This document shows positions 1 to 64,000 of a stretch of 64,000 nt of DNA, one piece after another. Each line of letters starts with the position of its first letter. Within the stretch, counting starts at the first letter, position 1. The notes beneath the pieces are model-generated. The model made no database searches. It was not told the DNA's origin and worked only from the letters and a program-made list of their open reading frames with translations. This stretch comes from Bacteroidota bacterium (GTDB taxonomy: Bacteria > Bacteroidota > Bacteroidia > Chitinophagales > Chitinophagaceae), in NCBI GenBank assembly GCA_026391435.1, contig JAPLEJ010000028.1:1-64000 (forward strand), read 5' to 3'. The translations under genes and the position numbers were made by a program.

Positions 1-312
1 GATTATAATTAAAGTAAAGAATAATAATACAGCTTTCATGATTAGATGTAATATAGTTGTTTAAAGTTGTACTCTTATATTTTATCCTTTGCCCGACCTC
101 TTTTTCAAGTGTTCATTTAGTTTCAAAAGATGCTATTAGTGTTTACTAAATTTATGATATTTATTAGAATATCTAGATGCACCCCTATCATTTTAAAAGA
201 TTGCCTATAATTAGAGTAATTATATAGGCATAATAAGGTCATTGTATTAAAAAAAATTATATCTTAATGCTCCAAATTCCTGTCAAAAGGACTCACTTGA
301 AAATTATAATAT
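1..312. other. Intergenic leader upstream of the first operon
   Basis: I see no open reading frame of note in this A+T-rich stretch, which should hold the promoter of the downstream carbohydrate operon. The one visible structure is an imperfect palindrome at 203-229 (GCCTATAATTA, three-base centre, then TAATTATATAGGC with two extra bases). It lies about 85 bases before the first start codon and could be an operator or a hairpin in the leader. No confident promoter boxes were identified. Confidence 0.4.
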
Positions 313-3213
313 ATGAACCGTTTTTTGAAACAAAGTATTGCTTTTATTTCTTTACTCTTATTGTCAGTTAATTTATTAGCTCAAACTCCTAAAAGATTAG
401 AGCTTTTGTTTTTAGGCCATGATAGTCAACATCACAATTCAGATGTACTGGCTAGCATTATGTCAAAACAGTATTTTAAAAAAGGCATTAATATTACTTA
501 TACCACTAATATTAACGACTTAAATGAAAAGACTTTAAAGCCCTATGATGGCTTAATACTTTATGCTAATTATGATACCATTAGTAAAAGTCAAGCGACC
601 GCATTATTGGATTTTGTAAAAAACGGAAAAGGATTCATCCCAATACATTGTGCTTCCTATTGTTTTAGAAATTCCCCTGAAGTAGTGGACATGATTGGTG
701 GTCAATTTAAAGAACATGGATACGACTCCTTCCCTTCCATCTTTAAAGATTATAATAATCCTCTAGTAAAAAACATTACCCCTTTTTATACAAAAGATGA
801 AACCTATATCCATACTTTATTAAGTCCACGTATTAATGTCCTTACTGAGCGTAGAGAAGGCAATAGAAATGAGCCTTATACTTGGACACAAAATATAGGC
901 AAAGGAAAAGTGTTTTATACTGCATATGGACATGATGAAATTACTTTTAAGAATCCTCAATTCTTACAGTTGGTTGAAAATGGAATTTTATGGTCAATGG
1001 ATGATCAAGCCACCGCTAATTTAGCTGCTTTTAAAATAGCCGAGCCAACATATACTGATGCTATTATTCCTAATTATGAAAAACGCAATCCAGCACCCAA
1101 ATACCAAGGTGCTTTAAACCCTGCACAATCGCAATCTCTTATTCAAATTCCTGTTGGATTTGATTTAAAACTTTTTGCTTCTGAACCCTTAATTATTAAT
1201 CCTATTTATATTAACTGGGATGAAAAAGGACGACTTTGGGCTATAGAAACGGTTGATTATCCAAACGAAGTAAGAGAGAATAAGGAAGGTGGGCAGGATA
1301 AAATTGTCATACTAGAAGATACCGATAACGATGGCAAAGCAGATAAATCAACCGTATTTGCAGATAAATTAAATATTCCAACTAGTTTTACTTTTTCTGA
1401 TGGAGGAATCATTGTTGCACAAGCACCTTACTTTTTATTTTTAAAAGATAATAATGGTGATGACAAAGCAGATATTAAAGATACCATCTTAACAGGTTGG
1501 GGTCTTTCTGATACACACGCAGGTCCTTCCAATTTAAGATATGGATTGGATAATAAAATATGGGGCACCGTTGGTTATTCAGGATTTTTTAGTAAAAAAG
1601 GGAAAGACTCTACAGAATTTGCAATGGGTATTTATAGTTTTAAACCCACAACTAAAAAAGTAAATAATATTGAATTTTTAGGCGGCACTACCAATAATAC
1701 TTGGGGACTAGGATTCACAGAAGAATTTGATGTGTTTGCATCTACTGCAAATAATACCCATAGTGTATTTTTTGGTGTACCTAAAAGAATTATGAAAAAT
1801 ACTTTTCCAGAAAATACAGGCACCGAAAAAATTGACGCCCACTATGCGATGCATGTGGTGACTAAAAATTTAAGACAAGTGGATGTGTTTGGTGGTTTTA
1901 CGGCTGCTGCTGGACAAAGTTTATATACTGCTCGAAACTATCCATCTGATTATTGGAATAAAGTGGCTTTTGTTTGTGAACCTACAGGAAGATTGGTACA
2001 TAAAAACTATATACAACAAAAAGGTGCCGGATTTAAGGAAGTGGGTGATGGTTGGAATTTAGTGGCAAGTGCTGACGAATGGTTTGCACCCATTCAATCT
2101 GAAGTAGGCCCTGATGGAAATGTTTGGGTAACCGATTGGTATGATTTTATCATTCAACACAACCCTACTCCTAAAGGCTTTGATAATGGAAAAGGGAATG
2201 CCCACATTAATCCATTAAGAGACCATGAAAGAGGTCGTATTTATAGATTGGTATATAAAGATGCCCCAGTGAATGAAAAAACAAGTTTAGATATTAAAAA
2301 CAAAGCAGGCTTAATTAAAGCATTATCTAATAATAATATGTTCTGGAGAACTACAGCTCAAAGATTATTAGTGGAGTCTAAGGATATTGCAGTAGCACCT
2401 GAATTATATAAAATAATCAACAATAATAAAGTAGATGAAATTGGAATCAACCCTCCTGCTATTCATGCATTATGGACTTTACATGGACTTGGCTTATTAA
2501 ACAATAACCCAGCCGCAATTGCAGTAGCCATCAATGCTTTAAAGAATGGTTCAGGTGGTGTTCGTAAAGCAGCAGTGGAAGTGACCAAGGCATTGCCTAA
2601 CATTATAAAAGCATATCAAAATGCTAAAATATTTGAGGATACTGATCTAAGGGTTCGATTAGCAGCAGTGATTGCACTTGCTGACATGAAACCAACAAAG
2701 GAAACATTTGTTATTTTAAATGATATGTTATCTAAAAAAGATAACCAAGATGATAAGTGGATCAGTTTAGCGCTTAAATCTGCATTAGGTGAGCATGCTA
2801 AAGTAAATAATCAAAAAGGAACAGCATCCATTGATCAAACAGTGAATATTAGTGTTATTAAAAATCAAATGAAATATGCAGTAACTGAATTTACTGTTAC
2901 TGCAGGAAGTACTGTAAAAATAAATTTAGTGAATGTAGATTATATGCAACACAACTTATTAATTTTAAAACCAGGATCTAAAGATAAAGTAGGTGCAGCT
3001 GCAGATAAATTAGCTGCAGAACCCAATGGTGCTGAATTAAATTATGTACCCAAAGTACCTGAAGTTTTATTTTCAACGCCTTTAGTGAATCCACAAAAAA
3101 ATTATTCAATGACAATAAAAATTCCAGAAACCGTTGGAGAATATCCATACATCTGCTCTTTCCCTGGTCATTGGAGAAATATGAATGGTGTTATGAAAGT
3201 GATTGCAAAATAA
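313..3213 (+). CDS. Secreted ThuA / PVC-type propeller dehydrogenase / HEAT / cupredoxin fusion
   Basis: A 966-residue secreted protein with a signal peptide ending near the AQT at residue 24. In order I read a ThuA-like domain (about 28-235), a six-bladed-propeller region of the PVC-type membrane-bound dehydrogenase kind (about 265-640), a helical HEAT-like segment (about 650-830) and a C-terminal cupredoxin (about 850-966). The cupredoxin keeps the blue-copper ligands: H880 (QHNLL), C948, H953 (CSFPGH) and M957. Such proteins are usually linked to sugar or polyol oxidation in the periplasm, with the copper domain a plausible electron carrier; the substrate is unknown. It heads an operon, the next start lying 6 bases beyond its stop. 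Domain calls are firm, the reaction is inference. Confidence 0.85.
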   Translation: MNRFLKQSIAFISLLLLSVNLLAQTPKRLELLFLGHDSQHHNSDVLASIMSKQYFKKGINITYTTNINDLNEKTLKPYDGLILYANYDTISKSQATALLDFVKNGKGFIPIHCASYCFRNSPEVVDMIGGQFKEHGYDSFPSIFKDYNNPLVKNITPFYTKDETYIHTLLSPRINVLTERREGNRNEPYTWTQNIGKGKVFYTAYGHDEITFKNPQFLQLVENGILWSMDDQATANLAAFKIAEPTYTDAIIPNYEKRNPAPKYQGALNPAQSQSLIQIPVGFDLKLFASEPLIINPIYINWDEKGRLWAIETVDYPNEVRENKEGGQDKIVILEDTDNDGKADKSTVFADKLNIPTSFTFSDGGIIVAQAPYFLFLKDNNGDDKADIKDTILTGWGLSDTHAGPSNLRYGLDNKIWGTVGYSGFFSKKGKDSTEFAMGIYSFKPTTKKVNNIEFLGGTTNNTWGLGFTEEFDVFASTANNTHSVFFGVPKRIMKNTFPENTGTEKIDAHYAMHVVTKNLRQVDVFGGFTAAAGQSLYTARNYPSDYWNKVAFVCEPTGRLVHKNYIQQKGAGFKEVGDGWNLVASADEWFAPIQSEVGPDGNVWVTDWYDFIIQHNPTPKGFDNGKGNAHINPLRDHERGRIYRLVYKDAPVNEKTSLDIKNKAGLIKALSNNNMFWRTTAQRLLVESKDIAVAPELYKIINNNKVDEIGINPPAIHALWTLHGLGLLNNNPAAIAVAINALKNGSGGVRKAAVEVTKALPNIIKAYQNAKIFEDTDLRVRLAAVIALADMKPTKETFVILNDMLSKKDNQDDKWISLALKSALGEHAKVNNQKGTASIDQTVNISVIKNQMKYAVTEFTVTAGSTVKINLVNVDYMQHNLLILKPGSKDKVGAAADKLAAEPNGAELNYVPKVPEVLFSTPLVNPQKNYSMTIKIPETVGEYPYICSFPGHWRNMNGVMKVIAK

Positions 3214-3219
3214 AATTAC

Positions 3220-4077
3220 ATGTCAGATTATAAATTGGGTGTGAGTAGTTGGTTATTTGTTTCGCCTTTTACTTCACAACATATTGAGCCCCTATTCGAA
3301 AAAGTAGCTGCTCTAGGATATGACTTCATTGAAATTGCTATAGAAGATCCAAACCTAATTGATGCCGATATAGTAGCTGCTGCTTTAAATAAATATAAAT
3401 TATCGGCAGTGGTTTGTGGTGCTTTTGGTGCATCAAGGGATTTAACCCATAGCGATCCTTTAGTTCATCAACAATGCTTTGATTATATAGAAGCCTGCTT
3501 TAAATTATGCAACAAATGGAATACCCATTTTTTAGCGGGTCCCATTTATTCAGCTGTCGGAAAGCGCAGAATGCTTTCCCCGGAAGATCGCCAGACAGAA
3601 TGGGATTTAGCAGTAAAGAATGTTCGTATTGCTTGTGAAATAGCCTCACAATATCATTGCGCATTAGCCATTGAGCCAATTAACCGTTTCGAAACTGATT
3701 TGGTCAATACCTCGGCAGATGTTTGCAAATTGGTTCAAGAAATTAATCACCCATCAGCAAAGATTAGTTTAGATAGTTTCCATATGAATATTGAAGAAAA
3801 AAATCCAATGGAGGCAATATTACAAGCAGGAAGTAATTTAATCCATATGCAAATTTCCGAAAATCACCGTGGCATACCTGGTTCTGGTATTACACCTTGG
3901 AAAGATTATGTGCAAGGATTAGATAAGATCAATTATAAAGGTATGATTAGCTTAGAAAGTTTCACCCCAATGAATCAGCAACTAGCTGAAGCTGTTTGTA
4001 TATGGAAACCACTTGCAGAAAGCCAGGAAATATTTGCACAAGAAGGATTGAATTTTATGAAAAAAACATTTAATTAA
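3220..4077 (+). CDS. Sugar phosphate isomerase/epimerase family TIM barrel
   Basis: A 285-residue cytoplasmic protein of the xylose isomerase-like TIM barrel family (AP endonuclease family 2 fold), resembling ketose 3-epimerases such as D-psicose or D-tagatose epimerase. Metal-site type segments are visible: a Glu in LAIEPINRFE near residue 152, Asp and His in SLDSFHMNIEE near 188, a His in LIHMQISENHRG and a final Glu in SLESF near 245. There is no signal peptide. It sits 6 bases after the ThuA/propeller gene and 6 bases before an oxidoreductase of the Gfo/Idh/MocA family, which suggests shared work in uptake and interconversion of an oxidised sugar. The substrate cannot be read from sequence. 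Confidence 0.85.
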   Translation: MSDYKLGVSSWLFVSPFTSQHIEPLFEKVAALGYDFIEIAIEDPNLIDADIVAAALNKYKLSAVVCGAFGASRDLTHSDPLVHQQCFDYIEACFKLCNKWNTHFLAGPIYSAVGKRRMLSPEDRQTEWDLAVKNVRIACEIASQYHCALAIEPINRFETDLVNTSADVCKLVQEINHPSAKISLDSFHMNIEEKNPMEAILQAGSNLIHMQISENHRGIPGSGITPWKDYVQGLDKINYKGMISLESFTPMNQQLAEAVCIWKPLAESQEIFAQEGLNFMKKTFN

Positions 4078-4083
4078 AAAATT

Positions 4084-5193
4084 ATGAAAAAAATAAATAT
4101 TGCAATTGTAGGATTGGGTTTTGGTGCAGAGTTTATACCCATTTATCAAAAACATCCACTGGCAAACATGTATGCCATATGCCAAAGAGATGAAAATAAA
4201 TTAAATGCCATTGGTGATGCTTTTGGCATCGAAAAAAGATATACCAACTTTGACGAACTCATAAAAGATCCTAATGTGGATGCTGTGCACATTAATACCC
4301 CTATTCAAAGTCATGCAGAACAAACCATAAAAGCATTAAAAGCAGGAAAGCATGTTGCCTGCACTGTGCCGATGGCTACAACAGTAGAAGAATGTAGATT
4401 AATTGTGGAAGCCGTTCAGCAAAGTGGTAAAACATATATGATGATGGAAACGGTGGTATATAGCAGAGAATATCTTTTTGTAAAGGAATTATACAATAAA
4501 GGAGAATTAGGTAAAATTCAATTTATACGTGCTTCACATCAACAAGAAATGGCTGGATGGCCAGGCTATTGGGAAGGGTTGCCTCCTATGCATTATGCAA
4601 CACATTGTGTGGGCCCTATTGTTGGATTTATAGGCAAGGAAGCCAATTTTGTTTCCTGTGTTGGATCGGGTCGTATAGATGAAAATTTAATTCCAAAATA
4701 CAATTCCCCCTTTGCCATCGAAAGTTGTCATATACAATTTAGAGATTCTGATATCGCAGGTGAAGTCACCCGTTCCTTATTTAATACTGCTCGACAATAC
4801 CGTGAAAGTTTTGATGTATATGGATCTAAAAAAAGTTTTGAATGGTCTTTGGTTGAACATGAACTTCCCGTATTACACGTAGGCGAAACCCCGGAAACCA
4901 TCACTGTACCTGATTTTGCACATTTACTACCTAAGGAAATACAATCCTTTACCATGCAAGGGGTATATGATGCAGACAGCAATCAACACCTATCTTTTAT
5001 TCAAGGTTCAGGACATGGAGGTTCCCACCCTCATTTAGTGAATGAATTTTTGAACGCTTTACATGAAAATCGAGCCCCATTTCCTAATGCACAACAATCA
5101 GCCAACATCACTTGTGTAGGTATTTTGGCACACGAATCGGCTATGCAAGGAGGCCTCAAGTTAGCTTTACCCGAATTTACTTTTAATACATAA
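4084..5193 (+). CDS. Gfo/Idh/MocA family NAD(P)-dependent oxidoreductase
   Basis: A 369-residue protein with an N-terminal Rossmann fold (GLGFGAEF at residues 11-18, where the family has GxGxxG) and the family EKP-like motif replaced by GKHVACTVPMA near residue 92-102. In typical members the lysine of EKP is catalytic; here CTVP stands in that place, so the chemistry may differ. The C-terminal alpha/beta domain covers about 125-340 and includes HYATHCVGP, with the usual histidine pair. It is the last gene of the three-gene sugar operon. Likely role: oxidation or reduction of a sugar or inositol derivative, cofactor and substrate unknown. Confidence 0.85.
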   Translation: MKKINIAIVGLGFGAEFIPIYQKHPLANMYAICQRDENKLNAIGDAFGIEKRYTNFDELIKDPNVDAVHINTPIQSHAEQTIKALKAGKHVACTVPMATTVEECRLIVEAVQQSGKTYMMMETVVYSREYLFVKELYNKGELGKIQFIRASHQQEMAGWPGYWEGLPPMHYATHCVGPIVGFIGKEANFVSCVGSGRIDENLIPKYNSPFAIESCHIQFRDSDIAGEVTRSLFNTARQYRESFDVYGSKKSFEWSLVEHELPVLHVGETPETITVPDFAHLLPKEIQSFTMQGVYDADSNQHLSFIQGSGHGGSHPHLVNEFLNALHENRAPFPNAQQSANITCVGILAHESAMQGGLKLALPEFTFNT

Positions 5194-5286
5194 GTACTTC
5201 ATTTACAGCAATTTTAAACAACAATATTTATTTTAACTTTTTACATCAATAATTAATCATAGATTCAATAAACTAAAATTATAAGT

Positions 5287-5649
5287 ATGAAAAAAATCTT
5301 AGGTATTTTAACGATTATTTTAAGTCTTTCTACATTATCTGCCAATGCACAAGGTGGCGGTGGTGGACAGATGGATCCTGCAGCAAGATTAGCCATGATG
5401 AAGGAAAGATATAAAGCATTAGGATGTAATGATGTTCAAGTAGATTCTGTCATTGCAATCTCTACTGATTTCCGTCCAAAAATGATGGCATTAAGAGAAT
5501 TAAGTGAAGAAGCAAGAGCAGAGAAAATGAAAGAAATCAATGAAGAAAGAAACAAAAGATTAGAAAAGGCATTACCTGCTGATATCGCTAAAAAAGTGAT
5601 CGAAGCCATGTCTCAACAAAGAGTCAGTGGCAGAGGCCCCAATCAATAG
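5287..5649 (+). CDS. Small secreted helical protein, Spy-like
   Basis: A 120-residue protein with a clean signal peptide (MKKILGILTII... SANAQ, cleavage near residue 21), a short glycine run, then almost entirely charged helix with MMKERYKALG and EARAEKMKEINEERNKRLEKALP. The composition and size resemble LTXXQ/Spy-type periplasmic proteins, but I cannot confirm that family. It lies 93 bases after the sugar operon and is followed by a strong intrinsic terminator, so it may be its own unit or the tail of that operon. Function unknown. Confidence 0.75.
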   Translation: MKKILGILTIILSLSTLSANAQGGGGGQMDPAARLAMMKERYKALGCNDVQVDSVIAISTDFRPKMMALRELSEEARAEKMKEINEERNKRLEKALPADIAKKVIEAMSQQRVSGRGPNQ

Positions 5650-5671
5650 CTTTTTAAAAAAAGTCAACCCT

Positions 5672-5704
5672 AACCCAGTTACCATCCTGTAACTGGGTTT
5701 TTTT
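5672..5704 (+). terminator. Intrinsic terminator after the small secreted protein
   Basis: A perfect 11-bp stem (AACCCAGTTAC at 5672-5682 with its complement at 5689-5699), a 6-base loop and a run of seven T ending at 5704. It lies 22 bases after the stop at 5649 and separates this gene from the universal stress protein gene. Confidence 0.9.
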
Positions 5705-5832
5705 ATGCCTTGCCTAATGTAAATCATATTAGACTATGACCGAAGTCACATGATCAAGTAATGTTAAAATCTACATTCGTTAAGGTAATTCAAAATGTCA
5801 ATTAATTATTTTGGATTTAAAAATCAAAAATT

Positions 5833-6282
5833 ATGAAAAATAAAATATTAATAGCCATAGATTTAGATGACGACTATTTATTCGTGATTAAAAAGGGATT
5901 AGAGTTAGCTACCATCATGAATGCAAAAGTGATTTTAGGATCTATTGTAAATATTTATGTCAACTACATACAACCAGATATGGCCACCTCTCCTATTCAG
6001 TGGGATGATGTATACAATTCTCAAGTCGAATACACTGTGCAAGAATTAGAGAAAATTAAATCCCAGCATAAAAATCTTGAAATAGAAGTATATGTTGAAA
6101 AAGGAAATTCCAAAACGGATATCATTGAAAAGGCAAATATGGAAAATGTAGATTACATCGTCATGGGTACACATGGGCGAACGGGCATATCTCATATATT
6201 CATGGGTAGTACCGCTGAATACATTATAAGACATTCGACCAAACCCATCTTTGTTATCCCAATGAATACTTTAAAGCATTAA
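5833..6282 (+). CDS. Universal stress protein, UspA family
   Basis: A 149-residue single-domain UspA protein. It starts with the usual MKNKILIAIDLDDD strand and ends with the nucleotide-binding signature G-2x-G-9x-G-(S/T), seen as GTHGRTGISHIFMGST near residues 117-132, so it belongs to the ATP-binding subgroup. It acts in the cytoplasm in stress survival; members of this family are often induced by starvation or redox stress. It stands alone between a terminator and a convergent glycosidase gene, ending 14 bases before that gene's stop. Confidence 0.92.
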   Translation: MKNKILIAIDLDDDYLFVIKKGLELATIMNAKVILGSIVNIYVNYIQPDMATSPIQWDDVYNSQVEYTVQELEKIKSQHKNLEIEVYVEKGNSKTDIIEKANMENVDYIVMGTHGRTGISHIFMGSTAEYIIRHSTKPIFVIPMNTLKH

Positions 6283-6296
6283 ATACTTGTCCTGGT

Positions 6297-8255
6297 TTAA
6301 TAATTCACTTTTACCTCTTTAAATGTAGTAGGTATCCATACTTGCATAGGATTACTGCCTCGATTACACCAAGTATAATATGGAATAGCCCTTACTTTTT
6401 GCATTACCGTGTTTGCTGTAAATCCATTATTAGCAATTTGAATACTTGGTAATTCAGCAACCAAGCTGACTACTTTTTCATTTAAAATATTAAAATCTTC
6501 AGTGCTAAAGGATATCGTACTTGGTGAAATCACATTCCAAGCTTTACCATCATTGTCGGCACCTTCAATACAATAAACGATAGGTCCTCTTTGTAATGCG
6601 ACACGATCATTATTAAATTTAAGTTCTGTTCTTGCTGAAACCTTTTTAATGGTCATAGGCAACTTGTACTCAATCACATCCTTATCTTTCCATTCATTTT
6701 GTGCTACCACATAACCATCTTGAATTGTATAAGGAATAGCTATTCCATTTAATAATAAAATTGGCTTTTCATCAATAGGATTTGTAAAATCATACAACCC
6801 ACCTGGCGCTGCAATTCCTGTAGCCCATCCTGGCAATCTAAAAGCTATTGGAGCAGATAGTTTCTTTTTCATGTTTAAAGTACACTGTACATTACCATTC
6901 CATGGATATCCAGTATTCATGGTGATTTGCATATCCCCTTTTTGTAAATTAATGGTGGTTTGACTACCTATAAATAAATTGATGAAAATTTTTCCGTCTT
7001 TATAGCCATAAATATAATTGCCAATAGATGCAATCAAACGAGCAATATTGGATGGGCAACAAGCAGTTCCAAACCATTCACTTCTTTTATGTCTACCATT
7101 TGAAGCCAATGGATTACCATAAAAAAATTTGTCACCACTCAGTGATAAACCATCTAAGGCACCATTATATAAACTTCGTTCTAAAACATCCATGTATTCT
7201 GCATTACCAGTTAAACTGTTCATTCGTTGATTCCAAAATACCATTCCAACAGATGCACAGGTTTCACAATAAGCTTGTTCATTTGGCAAATCATAATCCT
7301 TTGAGAAACCTTCATTTGACCCAGCCGAACCAATACCCCCAGTAATATACATATTACGATATACCACATCCTCCCAGACAGTTCGCATTGCTTTTAAATA
7401 ATCAGCATCTCCGGTATGCGCAGCTACATCTGCAGCACCTGTATATAAATACATGGCACGAACAGCATGACCAGTGATTTGTGTTTGTTGTTTTACAGGT
7501 TCTTTATCTTGCGTGTATAAAGTATCCTTCCAATCGCTCCAAGTATACCCTACTGCTAATTTTTTACCACGCTCAGACAATAACCATTCAGCTAAATTTA
7601 AATATTTTTTATCCTGTGTTACCCTGTATAATTTAACCAACGCAAGTTCTAATTCCTGATGTCCGGTCACCCAATCTCTTTTACTAGGTCCAAATACGGA
7701 ATCAAAATAATTAGCCCATTTAATGACCACATCTAAAAATTTACGCTTCCCTGTAGCATCATAATAGGCCACCGCCGCTTCAATCATATGACCGCCACAA
7801 TAATCTTCATGCATACTCATATCGGACCATCTTTTATCTAATCCAGTTAAAGTATAATAAGTGTTTAAATAGCCATCTTGTAACTGCGCTGCAGCAATTT
7901 TATCAATCCATTCATCTGCTTTCGCCTCTAATAATTTATCCTTACTCGATTTAATAGCATAAGCCATGGCTTCAATCGCTTTATATACATCTGAATCATC
8001 ATAAAATATACCTTCATGAGTTTCTCCTTTGTTTCGAGCTACCTTTTCAAAATTTCGAATGCGCCCTGTATTTTCTTCCGTTTGATAAATACAAGCTGCT
8101 AATGTTTTAGTGGCAACTAAATCCATCTTTGGCTTCCAAAAAGCATCCGTTACGTTTACTTTTGAAAAATTGATGGGCTCAATTTTAACAAGGTTACTTT
8201 GTGCTTGAATTGCAATACTTAAGATTAACATTAAAACAAGATGAGTCAATTTCAT
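6297..8255 (-). CDS. GH127 family glycoside hydrolase (beta-L-arabinofuranosidase type)
   Basis: A 652-residue secreted enzyme. I chose the ATG at 8255 because it begins a clear signal peptide (MKLTHLVLML... AIQAQ); a longer frame reaching 8330 would overlap the neighbour and bury the signal. The zinc and cysteine site of GH127 is intact: E315 (NEGF), E331 and C333 (CETC), C399 and C400 (ACCPS). The spacing of the first three matches the arrangement known in the founding beta-L-arabinofuranosidase, in which the second cysteine-cluster member is the nucleophile. An (alpha/alpha)6 barrel is followed by beta-sandwich domains. It is the second gene of a two-gene minus-strand operon, 22 bases after its partner. 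Substrate specificity within GH127 is uncertain. Confidence 0.9.
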   Translation of the reverse strand: MKLTHLVLMLILSIAIQAQSNLVKIEPINFSKVNVTDAFWKPKMDLVATKTLAACIYQTEENTGRIRNFEKVARNKGETHEGIFYDDSDVYKAIEAMAYAIKSSKDKLLEAKADEWIDKIAAAQLQDGYLNTYYTLTGLDKRWSDMSMHEDYCGGHMIEAAVAYYDATGKRKFLDVVIKWANYFDSVFGPSKRDWVTGHQELELALVKLYRVTQDKKYLNLAEWLLSERGKKLAVGYTWSDWKDTLYTQDKEPVKQQTQITGHAVRAMYLYTGAADVAAHTGDADYLKAMRTVWEDVVYRNMYITGGIGSAGSNEGFSKDYDLPNEQAYCETCASVGMVFWNQRMNSLTGNAEYMDVLERSLYNGALDGLSLSGDKFFYGNPLASNGRHKRSEWFGTACCPSNIARLIASIGNYIYGYKDGKIFINLFIGSQTTINLQKGDMQITMNTGYPWNGNVQCTLNMKKKLSAPIAFRLPGWATGIAAPGGLYDFTNPIDEKPILLLNGIAIPYTIQDGYVVAQNEWKDKDVIEYKLPMTIKKVSARTELKFNNDRVALQRGPIVYCIEGADNDGKAWNVISPSTISFSTEDFNILNEKVVSLVAELPSIQIANNGFTANTVMQKVRAIPYYTWCNRGSNPMQVWIPTTFKEVKVNY

Positions 8256-8277
8256 ATTATACTTTTTTAATTTTTTA

Positions 8278-11139
8278 TTATCGTTTTCCATTATATACAC
8301 ATCTAAATCCAACCGTACCATTGCGTTCAAAACCTGGACTTACTCTTAATAAATACTGAGCATACGTTAATTCACGCGGTCCACCCTGAACATACCACCA
8401 ACTTCCTGCAGGCTTAAAATAACTCCCCCCTTTCATGATAATATATTGATAACTACCTGAGGCATAAATATCTTGTGTTAACTGCCATACACTACCCACT
8501 AAATCACTTACACCAAAAGCACTCTTCCCTTTGGGATAAGCACCCACATTATCTAATACCCCATTCCCTAAATTACAATAATTACTGTCAATGCCCTTAA
8601 TATTTATCACACTTAATGTATTAGTGACTTCCTCGTAGGTTCTAGTGACGGGTGATTTTTGTACCCATGGCCATTCTTTTAATGAGGTACCCTGACCGGC
8701 ATATTGCCATTGAATTTCAGTAGGCAATGCTTTACCATAATAATTGGCAAAAGCAGTAGCATCTTCATAGCTCACAAAAGTGACAGGCTTATTTTCATCC
8801 TTTGCTGTTGGCTTTCCATTCAGCCAATGTTTCAAATAATTATGTGTGTCAGTAGGCTTGTAATGACTTGATTGAATAAAATGATAAAAATCAAGATTCG
8901 TAACGGGGAATTGATCCATCCAAAAGGAAGCTACCTCAATTTTACTAGTATCTGAAAAAATGGGATAAGGAATAAAATCATCCCCATGCGTTTGATGAAA
9001 TGTAAACTTACCTGATGGAATAGGAACCATCTTATTAGTTGATAATACAGCCTTTTTAGGATTAGAAAGTACATCCATAATTCTACTAGCCCCCGACTCC
9101 AATTTTATAATGGTTTCGTCAAGCAATGTTTCACGAGTTCTGTTTTTTTGCATCAATTGTATGACCAACTTTCCTTCAAATTGACCAAAGTATTTTTGAA
9201 TAGAAATGGTTTGACTGATTGCTTTAAGTAAGAGAGGCTTGTTTGTATAGCTGGGTTCAGTGGTCCAGATTTGAATAAAACAATCCTCTTTTTTCTCTAA
9301 TGTTGATACCCACTGAATATTTAAATCATTTCGAATGACAGAAGCTTGAATTTGGATGGGTGTATGAATGATACAATCCACTGCTGATTCATTATTGGTG
9401 CCTAAATACTTTTTATGAAAGGATTCCGTTTCAGCCAAAATCATATCACTAGTTGAAGCCATCTTCATAGGTGAAATTAATTCATGATGAAACACATCTA
9501 CAAAATGCCATCCTGCTTTTGGTGTGACAGAAAAAAGAGGCCCCTTAAAACCTTCTGGCTTTAATGAATAAATGGTATACACGGTTTTGTTTTCTGTTGG
9601 CCATGCATTTACCCAAATATCATCTTCTAAACTTGGATACAAAGGGATCGCATTGGGCGCATTAAAATTATCAGACAGCTGACGTAACAATCGAGTGGTT
9701 TTACCTAAAAACGCATATTGACTTTCTACCCATTCTGGCTGACCAGGTGCCATTATATTTATTTCAGTTCCATATCCGTTAAAAAAACTGGTAGCAAATT
9801 CCCGACGTATGGGTTCCTTATATAACTCTGCGACACGATAAATAGCAAATCCAGGTTGTATCCATTTATTTAAATTCAACATGGGTGGGTAATACAAAGC
9901 ATTATGCACTCTTCCCGAAATAATTCCAGTCATAGCCGATGGTACAGCCATCCCTTCACTATACATGATTACTCCCTTTCTAACAGAATCTGCTGCATTT
10001 TGTAAAGCTTCACTTGAACTTCCTTGTGTATCTAATACCACTCCATCCGCATTTGTTGACTCAATGAGCTTAGACAAACCTTTGTAATGATCCATTTTTC
10101 TTGTATCCACATCCCAAGGATTATAAGAGACAAATAAATGCTTATTCAATGCAGTAAGTTGATTACTAATATTTTTAATTGCGGACAAGCCTCCTGGCAA
10201 ATCATTAAATAAATCAAATTGATTGCGTTGATCCAATCCTAAAGTGGGCCAGGTGGGCCAAATAGCAATGATATCATCTCCTCCGTATAATTTTTCCCCT
10301 CGTTGAATAAAATCCGGTATCGAATAGGACGCTTTTTTATTATTGTAAAAGAATTGATCCCATGACATCATCAAATGCATTAAATAGGAATGCCTAACCC
10401 ATTCTAAATCTTTTCGCTGATATAAGGTATCATTAAAATGTTCAAGGTCATATAACTTACGTTGTTGAAATAATGTAGTGATGCCATTTTGCCAATTCCC
10501 TTTGTAAATTTCAATCCAAATCGTATAACGCACTGTGCCTTTTGGATATAAGATGCTTTCAAATCTTCTAACTTTCCCATTCTTTACACTAGCCCTATCA
10601 CGACGAGAAAATCCATATAGGTATAATGAATCTAATTCGTTTTGAGGAGTAAATAAAGGCATGGTATTATATCCCATTTCCCATGCATTATCAGGTACTA
10701 TGACATTGACCGGCTTTTTATTGGGAATAAATAAATGTGTTCTTGATAATGTATGATTACCTAGCCCTGTGATATACACTTGATTAGATTGAATCTCAAA
10801 AGGTATGATATTATGAAGCTCAAGGGTATCTAATGATGTATTTAAAATTTCAAATTGAATTTGAATACCTTGTTTTGTTGTAATCGTTTTTATAATTCTA
10901 TTTTGCAAATAGGATTTACCATATTTATTATTCTTTTCAGATAAACTAAATAAAGACAGGGGTTTAGGTAATGTATATTGAACTGCTTTGTTCCCTCTAT
11001 TCCAATGTAGGCCATGGATCATCGAACTATCTTGATTATAGACCATTTTGATGTCAGTTACCTCATTGGATAATTTGACTTGCGCACTTGCAAAATGTAT
11101 TGATAATGAAAATAACAATAGTCCAAAGGATCGAATCAT
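8278..11139 (-). CDS. Secreted TIM-barrel glycosidase-like protein fused to an FGE-like domain
   Basis: A 953-residue secreted protein (signal peptide ending near ASA at 19). Residues about 30-230 look like a beta-sandwich, about 250-520 like a TIM-barrel glycosidase (acidic candidates D370 in VVLDTQG and E395 in YSEGMA), then a beta-rich linker, and about 705-953 is a formylglycine-generating-enzyme/sulfatase-modifying-factor fold (IPSGKF, MDQFPVTN, YYGKALPTE, GGSY, GFRCV). The FGE domain lacks the catalytic cysteine pair of true formylglycine generators, so it is probably a binding or structural module. It is the first gene of an operon with a GH127 enzyme, which points to breakdown of a complex glycan. 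The exact glycosidase family is not recognised. Confidence 0.75.
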   Translation of the reverse strand: MIRSFGLLLFSLSIHFASAQVKLSNEVTDIKMVYNQDSSMIHGLHWNRGNKAVQYTLPKPLSLFSLSEKNNKYGKSYLQNRIIKTITTKQGIQIQFEILNTSLDTLELHNIIPFEIQSNQVYITGLGNHTLSRTHLFIPNKKPVNVIVPDNAWEMGYNTMPLFTPQNELDSLYLYGFSRRDRASVKNGKVRRFESILYPKGTVRYTIWIEIYKGNWQNGITTLFQQRKLYDLEHFNDTLYQRKDLEWVRHSYLMHLMMSWDQFFYNNKKASYSIPDFIQRGEKLYGGDDIIAIWPTWPTLGLDQRNQFDLFNDLPGGLSAIKNISNQLTALNKHLFVSYNPWDVDTRKMDHYKGLSKLIESTNADGVVLDTQGSSSEALQNAADSVRKGVIMYSEGMAVPSAMTGIISGRVHNALYYPPMLNLNKWIQPGFAIYRVAELYKEPIRREFATSFFNGYGTEINIMAPGQPEWVESQYAFLGKTTRLLRQLSDNFNAPNAIPLYPSLEDDIWVNAWPTENKTVYTIYSLKPEGFKGPLFSVTPKAGWHFVDVFHHELISPMKMASTSDMILAETESFHKKYLGTNNESAVDCIIHTPIQIQASVIRNDLNIQWVSTLEKKEDCFIQIWTTEPSYTNKPLLLKAISQTISIQKYFGQFEGKLVIQLMQKNRTRETLLDETIIKLESGASRIMDVLSNPKKAVLSTNKMVPIPSGKFTFHQTHGDDFIPYPIFSDTSKIEVASFWMDQFPVTNLDFYHFIQSSHYKPTDTHNYLKHWLNGKPTAKDENKPVTFVSYEDATAFANYYGKALPTEIQWQYAGQGTSLKEWPWVQKSPVTRTYEEVTNTLSVINIKGIDSNYCNLGNGVLDNVGAYPKGKSAFGVSDLVGSVWQLTQDIYASGSYQYIIMKGGSYFKPAGSWWYVQGGPRELTYAQYLLRVSPGFERNGTVGFRCVYNGKR

Positions 11140-11190
11140 AGGTCGGTTTTAACGAATAGAAAGTTACTATTTTTACCTTAAATTTGCGAT

Positions 11191-11862
11191 ATGGATGTGA
11201 AAATGGAACCTTCCTGGAAGCAAGCATTGTCAAATTTGTTTGAGAAGCCTTACTTTATTCAAATTGCAACGCATCTAAAGACAGAACGCGCTACTAAGAC
11301 TGTCATATACCCTAAAGGGTCTCTCATTTTTAATGCATTTAACCTAACCCCCTATGACAAGGTTAAAGTTGTTATTTTAGGACAGGATCCCTATCATAAT
11401 CCGAACCAAGCTATGGGTTTAAGTTTCTCTGTACCTGACGGAGTTAAAATACCTCCCTCTTTAATGAACATTTATAAAGAACTTCAAAAAGATATTGGTA
11501 TGCCTATCCCTACAACAGGGAATTTGACCAAATGGGCAAATCAAGGTGTGCTTTTATTAAATTCCGTCTTAACTGTAAGGGAAAACGAGCCCGCAAGTCA
11601 TACTAAAATTGGATGGATGGATTTTACCAATGATATTATTCAACATATATCCAATCATAAAGATGGAATTGTTTTTTTATTGTGGGGAAATTTTGCTCAT
11701 CAAAAACAAATTTATATTGATGCCACAAAACATAAAATTTTAAAAGCAGCGCATCCTTCACCATTAAGTGCGCATAATGGTTTTTTTGGATGTAAACACT
11801 TTAGTTTAACCAATGAATACTTAGTAAAAAATCATTTAGATCCCATTGATTGGACACCTTAA
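11191..11862 (+). CDS. ung: Uracil-DNA glycosylase
   Basis: A 223-residue family 1 uracil-DNA glycosylase, which removes uracil from DNA to begin base excision repair. The water-activating motif GQDPYH occupies residues 64-69 with catalytic D66, and the DNA-intercalating loop HPSPLSAH begins at H188. Length matches the bacterial family. The start at 11191 is the only good ATG upstream of the conserved core and follows a TAAATTTG sequence about ten bases earlier, similar to the Bacteroidota -7 box. The next gene, plsC, begins 10 bases after its stop. Confidence 0.97.
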   Translation: MDVKMEPSWKQALSNLFEKPYFIQIATHLKTERATKTVIYPKGSLIFNAFNLTPYDKVKVVILGQDPYHNPNQAMGLSFSVPDGVKIPPSLMNIYKELQKDIGMPIPTTGNLTKWANQGVLLLNSVLTVRENEPASHTKIGWMDFTNDIIQHISNHKDGIVFLLWGNFAHQKQIYIDATKHKILKAAHPSPLSAHNGFFGCKHFSLTNEYLVKNHLDPIDWTP

Positions 11863-11872
11863 ATTATTTATT

Positions 11873-12613
11873 ATGAAATTGATAAAAAATATTATCGCAC
11901 GCAGCCTTGGCGTTTGGGCCTTATTGGTATTTGCCAGCACTATGCTTGTATTTTTCCCGTTTTATATGGTTTGTTTTTTTATTCCCGATCCTCAAAAATC
12001 AAGATACCATCGTATTGTATCCCAACTATGGATGGGTTCCTTTTTATTTTTATCGGGCTGTTCTTTTGAAGTAAAAGGAAAAGAAGTTTTTGAAGGATTA
12101 GACAACGCGGTGGTTGTTTGTAACCATAATAGTTTAATTGATATACCTGTAAGTACCCCCTTTTTACCAAGAGCTAATAAAACGATTGCTAAAAAAAGTT
12201 TTATTTATGTTCCTTTGTTTGGTTGGTTATACCAATTTGCGACAGTGATTGTAGACAGAAAAAATAATGAGAGCCGTCGTAAAAGTTATGAAGAAATGAG
12301 AAGGGTTTTAAATAATGGCTTAGATATGCTCATTTATCCAGAAGGTACTCGTAATAGAACAGAAAAGCCACTTAAATCATTTTACGATGGCGCCTTTAAA
12401 TTAGCAGTGGATGCCAAAAAACCAATCGTTCCCGTAGTCATATTGAACACCAAAAAAATACTACCCGCCAAGCCCATCTTATATATGACCCCAGGTAAAA
12501 TCAGTATGCATATCTTACCTGCTATATCAACCGAAGGTCATACCCAACAATCATTAAAGAGATTAGTATATGATATCATGGCCGACTATTATTTAAAAAA
12601 TAATAAGTCGTAG
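11873..12613 (+). CDS. plsC: 1-acyl-sn-glycerol-3-phosphate acyltransferase
   Basis: A 246-residue membrane-associated acyltransferase of the PlsC family that makes phosphatidic acid from lysophosphatidic acid. The catalytic NHNSLID box (HX4D) lies near residue 82 and the substrate-binding YPEGTRN motif near 151; a hydrophobic segment covers about residues 10-35. I use the ATG at 11873 (MKLIKN) because the longer reading overlaps ung and adds no family sequence. It ends 10 bases before the convergent lptD gene. Confidence 0.92.
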   Translation: MKLIKNIIARSLGVWALLVFASTMLVFFPFYMVCFFIPDPQKSRYHRIVSQLWMGSFLFLSGCSFEVKGKEVFEGLDNAVVVCNHNSLIDIPVSTPFLPRANKTIAKKSFIYVPLFGWLYQFATVIVDRKNNESRRKSYEEMRRVLNNGLDMLIYPEGTRNRTEKPLKSFYDGAFKLAVDAKKPIVPVVILNTKKILPAKPILYMTPGKISMHILPAISTEGHTQQSLKRLVYDIMADYYLKNNKS

Positions 12614-12623
12614 CTGTTATAAT

Positions 12624-15371
12624 TTAGTATGAAGAGGATGAAAAAGTACGACTTCTGTTGATCTTCAAATCCCTCAAGATCCCCGATTTAGGATTGACCG
12701 TGATACTGAATGATTTGAATAGACCAATCGGAGTTACATTAATAGCCAATTGCCAACAATGCATTTCTCGAGTAATAAACATACTCATTTGTTGAATATT
12801 CCCTTTTGTAATATCTATATATCCCGTACCTCCTAATTTCCATTTTGGTGTAATACTAAAATCACCATTAAAATTTAAACTTGAATAAGTATTAATTTGA
12901 AATCCAGAATAATCGGGTTTCATCTGTCTTGTAAATTGAAAGGAATAAGACAAGGTTAAAGTCCATGGTATATTAAAATCAGTAAATTCTGCTGGATTAG
13001 ACTTCGCATACTGCAATTGTCGTTGTTGTTCATCGGGGGTCATGAATGGATCAATAGGAATTTCTTTTTTCTTCTTGTCTTTATCCTCATCTACCTTACT
13101 TTTAAAAGAAGTGGATAAAGAAACTCCCCCACCTGTAATATTTCCAAATTTTAATTTAGCTGGATCAAAATCAAATTTATTAATTCTAAATCCTTTTTTA
13201 TCTGTAGCATAAGGATCCATGGTTAAGCTGGATGTAATATTCAGCTTTTCAAACAAAGTGGTTCTTAAGTAAATATTAAAATTACCTAAAGCAAAGCTGT
13301 CTGCTAAAAAATTATAACTTGAATTGAAACCAAACCCTTCTATTAATTTAAATTTCTTAAATGCTTCAGCACTTGTATCTGTTTTGTCCTTTACTTTCAT
13401 TTCTAATAAATTATCCACTCCAAATCCCATTCCACCAAAAGTACCTTCTGAGTAACCACCTCCCATCCCTATTCCATCATATTTAGAGAATCGATAATTT
13501 CGACCAGTTGAGTCAATTTGAGTTGTATAGTGATAAGCCGCGGCTAAATCGGGTGTATAACTCATAGATAAACTTGGCCTAATCTCATGTCTAATTGCTT
13601 TGATAGAACTTTTTTCTTTGAATTTATAAGTTCCAAAAATACGAGTGGAAGTAGCCAAACTAAAACTCATATTGGTGGCTTGATAAAAACCTCTATTAAT
13701 GGTAGTATCTACTCGATTCGTGTTACTATTCCATGACTTTGTATTTTGTTGCCCAAACCATTTTTGATCAAATGAAACCCCAGGTGATATGGTAAATGGC
13801 CCTAAAGCAGGTAGTGATAAACTAATTGGAATACTATGTTGTGCACCCCATTGCATCGTATCTAATAATTTTTTAAAATTAAAAGCAGAATCATAAAATG
13901 CCAATTGATTTTGGAAACTACCGTTGTAACCAATACCTAATTTTTCATACCATTTACCAGCTCCAATTTGATCCTTGGCTTGAAATGGATAAATAGTTAA
14001 GGCATTAAAGTTGATATTAGGCAAACTCATATTCACCAACCCTAAATTACTATTTTGATTGTGGTTTAAGTTTACCGATAAATTATATTTATTATTCCAA
14101 GACTTTGTATAGCTAACAGAAGAACTTATTTGGTTTTGAAAATTTTGATAGGGATTATTTAATAATAAACGATTGTATTTCGTACTTCCAAAATTTACAT
14201 TTGCCGAAAAGGTGGTCCCTGGTCTTGCGCGTTGATCCATAGAGTGAGACCAGTTGAGCATAAAAGTGCGCCCTCCTGTAAATTCTTCATTGATGGCTGC
14301 ATTCCTATTTAATATGCGTGTGTTTTGCAAACTCAAATTGAAATTTCCCAAATACTTATATCTTAAAATATATTTACTATTTAAATTTAAATTCCAGCCA
14401 CCATAAGAATAAATATTAGTCCTCAAGGTTGCATCAAAATTATCACTCAAAACCTTATAATATCCAAGCCCTTCAAATCCTAAACCAAAATCTTCACTTG
14501 TTGAAAATGCTGGCGCCATTAATCCCGAGTGTCTCCCTTTAGCTAATGGGAAAATACCAAATGGAATTCCTATAGGAAAAGGGACACCCTCAAATTCAGG
14601 GAAAGTAGGCCCTGACACTCCTATTTTATTGGTGATGATTTTTAGTTTATTGGTTCTAAATGCAAAATGCGGTTCATCTAAATTGCATGTTGAAAATCGA
14701 GCCATGTATGCAAATGCAACATCCTTATTTACTTTTTTCATCGCATTTGCATTCACATAAATTTCACCTTGTTGAAAGTAGGTGTTTTTTGTAAGCCCCT
14801 TACTGGATTTAATATTAAAATAAATAGAATCATTTACGGACACCAAATCACCTTCTTGAAACTTGGGATTACTTAAAGGACTTCCAGTAGTATCTTTAGC
14901 ACCATACGCCCTAATATTTTGACTTTGTTGATCATACACAATGTTTGCTGCTTCTAATTGTGCTGTTTTATATTTGGTTTTTGCATTCCCGTATAAAAAA
15001 AACTCCTTGGTCGCCATGATCATTACACCCGAATCTGCCGCATTATAATCTACTGGCGCATCAATACTGTCTTTAGAAATCCGCAATATTTGAATCGACT
15101 TAGTGCTATCATTTATTTTCTTGCTACTATCGGAAATGAACGAGGTACTATCTCCTAATTTTAGGTTTCTGCCATTTGATGATGGGCTAGTATCCCCCTT
15201 TATAATCGCTTTATTTGATTTAGATGCACGTTTAGATGACTTATTGGCTTTTTGTTGCTGACTGTAGCCCGTAATAGAGGGCGTTAAAAGAAATGCTAAT
15301 ATTAGGAAAATGCCAATATTAACAATAGAGGGGCTGTATTTTTCGTTATTTTTGTATCCTAACTTTATCAC
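12624..15371 (-). CDS. lptD: LPS-assembly outer membrane protein LptD
   Basis: A 915-residue outer membrane protein. After a signal sequence (hydrophobic about 17-35) comes a low-complexity Ser/Lys-rich stretch, an OstA/LptA-like beta-jellyroll (about 100-260) and a large beta-barrel with alternating aromatic residues. The segment GRHSGLMAPAFSTSEDFG near residue 280 is typical of the barrel entrance in LptD proteins. It inserts lipopolysaccharide into the outer leaflet together with LptE. The start is GTG at 15371; no ATG, GTG or TTG follows before the signal peptide. It is divergent from the amidase gene, with starts only 41 bases apart. Confidence 0.85.
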   Translation of the reverse strand: MIKLGYKNNEKYSPSIVNIGIFLILAFLLTPSITGYSQQQKANKSSKRASKSNKAIIKGDTSPSSNGRNLKLGDSTSFISDSSKKINDSTKSIQILRISKDSIDAPVDYNAADSGVMIMATKEFFLYGNAKTKYKTAQLEAANIVYDQQSQNIRAYGAKDTTGSPLSNPKFQEGDLVSVNDSIYFNIKSSKGLTKNTYFQQGEIYVNANAMKKVNKDVAFAYMARFSTCNLDEPHFAFRTNKLKIITNKIGVSGPTFPEFEGVPFPIGIPFGIFPLAKGRHSGLMAPAFSTSEDFGLGFEGLGYYKVLSDNFDATLRTNIYSYGGWNLNLNSKYILRYKYLGNFNLSLQNTRILNRNAAINEEFTGGRTFMLNWSHSMDQRARPGTTFSANVNFGSTKYNRLLLNNPYQNFQNQISSSVSYTKSWNNKYNLSVNLNHNQNSNLGLVNMSLPNINFNALTIYPFQAKDQIGAGKWYEKLGIGYNGSFQNQLAFYDSAFNFKKLLDTMQWGAQHSIPISLSLPALGPFTISPGVSFDQKWFGQQNTKSWNSNTNRVDTTINRGFYQATNMSFSLATSTRIFGTYKFKEKSSIKAIRHEIRPSLSMSYTPDLAAAYHYTTQIDSTGRNYRFSKYDGIGMGGGYSEGTFGGMGFGVDNLLEMKVKDKTDTSAEAFKKFKLIEGFGFNSSYNFLADSFALGNFNIYLRTTLFEKLNITSSLTMDPYATDKKGFRINKFDFDPAKLKFGNITGGGVSLSTSFKSKVDEDKDKKKKEIPIDPFMTPDEQQRQLQYAKSNPAEFTDFNIPWTLTLSYSFQFTRQMKPDYSGFQINTYSSLNFNGDFSITPKWKLGGTGYIDITKGNIQQMSMFITREMHCWQLAINVTPIGLFKSFSITVNPKSGILRDLKINRSRTFSSSSY

Positions 15372-15384
15372 TATTGCAAAAATA
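15347..15384. promoter_or_regulatory. Candidate divergent promoter boxes between lptD and the amidase gene
   Basis: Two copies of the Bacteroidota -7 box TAnnTTTG, both TATTTTTG, face opposite ways: one on the plus strand at 15347-15354, inside the first codons of lptD and 58 bases before the amidase ATG, and one on the minus strand at 15384-15377, six bases before the lptD GTG. No clear -33 TTG partner was seen for either. If the minus-strand box is real, the lptD message would be nearly leaderless. Confidence 0.35.
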
Positions 15385-15411
15385 AAGCAAAACCCTATTA
15401 AGGCACTGATT

Positions 15412-16350
15412 ATGAAGCAAAATAGATTGATTTTAGCATTTCGTTTTGGCTGTTTAGCCCTTTTTAGCTTAATAAGCCTACTTAGCTATGCGCAAAATCA
15501 GCCTCGCAGCATAAAACGTATCGTAATTGACCCAGGTCATGGGGGAACCGACCCAGGTGGAGATGGCAAATATTCAACTGAAGCAGCTGTTTCTTTGGCC
15601 ATTTCTTTAAAATTAGAAGAATATATACATCAATCCATACCCGATGTGGAAGTGATCCTTACCAGAAGAACGGATATATTCAATTCAGTAGTTGAAAAAG
15701 CAATCATCGCCAACCAAGCCAAAGGCGACTTATTTGTTTGTATTCATACCAATTCAGCTGACCGGATTCCTAATAGAGAGTTTTTAGGCTATGTTAATAA
15801 AACTTATACTGTCAAAAAGAATGGTAAAAAGCGAAAAGTAACAAGGAAAGTGCCTAATTATAGAACTACTTATAGCCCCAACCCTGCAAGAGGTACTGAA
15901 ACTTTTATCTATGGAGTAAGAAAATCAGATGAAAGAAAAGAAGTAGCTGATAATATGGTGGACGAAATGATGGAGAAACTAGATTCAGTATCTGAAAGAC
16001 AAATCAAAGAATTAAATAAAGACGCCGACCCTACTAGAACTATGATGGCCAGCTTGTTAACGCAACAATATTTTCAAAGAGCAGCTAGTTTAGCCTTAAC
16101 GATTGAAGAGGAATTTAAAAAAGCAGGCAGAATTAGTAGAGAGGCAAAACAAAGGCCAAAAGGCATATGGGTACTTCAAGCAGTGGCCATGCCTGCTGTT
16201 CTAGTTGAAACTGGCTTTTTATCAAACATAGAGGATGAAGATTACCTGAATAGTGAAATTGGTCAAAATGAAATTTGTGAAGTCATCACCAAATCGCTGA
16301 TTAGGTATAAGTTTTCACTTGAAAATCAACAAAAGAACAATATAAAATAG
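15412..16350 (+). CDS. N-acetylmuramoyl-L-alanine amidase
   Basis: A 312-residue exported amidase_3 family enzyme that cleaves the bond between N-acetylmuramic acid and the stem peptide during cell separation and wall turnover. I take the ATG at 15412 (MKQNRLILAF) since it starts a signal peptide ending near YAQ; a longer reading runs back through lptD. The zinc-binding motif IDPGHGGTDPG begins near residue 40, the His in CIHTNSA near 115, and the catalytic-end motif VETGFLSN near 268. An insert of basic residues (about 130-170) is common in Bacteroidota members. It heads a plus-strand envelope block with the MlaD-like and OstA-like genes. Confidence 0.92.
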   Translation: MKQNRLILAFRFGCLALFSLISLLSYAQNQPRSIKRIVIDPGHGGTDPGGDGKYSTEAAVSLAISLKLEEYIHQSIPDVEVILTRRTDIFNSVVEKAIIANQAKGDLFVCIHTNSADRIPNREFLGYVNKTYTVKKNGKKRKVTRKVPNYRTTYSPNPARGTETFIYGVRKSDERKEVADNMVDEMMEKLDSVSERQIKELNKDADPTRTMMASLLTQQYFQRAASLALTIEEEFKKAGRISREAKQRPKGIWVLQAVAMPAVLVETGFLSNIEDEDYLNSEIGQNEICEVITKSLIRYKFSLENQQKNNIK

Positions 16351-16415
16351 AATTCAAGTAAATAACAACGAATCTATAATTAAACTAATTTTAAAGTATA
16401 AAACCAATTTTCGGA

Positions 16416-17420
16416 ATGCGGGTATCAAATGAAACCAAAGTAGGCGCCTTAGCAGTGATCGCTGTTACCTTAATTATATTAGGATTCAATGTCCTAAGAG
16501 GTAAAACGATGTTTAAATCTGGTAATTTTTTATACGCAAAATATAAAGATACCAAAGGCCTCATCATATCCAACCCTGTGTTTATTAATGGGTATCAAGT
16601 AGGTGCTGTTTTTGATATTGAAAATGCAAATGAGAACCTATCTGAAATTGCAGTCACCATTCGTTTTAATAAAGGATACAAAATTCCAGTAAATTCTATA
16701 GCTGCCATTCAAGAAAATCCATTAGGCACGAACAGTATCAGCATTCTTTTAGGGGATGCCCCTCATTATTTTAAAAACGAAGACACCATTAAAACGGCGC
16801 CTTCGTCTAGTTTATTAGGCGATATTATGAATACACTCTCCCCCTTAGGAGAGCAAACAAAAAATGCGATTACCTCCTTAGATAAAGTGTTGACTAATAT
16901 AAACAAAGTTTTAAACGATCAAAACAAGGAAAACTTTAGTATTATTCTTGCCAATTTAACAACGACCACCAATAGCTTGAATAACTCTATGGCTTCTATT
17001 GAATTAATGCTTCAAAAACAAAATGGTTCTATTGCGCAATCCTTTGAAAATGTAAACAAGTTTACAAAAAACCTAAACGAGAATAATAATAAAATTAATT
17101 CGATTATCAATAATATTGACAGTACGACAAAATCATTAAAGTCAGCAGATTTAAACGGCACCATTTCAACTTTACATACAGCAGTAAACGAATTATCTGT
17201 CACTTTAAAAAAATTAAATACAGGAAATGGGACTGCGGCTAAATTATTAAATGACCCCGAAGTTTATAAAGAATTAAAAAGCACTATTACAAGCTTAAAC
17301 ACTTTAATGGATGATGTTCGTGTGCATCCAAAACGTTATATCAACGTTTCAGTGTTTGGCAAAAAAGATAAATCCACTCCTTTGAGTAAACCTATCGCAG
17401 ATACTGTTGCACATGACTAA
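16416..17420 (+). CDS. MlaD family (MCE domain) protein
   Basis: A 334-residue membrane-anchored protein with a single N-terminal transmembrane segment (about 7-25), an MCE domain (about 35-115, with YKDTKGLIISNPVFINGYQ and LGTNSISILLG) and a long polar helical, coiled-coil-like C-terminus rich in Asn and Thr. MCE proteins bind lipids in ABC systems that move phospholipids between the membranes. No ATPase or permease partner lies beside it here. It overlaps the next gene by 8 bases, so the two are likely co-translated. Confidence 0.9.
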   Translation: MRVSNETKVGALAVIAVTLIILGFNVLRGKTMFKSGNFLYAKYKDTKGLIISNPVFINGYQVGAVFDIENANENLSEIAVTIRFNKGYKIPVNSIAAIQENPLGTNSISILLGDAPHYFKNEDTIKTAPSSSLLGDIMNTLSPLGEQTKNAITSLDKVLTNINKVLNDQNKENFSIILANLTTTTNSLNNSMASIELMLQKQNGSIAQSFENVNKFTKNLNENNNKINSIINNIDSTTKSLKSADLNGTISTLHTAVNELSVTLKKLNTGNGTAAKLLNDPEVYKELKSTITSLNTLMDDVRVHPKRYINVSVFGKKDKSTPLSKPIADTVAHD

Positions 17421-19026
17421 AAGGGGCTTTATCATATTAATATCAATTTTTTCAAGTACCCTATTTCTTGGACTAAACAGTAACGCACAAGACGTTCTAC
17501 CTGCGCCCCCTGCTGTGGACAGTAATAGTAAATTGATTGAATTTTTATCTGCAGAAAGTTACAATGTAAAAAAGATGGACAGCATTGACTACCTCATTTT
17601 AGTAGGGCACGTAAAAATTAGACAAGGCAAAACTTTATTATACGGCGATAGTCTCATATTAAATACGACAAAAAATACACTTGAAGGCTTTGGACATATT
17701 CATATTAATGATGCTGATAGCGTGAATACTTATTCAGATTATTTAAAATACTTAGGAAACACTAAAAAAGCCTATTTACGCAAAAATGTAAAATTAACAG
17801 ACGGTAAAGGGGTTCTTACTACCGACTCTTTAGATTATGATGTATCAGTAAAAATTGGATATTTTAAAAAGGGGGGCACTTTAGTTCGTAATAAAACAAA
17901 GCTAAAAAGTGTGGAAGGTTATTATTATGGCGTTACAAGAGATGTCATTTTTAGAAAAAAGGTGGAGGTGACCGACCCAGAAAATAATATTTATACTGAT
18001 ACACTCGAATACAATACCTACTCCCAGCTATCTAATTTTATTAGTCCTACTAAAATAATTTCAGGATCACGTATCATTCGAACACGAAATGGCAACTATA
18101 ATCTAGGGACTAGAAAAGGATATTTATATGAAAGGTCAAGTATTGATGATAGCACTTATACTTTCATTGCAGATGAAATGGCCATTGATGATTCTCTTGG
18201 CTTGGGTGAATTTAGAGGTAATGCCGTTTATAAATCTAAGGATACAGTAGGATTTGATTTATTGGCAAATAACATTAAAACCGATAAACGAAAGAGCGCT
18301 TTATTAGCGACTGAACTTCCCATGTTACTTATTAAACAGAAATCAGATACAATGTACATTTCGGCAGATACATTATACTCTGGAAAAATTTCCGATTTAA
18401 AAAGACCCTTTCCCAAAGCCAGAGACAGCGTAGGCAAAATAAAAGATTCTACTTTAGATAAATATTTTGAGGCATTTCACCATGTACAAATATATTCTGA
18501 TTCACTTCAAGCTAAATGCGATAGTTTATTTTATTCCTTAAGTGATTCAACCATCCGCTTAATTTCATCACCTATTGTTTGGGCCAACAATAATCAAATT
18601 ACAGGTGATACCATTTACATGTATGTTAAAAATAAAAAACCAGAACAATTATTTGTATTTGACAATGCCATAGCGATTAATAAAATAGATTCTTCCGATT
18701 ACTATAACCAAATGAAAGGCATTCGATTAAATGCATGGTTTGAAGATGGAGAAATAATTAAAATGAGATGTAAAGGGAATGCTGAAAATATTTACTTTGC
18801 TTTGGATAATAATAAAAAGTTTATAGGAGTCAATCACTCTAATGCCCAAATTATTGAAATCACCTTTAAGGATAGCCAGCCCACCAAAGTCGTATTAAGA
18901 AATCAATTAATTGGAAAGATGACTCCTATCCGACAAGCCAGTCAAACCGATTTAAAAATAAAAGGCTTTAAATGGTTAGAAGAACTAAGGCCAAAGACCA
19001 AATTTGATATTCTTTCTCCTAAGTAA
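17413..19026 (+). CDS. OstA-like protein (LptA/LptD N-terminal-type jellyroll)
   Basis: A 537-residue exported protein with signal peptide ending near NAQ, followed by repeated beta-jellyroll segments of the OstA_2 kind. The repeated pattern is a strand with a short ADT/GDS turn (YGDSLILNT, TDSLDYDV, TDTLEYNT, ADEMAID, CDSLFYSL, GDTIYMYV). In Bacteroidota such proteins are thought to take part in lipopolysaccharide bridging with LptD, encoded 2 kb away. I prefer the ATG at 17413 to the TTG two codons upstream; either overlaps the MlaD-like gene. It converges with prfB, leaving 6 bases between the stops. Confidence 0.85.
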   Translation: MTKRGFIILISIFSSTLFLGLNSNAQDVLPAPPAVDSNSKLIEFLSAESYNVKKMDSIDYLILVGHVKIRQGKTLLYGDSLILNTTKNTLEGFGHIHINDADSVNTYSDYLKYLGNTKKAYLRKNVKLTDGKGVLTTDSLDYDVSVKIGYFKKGGTLVRNKTKLKSVEGYYYGVTRDVIFRKKVEVTDPENNIYTDTLEYNTYSQLSNFISPTKIISGSRIIRTRNGNYNLGTRKGYLYERSSIDDSTYTFIADEMAIDDSLGLGEFRGNAVYKSKDTVGFDLLANNIKTDKRKSALLATELPMLLIKQKSDTMYISADTLYSGKISDLKRPFPKARDSVGKIKDSTLDKYFEAFHHVQIYSDSLQAKCDSLFYSLSDSTIRLISSPIVWANNNQITGDTIYMYVKNKKPEQLFVFDNAIAINKIDSSDYYNQMKGIRLNAWFEDGEIIKMRCKGNAENIYFALDNNKKFIGVNHSNAQIIEITFKDSQPTKVVLRNQLIGKMTPIRQASQTDLKIKGFKWLEELRPKTKFDILSPK

Positions 19027-19032
19027 AAAAGA

Positions 19033-20122
19033 CTAGGCTTGATCTGATTTTTCCTGCATTAAAAATGCTTTAATAAATCCATCAATTTCTCCATCCATGA
19101 CAGGGCCCACATTCCCCACTTCATAATCGGTTCTATGATCCTTAATCATTTTATAAGGATGGAATACATAACTTCTTATTTGACTGCCCCACTCAATTTT
19201 TTTCTTGGTTGCATTACTTGCATTTAAGGCCTCTTGTTTTTTACGCATTTCAGCTTCATATAATCTACTTTTTAGCATCTTCATGGCCAACTCTCTATTT
19301 TCACCTTGTGTGCGTGATTGTTGACACTCTACAATAATGCCTGATGCGTGTTTGAGTCGAACCGCTGTTTCCACTTTATTTACATTCTGCCCCCCTTTTC
19401 CACCACTACGATAAAATTCCCACTCAATATCTGCAGGATTCACTACGATCTCAATAGTATCATCAATTAAAGGATAAACATAGATAGATGCAAATGAAGT
19501 GTGTCGCCTAGCATTACTATCAAAAGGGGAAATCCGAACCAAACGATGTACTCCCGATTCCGCTTTTAAAAAACCATAAGCAAAAGGGCCATCAAACTGA
19601 AGGGTTGCTGATTTAATTCCAGCACCATCCCCTTCTTGATAATCCAAGGAGCTCACTGTCCAACCTTGCTTTTCTCCATACATACTGTACATCCGCAAAA
19701 GCATTTCAGCCCAATCCTGACTCTCGGTTCCGCCTGCTCCTGGATTTATTTGCATCACAGCAGGTAATTCATCTTCTGGCTTATTTAAGGTGCTTTTAAA
19801 TTCTGCTTCTTCAATGGATAATACAGATTTATTAAATGCATCCTGTGTTTCTTGTTCTGTTGCATCACCTGCTTTCCAAAACTCAAATAAAATAATAAAG
19901 TCTTCTAAGTTGGCTTCGACCGCTTGGTAAAGATGAATCCAATATTCATTTAATTTAATTTCCTTCATCGTGCCAGTAGCACGCTTGTTATCATCCCAAA
20001 AACCGGGAGATAAGGACAATTGTTTATCAGTAGCTACTTTGTATAATCGATTATCGACGTCAAAGAAACCTCCTTAGGACACTTAACTGGTCCTTCATGC
20101 GCTTAATATGTTCAATCGTCAT
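19033..20122 (-). CDS. prfB: Peptide chain release factor 2, with programmed +1 frameshift
   Basis: Release factor 2 terminates translation at UGA and UAA. The gene is in two frames: 20 codons from the ATG at 20122 end at an in-frame TGA (20062-20060), and the remaining 342 codons run from 20061 in the +1 frame. The slip site reads CTT TGA C, preceded at three bases by AGGAGG (20074-20069), the same layout as in E. coli. Total product 362 residues, close to the 365 of E. coli. The SPF codon-recognition tripeptide sits in RISPFDSNA and the catalytic GGQ is at 243-245. Annotations that start inside the second frame lose the N-terminus. Autoregulation by RF2 level is expected from the family. 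Confidence 0.96.
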
Positions 20123-20145
20123 GATCTAGTTTTACAAATAAAAAA

Positions 20146-20496
20146 AGTACTACAAGCCTCATAAGCCGGATTCTGTTTCTAAACTATCATTTATCTAGCT
20201 CCAACATTACTGTTGAAGTCTTGCTGCCTACCCTGGAACTTGAACGAGTCGTTCTTAAGCGCTCCTTTACGTGGCATTACAGCACCCAAGGTTTACCCGA
20301 TAAAACAATTACTTGTAATATCTGTGCGCTTTTACCGCACATTTTCATCTTTTCCCCTTACGAGGTAGTTATTTTCTGTGGCACTTTCTCTGCCCCATTG
20401 CTGGGACGCCGGCTATTCACCGGTGGGTTACCCTATGCTGTCCGGACTTTCCTTGGTAATTGCTTACCACGATAGCTCGGGTTTGTAGTGCTACAA
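20146..20496 (-). ncRNA. rnpB: RNase P RNA, bacterial class A type
   Basis: The RNA part of RNase P, which trims the 5' leader of tRNA precursors. On the minus strand the 5' part contains GAGCTATCGTGG and GGAAAGTCCGGACA, the middle holds GGTGAATAGCCGGCG, and the 3' part ends with ACAGAATCCGGCTTAT; these are the strongly conserved P4 and neighbouring blocks. The terminal stretches GCACTACAAACC and GGCTTGTAGTAC pair as P1 with two mismatches, followed by a run of seven T as terminator. Ends are estimated to within about ten bases. It lies between prfB and the Smr-domain gene. Confidence 0.95.
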
Positions 20497-20523
20497 AGGT
20501 AGTAAAATTAAATGGCATGCTCA

Positions 20524-21549
20524 TCAGTCGAAAAACACTTCGGTAGCGCCAAATCCATAGAAATCGGAATGTTGGTTAACAAAGCTTTTTACTCCTTTTT
20601 TAACTTTGAGTAAATCATGTATTTCTGCTTTTAATTTACCCTTACCCACTCCATGTATAATGATCATAGAAGGCAAATGATGTAATTGGGCTAATTCAAA
20701 CCACTTTTCAAAGGCTTCTAATTGCACTTGTATAATTTCAGCATTATTTAAATGACTATGCTTGTCCAATAATTTTTCAATATGCAAATCAATCACCGAC
20801 CTTGCGGCAGGTAAATTTTGTTTTATTTTAGAAGCGTCATACACTTTATACCCAGCATTGCGCAAAGTATCTAATGGAATATGATTATCCTCTAATTGAT
20901 CAGGATACACTTCAAATAAAGGATACGAGATGGTCGATTTTTGTTCCTCTTTCAAAGTTTCGATTCGTTGAAATAATTGCTTTGGTTTTATTTTAACTTG
21001 CGTTTCAAAATGATCGGCCTTTTTTTTATGCGGCTCTGTCAATGAAAAATCTATATTGAAATGCAAGCTGTCATTCACAATAGCAAAGGGGACATCATGA
21101 ACATAAAAGTCCGTATGCGGCGGAATCGAAGAAACGATCGAAAAATTCTCATTACCTAAACATATTTGAATATAATCAAATTGGTATCCTACCCTTGTTC
21201 GATTTGAAATGTAAATTTTTAAACTTTCAACTATCTCGTCATTAAAATCGTCTAAATTAAACTTAGGAATTAAATTAAGCCAAACCCCTTCATCTTCCTT
21301 ACTATTGTTTTTTTGAATTTTTTCTTTAGGTATTTGATCGACGTAAATTTTAGGAATCGATTGTTTTTCTGGGAATAACTTTTTTTCAGTAAATCTTTTA
21401 TAATAGGGGAAATCAATCTGATCCATATATGCTGGGAACTTAACTCCCCTTACTTCAATCATGACCATTTCATCATTCATGATTTCAATAATTCGTCCCT
21501 CCTCATTACTATGTAATACTAAAATTTCATCTCCTACCTGATACTTCAT
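20524..21549 (-). CDS. DUF2027/Smr domain protein
   Basis: A 341-residue cytoplasmic protein. The N-terminus (about 1-60, KYQVGDEILVLHSNEEGRI) resembles a small beta-barrel of the KOW/SH3 type, the middle (about 95-215) is a beta-rich domain of the kind called DUF2027, and the C-terminus (about 255-341) is a Smr domain with VIDLHIEKL and the IIHGVGKGKLK motif. Smr domains are nucleases that act on branched DNA or on stalled-ribosome mRNA. The ATG at 21549 is used; a TTG two codons upstream is unlikely. It ends 12 bases before the permease start, same strand. Confidence 0.85.
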   Translation of the reverse strand: MKYQVGDEILVLHSNEEGRIIEIMNDEMVMIEVRGVKFPAYMDQIDFPYYKRFTEKKLFPEKQSIPKIYVDQIPKEKIQKNNSKEDEGVWLNLIPKFNLDDFNDEIVESLKIYISNRTRVGYQFDYIQICLGNENFSIVSSIPPHTDFYVHDVPFAIVNDSLHFNIDFSLTEPHKKKADHFETQVKIKPKQLFQRIETLKEEQKSTISYPLFEVYPDQLEDNHIPLDTLRNAGYKVYDASKIKQNLPAARSVIDLHIEKLLDKHSHLNNAEIIQVQLEAFEKWFELAQLHHLPSMIIIHGVGKGKLKAEIHDLLKVKKGVKSFVNQHSDFYGFGATEVFFD

Positions 21550-21561
21550 AATCAATTCAAT

Positions 21562-23262
21562 TTATTGCTCCTTTGCTAACAAACTATTTCGGCGACCATA
21601 TACAGAATACATAATCAATCCAATAGTCATCCATATGAAAAACCATAACCAACTCACGGGTGGAATCTCGATCATTAAATACATACAACACATGGCACCC
21701 ACTATAGGAATAACCGAATATTTTCGAATAAAACTAATAATAGCTACAATGATTAATACGAATACAAATATTAAATATAAAAATTCCTGATACCCTTCAT
21801 TCCCCATACTAGAAAAAGCAGATTGAATTCGACCTTGGCCAAAATATATAAAAATGATGGCTAAAATTGGAATGATAAATTGTCCATTGATATAAGGTAA
21901 ATGAAAAGCTTGTTTTTTAAGTTCTGGCGATAATTTAGGTAATATCAAAACACCAAAGCAAACTAATACAAATGCAAATAAAGTTCCAATACTAGTTAAA
22001 TCAGTCATACGACTAATACTCATGAACAAGGAAGGAATACCAACAAATATGCCAGTAATAATGGTTGCAAAGGACGGTGTGCCAAATTTGGGATGTACTG
22101 TTGAGAATTTTTTAGGCAGCAACCCATCTCTACTCATACTCATCCAAATACGTGGTTGTCCTAATTGAAATACTAATAATACGCTTGTGGTTGCCACCAC
22201 TGCACTGATAGAAATGAGGTATCCAATTTTATGCATTCCGATTTTTTCAAATACAAATGCCAAAGGATCATCTACTTTTAACAAGGAGTAATTGACCATC
22301 CCTGTTAATACTAAGGCTATAAGAATATAAAGTACCGTACAAATAAGTAAGGAATAAATCATCCCCTTGGGTAAATCTCGTTGTGGATTTTTACATTCCT
22401 CTGCTGTGGTAGAAATAGCATCAAATCCAATATAGGCATAAAATACAGCTGACACTCCTGCTAATACTCCAGTAAAACCATTAGGCATAAATGGTGTCCA
22501 ATTGGAAGTGTCTACATAAAAGGAGCCTAATATGATAACAAATATGATGACAATGATTTTAAAAATAACCATCGCATTGGTTGTCTTTTTACTTTCTTTA
22601 ATACCACGATACACCAACGCTGTTATCAAAACCACAATAAGTAAAGCCGGTGTGTTTAAAATAACTCTCCAGCCTCCTATCATAGGAGCATTAGTGATAG
22701 CATCATACCCAATACGAGCTATTTTACTAAAGGTTTCTGGGGTACCTCCTGCAGCTAAATGTTGGAGGGCCTCATCATATCCTTGTTGTGCTTGTTCAAA
22801 ATTAGTAGACAACCAACCTGGCAAATGAATATGAAATCCTTCTAATAAATTGACAAAATAACCACTCCAACTAATAGCGACTACAATATTACCAATAGCA
22901 TATTCTAAAATTAAAGCCCAGCCAATGATCCATGCAACCAATTCTCCGAAAGTGACATAGGCATAAGTATAGGCACTGCCCGCAATGGGAACACGACTAG
23001 CAAATTCTGCATAACATAACGCACTAAAGCCGCAAGTAATGGCTGTTATAACAAATAACAATGAAATACCTGGACCACCATGATAAGCAGCAGTCCCAAT
23101 AGTCGAAAATATACCGGCACCCACCACAGCAGCAATCCCCATAAAAGTTAAATCCCTAACACCAAGTACTTTTTTTAAACCACTTGAACTATGGCCATCA
23201 CTCAAACCCGCATTCGCATCTTTTACAATTTTATCAATTGATTTTTTTCTAAAAACAGACAT
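21562..23262 (-). CDS. APC family amino acid permease
   Basis: A 566-residue inner membrane protein with about 13 hydrophobic segments. The first helix has GIAAVVGAGIFSTIG, the unwound-helix motif of the amino acid-polyamine-cation superfamily, and FYAYIGFDAISTTAEE is the conserved helix 6 region of cationic amino acid transporter-like members. It probably imports amino acids by proton symport; the substrate is unknown. The stop of the gene lies 12 bases upstream of the Smr protein's start and its own start is 10 bases after the polyprenyl synthase gene, so the three form a likely operon. Confidence 0.9.
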   Translation of the reverse strand: MSVFRKKSIDKIVKDANAGLSDGHSSSGLKKVLGVRDLTFMGIAAVVGAGIFSTIGTAAYHGGPGISLLFVITAITCGFSALCYAEFASRVPIAGSAYTYAYVTFGELVAWIIGWALILEYAIGNIVVAISWSGYFVNLLEGFHIHLPGWLSTNFEQAQQGYDEALQHLAAGGTPETFSKIARIGYDAITNAPMIGGWRVILNTPALLIVVLITALVYRGIKESKKTTNAMVIFKIIVIIFVIILGSFYVDTSNWTPFMPNGFTGVLAGVSAVFYAYIGFDAISTTAEECKNPQRDLPKGMIYSLLICTVLYILIALVLTGMVNYSLLKVDDPLAFVFEKIGMHKIGYLISISAVVATTSVLLVFQLGQPRIWMSMSRDGLLPKKFSTVHPKFGTPSFATIITGIFVGIPSLFMSISRMTDLTSIGTLFAFVLVCFGVLILPKLSPELKKQAFHLPYINGQFIIPILAIIFIYFGQGRIQSAFSSMGNEGYQEFLYLIFVFVLIIVAIISFIRKYSVIPIVGAMCCMYLMIEIPPVSWLWFFIWMTIGLIMYSVYGRRNSLLAKEQ

Positions 23263-23272
23263 GGTGGTAGGT

Positions 23273-24238
23273 TTATTTAGTTCGATTCATTAAATAATGC
23301 GCCAACTCAATGGTGGGTTGTTTTCTTTTTTCAACGACAGCAATATTTTCCAGATGTGCAAAGGCTTCCTTAACATATTTTACTTTCAAGCTTTCTGCCC
23401 ATTCATCCACTTTACAAGCTTTAAATATCTCTAATACTTTTTCTACTTTATCGGGCTTATCTGTTTTCATTAATTCAAGTAATTCAGCCTTTTGTTTAGC
23501 GGTAGCCACTTCTAATGCATGAATTAATAAAAATGTTTTTTTATTTTGCTTAATATCACCGCCTGGCTCTTTTCCAAATAGAGCAGCATCCCCAAAAGCA
23601 TCTAAATAATCATCTTGTACTTGAAAGGCAATGCCTAATTTTTTTCCAAATTCATATAGCTGCTTACAGTTACTTTCACTAGCACCTCCAATGATGGCTC
23701 CCATTTCCAAACTAGCTGCTAACAAAACGGATGTTTTTAAAGTGATCATATGTATATAATCATCTAAACTCACTTTATCCATTTTTTCAAAATCCATATC
23801 CAATTGTTGCCCTTCGCAAACTTCTTTTGCAGTGGTATTGAATAATTGTAAAATTTTAGATAAATGGGAAGACTGAATTTTTTGAATGTATTCATATGCC
23901 CTAATCATCATGACATCTCCCACCAACAATGCTGTACTATCTCCATATTTAATGTGAACAGTCGTTTTACCACGACGCAAATGTGCAGCATCCATCATGT
24001 CATCATGCACTAAAGTAAAATTATGGAATAACTCAACTGCATTCGCTAATTGATATGCATCGGGATGAATGTCGCTAAACATTTCATTGCCCAATAAACA
24101 CATGACGGGTCGAATTCTTTTACCCCCTAAATTTAAAATATAATTACCTGGCTCATATAAGCTTTCAGGGCTTTTGGGGAAATGACGATGGTCGAATTCC
24201 TCATTAAATTTTTCAGATAATTCTAGAAAACTATACAT
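23273..24238 (-). CDS. Polyprenyl synthetase family protein
   Basis: A 321-residue trans-isoprenyl diphosphate synthase that extends allylic diphosphates with isopentenyl diphosphate. The family marks are GGKRIRP near residue 38, the first aspartate-rich motif DDMMD near 80 with RRGKTTVH after it, and the second DDYLD near 210 (QVQDDYLDAFGD). The residues before the first motif (FTLVHDD) would help fix chain length, but I cannot say whether the product is farnesyl, geranylgeranyl or longer. It is the first gene of the minus-strand set with the permease and Smr gene. Confidence 0.92.
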   Translation of the reverse strand: MYSFLELSEKFNEEFDHRHFPKSPESLYEPGNYILNLGGKRIRPVMCLLGNEMFSDIHPDAYQLANAVELFHNFTLVHDDMMDAAHLRRGKTTVHIKYGDSTALLVGDVMMIRAYEYIQKIQSSHLSKILQLFNTTAKEVCEGQQLDMDFEKMDKVSLDDYIHMITLKTSVLLAASLEMGAIIGGASESNCKQLYEFGKKLGIAFQVQDDYLDAFGDAALFGKEPGGDIKQNKKTFLLIHALEVATAKQKAELLELMKTDKPDKVEKVLEIFKACKVDEWAESLKVKYVKEAFAHLENIAVVEKRKQPTIELAHYLMNRTK

Positions 24239-24369
24239 GTTACAAACCTAACCATAATTCACAAGAATTCATAACTCCGTTCATCCTTGTTTTTCACTTT
24301 TTTAGCAATATTTATACATTTTTAAATACTATTTCCCCTTAAATTTGCTTACCCCAAATAAGGACAATT

Positions 24370-24879
24370 ATGAAATTAGCTCGTTTAATTATAACCCTGT
24401 TTTATTTACAATTAAGTATCGTCGTTTTTAGCCAGTCTGCAAATACAACGACAACTACTCCAGAATTTATACGGTCATATAATAAAGCCATTGGTGTCAA
24501 GCTTTATCCTGGCGCTATTTCCTATAAACAATTTTTTCGTACCAATAAGGCAGTCGAAGGCGTTGGATTTATTTCGAAAGATGGTTTTCAGTTAACCATT
24601 TTAAATGAAAAATATACCTCTTTTGAAAACACTGAAAACCTATCTTGGTATGTGGGCTACGGTGGTCATATGGCATTGTGGAATGAAGAATGGAAAAAGT
24701 CGAATCCAATGCATAAATCAGGCATTGCAGTAGGTGTTGATGGGATCTTAGGACTAGATTATAAAATAAAAGGAACCCCACTTAATGTATCTGTTGACTG
24801 GCAACCTTCCTTTAATTTTGTAGGAGGTAGTTATTTTGAGAGTGGCTGGGGCGGAATTGGAGCTCGTTACACTTTTTAA
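24370..24879 (+). CDS. Small secreted beta-rich protein, putative outer membrane
   Basis: A 169-residue protein with signal peptide ending near FSQ and a beta-strand-rich body with alternating aromatic residues (SYKQFF, WYVGYGGHMALW, VSVDWQPSFNFVGG) and a final GIGARYTF that fits an outer membrane beta-barrel C-terminal strand. It may be a small eight-stranded barrel. No family name is certain. A TAAATTTG sequence 20-27 bases upstream resembles the Bacteroidota -7 box. The gene converges with ftsY, leaving 6 bases. Confidence 0.75.
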   Translation: MKLARLIITLFYLQLSIVVFSQSANTTTTTPEFIRSYNKAIGVKLYPGAISYKQFFRTNKAVEGVGFISKDGFQLTILNEKYTSFENTENLSWYVGYGGHMALWNEEWKKSNPMHKSGIAVGVDGILGLDYKIKGTPLNVSVDWQPSFNFVGGSYFESGWGGIGARYTF

Positions 24880-24885
24880 AAACAA

Positions 24886-25854
24886 CTAAGAAGCTTCCTT
24901 ATTTAGATTAAATATAGAATCAACGAATTCATTTTTATTAAACAATACAAGATCTTGTATTTGTTCGCCGACCCCTATATATTTTACCGGAATTTTACAT
25001 TGATGTGCTATTGCTAATACTACACCCCCTTTTGCCGTTCCATCTAATTTAGTGATCGCCAATGCGTTCACATTGGTTACCGCTAAAAATTGTTTAGCCT
25101 GCTCCAAAGCATTTTGACCAGTAGAACCATCTAAAACCAATAATACTTCATGAGGTGCGTCTGGTAATTGTTTTTGGATAACCCTTTTAATTTTATTTAA
25201 CTCATCCATCAAATGCACTTTATTATGCAATCTTCCTGCAGTATCAATAATAACGACATCTGCATTTTTTGCAATCGCCGATTGTACTGTATCAAAAGCT
25301 ACAGCACTTGGATCCGAACCCATACTTTGTTTGACTATCGCTACACCCACTCTCTCACTCCAAATAGTAAGTTGATCTACTGCTGCGGCCCTAAAAGTAT
25401 CTGCCGCCCCTAATACCACTTGATTACCTGCTTCTTTATAATGATGCGCTAGTTTACCAATCGTAGTTGTTTTACCAACCCCATTCACACCCACTACTAA
25501 AATGATGTATGGCTTTTTGTTGGCTGGTGGCAAAAACCCCATCTGGTCAGAGGGCGCATCCACTAATAAGCTTACTAATTCGTCGTGTAATAGCTTGTTT
25601 AATTCAGAGGTAGAAATGTATTTTTCCTTTTTGACACGCTCTTGAATACGTTCAATCAATGCGAGTGTGGTATCAACACCCACATCTGCCCCAATTAATG
25701 CTTCTTCTAATTCATCCAATAAAGCATCATCCACAGAGGTTTTACCTATGATGACTTTAGAAATTTTTTCAAAAAAACCTTGTTTCGTTTTCTCTAAACC
25801 TTGATCCAAGGTTTCCTTTTCTTTTTTTCCAAATAATTTACCTAAAAAGCTCAT
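24886..25854 (-). CDS. ftsY: Signal recognition particle receptor FtsY
   Basis: A 322-residue SRP GTPase that docks ribosomes making membrane proteins at the translocon. The N-terminal helical N domain (about 20-100) is followed by the G domain with P-loop GVNGVGKTT near 122, the DTAGR box near 205, and TKLDGTAKGG near 265. The acidic A domain known from E. coli is missing, as is normal outside the gammaproteobacteria; a basic amphipathic stretch at the N-terminus (GKLFGKKEKE) may serve for membrane contact. It lies downstream of the ribosomal-protein operon, separated by a terminator. Confidence 0.96.
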   Translation of the reverse strand: MSFLGKLFGKKEKETLDQGLEKTKQGFFEKISKVIIGKTSVDDALLDELEEALIGADVGVDTTLALIERIQERVKKEKYISTSELNKLLHDELVSLLVDAPSDQMGFLPPANKKPYIILVVGVNGVGKTTTIGKLAHHYKEAGNQVVLGAADTFRAAAVDQLTIWSERVGVAIVKQSMGSDPSAVAFDTVQSAIAKNADVVIIDTAGRLHNKVHLMDELNKIKRVIQKQLPDAPHEVLLVLDGSTGQNALEQAKQFLAVTNVNALAITKLDGTAKGGVVLAIAHQCKIPVKYIGVGEQIQDLVLFNKNEFVDSIFNLNKEAS

Positions 25855-25891
25855 AATGTAAATTTACATAAAATAGTAGTCCGCCTATCTT

Positions 25892-25924
25892 AAAAAAAAA
25901 TCCCCTCCCGAATATCGAGAGAGG
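25892..25924 (-). terminator. Intrinsic terminator of the rpmB-rpmG-DUF4295 operon
   Basis: Read on the minus strand: TCCTCTC TCG ATAT TCG GGAGGGGA, a hairpin with G-U pairs at 25924-25901 followed by nine T. It sits 57 bases after the DUF4295 stop and about 40 bases before ftsY. Confidence 0.8.
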
Positions 25925-25980
25925 ACTTGTAAAATTTTATTGTAGATGGTTTTGATCTTTTTAAAAGAACAAAATAGAAA

Positions 25981-26154
25981 CTACTTAGCAGATAAGAATT
26001 CTTTCACAAGATCTTTGTGAACAATAGACTCTTTAAAGGTATACGCACCTGTTTTTGGGCTACGAACCGCTTTAATTACTTTAGTCCAGTTTTTAGCTTC
26101 AGCAGAAGCTTTTAGATCCTTTACTTTTGCGTTTTTAGATGCCGACTTTGCCAT
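25981..26154 (-). CDS. DUF4295 family small basic protein
   Basis: A 57-residue, lysine-rich protein starting MAKSASKNAK and ending KEFLSAK. It belongs to the small DUF4295 family found beside rpmG and rpmB in Bacteroidota; its basic character and position suggest a ribosome-associated protein, though no function is established. Its start lies 2 bases after the L33 stop, so it is the last gene of the operon. A terminator follows. Confidence 0.88.
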   Translation of the reverse strand: MAKSASKNAKVKDLKASAEAKNWTKVIKAVRSPKTGAYTFKESIVHKDLVKEFLSAK

Positions 26155-26156
26155 AA

Positions 26157-26339
26157 TTATTTAATTTCTTTATGTACTGTTACTTTTTTCAAAATTGAAT
26201 TATACTTTTTGAACTCCAAACGATCTGGGGTGTTCTTTTTGTTCTTTGTAGTAATATAACGACTTGTTCCTGGTAAACCAGTTGTCTTGTGCTCAGTGCA
26301 CTCTAATATTACTTGAACCCTGTTTCCTTTCCTTGCCAT
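26157..26339 (-). CDS. rpmG: 50S ribosomal protein L33
   Basis: A 60-residue ribosomal protein of the large subunit, recognised from [17 protein letters not shown] and [14 protein letters not shown]. It carries only a single cysteine, so it is the zinc-free (C-minus) form. It stands between rpmB and the DUF4295 gene, all on the minus strand and closely spaced. Confidence 0.96.
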
Positions 26340-26377
26340 GATGGTATATTATAAGTTATACTTAATTGTGTTTGTGA

Positions 26378-26614
26378 TTAGATCTTTTCGCCATCCGCTC
26401 TAAGACCTTTTACGACAGCTGCCAAACCATTTTTATTGATGGTTCTTAAAGCATCGGTAGATACTTTAAGCGTGATCCAACGATCTTCTTCTGCAAAGAA
26501 GAAACGCTTCTTTTGCAAATTCGGAAGGAAACGACGCTTTGTCTTAATATTTGAATGCGATACGCTGTTTCCAGTCATCGGTTTCTTTCCAGTTATCTGA
26601 CATACTCTAGCCAT
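26378..26614 (-). CDS. rpmB: 50S ribosomal protein L28
   Basis: A 78-residue large-subunit protein starting [22 protein letters not shown], with [15 protein letters not shown] as the conserved core. It begins with CQITGK rather than the two CxxC pairs of zinc-binding members, so it is the C-minus form like its partner L33. It is the first gene of the rpmB-rpmG-DUF4295 operon. Confidence 0.96.
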
Positions 26615-26763
26615 GAGAAATTATTTTTTACGGACGGCAAAGGTAAGTAAATATCAAATACCCTCCCATTTATTTTAGTGTTTTTTTATAGATTTGGTGC
26701 ATTTAGGGGAAAAAAAACCTAAAATATTGGTTTTCATACCAATAGAAAGCTTTTATACAAGGC

Positions 26764-28416
<1,653 letters not shown>

Positions 28417-28450
28417 TTAATTTGAATTTTTTAAAACTGCTTCATTAAGT

Positions 28451-29476
28451 TTAAGCCCAGTTTGACCTGGCCGATGCGGTGGTGGTCATAGGCTCAAAAC
28501 TGCCAGCGATGTATTTGAAATGAGCTGCCATCGCAATCATAGCGGCATTATCGGTACAATATTGAAATTGAGGTAAAAAAATGGCTGTTTTGGTTTGTTC
28601 TCCAAGCTGCTCTAGACCCTTTCTTAAACCACTATTGGCACTTACGCCACCTGCAATACACACTTGTTTGATTTGTGTTTCCTGCATTGCTTTTTTTAAC
28701 TTTTTTAAGAGTATTTCTATAATTGTATATTGAACCGAAGCACACAAATCATTTAAATTCTCTTTTATAAAATCGGGCGATTGCTTCGCTAAAAAATATA
28801 ATACACTAGTTTTTAAACCACTAAATGAAAAATTTAAATCGGGCACTTGTGGTTTTGCAAATTCAAATGCTTTTGGATTTCCAAGTTGTGCTAATTTATC
28901 TAAAACAGGCCCCCCAGGATAGGGAAGTCCCAATAATTTAGAAATTTTATCAAAGGCCTCACCTGCAGCATCATCAATGGTTTCACCCAATATGATCATC
29001 TCTGCGGCACTATTACATTGTACAATTTGAGTATGACCCCCACTCACCGTTAAGCATAAAAAAGGAAAGCTTGGTTTTGGATCATCAATTAAATTAGCCA
29101 ACACATGCGCTTGCATATGATGCACGCCAATTAAAGGAATATCTAAAGACAATGCCAAGGATTTTGCAAATTGTGCGCCCACTAATAAACTTCCAATTAA
29201 TCCAGGTGCTTGTGTAAATGCAATGGCATTAAGTTGTGCTAAACGATCGGTTTGTGTAAGATCCGGAAAAGCTTTTTTTAATGCCTCGTCTACTACAGGA
29301 ACAATGTTTTCCATGTGTGCACGACTGGCTAATTCGGGAACCACTCCCCCATATTTTTCATGTACTGTTTGATTGGCAATAAAATTAGAAACAATTTTGC
29401 CATCAACAATAACCGATGCCGCCGTTTCGTCACAAGACGATTCTATGGCTAATATGATGATTGATGTAGAAGTCAC
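28451..29476 (-). CDS. tsaD: tRNA N6-adenosine threonylcarbamoyltransferase
   Basis: A 341-residue enzyme of the Kae1/TsaD family that transfers the threonylcarbamoyl group to A37 of ANN-decoding tRNAs. Seen: AIESSCDETAA near residue 10, the metal ligands H120 and H124 in HHMQAH, and GGVSANSGLR near 286. The start is GTG at 29476, since the conserved N-terminal strand begins within six residues of it. It lies 33 bases after the MacB-like permease on the same strand in reverse order, so the permease gene is upstream. Confidence 0.96.
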   Translation of the reverse strand: MTSTSIIILAIESSCDETAASVIVDGKIVSNFIANQTVHEKYGGVVPELASRAHMENIVPVVDEALKKAFPDLTQTDRLAQLNAIAFTQAPGLIGSLLVGAQFAKSLALSLDIPLIGVHHMQAHVLANLIDDPKPSFPFLCLTVSGGHTQIVQCNSAAEMIILGETIDDAAGEAFDKISKLLGLPYPGGPVLDKLAQLGNPKAFEFAKPQVPDLNFSFSGLKTSVLYFLAKQSPDFIKENLNDLCASVQYTIIEILLKKLKKAMQETQIKQVCIAGGVSANSGLRKGLEQLGEQTKTAIFLPQFQYCTDNAAMIAMAAHFKYIAGSFEPMTTTASARSNWA

Positions 29477-29509
29477 CCTGCGAAGATAAAGCTTAAAAAA
29501 ATACGAGAA

Positions 29510-30766
29510 TTACTTTGTTCTAATCGCATCCACTGGATTCATTTTTGACGCTATGGAAGCAGGAATAATACCCGCAATAACGCCTAAAACAATACATAAG
29601 GATAATGCTAAAAAGATAATATTAGGCGCAATGGTAATAGCAAATGGAAGAACAGCACTTAATCCCAAAGCCAATATCCAAACTAAAAATAGCCCCACTA
29701 AACCCCCAATTATACATAAGAAAGCGCTTTCTAATAAAAACTCATATAAAATGGTAGAACTTTTAGCGCCAATGGCTTTTTTAAGCCCAATTTGACTGGT
29801 TCTTTCTCTAACGGTTACAAACATAATATTGGCAACGCCAAAGGCACCCACAATAAGTGACAAACCAGCAATGGCCCATCCCCCCATATTAATAGATCCA
29901 AACACTTTTTCGATATTATCTTTAAATTGAGCCACATCATTACAAGTAAAATTATCCTCCTGTGTGGGGCTTAATTTTCGAAGTTGTCGCATCACCCCAT
30001 TTAATTCATCTTGCAAAGCCCTAGAGGGTACACCCGGTTTTGCTTGCACCATAATATATGGACTAGCGTTATCAGGGTTAAAGATGGAAGCAAAATAATT
30101 ATAAGTCACAAGACAAGCCTTATCATAATCAAACCCACCTAACATAGAGCTGCCTTGCTTTTCAATGATTCCAACCACCACTAATCTGCGTCCTTCATAT
30201 GAAATTGTTTTTCCTAAAGCCTTTTCTGCTTTACGAAATAATTCAACAGCCACATCATGACCAATCACTGCAAAAGGAACCCCTCTATCAAAATCGGTAT
30301 CATTAAAATACCTCCCTGCCCCAATATTAAAGGATTGAATTTTATTAAAATCATGGGTGACCCCATACATGCTTACTCCCTTTAATACATTTTCTTCATA
30401 AGAAAAGGATCTGGTTGATGAAACAAAAAAAGCAATATTAGAAGCCAAAGCGCTCTTTTTTTGAATCATTTCCATCTCACTCACTTTCATGCTAGGACGC
30501 TTCATGTATTTCCACCAAGGATAATCCCCTTCACCTCCACCACCGCCATAACTCCATTTGTCGATATAAATGGTATTATTCCCAAAACTAGATAGGTCAC
30601 TTTTAATCTTATTCTGCAAGCTATCAATCGTAGCTAACACGCCAATAATGCAAAAAATACCGATGGTGATTCCAAACAAGGATAAGAAAGTACGAAGTTT
30701 ATTCACTTTTAACTCTTGCAAGGCCATTTTGAAACTATTCCAAAGTATGGTAAGGACTTTAATCAT
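29510..30766 (-). CDS. MacB-like ABC transporter permease
   Basis: A 418-residue membrane protein with one N-terminal transmembrane helix (about 22-45), a periplasmic MacB_PCD domain (about 50-280) and three C-terminal helices with the FtsX fold (VRERTSQIGLKKAIGAKSS near 330). Such permeases work by mechanotransmission with a separate ATPase, exporting peptides, lipoproteins or drugs. No partner ATPase gene is adjacent. The region upstream (30767-30993) is the divergent promoter space shared with sdhC. Confidence 0.88.
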   Translation of the reverse strand: MIKVLTILWNSFKMALQELKVNKLRTFLSLFGITIGIFCIIGVLATIDSLQNKIKSDLSSFGNNTIYIDKWSYGGGGGEGDYPWWKYMKRPSMKVSEMEMIQKKSALASNIAFFVSSTRSFSYEENVLKGVSMYGVTHDFNKIQSFNIGAGRYFNDTDFDRGVPFAVIGHDVAVELFRKAEKALGKTISYEGRRLVVVGIIEKQGSSMLGGFDYDKACLVTYNYFASIFNPDNASPYIMVQAKPGVPSRALQDELNGVMRQLRKLSPTQEDNFTCNDVAQFKDNIEKVFGSINMGGWAIAGLSLIVGAFGVANIMFVTVRERTSQIGLKKAIGAKSSTILYEFLLESAFLCIIGGLVGLFLVWILALGLSAVLPFAITIAPNIIFLALSLCIVLGVIAGIIPASIASKMNPVDAIRTK

Positions 30767-30960
30767 GATATAAAATTAAGGCTTAAAATGGTTTTGGCTC
30801 GTTTTTTATGCAAGCGGTTAATAACCTATCTAAATAGGTCATTTTTTAATATTTGTAGCAATAAGAAATCGGAAACTTGCCAAATGCACAGCTTGTTAAG
30901 GTTTTTTACAATAATCTTAAAAATCCTATAACGATTTATACCAAGCTCGCAATTCGTTCT

Positions 30961-30968
30961 TACTTTTG
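30961..30968 (+). promoter_or_regulatory. Candidate -7 box of the sdhCAB operon
   Basis: TACTTTTG matches the Bacteroidota -7 consensus TAnnTTTG and lies 26 bases before the sdhC ATG. No clear -33 TTG was seen at the usual distance, so this is a sequence match only. Confidence 0.4.
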
Positions 30969-30993
30969 CATCGATTTTAAAATACATCTTAAT

Positions 30994-31692
30994 ATGACTT
31001 TTAAGCAAATGTTTACTTCCTCTGTGGGGAAAAAATTAGTAATGGCTTTCACTGGAATTTTCTTGATACTATTTTTAGTGGTGCATGCAGGTTTAAATGC
31101 ATGTATTTGGGCAATGGATGGCGGCTTGATGTTTAATAAAGCAGGTCATTTTATGGGAAGTTTTGTAGTTCCTCGTGTTTTAGAAATTGGTTTATTCGTA
31201 GGTATCTTTTTACACATCATTCAAGGTTACATGTTAACCTTAGAAAACAGAAGTAAAAGAAAAATTGGATACGAAGTAAATTATAGCAAAGGAAGTAAAT
31301 GGTACAGTCGAAGCATGGCTATTTTAGGTACATTAGTTTTAATGTTTTTAATTATGCATATTTATCATTTTTGGACACCTAGCCGTTTGGGTGGTATCGA
31401 GAATATTAAAACACTAAATACTTTTATTTTAAATGGTGTTGAGTATCACAATTTATATGGTGAAATGCAATTGGTATTTACCAATCCATACATTGTTATT
31501 TTATATGTGTTGGCTTGCGGTTCACTCGCTTATCATTTAGCACACGGATTCCAAAGTGCTTTTAAAACCATTGGTGTTCATAATAAAAGATACCATGTAA
31601 TGATTAGTACAATTGGCTATGGCTTTGCTATTATAATTCCTTTGGCATTTGCGATGATGCCCCTAAGTTTTTATTTTCATTGGGTAAATTAA
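30994..31692 (+). CDS. sdhC: Succinate dehydrogenase cytochrome b subunit
   Basis: A 232-residue inner membrane protein with five hydrophobic segments, of the cytochrome b558 kind found with fumarate reductase-like succinate dehydrogenases. It binds heme b and passes electrons from succinate to menaquinone. The usual histidines are in helices: VVHAG near 33, LHIIQGY near 75, IMHIYHFW near 122 and LAHGFQSAF near 188. I take ATG 30994 (MTFKQMF), since the longer frame back to 30877 is not conserved-looking. First gene of sdhCAB. Confidence 0.93.
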   Translation: MTFKQMFTSSVGKKLVMAFTGIFLILFLVVHAGLNACIWAMDGGLMFNKAGHFMGSFVVPRVLEIGLFVGIFLHIIQGYMLTLENRSKRKIGYEVNYSKGSKWYSRSMAILGTLVLMFLIMHIYHFWTPSRLGGIENIKTLNTFILNGVEYHNLYGEMQLVFTNPYIVILYVLACGSLAYHLAHGFQSAFKTIGVHNKRYHVMISTIGYGFAIIIPLAFAMMPLSFYFHWVN

Positions 31693-31738
31693 TAAAGACG
31701 AAAAAATAATATTCTAAACGATAGATAAAATATTCAAT

Positions 31739-33709
31739 ATGTTAGACTCAAAAATACCTTCCGGAAAACTAGATGACAAATGGGTAGATTATAAAGGCCA
31801 TTGCAAACTAGTGAACCCAGCCAACAAAAGAAAAATGGAAATCATTATTGTTGGAACAGGATTAGCTGGCGCGTCTGCAGCTGCTGCCATGGGTGAATTA
31901 GGATATAAAGTAAAAGCTTTTTGTTTTCAGGATTCACCACGTCGTGCGCACAGTATTGCAGCACAAGGAGGAATCAATGCAGCCAAAAACTATCAAAATG
32001 ATGGCGATAGCGTTTTTCGTTTATTTTATGATACTATTAAAGGAGGTGATTATCGTGCACGTGAAGCCAATGTGCACCGTTTAGCCGAAGTAAGTGCGAA
32101 CATTATTGATCAGTGTGTGGCACAAGGGGTGCCTTTTGCAAGAGAGTATGGTGGTTTATTAAGCAACCGTAGTTTTGGTGGAACACAAGTACAAAGAACT
32201 TTTTATGCTGCTGGTCAAACAGGGCAACAATTATTAATAGGAGCATATCAAGCATTGGAGCGCCAAGTAGCTTTAGGAAATGTAACCATGCATACGAGAC
32301 ATGAAATGTTAGATGTGGTAAAAATTGACGGAAAGGCAACTGGTATTATTGCACGTAATTTAATTACTGGTGAACTTGAAAAACATTTTGGACATGCTGT
32401 TTTAATATGCTCTGGCGGATATGGTAATGTTTATTATTTATCAACCAATGCCATGGGTTCAAATGTAACGGCTGCATGGAAAGCCCATAAGCAAGGTGCT
32501 TATTTTGCAAATCCTTGCTTTACACAAATTCACCCTACTTGTATTCCTGTAAGCGGTGATCATCAATCCAAATTAACATTGATGTCTGAATCATTAAGAA
32601 ATGACGGAAGAATTTGGGTACCGAAAAATTTAGGTGAAATAAGAAAAGCAAACGACATACCAGAGGAAGATAGAGACTATTTTTTAGAGCGTCGCTACCC
32701 TGCTTTTGGAAATTTAGTACCACGTGATGTTGCATCTCGTGCTGCAAAAGAAAGATGTGATGCAGGTCATGGTGTAGGTACTTCAAAGCAAGCAGTATAC
32801 TTAGATTATGCAGCAGCTATTCAAAGATATGGTAAGATAGAAGTAAGCAAACAAGGTTTAACCAATGTGAGCGCTGATGAAATCACTGCATTGGGTAAAG
32901 AAGTTGTGAAAGAAAAATACGGTAACTTATTTAATATGTATGCAAAAATCACTGGCGAAAATCCATACGAAGTACCTATGCGCATTTATCCAGCAGTGCA
33001 TTATACCATGGGTGGCCTTTGGGTGGATTACGAATTACAAACTACAGTTCCTGGATTATATGCATTAGGCGAAGCCAATTTTAGTGACCATGGCGCGAAC
33101 CGCTTAGGTGCGAGTGCCTTAATGCAAGGTTTGGCAGATGGTTATTTTGTAGCACCCTATACTGTTGGAAATAATTTAGCGGATGCAATTTACAATGCTG
33201 CTATCCCTACACATCCTGCATTTGAGGAAGCTGCTAAAAAAGTGGCAGATCGAATCGCATCTTTGAAAAACATTAATGGAAAACAATCAGTTGAAAGTTT
33301 CCATAAAAGATTAGGAAAAATTATTTGGAATGAGTGTGGTATGTCAAGAAGCGAAGCTGGATTAAAAAAAGCCATTGCCGATATACAAGCATTGAAAAAA
33401 GAATTCTGGAGTGATGTTAGAATCCCTGGTGATATCAATGAATACAATCCTGAATTAGATAAAGCCAATCGTGTTGCTGACTTTATCGAACTAGGAGAAT
33501 TAATGTGTGTAGACGCTTTAAACAGAAATGAAAGCTGTGGTGGACACTTTAGAGAAGAATATCAAACACCAGACGGTGAAGCGTTGAGAGACGACGAAAA
33601 CTTTATGTATGTTGCTGCATGGGAAAATAAAGGGGAGCATAATTGGACACTTCATAAAGAGGAATTAAAATATGAAATGATTAAACCTAGTCAAAGAAAC
33701 TATAAATAA
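31739..33709 (+). CDS. sdhA: Succinate dehydrogenase/fumarate reductase flavoprotein subunit
   Basis: A 656-residue catalytic subunit that oxidises succinate to fumarate in the citric acid cycle. The FAD-binding fold begins at [13 protein letters not shown] near 38; [14 protein letters not shown] near 77 holds the histidine that in the family carries covalent FAD; the active-site region includes [12 protein letters not shown] near 325 and [18 protein letters not shown] near 445. Length fits the Bacteroidota type. It lies 46 bases after sdhC and 31 before sdhB. Confidence 0.97.
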
Positions 33710-33740
33710 GATTAAATAAATACAGAATAATTTATACGAT

Positions 33741-34502
33741 ATGTCACATACTACAATGAATTTAAAAGTTAAAGTTTGGCGTCAAAAAAACGCAACAACA
33801 CCAGGTGCCTTTGTCACTTATGATGTTGCAGGAATTTCTGATGAAATGTCTTTTTTAGAAATGTTAGATGTTTTAAATGAAAGACTAATTACTGAAGGTG
33901 GCGAACCCATAGCTTTTGATCATGATTGTCGTGAAGGAATTTGCGGAATGTGTTCCTTATATATTAATGGTAAGCCACATGGTCCTTGGCAAGCAAACAC
34001 AACATGTCAATTACACATGCGTGCTTTTAAAGATGGCGAAACCATTGTGATTGAACCTTGGAGAGCCAATTCATTCCCTATCGTAAAGGATTTAACAGTA
34101 GATCGTTCTGCATTTGACAGAATCATTCAAGCTGGTGGCTATATCAGTGTGAATACGGGTAATGCAGTAGATGGTAATAGTTTACCCATCGAAAAAGCAA
34201 AAGCAGATGATGCATTTGCAGCAGCCATGTGTATTGGATGTGGCGCATGTGTTGCTGCATGTAAAAATAGTTCTGCAATGTTATTTTTAAGTGCCAAAGT
34301 TTCTCATCTTGCCTTATTACCACAAGGAGCACCAGAAAGAAAAACACGCGTATTGAGTATGGTAGCACAAATGGATAAAGAAGGATTTGGTGCATGCACC
34401 AATACAGGTGCTTGTGAAGCGACTTGTCCAAAAGAAATATCAATATCAAACATCGCAAGATTAAATAAAGAATATTTAGGAGCTAGTTTAACTGCCGAAT
34501 AG
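33741..34502 (+). CDS. sdhB: Succinate dehydrogenase/fumarate reductase iron-sulfur subunit
   Basis: A 253-residue electron-transfer subunit with three clusters: the [2Fe-2S] site in CREGICGMC with a later Cys in TTCQLH, the [4Fe-4S] motif [11 protein letters not shown] near 164, and the third cluster in [12 protein letters not shown] near 220. It links SdhA to the heme subunit SdhC. Its TAG stop shares one base with the GTG of the methyltransferase gene downstream. Confidence 0.97.
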
Positions 34503-35257
34503 TGGCGAATACTTTTTTTCAGTTTAAACAATTTATCGTGCATCAGGAGCATACTTCAATGAAAGTATGTACTGATGCATGTTTATTTGGAGGATGGGTT
34601 GTCCAAAGTGAAAAAGACAGAACAGCAGTCAAAAATATTTTAGACATTGGTACTGGAACAGGATTGTTAAGTTTAATGATGGCACAGTCTAATCCAACAG
34701 CAACTATTACAGCAGTAGAAATAGAAACCCTTGCTGCACAAGAAGCACAACGAAATTTTGAAATAAGCCCTTGGAAGGTTCAATTAAAATTGGTGCATCA
34801 TTCTATTCAAAAATTTACTACAGATAGCAATGAAGTATTTGATACCATTATAACAAACCCTCCTTTTTTTGAAGACGATTTAAAATCACCCGATCAAAAT
34901 AAAAACAAAGCAGCTCATAGTACAGAATTGCCTTGGCCAATTCTCATTGAGAATGTGAAGCATCTTTTAGCGGAGGAAGGATATTTTTATGTGTTAACGC
35001 CTACCCTTCGCGCGTATACCATGCAAAAATTATGTGAAAAAAATGGGTTGCAATTAATAGAGGAAGTATTAGTACATAATGCGAGTAAAAATTTGCCCAT
35101 TCGAGCAATGCAAAAATTTATTAAAACTAAAGTAGACACTAATAACACATCTACCTTTGTCGCAAAAAGATTCAAAATAACTATTAAAGACGCTGACAAT
35201 AACTACACCGAATCCTTTCATGAATTATTAAGAGAATATTATTTACATCTTATCTAG
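34502..35257 (+). CDS. tRNA1(Val) adenine-37 N6-methyltransferase, TrmN6/YfiC-like
   Basis: A 251-residue SAM-dependent methyltransferase. SAM motif I is LDIGTGTGLLSLMMAQ near 48, and the N6-adenine or glutamine catalytic motif NPPFF is near 118. The N-terminus FKQFIVHQEHTSMKVCTDACLFG is typical of the TrmN6 (YfiC) group that methylates A37 of tRNA-Val. The start is GTG at 34502, overlapping the sdhB stop by one base; no better start exists before the conserved core. It is translationally linked to the sdh operon, though it has no known link to respiration. Confidence 0.88.
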   Translation: MANTFFQFKQFIVHQEHTSMKVCTDACLFGGWVVQSEKDRTAVKNILDIGTGTGLLSLMMAQSNPTATITAVEIETLAAQEAQRNFEISPWKVQLKLVHHSIQKFTTDSNEVFDTIITNPPFFEDDLKSPDQNKNKAAHSTELPWPILIENVKHLLAEEGYFYVLTPTLRAYTMQKLCEKNGLQLIEEVLVHNASKNLPIRAMQKFIKTKVDTNNTSTFVAKRFKITIKDADNNYTESFHELLREYYLHLI

Positions 35258-35294
35258 CATTATCCTACTTTTACAAAGTATTTAAGCCAACCAA

Positions 35295-35798
35295 ATGAAC
35301 TATTTTGAACTATTCGGATTACCCATTGGATTTCAAGTTGATACTGTTCAACTCAGAAAGTCATTTATGGAAATTCAACGAAGTTCACACCCTGATAAAT
35401 TTGCACAAGCCAGTCCTGAAGAGCAAGACTCGGCATTAGAAAAGTCATCCATGGCTAATAAGGGATTTACTTTATTAAACAACAAAGCGCTTGTTATACC
35501 CTATGTTTTAGAATTGAAGGGCTATATGGAATCTGATGAAAAATATGCCTTAGATCCTGAATTTTTAATGGAGATGATGGAGCTTAATGAAGCACGGATG
35601 GATGCGGATAATGAAGACATGAAACAACAAGTGAAACAACGCGTAAACACCATACAAATAGCTATTTTAACGCCTGTTAAAGCTGTTTTGGATGCTCCTT
35701 CAAGTTCGACAATTTCACAAGAAGAAATGAGTCAAGTAAAGGAGTACTACTACAAGCAAAAATACCTCAATCGTATTTTGGCAGATTTTCATGAATGA
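35295..35798 (+). CDS. hscB: Fe-S cluster co-chaperone HscB
   Basis: A 167-residue protein with an N-terminal J domain (about 1-75, with the HPD motif in SSHPDKFAQ near 32) and a C-terminal three-helix domain (about 90-165) typical of HscB. HscB brings the scaffold protein IscU to the chaperone HscA for transfer of iron-sulfur clusters. Neither hscA nor isc genes are in the window. The stop is 17 bases before tRNA-Leu. Confidence 0.9.
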   Translation: MNYFELFGLPIGFQVDTVQLRKSFMEIQRSSHPDKFAQASPEEQDSALEKSSMANKGFTLLNNKALVIPYVLELKGYMESDEKYALDPEFLMEMMELNEARMDADNEDMKQQVKQRVNTIQIAILTPVKAVLDAPSSSTISQEEMSQVKEYYYKQKYLNRILADFHE

Positions 35799-35815
35799 TG
35801 TAATATTGCACCCCT

Positions 35816-35899
35816 GCCCAGATGGCGGAATTGGTAGACGCACTAGACTCAAAATCTAGCGTTCGCAAGGATGTGCAGGTTCGATTCCTGTTCTGGGCA
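35816..35899 (+). tRNA. tRNA-Leu (anticodon CAA)
   Basis: A complete cloverleaf: acceptor stem GCCCAGA (35816-35822) pairs with TCTGGGC (35892-35898), discriminator A at 35899; anticodon stem CTAGA/TCTAG around loop CTCAAAA gives anticodon CAA; a long variable arm as in class II tRNAs; T loop TTCGATT. CCA is not encoded. The last 13 bases are part of the attL core, so the 3' end was restored by the integrated element. Confidence 0.97.
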
Positions 35900-35907
35900 C
35901 AAACCCT
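35887..35907 (+). repeat. attL: left 21-bp direct repeat of the integrated element
   Basis: A 21-bp sequence beginning CCTGTTCTGGGC and ending ACAAACCCT. It covers the 3' half of the T stem, the 3' acceptor strand and the discriminator of tRNA-Leu plus eight downstream bases, and recurs exactly at 48919-48939. The flanking bases differ at both ends, which fixes its length. Confidence 0.93.
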
Positions 35908-35928
35908 CCTATAATGGAGGGTTTTTTT
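35901..35928 (+). terminator. Intrinsic terminator after tRNA-Leu, carried by the element
   Basis: AAACCCTCC (35901-35909), a 6-base loop, GGAGGGTTT (35916-35924) and a T run to 35928. The left half of the stem begins within the att core; the rest comes from the element. It replaces the chromosomal terminator now found at 48933-48967. Confidence 0.9.
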
Positions 35929-36009
35929 ATTAAAAAAGTCAATGTTTTCAATACTTACAAGATTTTACTTTCTCTTGTTTTCCTTTTTTTATCTCTTGTT
36001 TTCCCATAA

Positions 36010-36035
36010 ATTGTACCTTAGTTGTACCTCGTACC
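36010..36035 (+). repeat. Left-end TGTACC repeats
   Basis: TGTACC at 36012 and 36023, 11 bases apart, with a further GTACC at 36031, just before the integrase start. An identical pair with 11-base spacing sits near the right end (48861 and 48872). They are candidates for integrase arm-type sites. Confidence 0.55.
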
Positions 36036-36060
36036 TCAAAAAAAATTAAAATTTAACAAG

Positions 36061-37164
36061 ATGAGTGTAACACTTAGAAAACGAAAAAATGCTGATGGCT
36101 CTTACTCATTAAGGCTTGATATTTATAAGGATGGTGTACACACCATTGAAACTTTAAAGAATTTAAAGCTGTCTAAGGGAAACACAATTGATGAGAGGGC
36201 AAGAAATAAAGAAAATCTCAAACTTGCTGAAGAAATATGTCATCAAAGACGAATCGAATTAGAAGCTAATAACTACAATTTAGAAACTGATACAGGCAAA
36301 AGGACTATTATACTTGATTGGATGGATAGTTACATTAAAGATTATGACAAATCAGATATTAGAAATATTGAAGGTGCAAGAAATCGATTTAAAGACTTTT
36401 TGGAAGGCAAGAAGTTGTCCCGTCTTACATTTGGCAATCTAACACCTTCATTAATCGAGGAATTTATTAGCTACTTAGAATCAAAAAGTATTGGAGAAGG
36501 TGCTAAATCTTACTACGGAAGGTTTAGAAAAATGATAAACAATGCTTATAAAAGCAGAATATTAAAAGAGAACATATTAGATTTTGTTGGCAAATCTCCA
36601 AAAGGAGAAGCGATGGAAAAGGACACTCTAACTACGGAGGAAGTTCAATTACTACTTAATACACCTTTTAACAATAAGAATAAACAAATTAAAGATGCTT
36701 TTATATTCGCTTGTATGACTGGTCTAAGATGGGGGGATGTTAAAGATTTAAAATGGAAACATATTAATATTGAAAAGAACCAAATTAAAAAAATTCAGAA
36801 CAAAAATAAAAAACAAGTAACAATACATATAAATGATACTGTTTATGCACTTATTGGGAAATCACTACCTGCAAATGAAGAATTAAATGTATTTAGTTTA
36901 CCATCACATAATTCTGTAACTAAAGCTATTAAGAAGTGGATTAAGGAAGCTGGGATTAAATTAAAGATAACATTTCACAATGCCAGACACACTTTTGGAA
37001 CAAACCTTGCATTTAATGAAACTGAAGGTTTGACAATTACAAGAATGATGGGACAATCTAATATGGCACAAGCAAAACGATACATAAAAATTGCAAGTGA
37101 AAGGAAAGAGAAGGCAACTAATACTTTAAACTTAGATTTAAGCAGCTATAATGACAAAAAATAA
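36061..37164 (+). CDS. Tyrosine recombinase/integrase
   Basis: A 367-residue site-specific recombinase that should integrate and excise the element at tRNA-Leu. The arm-binding and SAM-like core-binding domains cover about 1-175, the catalytic domain about 190-350. Catalytic residues seen: R223 (TGLRWGD), a Lys in the beta hairpin near 250, H306 and R309 (HNARH) and nucleophile Y341 (YIKIA). The position usually held by His or Trp (in GHS) is Gln332 (GQSN), an uncommon substitution. ATG 36061 is chosen; the longer frame to 36022 runs over the TGTACC repeats. It overlaps the next gene by 14 bases. Confidence 0.95.
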   Translation: MSVTLRKRKNADGSYSLRLDIYKDGVHTIETLKNLKLSKGNTIDERARNKENLKLAEEICHQRRIELEANNYNLETDTGKRTIILDWMDSYIKDYDKSDIRNIEGARNRFKDFLEGKKLSRLTFGNLTPSLIEEFISYLESKSIGEGAKSYYGRFRKMINNAYKSRILKENILDFVGKSPKGEAMEKDTLTTEEVQLLLNTPFNNKNKQIKDAFIFACMTGLRWGDVKDLKWKHINIEKNQIKKIQNKNKKQVTIHINDTVYALIGKSLPANEELNVFSLPSHNSVTKAIKKWIKEAGIKLKITFHNARHTFGTNLAFNETEGLTITRMMGQSNMAQAKRYIKIASERKEKATNTLNLDLSSYNDKK

Positions 37165-38194
37165 CCTACTATACAAATATGATTCAACAACAAGTGATGT
37201 AAAAGATTTGACTAAAAATCATATTGTTAAAATATTTGACGCAGAAGTAAAAGAAATTAAAAAAAGGGGGGAGATTTTACATAATCTAAAAAAAGGAACT
37301 TTACTATACGAATACGAATTCACACCAATTCTAAACCAAGAAGAATACAAAAGAATTTTATCAATGTACAAATCTTCAAAATTATTGAAGGAACTGTACC
37401 ATAAGTTATCATTAATATATAGCGCACTTTATGCTGATTGCATTAAGTGGTATATTGGAAAATCAAGGATTCAAGATGTATTTGATATATCTAAAGATAT
37501 AGAAGACATAAGGAAATTGAAAATAAAAAATAAATGTTGCCCTATAATTAACAACTTGAATGTTGAAGATTTAGATGACACTGATATATTTCAATGGATA
37601 AAATTAGCAATGAACAAAGCCAATTTGAATAATATCATCAACTCAGAAGAGTTACTTTATCAGTATAAAAGTAAAAAGCTCATTAAGCCATATAATTCTG
37701 ATGGCATTGATGTTATTAAGAAAATAAATAACATAGTGTACAAAAGATTTCTAAACTTTCTTATCAAAAAAAGTACGAAAAACGCAGATGATAAACAAAA
37801 TGATACATACTTTGTTTTACAAACATCAATTTCAACTAAAGCAAGTTTTGAGATACTTATAAAGAATATGTTTTTAAGTGAAGACACAAAAGCTAAGGAT
37901 TACGAAGCTATTTTCACAAGTGGTCAAAAAAGGATTAACTGGATTGGCACAAAAAAAGAATTAGGAAGATACCTGTTTTATTTAGACAATGACTGTAAGG
38001 AAGAAAAGCACTTAGCGCCCTGTGATACAATCTATGATAAATACAACATCGCTAGCAATATTTTTTATATAAAAAATATACCTATAACTGAAAAATCACT
38101 TAGAAATTCAAACCGAAAATTAGATAAAATAGATAAAAGAAATGCACTACTAAGTGCAGTAAAGGCATTAAGAAAGAGAGATGTAATTAAGTAA
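37151..38194 (+). CDS. Unknown protein beside the integrase
   Basis: A 347-residue, lysine-rich, helical protein with no signal peptide or membrane segment. It overlaps the integrase by 14 bases, so the two are probably co-translated. The C-terminal part (INWIGTKKELGRYLFYL near 265, then NIASNIFYIKNIPITEKSLRN) has some likeness to the end of RteC-type proteins, which control excision of Bacteroides conjugative transposons, but the match is weak. A role in integration or excision control is inferred from position alone. A terminator follows at 38294. Confidence 0.7.
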   Translation: MTKNNLLYKYDSTTSDVKDLTKNHIVKIFDAEVKEIKKRGEILHNLKKGTLLYEYEFTPILNQEEYKRILSMYKSSKLLKELYHKLSLIYSALYADCIKWYIGKSRIQDVFDISKDIEDIRKLKIKNKCCPIINNLNVEDLDDTDIFQWIKLAMNKANLNNIINSEELLYQYKSKKLIKPYNSDGIDVIKKINNIVYKRFLNFLIKKSTKNADDKQNDTYFVLQTSISTKASFEILIKNMFLSEDTKAKDYEAIFTSGQKRINWIGTKKELGRYLFYLDNDCKEEKHLAPCDTIYDKYNIASNIFYIKNIPITEKSLRNSNRKLDKIDKRNALLSAVKALRKRDVIK

Positions 38195-38293
38195 CTGACC
38201 TAAATTAAATACGCCATTAATACGCCAATAAAAATACTCTTATTATAAACCCATTGATATCATTGCATTTCAAGTGGATAAAATACACAACCG

Positions 38294-38323
38294 ATACGCC
38301 TACCCTTTAGGCGTATTTTTTTT
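38294..38323 (+). terminator. Intrinsic terminator after the integrase operon
   Basis: ATACGCCTA (38294-38302), 5-base loop, TAGGCGTAT (38308-38316) and a run of eight T. A perfect 9-bp stem that closes the integrase two-gene unit. Confidence 0.9.
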
Positions 38324-38360
38324 GTTTTTTACCAAGTTAACTTTGTTGTGTTAACAATTC

Positions 38361-38374
38361 GGAAAGCGCTTTCC
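38361..38374. promoter_or_regulatory. Perfect 14-bp palindrome upstream of the HTH gene
   Basis: GGAAAGCGCTTTCC is fully self-complementary and lies 26 bases before the excisionase-like gene, just after TTGTGTTAACAA. Position and symmetry suit an operator for a dimeric regulator; no regulator is proven. Confidence 0.5.
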
Positions 38375-38400
38375 ATTTTAAAAATTAAAAAATTAAAAAA

Positions 38401-38655
38401 ATGGAACAAGAAAACAAGAAGGTTTTAACCTTCAAACAAGGGTGTGAGCATTTAGGCTATAAGCCAAGTTATGTCTATAAACTAACAAGCGGAAACATTT
38501 TACCATTTAGTAAACCTAATGGCAAATGTATCAGATTTGACCGTGATAAGCTTGATTTATGGATGTTATCTAATAACAATACAACCCAAAAAGAACGAAA
38601 AATAATTGCATCAACTTATCTAAATACTAAAGGAGGTAGTGATTATGGAAAATAA
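38401..38655 (+). CDS. Helix-turn-helix DNA-binding protein, excisionase-like
   Basis: An 84-residue protein of the winged helix-turn-helix type used by excisionases (helix_turn_helix_17 pattern). TFKQGCEHLGYKPSYVYKLT gives the two helices, and FSKPNGKCIRFDRDKLDLWM gives the wing and the trailing helix. Such proteins bend DNA for excision or switch the replication genes. It overlaps the DUF3987 gene by 11 bases, so it is the first gene of the replication unit. Confidence 0.88.
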   Translation: MEQENKKVLTFKQGCEHLGYKPSYVYKLTSGNILPFSKPNGKCIRFDRDKLDLWMLSNNNTTQKERKIIASTYLNTKGGSDYGK

Positions 38656-40117
38656 AATTACCATCAAGGCTGTAGAAGTTGTGCCATTACAAATGGATGT
38701 TCATTCATTAGAAAATAAATCTAAAGATGAAAATTCAAGCATATCAATAGATGATATAAGTAATGAATGTCAAAGTCAACTTAATGAATTAATGGAACAA
38801 CAAAAGAAAAACAACAACCAATTTCCCATTGAAGTTTTTCCTAAAATAGTCCAAAGTGTCATTATTGACACAAATGAAAATTTAAATTACCCAATAGACT
38901 TTATAAGTGGTGCAATACTATATGCCTCATCATTAGCAATAGGTAACACTCATAGGGTATCATTTAAAAAGGAATGGACTGAAAGTGCAGTAATATTCAT
39001 AGTTATGATTGGGAAAGCTGGCACAAATAAAAGTCATCCATTATCATTTGCACTTAAACCAATTGAGAGATATGATAATATTTCATATAAAGAATATCAA
39101 AGAAAGCATCTTGAATATGTAAAAATCGAAACATTATCAAAAAAAGAGAGGGCTGAGCAAGGTATTGATGACCCTGTAAAACCAAGTTTTAAAAAGTTTA
39201 TCGTATCTGATTTTACACAAGAAGCATTAGCTGAAGTTCATAAATGTAATTTAAGGGGCATTACTGCCTATAATGATGAAATTGCTGGATTTTTTAAAAA
39301 TTTTAATCGTTATAAGAAAGGTAGCGAAATGGAATTTTGGCTTAGCGCTTGGAGTGGAAAGCCAATAAAGATAGATAGGAAATCGGGAGAGCCAATATTT
39401 ATACCTTACCCATTTATTTCAATAGGCGGAACTATACAAAATGGACTATTGTCAGAAATTGCAAAGGAAGGTAGAACTGAAAATGGCTTTCTTGACAGAA
39501 TACTATTTGTATACCCTGAAGACATCAAAAAAGAATATTGGAGTGATACTGATATTAATGAAGAAACGGTTGCTATTTGGGACAATGTTATATCTAAAAT
39601 GTTGGAATTAAACTTGGAGTATGATGATATTGATAACCCAAAACCCATTGTCTTAGAATTTTCGGTTGAAGCCAAAAACTTACTATTTGAATGGCAAAAA
39701 ACTAATACTGACCAATGCAATAACCAAGAGACCGAAGTCTATGGCTCAATTTATAGTAAACTTGATATTTATATATTAAGATTCTCATTGATATTAGAAA
39801 TTTTAAGCTATGCTTGCGGTGAGAGTAATAAAGAGGAAATTAGTGACAAATCAGTTAAAGGTGCAATATCAATTATTAACTATTTTAAAAGAACTGCGGA
39901 GAAGGTATATTCAATAACAAGTAATCTGAATCCATTAGAAAAATACCCTTTAAATAAGCGACATTTTTATGAAGATTTAGATGAAGAATTTACTACATCA
40001 GAAGGGATAGCACTTGCGGAAAAATATGGGATTTACAAAAGGACATTTCTGCGATTCCTTAAAGACCAAACACTCTTTCAAAAGCTTATAAAGGGTAATT
40101 ACAAAAAAATGCTTTAG
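38645..40117 (+). CDS. DUF3987 family protein, putative replication helicase/ATPase
   Basis: A 490-residue protein of the DUF3987 group common in Bacteroidota mobile elements. A P-loop GKAGTNKS lies at residues 123-130 and an acidic motif (TAYNDEIAGFF near 210) could be Walker B-like; the C-terminal region is helical. Family members are thought to act in element replication, often next to primase-like proteins, as here. The start is ATG 38645, preceded at 7 bases by AGGAGGT (38631-38637), an unusually strong ribosome site for this phylum. The 9-bp repeat block begins 15 bases after the stop. Confidence 0.85.
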   Translation: MENKITIKAVEVVPLQMDVHSLENKSKDENSSISIDDISNECQSQLNELMEQQKKNNNQFPIEVFPKIVQSVIIDTNENLNYPIDFISGAILYASSLAIGNTHRVSFKKEWTESAVIFIVMIGKAGTNKSHPLSFALKPIERYDNISYKEYQRKHLEYVKIETLSKKERAEQGIDDPVKPSFKKFIVSDFTQEALAEVHKCNLRGITAYNDEIAGFFKNFNRYKKGSEMEFWLSAWSGKPIKIDRKSGEPIFIPYPFISIGGTIQNGLLSEIAKEGRTENGFLDRILFVYPEDIKKEYWSDTDINEETVAIWDNVISKMLELNLEYDDIDNPKPIVLEFSVEAKNLLFEWQKTNTDQCNNQETEVYGSIYSKLDIYILRFSLILEILSYACGESNKEEISDKSVKGAISIINYFKRTAEKVYSITSNLNPLEKYPLNKRHFYEDLDEEFTTSEGIALAEKYGIYKRTFLRFLKDQTLFQKLIKGNYKKML

Positions 40118-40131
40118 TAGCTGTCAATTGT

Positions 40132-40236
40132 GACACTTATGTCACTTTCAAATAATAACAAATCAATTATATGTCACTTGTGTCACTTTAGTCACTATCA
40201 AATATTTTAGTGTCGTAAGTGTCGCAAGTGACACAA
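40132..40236 (+). repeat. Block of 9-bp direct repeats (candidate replication origin)
   Basis: Eight 9-bp units in three groups: GACACTTAT, GTCACTTTC at 40132 and 40141; GTCACTTGT, GTCACTTTA, GTCACTATC at 40173, 40182 and 40191; and GTGTCGTAA, GTGTCGCAA, GTGACACAA at 40210, 40219 and 40228. The first five share the core G(T/A)CACT. The block fills the gap between the two replication genes, and stops in frame with the downstream gene show it is not coding. Iteron-like origin is inferred. Confidence 0.6.
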
Positions 40237-40246
40237 ATAGAAAATT

Positions 40247-41161
40247 ATGAAAAATTATAAATACAAATTAGAACCATATAATGGAAGTAAAAGTAGGCAC
40301 TTATGCCCTTTGTGTAATGATGTAAAAAAGACCTTTACAAGGTACATTGACTCAATAACAGGTCAATATGTTAGTCATTTAGTTGGAAAATGTAATAGAG
40401 AAGTTAACTGCAATTATCATTACCCCCCATCCAAATATTTTAAGGATAACAAAATAGAATACAATATAAATATACCAAAATATATAAATAGGCAGGTTGA
40501 CATTGTGCAGAAAAGAAGCCGAATACCAAATGAAATATTTGACCAATCCCTTAAGGGTTATGAAAATAATAAATTAGTAGAGTTTATGTGCAAGAGAATA
40601 GATGTACAAAAAACGGTCGAAGCAATTGAAAAGTATAAAATTGGGACATCGAAAAAATGGGTAGGCTCTACTGTATTTTGGCAAATTGATGAGTCAAACT
40701 CAATTAGAACTGGAAAAATAATGTTGTATAATCCAATTAATGGGAAAAGAGTAAAAGAGCCATACAATCACATTACTTGGGTTCATTCAGAGTTAGGTTA
40801 TAATGATTATCAAGTTAACCAATGTCTATTTGGGCAGCATTTAATTATCGGCAACGATTTACCTATTGCAATTGTTGAATCAGAGAAAACAGCGGTAATT
40901 GCAAGTACCTATTTGAAATCGCATCTATGGCTTGCAACTGGTGGATTAAATAATTTAAAAACAAGTAACTTTTATAAACTTCAAAACAGAAACATTACAT
41001 TATTCCCTGATTTAAATAGTTATGATAAATGGTTTACCACTATGGCAATGTTGTCTAAAATTGCAAATGTATCTATTTCTTCCCTTTTAGAAGAAAGAGC
41101 TACGGATGAAGAAAAATCAATGGGTTTAGATATTGCAGACTATTTAATAAAGAATAAATAA
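40247..41161 (+). CDS. DUF6371-like primase protein
   Basis: A 304-residue protein with an N-terminal zinc-binding segment (CPLCND near 19 and GKCNREVNCNYHYPP near 50), a middle alpha/beta region and a TOPRIM-like C-terminal part (PIAIVESEKTAVIAS near 207, TLFPDLNSYDKW near 250). This is the layout of DUF6371 proteins of Bacteroidota elements, which resemble DnaG-type primases. With the DUF3987 protein it probably forms the element's replication pair. It follows the 9-bp repeat block directly. Confidence 0.82.
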   Translation: MKNYKYKLEPYNGSKSRHLCPLCNDVKKTFTRYIDSITGQYVSHLVGKCNREVNCNYHYPPSKYFKDNKIEYNINIPKYINRQVDIVQKRSRIPNEIFDQSLKGYENNKLVEFMCKRIDVQKTVEAIEKYKIGTSKKWVGSTVFWQIDESNSIRTGKIMLYNPINGKRVKEPYNHITWVHSELGYNDYQVNQCLFGQHLIIGNDLPIAIVESEKTAVIASTYLKSHLWLATGGLNNLKTSNFYKLQNRNITLFPDLNSYDKWFTTMAMLSKIANVSISSLLEERATDEEKSMGLDIADYLIKNK

Positions 41162-41164
41162 ACT

Positions 41165-41323
41165 ATGAAAACAAAAAAAGAATTAGCCGCATATTATGGC
41201 GTATCTGTTTACATAATTACTAATTGGTTGAAAGAAATTAAGGAAATAGATATAAAACCTTACCAGAAAGTGTTAACGCCTAAACAAATTAAAATCTTAA
41301 TAGAGTATATTGGTACACCATAA
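41165..41323 (+). CDS. Small helix-turn-helix-like protein
   Basis: A 52-residue protein starting MKTKKELAAYYGVSVYIITNWL, with a clear helix-turn-helix (residues about 4-22) like those used by small DNA-binding proteins. It begins 3 bases after the primase-like gene, so it is probably co-transcribed. It may regulate the replication unit. Too short for a family call. Confidence 0.65.
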   Translation: MKTKKELAAYYGVSVYIITNWLKEIKEIDIKPYQKVLTPKQIKILIEYIGTP

Positions 41324-41421
41324 ATGAAATTATATTGTAAAACTAATTAAATGATTTTAGAAGATTGTATTAGATTATAAAAGAATCAATTCAGGAAGTT
41401 AACTCTTTATACTTTTACAAT

Positions 41422-41802
41422 ATGAAAACAAAATGGAAAAGTTTGGACTTGCACTCATTGGCAAATAGGACAAGTCAAGTCGTAATTGGTTTTAAAACTA
41501 CGCCACAATTAAAATTAAAACTTGCAGCAGAAGCTACCGATAAAGGCACTAATATTGGTAGTTATGTTCGCAATATTATTGAAAATCGTGAAAACAATGA
41601 AATTGCTAAAGTTTTAAAAAATGAAAATGTAGACTTGAAAAATAAAATATCAGTTTATGAAAACCCAGAGGCAAAAGCTATCTTAGTTAACTACAAAGGG
41701 AAGGAAGTAGACTATTACGAAAATGGTTTAAAAAAAACTAAGACAATAAATTCAATCGATGATGTCTACTTTGTAATAATGAAATCTTTTAAAACTAAGT
41801 AA
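41422..41802 (+). CDS. Ribbon-helix-helix-like protein, possible mobilisation accessory
   Basis: A 126-residue protein. Residues about 18-55 (VVIGFKTTPQLKLKLAAEA then NIGSYVRNIIE) follow the strand-helix-helix pattern of ribbon-helix-helix DNA-binding or MobC-like accessory proteins; residues 57-80 are charged coiled coil. A relaxase gene usually follows such a protein but none is seen here. The assignment to mobilisation is weak; it could equally be a partition or regulatory protein. Confidence 0.65.
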   Translation: MKTKWKSLDLHSLANRTSQVVIGFKTTPQLKLKLAAEATDKGTNIGSYVRNIIENRENNEIAKVLKNENVDLKNKISVYENPEAKAILVNYKGKEVDYYENGLKKTKTINSIDDVYFVIMKSFKTK

Positions 41803-41803
41803 A

Positions 41804-41977
41804 ATGGAATTTGAACAAATCCACTACCCTTTCAGTAAAGTTTCCTCCCCTACTTCAACAAATAATTCAAAAGGAAACAATACATTGCTTTATTTGGGTT
41901 TAACAGTATTGTTTATTGGAGGAGGCATATATGCTTACAATATGTTTTCCTATAAAATAAAGCCAAATGAACCCTAA
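41804..41977 (+). CDS. Small single-pass membrane protein
   Basis: A 57-residue protein with a polar Ser/Asn-rich first half and one transmembrane segment (LLYLGLTVLFIGGGIYAY, about 28-45). Its start lies 1 base after the previous stop and its end overlaps the next small gene by 11 bases. Function unknown; the tight packing supports that it is expressed. Confidence 0.55.
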   Translation: MEFEQIHYPFSKVSSPTSTNNSKGNNTLLYLGLTVLFIGGGIYAYNMFSYKIKPNEP

Positions 41978-42089
41978 AATCAAATTAGGTACAGCAATTT
42001 TTACCTTTGCATTAATAGTTGGATTTGCAACGATGCTTGTAGAAAGTACAGCAGAACATTTAAATAGAAAAAATGTTAATACCAATTAA
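41967..42089 (+). CDS. Small membrane protein, 40 residues
   Basis: Begins MNPKIKLGTAIFTFALIVGF, so it has a basic start and one hydrophobic segment (about 8-25), then a polar tail. It overlaps the gene before by 11 bases and the gene after by 17 bases. Too small to assign; the overlapping frames make a coding role plausible. Confidence 0.45.
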   Translation: MNPKIKLGTAIFTFALIVGFATMLVESTAEHLNRKNVNTN

Positions 42090-42339
42090 AGTAAACGACC
42101 CAAGTACAATCAAATATTTAGGCATAGGAGATTTAGTATACCTAAGATATATTAAAAATAATTTAGTTGCTATTAGTAATGATAGAACTCAAATTGGCAA
42201 TGTAGTCTCAAAAAGTATATGTCAGATTGAAGACAAGTGTAAGCAGCAAGAAACTGTTAGTTATCTTATATGGGCTATTTTCAAAAAATCAATAATTATT
42301 GAATTGAATGGATATATGTCAACAAGAATCGTATCATAA
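42073..42339 (+). CDS. Hypothetical 88-residue element protein
   Basis: A soluble protein with a beta-rich first half (LGIGDLVYLRYIKNNLVAISNDRTQIGNVV, given here in parts: GIGDLVYLRY and NNLVAISND) and a helical end. It might have a small barrel fold but I do not recognise the family. It overlaps small genes at both ends within the element. Confidence 0.55.
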   Translation: MLIPIKVNDPSTIKYLGIGDLVYLRYIKNNLVAISNDRTQIGNVVSKSICQIEDKCKQQETVSYLIWAIFKKSIIIELNGYMSTRIVS

Positions 42340-42433
42340 ACCCAAGTGTATCAAAATATATCTAAAAAGCAACACTTGGGACTGTGAAAATTGTATTGGC
42401 ATTAATCAAAGAATTAATTTAACCTTAAAGTAA
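42308..42433 (+). CDS. Possible 41-residue zinc-ribbon-like protein
   Basis: An open frame MDICQQESYHK...WDCENCIG with four cysteines (residues 4, 14, 26, 29), the last two a CxxC pair. It overlaps the preceding gene by 32 bases and ends 10 bases before the serine recombinase. The same stretch holds a 9-bp inverted repeat (42341-42349 with 42372-42380), so it could instead be a structured noncoding segment. Confidence 0.35.
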   Translation: MDICQQESYHKPKCIKIYLKSNTWDCENCIGINQRINLTLK

Positions 42434-42443
42434 ACCATTATCA

Positions 42444-43058
42444 ATGGATAGAGCAATTATTGTATCCAGATGTAGCACCAATGAAAAACGACAGGATGTA
42501 TCCCGACAATCGTATGATTTGCAAAACAAGTTTTCAAAAGTTTACGAAATTGTTAAGAAACTTGAATATTACAAGTCTGGGGAGAAAAACGAAAAAGAAA
42601 TAGATGAAATTATTCAGTATGCCATTAATAATAATATCCAACATATTTTATTTTCGGAAATTAGTAGAATCGGAAGAAGAGTAATAGAAACTTTAGTATT
42701 CATTGAAAATTGTACGAAACACAGAATTAATGTTCACATTGACAATTACAATATGAATAGCCTTAACGATGATAAGACCGAAAATATGATGACTAAAATA
42801 ATGCTTCAAATTGGTGCATCATTTGCAGAAATTGAACTTAGGCAAACACATAATCGTTTAAATAGCGGCAGAGCAAAATATATTGCAAATGGAGGTAGGC
42901 TTGGTCGAAATCCAGACACAAAGTTAACTAAAGAACAAATTTTAGAAAAACACAAGGATATTATAAAGTATTTGAATCAAGGTCAAAGTATAAGGAACAT
43001 AATGAAGTTAACTGCTAAAAGTAGCGGTACAATACAAAAGGTTAAGCAGCTAATTTAA
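42444..43058 (+). CDS. Serine recombinase (resolvase/invertase family)
   Basis: A 204-residue small serine recombinase. The catalytic serine is probably S11 in VSRCSTNEK, followed by RQSYDLQ; the conserved arginine region is SEISRIGRR near 69-77, and helix E is around MTKIMLQIGASFAEIELRQTHNR. The C-terminus (LTKEQILEKHKDI ... SSGTIQKVKQ) is a helix-turn-helix for site binding. It could resolve element multimers or invert a segment. It converges with the M4 peptidase gene, 16 bases apart. Confidence 0.9.
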   Translation: MDRAIIVSRCSTNEKRQDVSRQSYDLQNKFSKVYEIVKKLEYYKSGEKNEKEIDEIIQYAINNNIQHILFSEISRIGRRVIETLVFIENCTKHRINVHIDNYNMNSLNDDKTENMMTKIMLQIGASFAEIELRQTHNRLNSGRAKYIANGGRLGRNPDTKLTKEQILEKHKDIIKYLNQGQSIRNIMKLTAKSSGTIQKVKQLI

Positions 43059-43074
43059 GCAAATTAGCTATGTC

Positions 43075-46000
43075 TTATAATTTGAATATCTTAAAATTCT
43101 GTCTTACCTTATTGTCACTTGTATAGACTACAAAAAGATATAAACCAGTTGAAAGTTGTCCGAAGTTTATTTGACTACCTGCGTTTATGTTTAATTTAGA
43201 GTTAACCTTTGCACCTGAAGTAATATTATAAACATCTATATTTAATAACTGAACCCCCTTTATCACAAAATCAATATTAATTTGGTTATAAAAAGGATTA
43301 GGAGCCAACTTGATAAACTCATTTACACTTAAGTTAACAACATCAGTAATCAAATAAAAGTATTGATTGCTAAAACCACTTGTGCAACCATTTAAAGAAG
43401 TTTTGATTTTATATAGTCCATTTGCAGTTGGCTTAACCTTTTGAGTTGTATCGGAAACCAATAAACCATCTTTATACCAAGTATTACCATAAGTATTTGT
43501 CGAGACTAAATTATTAGAAGCATCTCTTGATAGCGTAGGAGTTAATGGTGTTATATTTGTAGTGATATAAACACCTGAACTTAATGAACTTGAAATGCCA
43601 TCTACGTTAGTTAAAACCATATAATTTCCTGCATTTTTTGTACTATACATACTACCAGTTGCATTTACAATAGGACTACCATTTCGATACCATTGATTAC
43701 CTATCGTTGCACTTGAGTTTAAAATTGTACTATCTCCAGTACATAAATTAGTATTTCCAGTTATATTTATATTTGGTTTAGAAGGAACTGCAAATTTTCT
43801 TACACCAACCGTATAATATATTGGAAATTTTGCATTATTAAATAAGGTAGCTATTGTTCCACTTGACGATATTTTATCCGTATTTAAACTTAACGACGCA
43901 ATTGTTAATTTACTATTTGTGATAGTATTAAATGCGATTTTATCATCGTTTTTATTAAATGTTGGATAGCCAATTGTATTATTAAGAAAAATTCCACCAA
44001 GATTATTTGTTTGTAAATTATATCCAATAATACCATTTGTTTTTGTACTATCGTTAAAATAATCAAAAGCAAATATGTCAGGAGAATTTTTTGAGAATGT
44101 TGGATTACCTATATTGTCCCCGTTTCCTAAATTAAAAACCTTTGAAACTACCCCACTTGAAGTAGTGTCTTTTGCCTTATTCCAAACATTAATAATATTA
44201 ATATCCCAATATTTAATTTCTGCATTTGAATTTGTACTTGCAATTTTATTATAGCAATCATAAATTATATTTTCACTACTATAATCCCACTCAAAAGAAT
44301 CTGCATATATTGGTCCATCCTTTTTTATCCCATTTGTATATGTTGGATTATATAATTTAAATCTATACCATTTTGTTTTCCCAAAATCATAAACATAAAT
44401 TGACGAATCTTGATAAGTAGTAACTGCAGCAAGCCTTTTACCATCCTTTGAAATAGATACATTATTCCACATAGGTGTACTCTGAATAATTGAATAAGTA
44501 GGCTGTGATATTGTTGGGTCAGTAGTGATAGAATATATTTTTTTATCAAATCCAACTAAATAAGCTGTTTTTCCATCATCTGTAATACTTGGTTTATTAT
44601 TTAATTTTTTTGACCAAAGCGACTTTAAATTAGGAGTAGCTATGTAAAGTGTTGTATCTCCTGTGCCATATAGAAGCATATTTTCTACTCCAGTATTTAC
44701 TGGTAGTTGTTTTACTATTAAAGGTGTAACACCATCTGTAATACCTACGGCATCAAAAGCCAAGCCTGCTTGCAATACTTCATTTGAAGAATATAGGTCT
44801 GATGAAGCTTTGATAATAATTAACCTTAAATCAGTAAAATTTGAATTAGGCAATAAATAAGTTGTTAAAGCTCTATAGTATACTCTTGAAGCTTTTAATC
44901 TACCAATTGCGTTAGCAAATAAAAAAAAAGCATAGTTTGGTATACCACTATTAACATGTACACCCTCGTAATCTCTGTCAGGATATTTATCTAAAATTGT
45001 ACCCGAAAGATACTCATTCATATGTTTTGGTTGCCAACCATTATCATTTGAACTTTTTCCTCCATTATGAGGGTCCATTAAGGACCTTAATGCACCAGAT
45101 GGATAATAAGCTTTATTAACTACCATTTCTCCAATAGTCCAATTTGCAGAATCTACCATTGCTCCAAAAATATCAGCAAATGATTCATTTAAGGCGCCAG
45201 ATTGGCCATTATAAACCAACTTTGCTGAATTATCCACCACTCCGTGAGTCATTTCGTGCGCGGCAACATCTAAACCACCAGCCAAAGGTTTGAACTGCTT
45301 ATATCCATTACCAAAGAACATTGAATTAAGAGCCCAAAAGGCATTATCTAATGGCAAACCTAAAGAATCTACAATTACATTAACATATGAATTAATGTTT
45401 CCACCTTTTCCATCAATAGAATTTCTATTATGAACATTTTTATAAAAATCATAAGTAATACTCAAATTATTATGAGCAGATGTTTGTGTTGGACTCCAAG
45501 TATTTGTTGTATTTATTATTTCATCAGCATTTTGATTTTTACCATATGTATTATTAAAATCAAAGGTTTCTATGTAACCATTACCTTTAGTGCTATTATA
45601 CATAGGTTTAGAAATATCTTTTAAAACATAATTTGAACCAGTATAAGTGACATTTATCTTTTGACTTACTCCATTTAAATCATTCGAATTAGTTATATTA
45701 GGTACATCAATTGTGCAAGTTGTGTTATAAGAAGATAAAATTATACCACTATTAGCATCTATAAAGTATTCATATCTATCAAGAATGTTAGCAAAATATA
45801 TTATTTTATAGGCAAGCTTATTTTTATAAATTATTGTATCAATTGTAATGAAGTTACCTCCAATTAATTTAAGTTGAAAAGCATTAAATTCAACCAAACT
45901 GGTCTTTTTTGCTAAATCAACTTTTAAGTTTTTTATTGCATTTTCAATTGTCAAAGTAGGAACAACTTCAATTTTATCATTAAATATTGAATAACTTCCA

Positions 46001-46587
46001 TTAAAAAGCTCTCCCTCTCCATTAGCATTTAAATGTATCAAAAACTCACTACCATATATCTTTATGCCATTATACTTTTGTTGAAATTTAATATGGCTTT
46101 TCCCATTTGATTCAATATTTGTCTCCAAAATCTCAAGATTTTGTCTTGGATTAGAAATATGAGTAATTGATTCTAACTCATCAAGGAAATTATATGATAG
46201 GCTGTTTACCTCTGATGTTGATTTTATCCTTTTTGTTGTGTCGATACTTTGAGACTTAATTGTTTCCTTAATTAAATTCATCTCAATAAAAATTGGCAAA
46301 CTGGTCTCTTTTGAATAAACAACTTTAATATTTGTATCAATTATTTGATTCTTTAAGGCATCTACATAAAGGGGCTTCAAGAAAGTGTTTTGGACAACAG
46401 CTACTCCATTATTTATAATTACGGCATCAAGGCTATTTACTAAACGATTTGTGTCCTTATTTAAGGGTCTGGTAAATTTATTAACAACTTCTTGTGAATA
46501 GGAGATAACGCTCATAGACACAAATAATGCTACAATTATAGTTTTTTGAGTAATAATAAGAATCCGTTTAGCTATTTTGTGCATCAT
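43075..46587 (-). CDS. Secreted M4 (thermolysin-like) metallopeptidase with T9SS sorting domain
   Basis: An 1170-residue secreted protease. I choose the ATG at 46587, which starts a signal peptide (MMHKIAKRIL ... ISYSQ); the longer frame overlaps the gene upstream. Order: signal, FTP/PepSY-like propeptide (about 30-290), M4 catalytic domain (about 300-640) with zinc ligands H444 and H448 (HEMTH) and E468 (NESFAD), a propeller-like region with TolB-type repeats (about 650-950), two Ig-like repeats, and a type A T9SS sorting domain (about 1085-1170, LAPNPF and LSTGLYLF). It should be exported through the type IX system and matured by propeptide loss. It is cargo of the mobile element, on the opposite strand to the replication genes. 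Confidence 0.93.
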   Translation of the reverse strand: MMHKIAKRILIITQKTIIVALFVSMSVISYSQEVVNKFTRPLNKDTNRLVNSLDAVIINNGVAVVQNTFLKPLYVDALKNQIIDTNIKVVYSKETSLPIFIEMNLIKETIKSQSIDTTKRIKSTSEVNSLSYNFLDELESITHISNPRQNLEILETNIESNGKSHIKFQQKYNGIKIYGSEFLIHLNANGEGELFNGSYSIFNDKIEVVPTLTIENAIKNLKVDLAKKTSLVEFNAFQLKLIGGNFITIDTIIYKNKLAYKIIYFANILDRYEYFIDANSGIILSSYNTTCTIDVPNITNSNDLNGVSQKINVTYTGSNYVLKDISKPMYNSTKGNGYIETFDFNNTYGKNQNADEIINTTNTWSPTQTSAHNNLSITYDFYKNVHNRNSIDGKGGNINSYVNVIVDSLGLPLDNAFWALNSMFFGNGYKQFKPLAGGLDVAAHEMTHGVVDNSAKLVYNGQSGALNESFADIFGAMVDSANWTIGEMVVNKAYYPSGALRSLMDPHNGGKSSNDNGWQPKHMNEYLSGTILDKYPDRDYEGVHVNSGIPNYAFFLFANAIGRLKASRVYYRALTTYLLPNSNFTDLRLIIIKASSDLYSSNEVLQAGLAFDAVGITDGVTPLIVKQLPVNTGVENMLLYGTGDTTLYIATPNLKSLWSKKLNNKPSITDDGKTAYLVGFDKKIYSITTDPTISQPTYSIIQSTPMWNNVSISKDGKRLAAVTTYQDSSIYVYDFGKTKWYRFKLYNPTYTNGIKKDGPIYADSFEWDYSSENIIYDCYNKIASTNSNAEIKYWDINIINVWNKAKDTTSSGVVSKVFNLGNGDNIGNPTFSKNSPDIFAFDYFNDSTKTNGIIGYNLQTNNLGGIFLNNTIGYPTFNKNDDKIAFNTITNSKLTIASLSLNTDKISSSGTIATLFNNAKFPIYYTVGVRKFAVPSKPNINITGNTNLCTGDSTILNSSATIGNQWYRNGSPIVNATGSMYSTKNAGNYMVLTNVDGISSSLSSGVYITTNITPLTPTLSRDASNNLVSTNTYGNTWYKDGLLVSDTTQKVKPTANGLYKIKTSLNGCTSGFSNQYFYLITDVVNLSVNEFIKLAPNPFYNQINIDFVIKGVQLLNIDVYNITSGAKVNSKLNINAGSQINFGQLSTGLYLFVVYTSDNKVRQNFKIFKL

Positions 46588-46615
46588 ATAATTATTGTAA
46601 TAATTTGAAATTAGA

Positions 46616-46960
46616 TTAATTTTTATCAGCTTCACATTGCCATTCATTAAAAAGCACATAAAACTGACCAGTAAATCCATTTTCTTTTACATTCATCTTA
46701 CCACCTCTTGGGCTAATTAAATCACCTTTAAGAAATACACCATCTTTGTTAAAGACCGTTTCATATGCAAAGAAAGTCCAACTTGTACCCACTCCAGAAT
46801 CCTTATCCTTAAACCATTTGGATTTTAAATCAGCTTGAGTGAATATATTACTTGTTCCTTTTGGAGGATAACAATTGAGCTTGTAAGTACCGTTATTTTT
46901 TTGTGCAAATATATGTGCAATGGAAAAAATCGCAAATATTGTAAATAATATCTTTCTCAT
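46616..46960 (-). CDS. Small secreted protein of unknown function
   Basis: A 114-residue protein with signal peptide ending near IFAQ and a compact beta-rich body with two cysteines (NCYPP near 30 and WQCEAD near 110), which may form a disulfide. No family recognised. It sits 28 bases upstream of the M4 peptidase start on the same strand, so it could assist or be co-expressed with it. Confidence 0.65.
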   Translation of the reverse strand: MRKILFTIFAIFSIAHIFAQKNNGTYKLNCYPPKGTSNIFTQADLKSKWFKDKDSGVGTSWTFFAYETVFNKDGVFLKGDLISPRGGKMNVKENGFTGQFYVLFNEWQCEADKN

Positions 46961-46973
46961 GTTTAATGTTTAT

Positions 46974-47819
46974 CTATTTATTCAATATTAATGGTGTAAG
47001 CCTTTTTTTAAGTTCGTCATATTCTATTTGTGTAATTTCTCCCTTATCAAGTTGATTTTTAGCAGATTTTAGTCTTTCAATTGCCTCTTCTTTGGTAAGC
47101 CTTAACGAATATCTATCTATAACCGAATCATACTCTTTTTTTGTAAGTACACCTAAATCAAGAAGTACTTTTGCTTCCTTGACTTTCTTTTCAGATTCTA
47201 TGGAATTAACATTTGGGTATTGTGGTTTAGGCAAATTCTTCTCATCTTCAATAGTTAATGCAACAATTTCAACAATTACTTTTACGCCTTGCAAATCTCC
47301 TATATTTTCAATCCCCATCCACAAGTTTTGATTAACTATATTGTTTTGACCATAGAAGGAATTGACATTTAGTACAGAAAGATTATTCCAATGAGAAAAA
47401 ATCCTTTTTTGTTTAAAGTTGAATTCATCACCCGATTGCCCCATAAAAAAAACATTTATTCTGCCATTATTGGTATATAAATTAGTTGGATTTTTGTTGT
47501 TAGCCATCAAAAAATATAATGTCTCATCGTTTCTGTAGCTATAATTTGCGTTTATATCAAGTACGGTTAATCTGTAAAACCAGCGATATGATGTCTCAGG
47601 TAGTTTAATTTCAATAGTTTTTCTATTCTGACCACCCAGAAATGCTGAATTTGAAATTGAGTTCAAACTTAAAGTGTCAGTTGATACATTATTTACATAA
47701 AGCGGCTTATCCTTAAATCCGTTACCAATAAGCCTTAAGATTTCTTGGAAATCAACTCTTTGTCCAAAGGAAGTTGATAAAAAAAATATTGCAAAAATTG
47801 TGATGAAACCCTTTTTCAT
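46974..47819 (-). CDS. Secreted protein with C-terminal SHOCT-like repeats
   Basis: A 281-residue protein with signal peptide ending near FGQ, a beta-rich body (about 25-200) and two short helical repeats at the end: VKEAKVLLDLGVLTKKEYDS near 214 and IERLKSAKNQLDKGEITQIEYDEL near 245, both of the SHOCT form. SHOCT motifs are thought to mediate oligomer contact. It is the first gene of the minus-strand cargo set, 13 bases before the next. Function unknown. On the minus strand TATATTTG at 47861-47854 is a possible -7 box. Confidence 0.7.
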   Translation of the reverse strand: MKKGFITIFAIFFLSTSFGQRVDFQEILRLIGNGFKDKPLYVNNVSTDTLSLNSISNSAFLGGQNRKTIEIKLPETSYRWFYRLTVLDINANYSYRNDETLYFLMANNKNPTNLYTNNGRINVFFMGQSGDEFNFKQKRIFSHWNNLSVLNVNSFYGQNNIVNQNLWMGIENIGDLQGVKVIVEIVALTIEDEKNLPKPQYPNVNSIESEKKVKEAKVLLDLGVLTKKEYDSVIDRYSLRLTKEEAIERLKSAKNQLDKGEITQIEYDELKKRLTPLILNK

Positions 47820-48224
47820 AAGGTAGATTTAAGCTGAAGTATTAATTTTGTTACAAATATACCTTTCCGATAAACTCTTCTTGTTCATTGACGCTAAGTT
47901 AAGATATATTATTTACTAAAATATCAAAGCACTACCAAATCACCCATTTTGACCAAATTTTGATGAAATCAGTCTCCATAACCTTCCAATAATCAATTTG
48001 TATAGACCTATAAGCTCGAAATTTGCCATTAAATCCAATAAATGAGTAATTTATACTAACGGTAAATATGGGTGTCAAAAATGCGCTTAAAAAATTAAAA
48101 TGAATTACTTTTAAATGATGTAATTCAAAATGATATTTTATAAAATAATAGTAATAAATTAAATTTGATTGGTTGCATTTATTATAGGTAAAAGCAAATA
48201 AGTCTAAGTAATAATAAATCCATT
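47820..48224. other. Divergent intergenic space in the element
   Basis: 405 bases between the minus-strand SHOCT gene and the plus-strand zinc-ribbon gene. It is strongly A+T-rich and without open frames worth calling. The only possible signal is the minus-strand TATATTTG near 47857. It should hold promoters for both genes. Confidence 0.5.
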
Positions 48225-48851
48225 ATGGCATTAATTAAATTTAGATACTGCGCTCAATCAATATCTGACAAAGCACTTGAGTGTGTTCATTGTTATAGAA
48301 CAACTGGAGCAAATAATCCAATTTATATACCAATAAAACATTTAATAATAGATTCAAGCTGTCCTAAATGCGATTGGGAAATATTTGAGGATTCAGAAAA
48401 TTGTGTTGGATGTGGGGCTAAAGCTTGTAAAATAATTCAATTTGAACTTGCAATAGACTGTTATGAATGTGGGTGTTCAATTATAAATAAAAATACTACT
48501 AATTGTAAAAGCTGTGGCGCTCCTTTAATTTTATTTACAAGTCCAATTAAAATTGATATACAACATTTCGACTTCCCTAAATTAATGAGTTGGGATGAAG
48601 CAAACAAAGCTTGCTCCTTATTAGGAAATGGGTGGAGATTACCCGATAATGACGAACTTTTTATTTTATATACTTATCGAGATATAATCGGAGGATTTGT
48701 AGAGGATAGATATTGGAGTTCAAGTGAATCTTTAATAAAAAATGGAGAATTAGCAGAATTTAGAAGTTTTGAAGCCCTTTCCCAAAAAGGTGGAACAGTA
48801 AAGTTGGAGGAATATTATGTTCGTGCAGTTAGGTCAATTTTAAAAGAATAG
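48225..48851 (+). CDS. Zinc-ribbon protein with C-terminal DUF1566/Lcl-like domain
   Basis: A 208-residue cytoplasmic protein. Three zinc-ribbon-like segments come first: a damaged one at 5-24 (one leading cysteine lost, FRYC ... CVHC), then CPKCDW ... CVGCGAK near 46-65 and CYECGC ... CKSCGAP near 78-100. The C-terminus (about 120-208) has WDEANKACSLLGNGWRLPDNDEL and YWSSSE, the Lcl/DUF1566 fold that resembles C-type lectin-like binding modules. The pairing is unusual. It is the last gene before attR and probably cargo. Confidence 0.72.
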   Translation: MALIKFRYCAQSISDKALECVHCYRTTGANNPIYIPIKHLIIDSSCPKCDWEIFEDSENCVGCGAKACKIIQFELAIDCYECGCSIINKNTTNCKSCGAPLILFTSPIKIDIQHFDFPKLMSWDEANKACSLLGNGWRLPDNDELFILYTYRDIIGGFVEDRYWSSSESLIKNGELAEFRSFEALSQKGGTVKLEEYYVRAVRSILKE

Positions 48852-48860
48852 AATATATTT

Positions 48861-48920
48861 TGTACCCTTATTGTACCTTAAATCAGATAACTAATTGATT
48901 ATCATATATAATATTGTACC
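48861..48920 (+). repeat. Right-end TGTACC repeats
   Basis: TGTACC at 48861 and 48872 (11 bases apart) and again at 48915, where it runs into attR. The 11-base word ATTGTACCTTA occurs at 48870-48880 and at 36010-36020. Candidate integrase-binding arm sites. Confidence 0.55.
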
Positions 48921-48939
48921 TGTTCTGGGCACAAACCCT
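48919..48939 (+). repeat. attR: right 21-bp direct repeat of the element
   Basis: An exact copy of 35887-35907, holding the last 13 bases of tRNA-Leu and eight bases beyond. It marks the right border of the element. Confidence 0.93.
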
Positions 48940-48967
48940 GTCACGATTTATCGGGACAGGGTTTTTT
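48933..48967 (+). terminator. Original terminator of tRNA-Leu, displaced to attR
   Basis: AAACCCTGTC (48933-48942) pairs with GACAGGGTTT (48955-48964), followed by T to 48967. Its left half begins inside the att core. In the unoccupied chromosome it would follow tRNA-Leu. Confidence 0.88.
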
Positions 48968-49020
48968 AATGCGAGTTGCGAATCAAGCTTGCTTGAAAGA
49001 GCAAATGAGCATTAAAAAAA

Positions 49021-49049
49021 CCAACATACTCGCAAAGCGAGAATGTTGG
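49021..49049. repeat. Strong 13-bp hairpin
   Basis: CCAACATACTCGC, loop AAA, GCGAGAATGTTGG: 12 pairs with one A-A mismatch. Preceded by seven A, so on the minus strand it would work as a terminator. Confidence 0.75.
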
Positions 49050-49054
49050 AAGGG

Positions 49055-49130
49055 TTTGGGTACGCCCGCCTAATAGGAAGACGTTTTGAACAAAGTGAAA
49101 AACGGCAGTCCTATTTGGGTACGCCCGCCT
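49055..49130. repeat. 17-bp direct repeat around an inverted repeat
   Basis: TTTGGGTACGCCCGCCT occurs at 49055-49071 and 49114-49130. Between the copies AATAGGA/TCCTATT and CGTTTT/AAAACG make a nested hairpin (49072-49115). No open frame covers it. Likely a repetitive intergenic element or a structured RNA; copies elsewhere in the genome would decide. Confidence 0.65.
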
Positions 49131-49254
49131 TCCTATAAATGAGTACTACCCCTATTAATTTTTTGTTTCATCTAACCTCCTATTACCGTACTAAAATTTA
49201 ACAAAATAGCCTAAAACTAACTTTTATATTTAACTTTAACGCTCTATAAAAAAC

Positions 49255-50358
49255 ATGCAAGGATTTCATTTTAAAACATACCAAGCCCCTGAGCAATCGC
49301 CTTTTGATAGGTTATTTGAGATATTCAAGGAATTGATTGTACATACCTCAGGCGATTTTGATGAAACCATAAGTTGGATGCGAGAATTAGATGTAGAGTA
49401 TAAATTAACCGATGAGAAATACACCATCGATGACTTTATCGAAGATTTAAAAAAGAAGGGATATATCAAACAAGAAATAGTGCAAGATGGCGATGGCCCC
49501 ACTAAAATAACTTCTAAAACAGAAAGAGCCATTAGGCAGCAAGCGCTTAATAATATCTTTGGAAATTTAAAGAAAACAGGAAAGGGAAATCATAAAACAA
49601 AAACCTTAGGTCAAGGAGATGAAAAAACGGGAGAGTTTAAGGAATTTATTTTCGGAGACAACATTGAAAATATATCACTAACAGAAAGTATAAAAAATGC
49701 ACAAATAAATCATGGTATTGGTGAATTTAATTTAACCGAAAATGATTTAGTAATAGAAGAGACAGAGCAAAAATCTCAAATGAGTACGGTACTTATGATT
49801 GACATAAGCCACAGTATGATTTTGTATGGCGAGGATCGTATCACGCCTGCCAAAAAAGTAGCCATGGCATTTGCAGAACTCATTACCACAAGATATCCAA
49901 AGGATACCATTGATATCTTAGTTTTTGGAGATGACGCTTGGACAATTACCATTCAGGAACTACCCTATTTAAAAGTGGGGCCTTATCATACAAACACGGT
50001 GGCTGGTTTACAATTGGCCATGGATATTTTAAGAAGAAAAAGAAATACCAATAAACAAATATTCATGATTACAGATGGCAAGCCAAGCTGTATCAAGGAA
50101 GCCGATGGTTCTTATTATATGAATAGTAATGGATTGGATCAATACATTGTCGAGAAATGCTATAATCAAGCTAAAATAGCTCGAAAATTACACATTCCTA
50201 TTACCACCTTCATGATTGCGCATGACCCCTATTTACAAAGATTTGTGAACGAATTTACCGAAGCCAACCAAGGGAAGGCCTTTTATACCGGATTAAAAGG
50301 ACTAGGTGAAATGATTTTTGAAGATTACGAAACCAACAGAAAAAAGAAACTTAAATAA
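49255..50358 (+). CDS. VWA domain protein paired with an AAA+ ATPase
   Basis: A 367-residue cytoplasmic protein. The N-terminal half (about 1-165) is charged and helical, and the C-terminal half (about 175-345) is a von Willebrand A domain with an intact MIDAS motif DISHS (MIDISHSM near 182) and a later TDGKPS. No signal peptide. It lies 13 bases before an AAA+ ATPase of the MoxR/magnesium-chelatase group, a pairing known for chaperone systems that insert metals or remodel proteins. Partner metal or client is unknown. Confidence 0.85.
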   Translation: MQGFHFKTYQAPEQSPFDRLFEIFKELIVHTSGDFDETISWMRELDVEYKLTDEKYTIDDFIEDLKKKGYIKQEIVQDGDGPTKITSKTERAIRQQALNNIFGNLKKTGKGNHKTKTLGQGDEKTGEFKEFIFGDNIENISLTESIKNAQINHGIGEFNLTENDLVIEETEQKSQMSTVLMIDISHSMILYGEDRITPAKKVAMAFAELITTRYPKDTIDILVFGDDAWTITIQELPYLKVGPYHTNTVAGLQLAMDILRRKRNTNKQIFMITDGKPSCIKEADGSYYMNSNGLDQYIVEKCYNQAKIARKLHIPITTFMIAHDPYLQRFVNEFTEANQGKAFYTGLKGLGEMIFEDYETNRKKKLK

Positions 50359-50371
50359 TTATATTACTATT

Positions 50372-51835
50372 ATGAATATTGAAAAAATTAAAACCCTGGG
50401 TGACTTAAAAAAACAAGGCTACCAAAGTAAAAGTATCAAAGATGAATTGAGAGATAATCTCATTCAAAAAATGAAAGAAGGCAATCCTACTTTCGAAGGT
50501 ATTCATGGATTTGAAGAAACAGTGATTCCCGAAATTGAAAGAGCTATCTTATCTAAACATAATATTAATTTATTAGGATTAAGAGGTCAAGCTAAAACAA
50601 AAATAGCCAGGCTCATGATTCAACTTTTAGATGAATACATCCCATTAATATCTGGCTCGGAAATAAATGACGACCCATTACATCCTATTTCTAGATATGC
50701 AAAAGACATCATTAAAGAAAAAGGAGATGCCACCGCTATTGAATGGCTTCATAGAAATGATCGCTTTTTTGAAAAACTAGCCACTCCAGATGTGACCATT
50801 GCTGATATTATTGGAGATGTTGACCCCATCAAAGCTGCCAATTTAAAATTATCCTATGCAGATGAGCGTGTTATACATTTTGGAATGATCCCAAGGGCCA
50901 ATCGATGTTTATTTGTAATAAATGAATTGCCCGATTTACAAGCAAGGATTCAGGTAGCGCTTTTTAATATATTACAAGAAGGTGATATTCAAATTAGAGG
51001 CTTTAAACTTAGAATGAATTTAGATATTCAATTTATTTTTACTGCTAACCCAGAGGATTATACCAACAGAGGTAGTATTGTGACTCCTTTAAAAGATAGG
51101 ATTGGTTCACAAATTTTGACACACTACCCTAAAAATATTGCTGTAGCTAAAAAAATTACAGAGCAAGAAGCTAAAATAAACCCCACACAGGCTGGAATTG
51201 TATATGTTCCGTCCATTGCCAAGGATATCATTGAACAAATTAGTTTCGAAGCACGTGAAAGTGAATTTATAGATGCCAAAAGTGGGGTAAGTGCTAGAAT
51301 GACGATTAGTGCTATGGAAAATTTAATGAGTACTGCAGAACGCAGGGCTTTGAAAAATGGTTTAGCAAAAACATCGGTTCGCTTATCTGATTTTATGGGT
51401 ATCATTCCTGCCATCACTGGCAAAATTGAATTAGTATACGAAGGCGAACAAGAAGGCGCAGAGAAAATTGCCATTCACCTTATTGAAAAAGCCATTAACA
51501 CCCTATTCAAATTTCAATTTCCTAAAATAACCAAATTAGAAAAGCAAAATGAAAAAAACGCTTATTCAGATTTATTAGATTGGTTTATTGCCGAAGGCGG
51601 AATTGAACTATACGAGGACTTTGATGAAAAGCAATACAAGAAAATTTTAGATGAAGTAAAACCATTAGATGCCCTCATTAAAAAATACGCACCTGATACC
51701 ACAAAAGAAGATACTTACTTTATGAAGGAATTTATTTTATGGGCCTTAGTCGAAAACAAGAAGCTAAATAAAGAAAAATTAACTGAAGGATTCTCTTTCA
51801 AGGATATACTGGGACATATGATTAATAAGATGTAG
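50372..51835 (+). CDS. AAA+ ATPase, magnesium chelatase ChlI/MoxR-like
   Basis: A 487-residue ATPase. The P-loop is GLRGQAKT near residue 68, with Walker B-like LFVINELPDLQ near 180, a sensor region FIFTANPEDYTNRG near 223 and an arginine-rich helix. The start used is ATG 50372 (MNIEKIKTLGD); the longer frame overlaps the VWA gene. With the VWA protein it probably forms an ATPase-adaptor pair like the MoxR/VWA or ChlI/ChlD systems. Client unknown. A strong terminator follows. Confidence 0.87.
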   Translation: MNIEKIKTLGDLKKQGYQSKSIKDELRDNLIQKMKEGNPTFEGIHGFEETVIPEIERAILSKHNINLLGLRGQAKTKIARLMIQLLDEYIPLISGSEINDDPLHPISRYAKDIIKEKGDATAIEWLHRNDRFFEKLATPDVTIADIIGDVDPIKAANLKLSYADERVIHFGMIPRANRCLFVINELPDLQARIQVALFNILQEGDIQIRGFKLRMNLDIQFIFTANPEDYTNRGSIVTPLKDRIGSQILTHYPKNIAVAKKITEQEAKINPTQAGIVYVPSIAKDIIEQISFEARESEFIDAKSGVSARMTISAMENLMSTAERRALKNGLAKTSVRLSDFMGIIPAITGKIELVYEGEQEGAEKIAIHLIEKAINTLFKFQFPKITKLEKQNEKNAYSDLLDWFIAEGGIELYEDFDEKQYKKILDEVKPLDALIKKYAPDTTKEDTYFMKEFILWALVENKKLNKEKLTEGFSFKDILGHMINKM

Positions 51836-51841
51836 CAAAAA

Positions 51842-51875
51842 AAAGGCGTCCCGATTTAACCGGACGCCTTTTTTA
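51842..51875 (+). terminator. Intrinsic terminator after the VWA/AAA+ operon
   Basis: AAAGGCGTCC (51842-51851), a 10-base loop, GGACGCCTTT (51862-51871) and more T. The mirror reading also has a run of T after the stem, so it may serve the convergent gene too. Confidence 0.92.
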
Positions 51876-51893
51876 TTTTGTTTGAACTCAACG

Positions 51894-53810
51894 CTACTTA
51901 TCCAAAGAATTAATCCATTCGGCAATCTTACGCGCATCTTTTTCAGATACCTGAGGCATTGGTGCCATCGGTGTTGAATAATCTGGCCAGTTTTGTGGTT
52001 GTGGATTTTTAATAAGTTGTAATATTTTGCTTACAGTATATTTTTTCTTAGCTACTTCAGCAAAAGCAGGGCCCACTAATCTTTTATTAGGATTATGACA
52101 TGCCACACAAGTATTTCTAATTAATGTTGGCTTGATATCTTCATAAGTTATTGCCTCTCCTACTTTTTCATTTCCATGAGCAACTACTACAGTTGATTCA
52201 TTTTTAGTACTTATCTCCTTCATACTTAAACTAGCACCATCTGGTATATTGTTTAAAGTATAATAAGCAATAGAATGAACCAATGAATACGCATTATCCT
52301 GCTCTCTAATGCCGTCTAATGTAATTTTATGAATATAATGCTTACGAAGATCTCCTACGACAATACGAACTGTAAGACCATCTTCAGAAACACGCACTCC
52401 CTTTACTGGACATTTTTTTAACTCTATCGTTGGACTGCCATATACACCGTGGTATTTATAAATAAAACTTTCTACATTATAAGATGCTAAATTGGCTGCT
52501 TTTTTCTTATCCACTGGTTTAGTGAATTCAATTTCAAAACCATCAGGCATTGCTTTTACTGTTTTCATTTCAAATGGAATTAAAGTATTCCATGAAAGCC
52601 TTTGCAAACCTTCATTCGCTTCTCCGGCCGATCCCCAACCGCGATTGGTTTCACCAACAAATAAGGAACCATCATTTGCCCATGACATGCGTAAAACACC
52701 TGATTGAAAACCACTTCTAAAATCCCAAGCACATCCTTGTAATTCGCCTTTTACCGTTTCCATAAAAACGCGAGATATTTTACTTTGACCTTGATCACCC
52801 ACTAATAATTGTTCTTCAAAAGGGCCAAAAGTACCTTTAGGTATTTTTACTATTTCAGAATTAGAAATACCTAATACACCATGAGGTAACCAAACTGCTG
52901 GCATTTGTAAAGCAGGGACGTCTTTTTTAATATCGATAAGTGTTTTATACTTTTCATTTTCAATATTTTCAGGCTTTGTTCTTCTACCATCAGGTCCAAA
53001 TTCAACGCGTGGATTAATTTTACTAAAAATATCTTGTTGCGTTGTTTTTAAAGGCGAGTTAGGCATATTGGTCCAAACCAAACCTCCAGGATGCCCCATA
53101 AAGTTTCCTTTATTTACTTTCATGATACTACCCGATCCTACCCAATCACCTTGATTGTCCGTATAGTATAATTCACCATCAATCATGCTAATACCACATG
53201 GAGAACGCATCCCTGTTGCCCATGGTTCCATACGGCCATCTTCAAATAGGTGCAAAGCCCAACCTCTCCAAGGAACAAAGCTGGTACCTGACCACCATAC
53301 ATCACCAAATCCTAAATTCAGGGTTACAAAAAAGGAACCATCTGGCGCAATTTTGGGTCCATAACTATATTCGTGATAATTACCAGACAATGGCCAAGCA
53401 TAAATAGTTTCGAACACATCTGCTTTACCATCCATATTGGAATCAAATAATCTTGTCAACTCACCTCTTTGTGCAACATAAAGTGAACCATTTTTATAAG
53501 CGATTCCTAAAGCTTCATGCAAGCCTGATGCGAACTTTCTAAAATAAGGTTTCGCACTTGTTGGATTCTCGACAATATATACATCCCCTCTTCTTGTTGA
53601 AATTGCCAAATTGCCATCTGGCATGGTACATAAACCTCCTACTTCTAATAAAGTACCTTCGGGTGATCTAAGTTTATTGATTTTGAAAAAATCTTCTTCC
53701 TTAGGAGACTCTTGTGCATAGCTCATGTATTGAATACAGAAAACTATAACAAAACTGATTGCAATACATTTAAATGAAGCAATGGATATATTTAATTTAT
53801 TTATTTTCAT
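51894..53810 (-). CDS. Secreted sugar dehydrogenase-like propeller with C-terminal cytochrome c
   Basis: A 638-residue secreted protein (signal peptide ending SYAQ). Residues about 40-400 form a propeller like that of PVC-type and PQQ-dependent sugar dehydrogenases (LGIAYKNGSLYVAQRGEL, SGNYHEYSYGPKIAPDGSFF in pieces, GHPGGLVWT); a short beta domain follows, then a cytochrome c (about 555-638) with heme motif CVACH and the axial Met in PMAPMPQ. Likely a periplasmic oxidoreductase passing electrons to the respiratory chain. The downstream partner lacks a heme. It is the second gene after the DUF1080/PA14 gene (11-base gap), same strand. Confidence 0.87.
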   Translation of the reverse strand: MKINKLNISIASFKCIAISFVIVFCIQYMSYAQESPKEEDFFKINKLRSPEGTLLEVGGLCTMPDGNLAISTRRGDVYIVENPTSAKPYFRKFASGLHEALGIAYKNGSLYVAQRGELTRLFDSNMDGKADVFETIYAWPLSGNYHEYSYGPKIAPDGSFFVTLNLGFGDVWWSGTSFVPWRGWALHLFEDGRMEPWATGMRSPCGISMIDGELYYTDNQGDWVGSGSIMKVNKGNFMGHPGGLVWTNMPNSPLKTTQQDIFSKINPRVEFGPDGRRTKPENIENEKYKTLIDIKKDVPALQMPAVWLPHGVLGISNSEIVKIPKGTFGPFEEQLLVGDQGQSKISRVFMETVKGELQGCAWDFRSGFQSGVLRMSWANDGSLFVGETNRGWGSAGEANEGLQRLSWNTLIPFEMKTVKAMPDGFEIEFTKPVDKKKAANLASYNVESFIYKYHGVYGSPTIELKKCPVKGVRVSEDGLTVRIVVGDLRKHYIHKITLDGIREQDNAYSLVHSIAYYTLNNIPDGASLSMKEISTKNESTVVVAHGNEKVGEAITYEDIKPTLIRNTCVACHNPNKRLVGPAFAEVAKKKYTVSKILQLIKNPQPQNWPDYSTPMAPMPQVSEKDARKIAEWINSLDK

Positions 53811-53821
53811 ATTGATATAAC

Positions 53822-55663
53822 TTAAAATAGAATGGAGTAAGTAATTTTATTTTGAATTGGAATCAACAATTCTTTTTTACCATTTTGATTCCTTATAAAT
53901 GCTTTAGCATTACCAGTATCATCTAATTTGATATAATAAGCATGGTCGTCTATTAAATAAAGGCCATCTGAAATTTCCTCTATGTCAGAAGCATTGGCTA
54001 AACGAACATATAATTGATCTCCTGTTGTTTTTAAGACAATGCTTCTTTGAATGCCTTGTCTATTCTCCAATACCTTTGTGATATCAGTAACTGAATTCCC
54101 ATAGATATTATATTTAAATGAGGGACGATCCATTTCATCAAGTATATATCCTTTTGGAAAAAATCCAGTTGCAGTCGTATCTGAAGTCCAAGGACTTTGA
54201 GCCGTAGTTAATTTATTAATGGCTAAGGAAGGTGTTCCTAAATATTGAACAGCGCCAAGGGGCCTAGAGGATCCATCTCCACGATCAATCCACATTGGTG
54301 TCGCATCTAAAAAATCGCCGCGCCAAACTTGAAAAATCATACCATTGTCCATATCATAAGTGTAATTCACCTTTATAGGAGTACCCACATTGACCGCATG
54401 TACCACGCGTTTATTATTTGGAACATCCATAAAACTTCTTAATATGATATTCTCATTGGCTTCCACTAAAACAGGGTCTTTACCCCCTTGAATTATAGTT
54501 TGAGGATCACTTAAAACAAATTCTCTAAAATTAGGCGAACTCATCTTTAATTGCAATAATGGATTTTCTGAAGCAGCATATTTTGAAAATTGTAAATCAA
54601 AAGGAACTATACCTTTTGTTAAGGTGACGGTTGCCTTGCCCCCATTTCTGCTAAATGGATAAACAACTTTATTATCAATATTCAAACTTACAGATCCACC
54701 TCTCACATTAAGGTTTAAAGTATATTCCCCTGTTTCTGGTATGGTTAAACTTCCTTTGTAATTTGATAAATAATCATTTTTAGGTAACCCATCTACATTG
54801 ACTGTAATAAAAGGATTTGATTTTTGAAACAATGGTTTTAGCTTAGTTAAATCTGTTTGCTTTTCAAATTTTCCTTGATAGGTCGTAATGTTGATGGCAC
54901 TTAATGTTGGCTTATTTTGTACATAACGAGTGACTACTATATTTTTAAATGCCACTTGACCATGGTCTCCTTGTATGCGTAATGCATCTTCTGCAACTTC
55001 ATTATTCGCCACTGATCCGGCAGTAGGCCCTGTTAATTCTAAATTTTCATGAATCAATACTCCGTTCAATTCTACTTTTAATAGTTTTGCATTTTCAGTT
55101 TTAACACCATTTATAAATCGTGGTGCTTGAAAAGAAATTTTATAATGTTGCCATAAACCTGGCGCCTTACTTACATTTTGTCTTGGAGCTCTTCCCTCAA
55201 AAACCCTTAACCCCTCTGGTCTAGATCCATCGTTTCTTTCATAAATGCCTCCCATATCTGAGGAACGCGGATGAATGACACCCCAACTATCTAATAATTG
55301 CAATTCATATCTTCCTTGTAAATAAATACCCGAATTGGATTCTTTTGCCATCATACAATCAAGTTCAATATCCATGTCACCATGCTTGAAATTGGTATAC
55401 AAATCCTTACGTGCTGCCTCATCTGGTAGGTTTAATAAAATACCATTACCTGGTGTATAGCTTAATTGATGACTTTTATTGATGTCCGCATGCACTGTAC
55501 CTCCAATTCGCCAATTTGCAGTCGGATTATTAAAATCATTAAGATTACTTAAATCTAATTTTGTTTGTGCAGTCATGGTAGAGCTTACTAATAAAGCCAT
55601 CATAAGTTGTACTGATTTAAATAATGACGAATCATTATTTCGTTGAAGTGGATGATATCCCAT
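53822..55663 (-). CDS. Secreted DUF1080 (3-keto-disaccharide hydrolase type) protein with PA14-like domain
   Basis: A 613-residue secreted protein (signal peptide ending TAQ at about 33). Residues about 35-240 are a DUF1080 domain (DMDIELDCMMAKESNSGIYLQGRYELQL in pieces, DSWGV, IYERN); DUF1080 proteins are now linked to 3-keto-glycoside cleavage. Residues about 260-380 look like a PA14 beta-barrel (FVGNVDGL-like ITVNVDGLPKND, ETGEYTLNLNV), and a further beta domain covers 390-613. It is the first gene with the propeller-cytochrome, suggesting that the two process a glycoside, oxidising then cleaving. That coupling is inference. Confidence 0.83.
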   Translation of the reverse strand: MGYHPLQRNNDSSLFKSVQLMMALLVSSTMTAQTKLDLSNLNDFNNPTANWRIGGTVHADINKSHQLSYTPGNGILLNLPDEAARKDLYTNFKHGDMDIELDCMMAKESNSGIYLQGRYELQLLDSWGVIHPRSSDMGGIYERNDGSRPEGLRVFEGRAPRQNVSKAPGLWQHYKISFQAPRFINGVKTENAKLLKVELNGVLIHENLELTGPTAGSVANNEVAEDALRIQGDHGQVAFKNIVVTRYVQNKPTLSAINITTYQGKFEKQTDLTKLKPLFQKSNPFITVNVDGLPKNDYLSNYKGSLTIPETGEYTLNLNVRGGSVSLNIDNKVVYPFSRNGGKATVTLTKGIVPFDLQFSKYAASENPLLQLKMSSPNFREFVLSDPQTIIQGGKDPVLVEANENIILRSFMDVPNNKRVVHAVNVGTPIKVNYTYDMDNGMIFQVWRGDFLDATPMWIDRGDGSSRPLGAVQYLGTPSLAINKLTTAQSPWTSDTTATGFFPKGYILDEMDRPSFKYNIYGNSVTDITKVLENRQGIQRSIVLKTTGDQLYVRLANASDIEEISDGLYLIDDHAYYIKLDDTGNAKAFIRNQNGKKELLIPIQNKITYSILF

Positions 55664-55806
55664 AAGCGTAATTTTGAATAAGCAATTTATGGAAAAACAT
55701 CATAAAACCACTTACAAATACACATTAAAATGCGCTATAAGTCCTTAAATAGGCATTATAGCGCATGAATTGGATATCCAATAGTAATGAGGACTCTTAT
55801 TATTAA

Positions 55807-58020
<2,214 letters not shown>

Positions 58021-58121
58021 TTATATTATTATAGTTAGTAAAACTACTAAAATAACCTACGCTCTGCTTATAAAAAACGGAAAATCTTAATTTTTTTGTT
58101 TAACTAAAATGCTAAATTTAC

Positions 58122-58571
58122 CTAATTCCCTCCAACGATTTTACTGGTACTTCGGTACAAATAATTTTCATAAATATGGCGTCTTGCAAAACGATCTGGG
58201 GTATCCGCATTCACCAATTTAACATAAATGGCTTTAGGAACACCATAATATTCATACTCATTGCCATCAGAAAAAACAACTCTTAATATTTCAGATTTGA
58301 ACTCAAAATCATCAATACTAGCTTCAGTAGTCGTTGCTGTATATTCACTTAATGTAGCTTCATGCGTTTCTGGATGCACACTTACTAAAAAATGATAGGA
58401 TGAAATTAATTTTGCTGATTTCTCTTCGGCCATTTTTTTAGCCTCCTCACTCTCTTGAAATTTATCAGGATGCCACTCCATCATAATTTTACGATAAACT
58501 TTTTTCAAGTCGCTTAATGTGGCTTTTTCGTCAACACCTAAAATGGCTCTATGTCTTTCTATTCGTTTCAT
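58122..58571 (-). CDS. DnaJ-domain protein with KTSC domain
   Basis: A 149-residue protein with an N-terminal J domain (about 5-65, HPD in EWHPDKF near 33) and a C-terminal KTSC domain (about 90-145, with VVFSDGNEYEYYGVP and FARRHIYENYLYR). It lacks the zinc-finger and substrate-binding parts of full DnaJ, so it is a specialised co-chaperone, perhaps for the DnaK encoded 97 bases upstream on the same strand. The KTSC function is unknown. Confidence 0.85.
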   Translation of the reverse strand: MKRIERHRAILGVDEKATLSDLKKVYRKIMMEWHPDKFQESEEAKKMAEEKSAKLISSYHFLVSVHPETHEATLSEYTATTTEASIDDFEFKSEILRVVFSDGNEYEYYGVPKAIYVKLVNADTPDRFARRHIYENYLYRSTSKIVGGN

Positions 58572-58617
58572 ATCTTAATAATGATGCGCGAAGGTACATA
58601 AAACTAAATTAAATGAA

Positions 58618-58648
58618 GAAGCCCTCCCATATAAAATGAAAGGGCTTC
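58618..58648 (-). terminator. Hairpin after dnaK
   Basis: GAAGCCCT and AGGGCTTC form an 8-bp stem, 21 bases after the dnaK stop on the minus strand. The downstream T run is weak (TTCATTTAATTT), so termination may be partial and let the DnaJ-KTSC gene be read through. Confidence 0.55.
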
Positions 58649-58668
58649 CATATAAACGCATTGTTTAA

Positions 58669-60582
58669 TTACTTCACTTCTTCAAACTGAGCATCTTCAA
58701 CAGTATCATTACTTGCACCGCCATTACTTTGACCTGCGTCAGGTCCTTGGGCTCCTGCTTCTGGTCCACCAGCTCCTGCAGCTTGTGCTTTGTAAATATC
58801 TTCACTTGCAGCTGTCCAAGCAGTGTTCATTGCAGTTAAAGCAGCAGCCACTTGTGTCGCATCCTGTGTTTTATGTGCTTCTTTTAAATTAGCTAAAGCA
58901 GTTTCAATAGGGCCTTTTTTGTCTTCAGGAATTTTATCTCCGAATTCTTTTAATTGTTTCTCCGTTTGGAAAATCATACTATCGGCCTCATTTAATTTTT
59001 CTACTCTTTCTTTTTCAATTTTATCTGATGCTTCGTTGGCTTTTGCTTCGGCTTTCATTTTTTCAATTTCTTCCTTAGTTAAACCACTACCCGCTTCAAT
59101 TCTAATTTTTTGTTCTTTTCCAGTTCCTTTGTCTTTAGCGCTTACATTTAAAATACCATTGGCATCTATGTCAAAAGTAACTTCAATTTGAGGAACGCCT
59201 CTTGGTGCTGGTGGTATACCATCCAAATTAAACATACCTAAACTTTTATTTTGATTCGCCATTGGACGCTCCCCTTGTATCACATGTATTTGTACACCTG
59301 GTTGGTTATCGCTTGCTGTCGAATACACTTCCATTTTTTTAGTTGGGATGGTCGTGTTTGAAGTAATCATCGTAGTCATTACTCCACCCATAGTTTCAAT
59401 TCCTAAGTTTAATGGAGTCACGTCTAATAACAATACATCTTTCACATCACCCGTTAATACAGCACCTTGAATGCCTGCACCAATCGCTACCACTTCATCA
59501 GGGTTAACAGAACGGTTTGGTTTTTTACCAAAGAATTTTTCAACCAATTCTTGTACTTTAGGAATTCTTGAAGATCCTCCTACTAATATAATTTCATCAA
59601 TTTGTGATGTAGCATATCCTGCATCTTTTAAAGCTGCTTCACATGGCTTTAAACAACGTGCAAATAAATTATCAGCTAATGATTCAAATTTTGCTCTTGT
59701 TAATTTTAAAACCAAATGCTTTGGAACACCATCAACCGCTGTAATGTAGGGTAAATTGATTTCAGTTTCAGAAGAAGAACTTAATTCAACTTTAGCTTTT
59801 TCAGCAGCTTCCTTTAATCTTTGTAAAGCCATTGGATCTTTTCTTAAATCAATCGCTTCTTGTTTTTTAAATTCGTCGGCTAAAAAGTCCATGATCACTT
59901 TATCAAAATCATCACCCCCTAAGTGGGTATCACCATTGGTTGATTTTACTTCAAATACACCATCCCCTAAATCCAAAATAGAGATATCAAAAGTTCCTCC
60001 ACCTAAATCAAATACTGCAATTTTTTGTTCTACATTCTTTTTATCTAATCCATAAGCCAATGCAGCTGCTGTAGGTTCATTTACAATACGACGCACATTT
60101 AAACCAGCAATTTCTCCAGCTTCTTTGGTCGCTTGACGTTGTGCATCATTAAAATACGCAGGTACTGTAATAACCGCATCTGTTACTTCTGTTCCCAAAT
60201 AGTCTTCGGCTGTTTTTTTCATTTTTTGTAACACCATCGCAGAAATTTCCTGTGGTGTATACATACGATCATCAATTGATACACGAACGGTATCATTTTC
60301 ACCTTGTACAATTTTGTAACTCCAGTGACTTTTTTCTTCACTAATTTCATTAAAACGACGACCCATAAAACGCTTCACACTTGAAATGGTGTTTTCGGGA
60401 TTGGTAATGGCTTGACGTTTTGCAGGATCCCCTACTTTACGCTCTCCATTTTTTAAAAACGCAACCACCGATGGAGTGGTTCTACGTCCTTCGTCATTTG
60501 CGATAACTACAGGTTCGCCACCTTCCATAACTGATACGCAACTGTTTGTCGTACCTAAGTCAATTCCTATTATTTTTGCCAT
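58669..60582 (-). CDS. dnaK: Molecular chaperone DnaK
   Basis: A 637-residue Hsp70. The ATPase domain starts [13 protein letters not shown] and has [15 protein letters not shown] near 195; the substrate-binding domain begins after the linker [10 protein letters not shown] near 390; the lid and a Gly/Ala/Gln-rich disordered tail end in EEVK-type residues (FEEVK). It refolds proteins with DnaJ and GrpE, which are not in the window. Upstream (minus strand) TGCCATTTATGACA at 60668-60655 may be a stress-control site. Confidence 0.98.
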
Positions 60583-60654
60583 AATGCTTGATTTTCAATG
60601 ATTAATTACTCTATTATTGGCAATCATTATGCCATAGGCCTTTGGGTGCAAATT

Positions 60655-60668
60655 TGTCATAAATGGCA
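60655..60668 (-). promoter_or_regulatory. Direct repeat upstream of dnaK
   Basis: Read toward dnaK: TGCCATTTATGACA, two TGNCA words nine bases apart, about 75 bases before the ATG; another ATGACA lies some 45 bases further up. It is not a CIRCE element. A heat-shock control site is only a guess. Confidence 0.3.
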
Positions 60669-60756
60669 GTGAATAAGCCCGATTCATGCTCTGAATTGTC
60701 ATATTTTTAAAATAAAGGAGCAGAAAAGGCAGTATTAATGGGTAATGATGCCCATA

Positions 60757-61268
60757 TTAGTTTGAACTAGGAGTGGAATCAGCGGTCTTAAAAGTGAAAT
60801 TCTTTTGACTGATGTAACTAAAGATGACCACAAAAAAGGTCGTCACTATTTTGGCCAAAGTAGGAAACCAACCAAAATAATCAACAAACAGCTTTAAAAA
60901 GATATAATTCAAAATGATGCAGCCAAAGACAACAAAAAAGTACTTCATTAATTGGGTGGCCTTGGGTACATTGGTTTCTTGAAAAACGACATACCTGCTT
61001 AAATAAAAGCCAATAGGGAAAGTAACGCAAAAGCTAATGATAAAAGAAGCAATATGAGGACTAATCTCAACCCTGCGATTTGAATGATTTCCTTGTGTAA
61101 AATGTAATTATAGGAGATGAAAAATAAAAAGATATCTAAAAAAGTATTGGCCCCACCGCAAGCCGCATATCTGAATGTCTTTAACGGCATGATCTTTTGA
61201 AAAACCGGGTAAACCCAATCAATCAAGCTCAAAATGACTTGTCGTATTATTTCATGTAGTTTTAACAT
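60757..61268 (-). pseudogene. GtrA family membrane protein, frameshifted
   Basis: The reading frame from ATG 61268 (MLKLHEIIRQ ... FRYAACGGANTFLD) breaks at the G run at 61073-61071, after QIAG. Adding one base there restores EISPHIASFIISF, then FYLSRYVVFQ and MKYFFVVFGC to the stop at 60757, giving a standard four-helix GtrA protein of about 170 residues. GtrA proteins help move lipid-linked sugars across the inner membrane. A one-base loss in a G run could be a real inactivation, phase variation or a read error. Confidence 0.85.
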
Positions 61269-61295
61269 CGATGCTCAAAGGTAATCTTAATTAAT

Positions 61296-61303
61296 TACTT
61301 TTG
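61296..61303 (+). promoter_or_regulatory. Candidate -7 box of argS
   Basis: TACTTTTG, the Bacteroidota -7 consensus, 19 bases before the argS ATG and identical to the box before sdhC. No -33 partner was clear. Confidence 0.4.
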
Positions 61304-61322
61304 CATTAGGCAACCCTACTTT

Positions 61323-63092
61323 ATGAATTTGATAACGAATCTAAAAAAATCTACCGCTCAATGTATTCATACATTGTATGGCGTTCAAATATCTTTTGAA
61401 CAAGTATTAGTGAATGCCACTAAGCCTGAAATTGAGGGGGATTATACTATTGTATTATTTGCATTTGTAAAGCAATTAGGAAAAAATCCAGATGTATTAG
61501 GAAATGAACTAGGCAATGCCATGTTAGCCGACATGCCTAATGTACTTACTCAATTTAATATTGTAAAAGGATTTTTGAATTTCACCATCAGCAATGCCTA
61601 TTGGTTTGATTATTTAAATAATTCAGATCCACTTCATTTAATTCCATCTAATGAGTATCCAAGAAAAATGATGGTGGAATACTCCTCCCCTAATACCAAT
61701 AAACCTTTGCACCTAGGTCATTTAAGAAATAATTTTTTAGGATGGAGTATTGCCGAAATTTTAAAATTACAAGGACATGAAGTGGTTAAAACATGTATTG
61801 TAAATGATCGTGGCATTCATATTTGCAAAAGCATGATAGCATGGCAAAAATTTGCTAATGGCGCAACGCCATCAGATACAAAACAAAAGGGCGATCATTT
61901 TGTAGGGGACTACTATGTGAAATATAATGACGCTTACAAAGCCGAAGTAGCTGAATTAGTTGCCGGTGGTATGATGCAAGAAACAGCCGAAAAAGAAGCC
62001 CCTATTTTAAAAGGCGCTCAAGAAATGTTATTGAAATGGGAACAAGGCGACGCAGCCACCATTGATTTATGGAAGCGAATGAATAGTTGGGTATATGAAG
62101 GTTTCGAAGTGACTTATAACAAAATTGGATCCGACTTCGCAAAAACATATTACGAAAGCAATACTTATTTATTAGGTAAGGAGTTAGTAAATGAAGGATT
62201 AAATAAAAAGGTATTTTATCAAAAGGAAGACAGTTCGGTTTGGATAGACTTGACAGGTGATGGATTAGATGAAAAGATTGTGCGTCGTAAAGATGGCACT
62301 TCGGTATACATGACCCAGGACATAGGATTAGCACAACTAAAACAAAAAGAATTTAATACTGACGCTAGTATTTATGTTGTAGGTGATGAACAAAATTATC
62401 ATTTTAAAGTACTTAAATTAATTTGTCAAAAATTACAATTACCGGCAGCGGATGGCATTTATCATTTAAGTTATGGTATGGTGGAATTACCCACTGGTAA
62501 AATGAAAAGTCGTGAAGGCACGGTAGTGGATGCAGATGAATTAGTTGATGAAATGATAGAAATTTCAAAACAAAAAACGGAAGCATTAGGCAAAGTAACT
62601 GAATTCACACCTGAACAACTTTCCGAATTGTATCATACCATTGGATTGGGCGCGCTTAAATTTTTTCTATTAAGAGTGGATCCTAAAAAGAAAATGATAT
62701 TTAACCCTGAGGAAAGCATCGATTTTCATGGCTTTACTGGTCCCTTTATTCAATATACCCATGCAAGGATTAAAAGCATCTTAAGAAAAACGGGCACTAG
62801 TGTGACACTTACCTCTAATGAATTATTACCCTTAGAAAAACAATTGGCGATTGAGTTATCCCTTTTCCCTGCTATCATTAATGAGGCCGCTGATACACTT
62901 GACCCATCTAAGATTGCTATTTATACTTTTAATTTGGCAAAATTATTTAATACATTTTATGCCGAACTGTCAATTGCTAATGCAGATTCTGAAATTAAAA
63001 AACAGCTTCGTATTAAAATTGGCATATTAACTGCCGCCACTTTGCAAAAAGCAATGCATTGTTTGGGTATTGCCGTTCCAGAACAGATGTAA
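61323..63092 (+). CDS. argS: Arginyl-tRNA synthetase
   Basis: A 589-residue class I synthetase that charges tRNA-Arg. The N-terminal Add-1 domain (about 1-105) is followed by the HIGH-type motif in KPLHLGHLRNN near 132, the KMSKS-equivalent in GKMKSREGT near 395, and the DALR anticodon-binding domain (about 470-589). The KMSKS box lacks the second lysine, common in ArgRS. Start at 61323 has no competing upstream start. Confidence 0.97.
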   Translation: MNLITNLKKSTAQCIHTLYGVQISFEQVLVNATKPEIEGDYTIVLFAFVKQLGKNPDVLGNELGNAMLADMPNVLTQFNIVKGFLNFTISNAYWFDYLNNSDPLHLIPSNEYPRKMMVEYSSPNTNKPLHLGHLRNNFLGWSIAEILKLQGHEVVKTCIVNDRGIHICKSMIAWQKFANGATPSDTKQKGDHFVGDYYVKYNDAYKAEVAELVAGGMMQETAEKEAPILKGAQEMLLKWEQGDAATIDLWKRMNSWVYEGFEVTYNKIGSDFAKTYYESNTYLLGKELVNEGLNKKVFYQKEDSSVWIDLTGDGLDEKIVRRKDGTSVYMTQDIGLAQLKQKEFNTDASIYVVGDEQNYHFKVLKLICQKLQLPAADGIYHLSYGMVELPTGKMKSREGTVVDADELVDEMIEISKQKTEALGKVTEFTPEQLSELYHTIGLGALKFFLLRVDPKKKMIFNPEESIDFHGFTGPFIQYTHARIKSILRKTGTSVTLTSNELLPLEKQLAIELSLFPAIINEAADTLDPSKIAIYTFNLAKLFNTFYAELSIANADSEIKKQLRIKIGILTAATLQKAMHCLGIAVPEQM

Positions 63093-63110
63093 AGTTTTGT
63101 CTTGACCCTT

Positions 63111-63737
63111 TTAACTACGCTTTAGTTTTGAATTTTTATACACTTCCGGTGTTTCTTCTTCAAAACCCCACTGTGTTAACAAGCTATTCATTTGTTCAGT
63201 TGGAAGCGATGCTTTATCATAATGTCCCGCATTCATTTTTTGACGCATTGCTTCATAGATACTCACTGCACATGCTACCGAAATATTTAAACTTTGTATA
63301 ATTCCCATTTGTGGTATAATAAAATTACCATCTGCTAAATTTCTGAATTCCTCTGTTACACCCGCATGTTCATTCCCGAAAACTAAGGCTACCGAATCGG
63401 CAAAATTAATATCGTGTAAACTCACTGCATCACTTGATAAATGAGTGGTTAAAATTTTAGTGAAATTTTTTCTCAAGGCTGCAACACATTCGTCCAAATT
63501 GTCATATTCGTGAATGGTGAGCCATTTTAAAGCACTACTACTGCTGCGATAACCCCATTTTTTATGTCTAGGTATTTTAGTGGTCAGCACATACACATCC
63601 TGTATTCCCACTGCATCACAGGTGCGCATGACAGCAGATACATTATGTGGGTCCTGTACATTTTCCAAAACAACTGTTAAGTTGGCTTGTCGTTTACTTA
63701 ATACTTTTAATAATTTATCGGTACGTTCGGGTGTCAT
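63111..63737 (-). CDS. trmH: tRNA (guanosine-18-2'-O)-methyltransferase
   Basis: A 208-residue SPOUT-class methyltransferase. The three family motifs are present: VLENVQDPHNVSAVMRT near 22, LVFGNEHAGVTEEF near 132 and IIPQMGIIQSLNISVA near 153, the last with the knot that binds SAM. It modifies G18 in the D loop of tRNAs. The N-terminus (TPERTDKLLKVLSKRQ) agrees with TrmH. It converges with argS (18 bases) and starts 3 bases after the next gene upstream. Confidence 0.93.
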   Translation of the reverse strand: MTPERTDKLLKVLSKRQANLTVVLENVQDPHNVSAVMRTCDAVGIQDVYVLTTKIPRHKKWGYRSSSSALKWLTIHEYDNLDECVAALRKNFTKILTTHLSSDAVSLHDINFADSVALVFGNEHAGVTEEFRNLADGNFIIPQMGIIQSLNISVACAVSIYEAMRQKMNAGHYDKASLPTEQMNSLLTQWGFEEETPEVYKNSKLKRS

Positions 63738-63740
63738 CTG

Positions 63741-64000
63741 TTATTTATTAAAGGGCTGTTTGTATTGAACACCTAAACCTGGCAGGTGTAAAGGTGCAAT
63801 TTTCCCGTCCTTATTTTCAAAACTATAATTTAATCCAACTGCATTTAATTGAGTCATTAATATTGGACCATCCATATCCACATAATCCAACTGTGGTAAA
63901 AATTGAGCAATCGCCGCCGACCCAATCACACTTTCATTCATACTTCCCATCATTACTTTCAGTCCTAAGTGCTTTGCCTCCTTTATCATTCTTAAAGCCG
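63741..64000 (-). CDS. Dipeptide epimerase (L-Ala-D/L-Glu epimerase), 3' part only
   Basis: The reading frame is open to the window edge (ALRMIKEAKHLG upstream of the first ATG), so only the last 86 codons are visible. The end of the enolase-superfamily barrel is recognisable: LKVMMGSMNESVIG and YVDMDGPILM, as in L-Ala-D/L-Glu epimerases that recycle murein dipeptides. The catalytic lysines and metal ligands lie outside the window. It is close upstream of trmH on the same strand. Confidence 0.8.
   Translation of the reverse strand, partial: ALRMIKEAKHLGLKVMMGSMNESVIGSAAIAQFLPQLDYVDMDGPILMTQLNAVGLNYSFENKDGKIAPLHLPGLGVQYKQPFNK

Follow-up and report, generated by a model that had tools for sequence, protein, structure and literature searches.

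Integration of SCC elements depends on large serine recombinases (ccr), and to our knowledge these elements show no transfer genes. The SCC and SaPI replicons, in the account given in PMC7581432, have a helicase with a C-terminal DNA-binding domain, repeats directly downstream and an adjacent primase; in SCC the direct repeats are needed for binding and the inverted ones are not. The PICMIs of Vibrionaceae, which average 6.7 kb there, have in common an integrase, a gene of unknown function overlapping it (in 21 of 35 subfamilies, by 1, 4 or 13 nt), an HTH_17/AlpA protein and a DUF3987 protein, carry no capsid genes and do not need capsid-remodelling ones, and have integration next to fis as a hallmark (PMC10803314). 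With the search model of that study, complete genomes yielded 135 elements, of which Vibrionaceae account for 67; the int-alpA-prim set has thus already been published for other groups. Among integrative elements of Bacteroidales, the mobilizable transposons and NBU-type IMEs have a tyrosine integrase, an excisionase, a primase family gene and, in some, a tRNA target (PMC4755523); that of NBU1 is tRNA-Leu, according to a title in the reference list of the same paper. The iOriT elements are IMEs with an oriT and without a relaxase (PMC11389934), and cryptic integrated elements with a primase and without conjugation or phage genes form class iii of PMC5862659, which describes DUF3987 as a predicted helicase.

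The locus described here lies in a 64,000-nucleotide stretch of DNA (the window) from an uncultured Bacteroidota bacterium, and is probably an integrative element that is complete, depends on a helper and has a replicon of its own. It measures 13,032 bp and, as the first-pass annotation had proposed, is bounded by exact 21-bp direct repeats. Its target is the 3' end of a tRNA-Leu(CAA) gene, whose final 14 bases lie within the first repeat copy (Table 1). The host's own tRNA terminator, as read from the sequence, is now found 3' of attR at about 48934-48967. GC in 2-kb windows is low, 28-31% inside the element vs 32-40% outside. The heptamer TTGTACC, probably the integrase arm site, occurs eight times on the + strand and four times on the - strand of the 64 kb; five of the eight lie at the element ends (36011, 36022, 48860, 48871 and 48914) and two elsewhere in the element. 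That the block is a variable unit among related strains, another expectation of the annotation, is seen in one same-genus genome (G006, locus L086), in which an HscB-like gene, the tRNA-Leu and the host flank follow one another with no element in between. The search covered 60 other genomes of the genus, with the downstream neighbour (a VWA protein) in 52 and 29 loci fetched; tRNA-Leu fell within the fetched flank in only one of the 29, the other 28 being uninformative either way.

Table 1. Features of the element and its target, in window coordinates
Feature	Coordinates	Strand	Basis
tRNA-Leu (CAA), integration target, 3' end restored by element	35816..35900	+	ARAGORN; Rfam RF00005 61 bits
attL core, 21-bp direct repeat	35887..35907	+	100% identical to 48919-48939
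Hairpin and T run, would replace tRNA terminator on element side	35902..35929	+	read from sequence
Probable integrase arm sites, left end (TTGTACC x2, GTACCT x3)	36011..36036	+	inferred from position
Tyrosine integrase	36061..37164	+	PF00589 77.8 bits, PF13102 58.5 bits; PF17293 22.2 bits, just under 22.6 cut-off
orf2, 347 aa, no family	37151..38194	+	Pfam, PHROGs, NCBIfam without match
HTH_17 excisionase/AlpA-type protein	38401..38655	+	PF12728 35.6 bits; phrog_66
DUF3987 predicted replicative/initiator helicase	38639..40117	+	PF13148 195.2 bits; phrog_2373 DNA helicase
Inverted array of ~9-bp repeats, candidate replication origin, between helicase and primase genes	40118..40246	+	DNA fold, repeat scores
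Zinc ribbon + DUF6371 predicted primase	40247..41161	+	PF21957 (Zn_ribbon_16) 84.5 bits, PF19898 197 bits
Small HTH protein, 52 aa, DUF4248-like	41165..41323	+	below cut-off here
Ribbon-helix-helix (RHH) DNA-binding protein, conserved C-terminal domain	41422..41802	+	alignments; structure model; 124 homologues
57-aa single-TM microprotein (N-terminal QIHYP)	41804..41977	+	recurs after RHH gene
88-aa protein, weakly like L014 HIRAN-domain protein	42073..42339	+	27% identity, pairwise E 3e-4
9-bp inverted repeat CCCAAGTGT..ACACTTGGG, possible serine recombinase site	42341..42380	.	inference
Serine recombinase, resolvase/invertase type, 204 aa	42444..43058	+	PF00239 70.6 bits; phrog_125
Cargo: M4 (thermolysin-like) metalloprotease with Por secretion tail	43075..46680	-	PF01447, PF02868, PF07504, PF18962
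Cargo: 114-aa protein, no family	46616..46960	-	Pfam
Cargo: SHOCT-domain protein	46974..47819	-	PF09851 27.2 bits
Cargo: zinc-ribbon / Lcl_C-like protein	48225..48851	+	Pfam, below cut-offs
Probable integrase arm sites, right end (TTGTACC at 48860, 48871, 48914)	48860..48920	+	inferred from position
attR core, 21-bp direct repeat	48919..48939	+	100% identical to 35887-35907

The front end of the element resembles the PICMI core in its order of integrase, int-overlapping gene, HTH_17 gene and DUF3987 gene. The integrase lies beside attL, as annotated, with its catalytic and SAM-like domains above the Pfam cut-offs and the Arm-binding domain just below, and its start is likely ATG 36061, not TTG 36022 of the listed open reading frame. 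The published PICMI search model combines an integrase, an AlpA-type HTH (PF12728 or PF05930) and a DUF3987/DUF5906 primase (PMC10803314), and its PF00589, PF12728 and PF13148 are all above cut-off here. orf2, which overlaps the integrase gene by 14 nt, is the positional counterpart of PICMI iolg; a relaxase sought in it with Pfam, PHROGs and NCBIfam gave no family match, its AlphaFold model has a mean pLDDT of 56.5, and its homologues amount to eight database proteins including itself, with a distant one in the related locus L014. An int-overlapping gene is absent from L014, L146 and L164. It is credible, if somewhat unlikely, that the element is a PICMI-like minimal phage satellite of Bacteroidota, which upon helper-phage infection would be excised, form concatemers and enter unmodified helper capsids, integrase and resolvase then giving unit circles in the new host. 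Capsid-remodelling genes would not be required, restriction-modification as reported for some PICMIs (PMC10803314) is found in L146 (type IIG) and L164 (type II), and a similar front end is followed by phage genes (terminase small subunit, tape measure) in the prophage-like L032. However, in 19 of the 80 loci fetched DUF6371 is followed by a relaxase, and the front end therefore does not point to phage. Moreover, relatives of orf2 or the RHH protein were not confirmed in viral-contig scans and the window RHH protein had no match in 50,697 phage records, collections in which satellites are under-sampled, and PMC10803314 reports no complete PICMIs outside Vibrio. Because the target is tRNA-Leu and not fis, the element is not filed as a PICMI; it differs further in its 13-kb size, its separate DUF6371 protein and its RHH-TM pair.

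The annotation had recognised no relaxase, coupling protein, capsid or terminase gene and had called the element neither a standard ICE nor a prophage, a view that profile searches sustain. No relaxase was matched up to E 1, and no T4SS or coupling protein gene was found, with Pfam on all 14 proteins and NCBIfam on 10 of the 14; PHROGs gave no convincing capsid, portal or terminase among the 14 listed proteins. The sole packaging-labelled match, of the 52-aa HTH protein with phrog_57 (terminase small subunit), has E 0.23 and is read as chance, and PF14283 ("mobile element protein CD1107-like") against the TM microprotein is likewise at chance level (E 0.029, below cut-off). Folding of the intergenic stretches, with no reference oriT for comparison, identified no oriT. 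In the host assembly (84% complete) neither the PF03432 relaxase nor the PF19044 TraG ATPase, the only two families sought, was found. In the absence of known transfer genes the element probably rides on another element. Like iOriT elements it is integrative and would need relaxase and mating apparatus in trans, but it has an apparent replicon of its own and no identified oriT; compared with NBU-type IMEs it lacks relaxase and identified oriT, and an RHH protein and membrane microprotein stand in place of MobC and relaxase. It falls in the general category of the class iii elements, which carry AEP primases (PMC5862659), whereas here a zinc-ribbon DUF6371 protein is found.

The set of integrase, DUF3987 and DUF6371 genes, which had been suggested as a search marker for such elements, is not diagnostic of them because a relaxase follows DUF6371 in 19 of the 80 loci and phage genes in at least one (L032). 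The relaxase count comes from a profile seeded with a single protein of L117, a locus not among the 80, with Pfam run on L117 and on one of the 19 loci (L058), so that other relaxase families in the remaining 61 would be missed. DUF6371 replicons are thus modular. Two other delimited elements, L146 and L164, at tRNA-Pro (9.9 kb) and tRNA-Asp (14.3 kb), also have no relaxase match, with Pfam run on 8 of 13 open reading frames (the other 5 of at most 140 aa) and 13 of 20 (the other 7 of at most 154 aa); the element is therefore not one decayed copy. That it is a decayed mobilisable element, fixed in place after losing its relaxase, is improbable: relaxase-bearing relatives do have DUF6371 and often the front end in common with it, but its att repeats are exact, its frames open and its site empty in a relative, and close homologues of orf2 (73-83%) and the RHH protein (87-92%) lie on other contigs. 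The contig of L014, in which Pfam was run on 10 proteins of genes up to 9366, has no second att repeat.

The replication pair, earlier named as DUF3987 and DUF6371-like, holds up well above the curated Pfam cut-offs. Both are domains of "unknown function" found as neighbours in many mobile elements of Bacteroidota; at least 563 DUF6371 loci were confirmed in one scan, and near the host the domain is rare (2 of 150 relatives searched, own included). The DUF6371 alignment shows conserved motifs, which we take to be toprim-like, and neither this alignment nor the window DUF3987 protein matched solved structures up to E 1. The C terminus of the DUF3987 protein looks HTH-like by eye. Of the small HTH genes that follow the primase gene, those of L014 and L146 match DUF4248 above cut-off.

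Directly downstream of the helicase gene, as in SaPI/SCC-type replicons, lies an inverted array of ~9-bp repeats, new here and overlooked in the first-pass annotation, with arms at 40172-40197 and 40208-40233 and a further half copy at 40122-40154. Its DNA fold has a z of -4.4 (0 of 200 shuffles as good), and its ungapped inverted-repeat score of 11 was matched by 1 of 60 shuffles. Scores of at least 10 are found in 54 of 85 regions at DUF6371 starts vs 88 of 820 control starts (mechanical ORF starts of at least 150 aa; L003 was dropped from 86 loci, its gene being on the other strand), and still in 37 of 58 regions with relatives removed; a lag of 9 is the best direct-repeat spacing (score at least 9) in 32 of the 85 vs 18 of the 820. 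The repeat sequence tracks the last 75 aa of the upstream helicase: the partial r is 0.387 when the primase is controlled for and 0.232 when the helicase core is (p 0.001, n=36 for both), and with the helicase C terminus controlled for, the primase (0.000) and helicase core (-0.016) keep no link. The correlation is carried by a short-helicase set (at most 430 aa; r 0.551, p 0.001, n=17) and by the contrast of types, and does not reach significance when the DUF3987 types are taken by themselves (r 0.177, p 0.15, n=13), types being assigned by a purpose-built DUF3987 profile and length, with AAA_25 Pfam-confirmed in two of the short set (L025 and L006). In a larger, redundant set the primase retains a small independent link (partial r 0.108, p 0.012). 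In L146, whose DUF6371 is fused to a VapE-type helicase, visual inspection without a control shows a repeat array downstream of the fusion gene. These correlations suggest that the array is a predicted origin and the C-terminal 75 residues of the helicase its predicted reader, in SaPI/SCC fashion. The element differs from SCC/SaPI in its tyrosine integrase at a tRNA, its DUF3987/DUF6371 families and its inverted 9-bp array, and its 204-aa serine recombinase is of resolvase/invertase size, not a large one of the SCC kind. This recombinase was also overlooked earlier. L014 and L164 have a serine recombinase too, but the gene was rejected as an orthologous core component: the alignable stretch between the proteins of the window and L014 is just 43 aa, and in L146 no serine recombinase was detected. 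The inverted repeat at 42341-42380 has a fold z of only -1.7 (8 of 200 shuffles as good).

A second new feature is the pairing of the RHH gene with a single-TM microprotein gene, found in 10 of 10 loci vs 5 of 114 controls; L152 and L161 are near-identical copies among the ten, and L151, L152, L153 and L164 came in via weak RHH profile matches, that of L164 being a RimK-type ATP-grasp protein with only its C-terminal part in common with the RHH protein. The pair (41422-41977) was not remarked on in the first-pass annotation. The microprotein motif Q-x-x-[FY]-P, noticed post hoc, occurs in 7 of the 10 loci, with QTHFT in L153 and none in L149 and L164. The RHH gene follows DUF6371 directly (L149) or after the small HTH gene (window, L014, L146), near the place of MobC in relaxase-bearing loci. 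Its model (pLDDT 74) best matches the N-terminal fragment of NikA (E 0.53, prob 0.92), with MatP and Arc/CopG-type RHH proteins among the others and none at E <0.5; the L014 protein matches NikA-like PF21983 below cut-off (E 6e-4), and PF21983 occurs in 9 of 120 RHH homologues among the matches listed. A plain MobC was not accepted as its identity, the RHH/MobC profile match being weak (hhalign probability 27%). The two-row RHH profile matched 10 of 395 class genomes and the 19-row profile 11 of 395, own included in both, and in a phylum draw the two-row profile matched 1 of 395, the own genome only; the window and L146 proteins had no match in 72,556 plasmid records. The tRNA-Glu loci (L151, L152, L153, L161) are not counted as delimited, minimal mobile elements because no attR-type repeat was found. 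Among the papers listed by literature searches, which largely excluded subscription papers, neither the pair nor the array was seen to be described.

The constancy of the pairing, the MatP and Arc/CopG-type matches and the co-occurrence with a replicon (and with a serine recombinase in three loci: the window, L014 and L164) are also consistent with a role in segregating the replicating circle or anchoring it to the membrane, with transfer by another route or rare. This is rather unlikely: no ATPase typical of plasmid partition was recognised, no centromere-like site is evident, and the pair also occurs at the tRNA-Glu loci without a recognised replicon. The reading tentatively preferred over phage packaging is conjugative mobilisation with the relaxase supplied in trans. 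The integrase and HTH_17 factor, probably with orf2, would excise a 13-kb circle from tRNA-Leu; the DUF3987 protein, through its C-terminal domain, would bind the ~9-bp repeats that follow its own gene and open the origin at 40118-40246, where the DUF6371 zinc-ribbon protein would prime synthesis; and the serine recombinase would resolve multimers. Carrying no transfer machinery, the element would move with a helper, to whose relaxase and coupling system the RHH protein and membrane microprotein may dock its DNA. The earlier proposal of a satellite or mobilisable element that uses a helper thus still appears the best reading, conjugation being slightly more probable than a phage satellite.

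On a distinctly doubtful reading, the RHH-TM pair, with the N-terminal Q-x-x-[FY]-P of the microprotein, might be the core of an undescribed relaxase-free handover by which Bacteroidota elements pass their replicating circle to the membrane machine of a helper, travelling with a modular replicon whose origin recognition would be a readable match of 9-bp repeats to the helicase C-terminal domain. The recurring array that tracks the helicase C terminus gives the DUF3987 and DUF6371 proteins a testable job and offers a means of spotting their replicons, and delimited elements that combine the RHH-TM pair with the lack of a relaxase match open to direct testing the question of how mobile DNA can travel when no transfer genes are visible in it.

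The element that the first-pass annotation called complete is real and has defined ends: two identical 21-bp direct repeats (attL and attR) enclose 13,032 bp. GC falls from 32-40% outside to 28-31% inside. The final 14 bases of tRNA-Leu(CAA) fall within attL; insertion has placed a new hairpin and T run after the tRNA gene, and the host's own hairpin and T run are now positioned after attR. Five of the eight plus-strand copies of TTGTACC in the window sit at the two element ends, placed as would be expected of integrase arm sites. The site is empty in the same-genus genome G006 (locus L086), the sole informative locus among the 29 others fetched in that search; there the HscB-like gene, tRNA-Leu and host flank are contiguous, the element is absent and the downstream VWA protein is 98% identical to the window's. 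Past attR, two copies of the host repeat TTTGGGTACGCCCGCC are present; by eye, similar copies in L086 flank an extra stretch, absent from the window, that seems to encode two short proteins.

Features of the element, in order along the window, and of related loci
Feature	Position	Remark
tRNA-Leu(CAA)	35816-35900	
attL	35887-35907	
Hairpin and T run	35902-35929	
Integrase		first element gene
orf2		14-nt overlap with int; no family
HTH_17		after orf2, before DUF3987
DUF3987 helicase	38639-40117	
Inverted repeat array	40118-40246	candidate origin
Zn_ribbon_16-DUF6371	40247-41161	predicted primase
DUF4248-like HTH		52 aa; after DUF6371, before RHH
Ribbon-helix-helix (RHH) protein	41422-41802	
Single-TM microprotein	41804-41977	57 aa
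HIRAN-like protein		88 aa; after TM protein
Serine recombinase		resolvase-type; after HIRAN-like protein
M4 protease with Por tail		cargo
114-aa protein		cargo
SHOCT-domain protein		cargo
Zinc-ribbon/Lcl_C-like protein		cargo
attR	48919-48939	
Host repeat copies	49055-49130	
L147 inverted repeat	1678-1709	
L164 RimK-type protein with the C-terminal part of the RHH family	7908-9080	
L151 tRNA-Glu(TTC) locus	799-3300	
L152 tRNA-Glu(TTC) locus	7431-11163	
L153 tRNA-Glu(TTC) locus	5943-9893	
L161 tRNA-Glu(TTC) locus	6766-10493	

The reported lack of a recognisable relaxase, capsid or terminase gene stands: with Pfam and PHROGs run on all 14 element proteins and NCBIfam on 10, nothing above chance level pointed to a family of relaxases, T4SS components, capsids or terminases. 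The hit of the 52-aa HTH protein to phrog_57 (E 0.23) and that of the TM protein to PF14283 (E 0.029) were judged to be chance. The host assembly (84% complete) gave no match to the PF03432 relaxase or the PF19044 TraG ATPase, and thus no conjugative helper of that kind was seen there.

DUF6371 was confirmed at no fewer than 563 loci in named genomes, 80 of which were kept for comparison. It is often preceded by an integrase, a gene that varies between loci, HTH_17 and a helicase-like gene. The upstream helicases fall into three or more kinds: DUF3987; AAA_25 helicases whose C terminus is HTH-like (L025, L006); and, in L146, a VapE type that forms one protein with DUF6371. The replicon is modular and its downstream genes vary: a relaxase follows in 19 of the 80 loci, with a MobC-kind RHH gene in between where readable (PF03432 was verified by Pfam for L058, and for L117, which is not among the 80); L032 has genes for a terminase small subunit and a tape measure protein at this place; and L014, from a MAG of the Chitinophagaceae, has HTH, RHH, TM, serine recombinase and HIRAN genes there, a set that resembles the window's. 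Comparison of the two serine recombinases ruled them out as orthologues. In an alignment, DUF6371 proteins, the window's included, show a zinc ribbon at the N terminus and two conserved stretches, ESEKTA and PDLN, a motif likeness suggestive of a DnaG-like toprim fold. DUF6371 is also encoded in three GenBank entries that derive from human faeces, lack annotation and are titled 'Bacteriophage sp.' (L115, L116 and L117, the last being MT836643.1); L117 has a PF03432 relaxase as well and therefore looks like a mobilisable element deposited under a phage label.

The gap between the helicase and primase genes holds an inverted array of ~9-bp repeats, a predicted replication origin. Its DNA fold beats 200 of 200 shuffles (z -4.4), although the ungapped inverted-repeat score taken by itself (11) was reached in 1 of 60. 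Among the 85 loci with DUF6371 on the plus strand, inverted-repeat scores of at least 10 occur at 54 DUF6371 starts versus 88 of 820 control starts from the same loci, and 9 is the best direct-repeat spacing (score at least 9) in 32 versus 18 of 820; the inverted repeats are kept in 37 of 58 regions once primases at least 70% identical are removed. The arrays share the inverted ~9-bp layout but differ in sequence from one locus to the next. In L146 the array lies, by eye, downstream of the VapE-DUF6371 fusion gene, and thus stays adjacent to the helicase gene.

The C-terminal 75 residues of the helicase are the probable reader of such arrays. Over 36 non-redundant loci, repeat similarity tracks the identity of these residues both when the primase is controlled for (partial r 0.387, p 0.001) and when the rest of the helicase is (partial r 0.232, p 0.001), and neither primase (0.000) nor helicase core (-0.016) adds explanation; in an earlier 52-locus set with relatives retained, a slight independent link remained for the primase (0.108, p 0.012). 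The C-terminal link is present among the 17 loci whose helicase is no longer than 430 aa (r 0.551, p 0.001) but is not significant among the 13 of DUF3987 type taken by themselves (r 0.177, p 0.15), which makes the window's helicase type the weaker case. The predicted reading of repeats by the helicase C terminus agrees with the published picture for SaPI Rep and SCC Cch2 (PMC7581432).

A short single-TM ORF follows the RHH gene in all 10 loci with sequence beyond that gene, compared with 5 of the 114 other genes of these loci (L148 and L150, whose contigs end there, were left out, and for L164 the gene with the shared C-terminal part was used); seven of the ten microproteins have Q-x-x-[FY]-P close to their N terminus. 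The pair lies directly after DUF6371, or after a small HTH gene next to it, in the window, L014, L146 and L149; no DUF6371 was seen in L147 or the tRNA-Glu loci, which have the pair. The AlphaFold model of the RHH protein (pLDDT 74) has as its top fold match NikA (E 0.53, prob 0.92), the oriT-binding relaxosome protein of R64, a likeness that is suggestive only. Immediately upstream of the RHH gene in L147 is a 14-bp perfect inverted repeat, possibly an operator or transfer site.

Of 395 genomes from the class, 11 gave RHH members in a profile search, the window's own genome among them; the family has 124 database members, with the NikA-like PF21983 in 9 of 120 listed. Among 72,556 plasmid records none matched the RHH protein of the window or that of L146; the window's was also without a match in 50,697 phage records, and searching viral contigs with the family alignment gave no confirmed member. 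Two further members were delimited, L146 (tRNA-Pro, 9.9 kb, 51-bp repeats 98% identical) and L164 (tRNA-Asp, 14.3 kb, exact 19-bp repeats), with restriction-modification of type IIG and type II, respectively. Neither relaxase nor capsid was found among their Pfam-scanned ORFs (8 of 13 called in L146, 13 of 20 in L164, the remainder at most 154 aa). In L164 the family match covers the C-terminal part alone, which is joined to the ATP-grasp domain of a RimK-type protein, and a TM microprotein is next. The four tRNA-Glu(TTC) loci carry an integrase, small HTH, TM microprotein and RHH, and three of them also a protein of 389-402 aa (the two that were scanned gave no family above cut-off). A second att repeat was not found at any of the four, which are perhaps fixed remnants or very small elements.

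The element is most likely helper-dependent, as the proposal of a satellite or helper-using mobilisable element had implied; on the choice between those two the evidence points both ways, and both routes remain. Conjugation with a relaxase in trans is slightly favoured, though itself at somewhat less than even chances, from the RHH gene's position and its NikA likeness. A PICMI-like phage satellite, to which we give rather less than even chances, is favoured by the order of int, overlapping gene, HTH_17 and DUF3987 and by the restriction-modification cargo of relatives, but the target here is tRNA-Leu and not fis, integration at which is the hallmark of PICMIs according to their authors (PMC10803314). 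Gene order cannot decide the route because similar front ends precede relaxases and phage genes too. The most useful content of the element is a recurring candidate origin with a probable reader, together with the RHH-TM pair.
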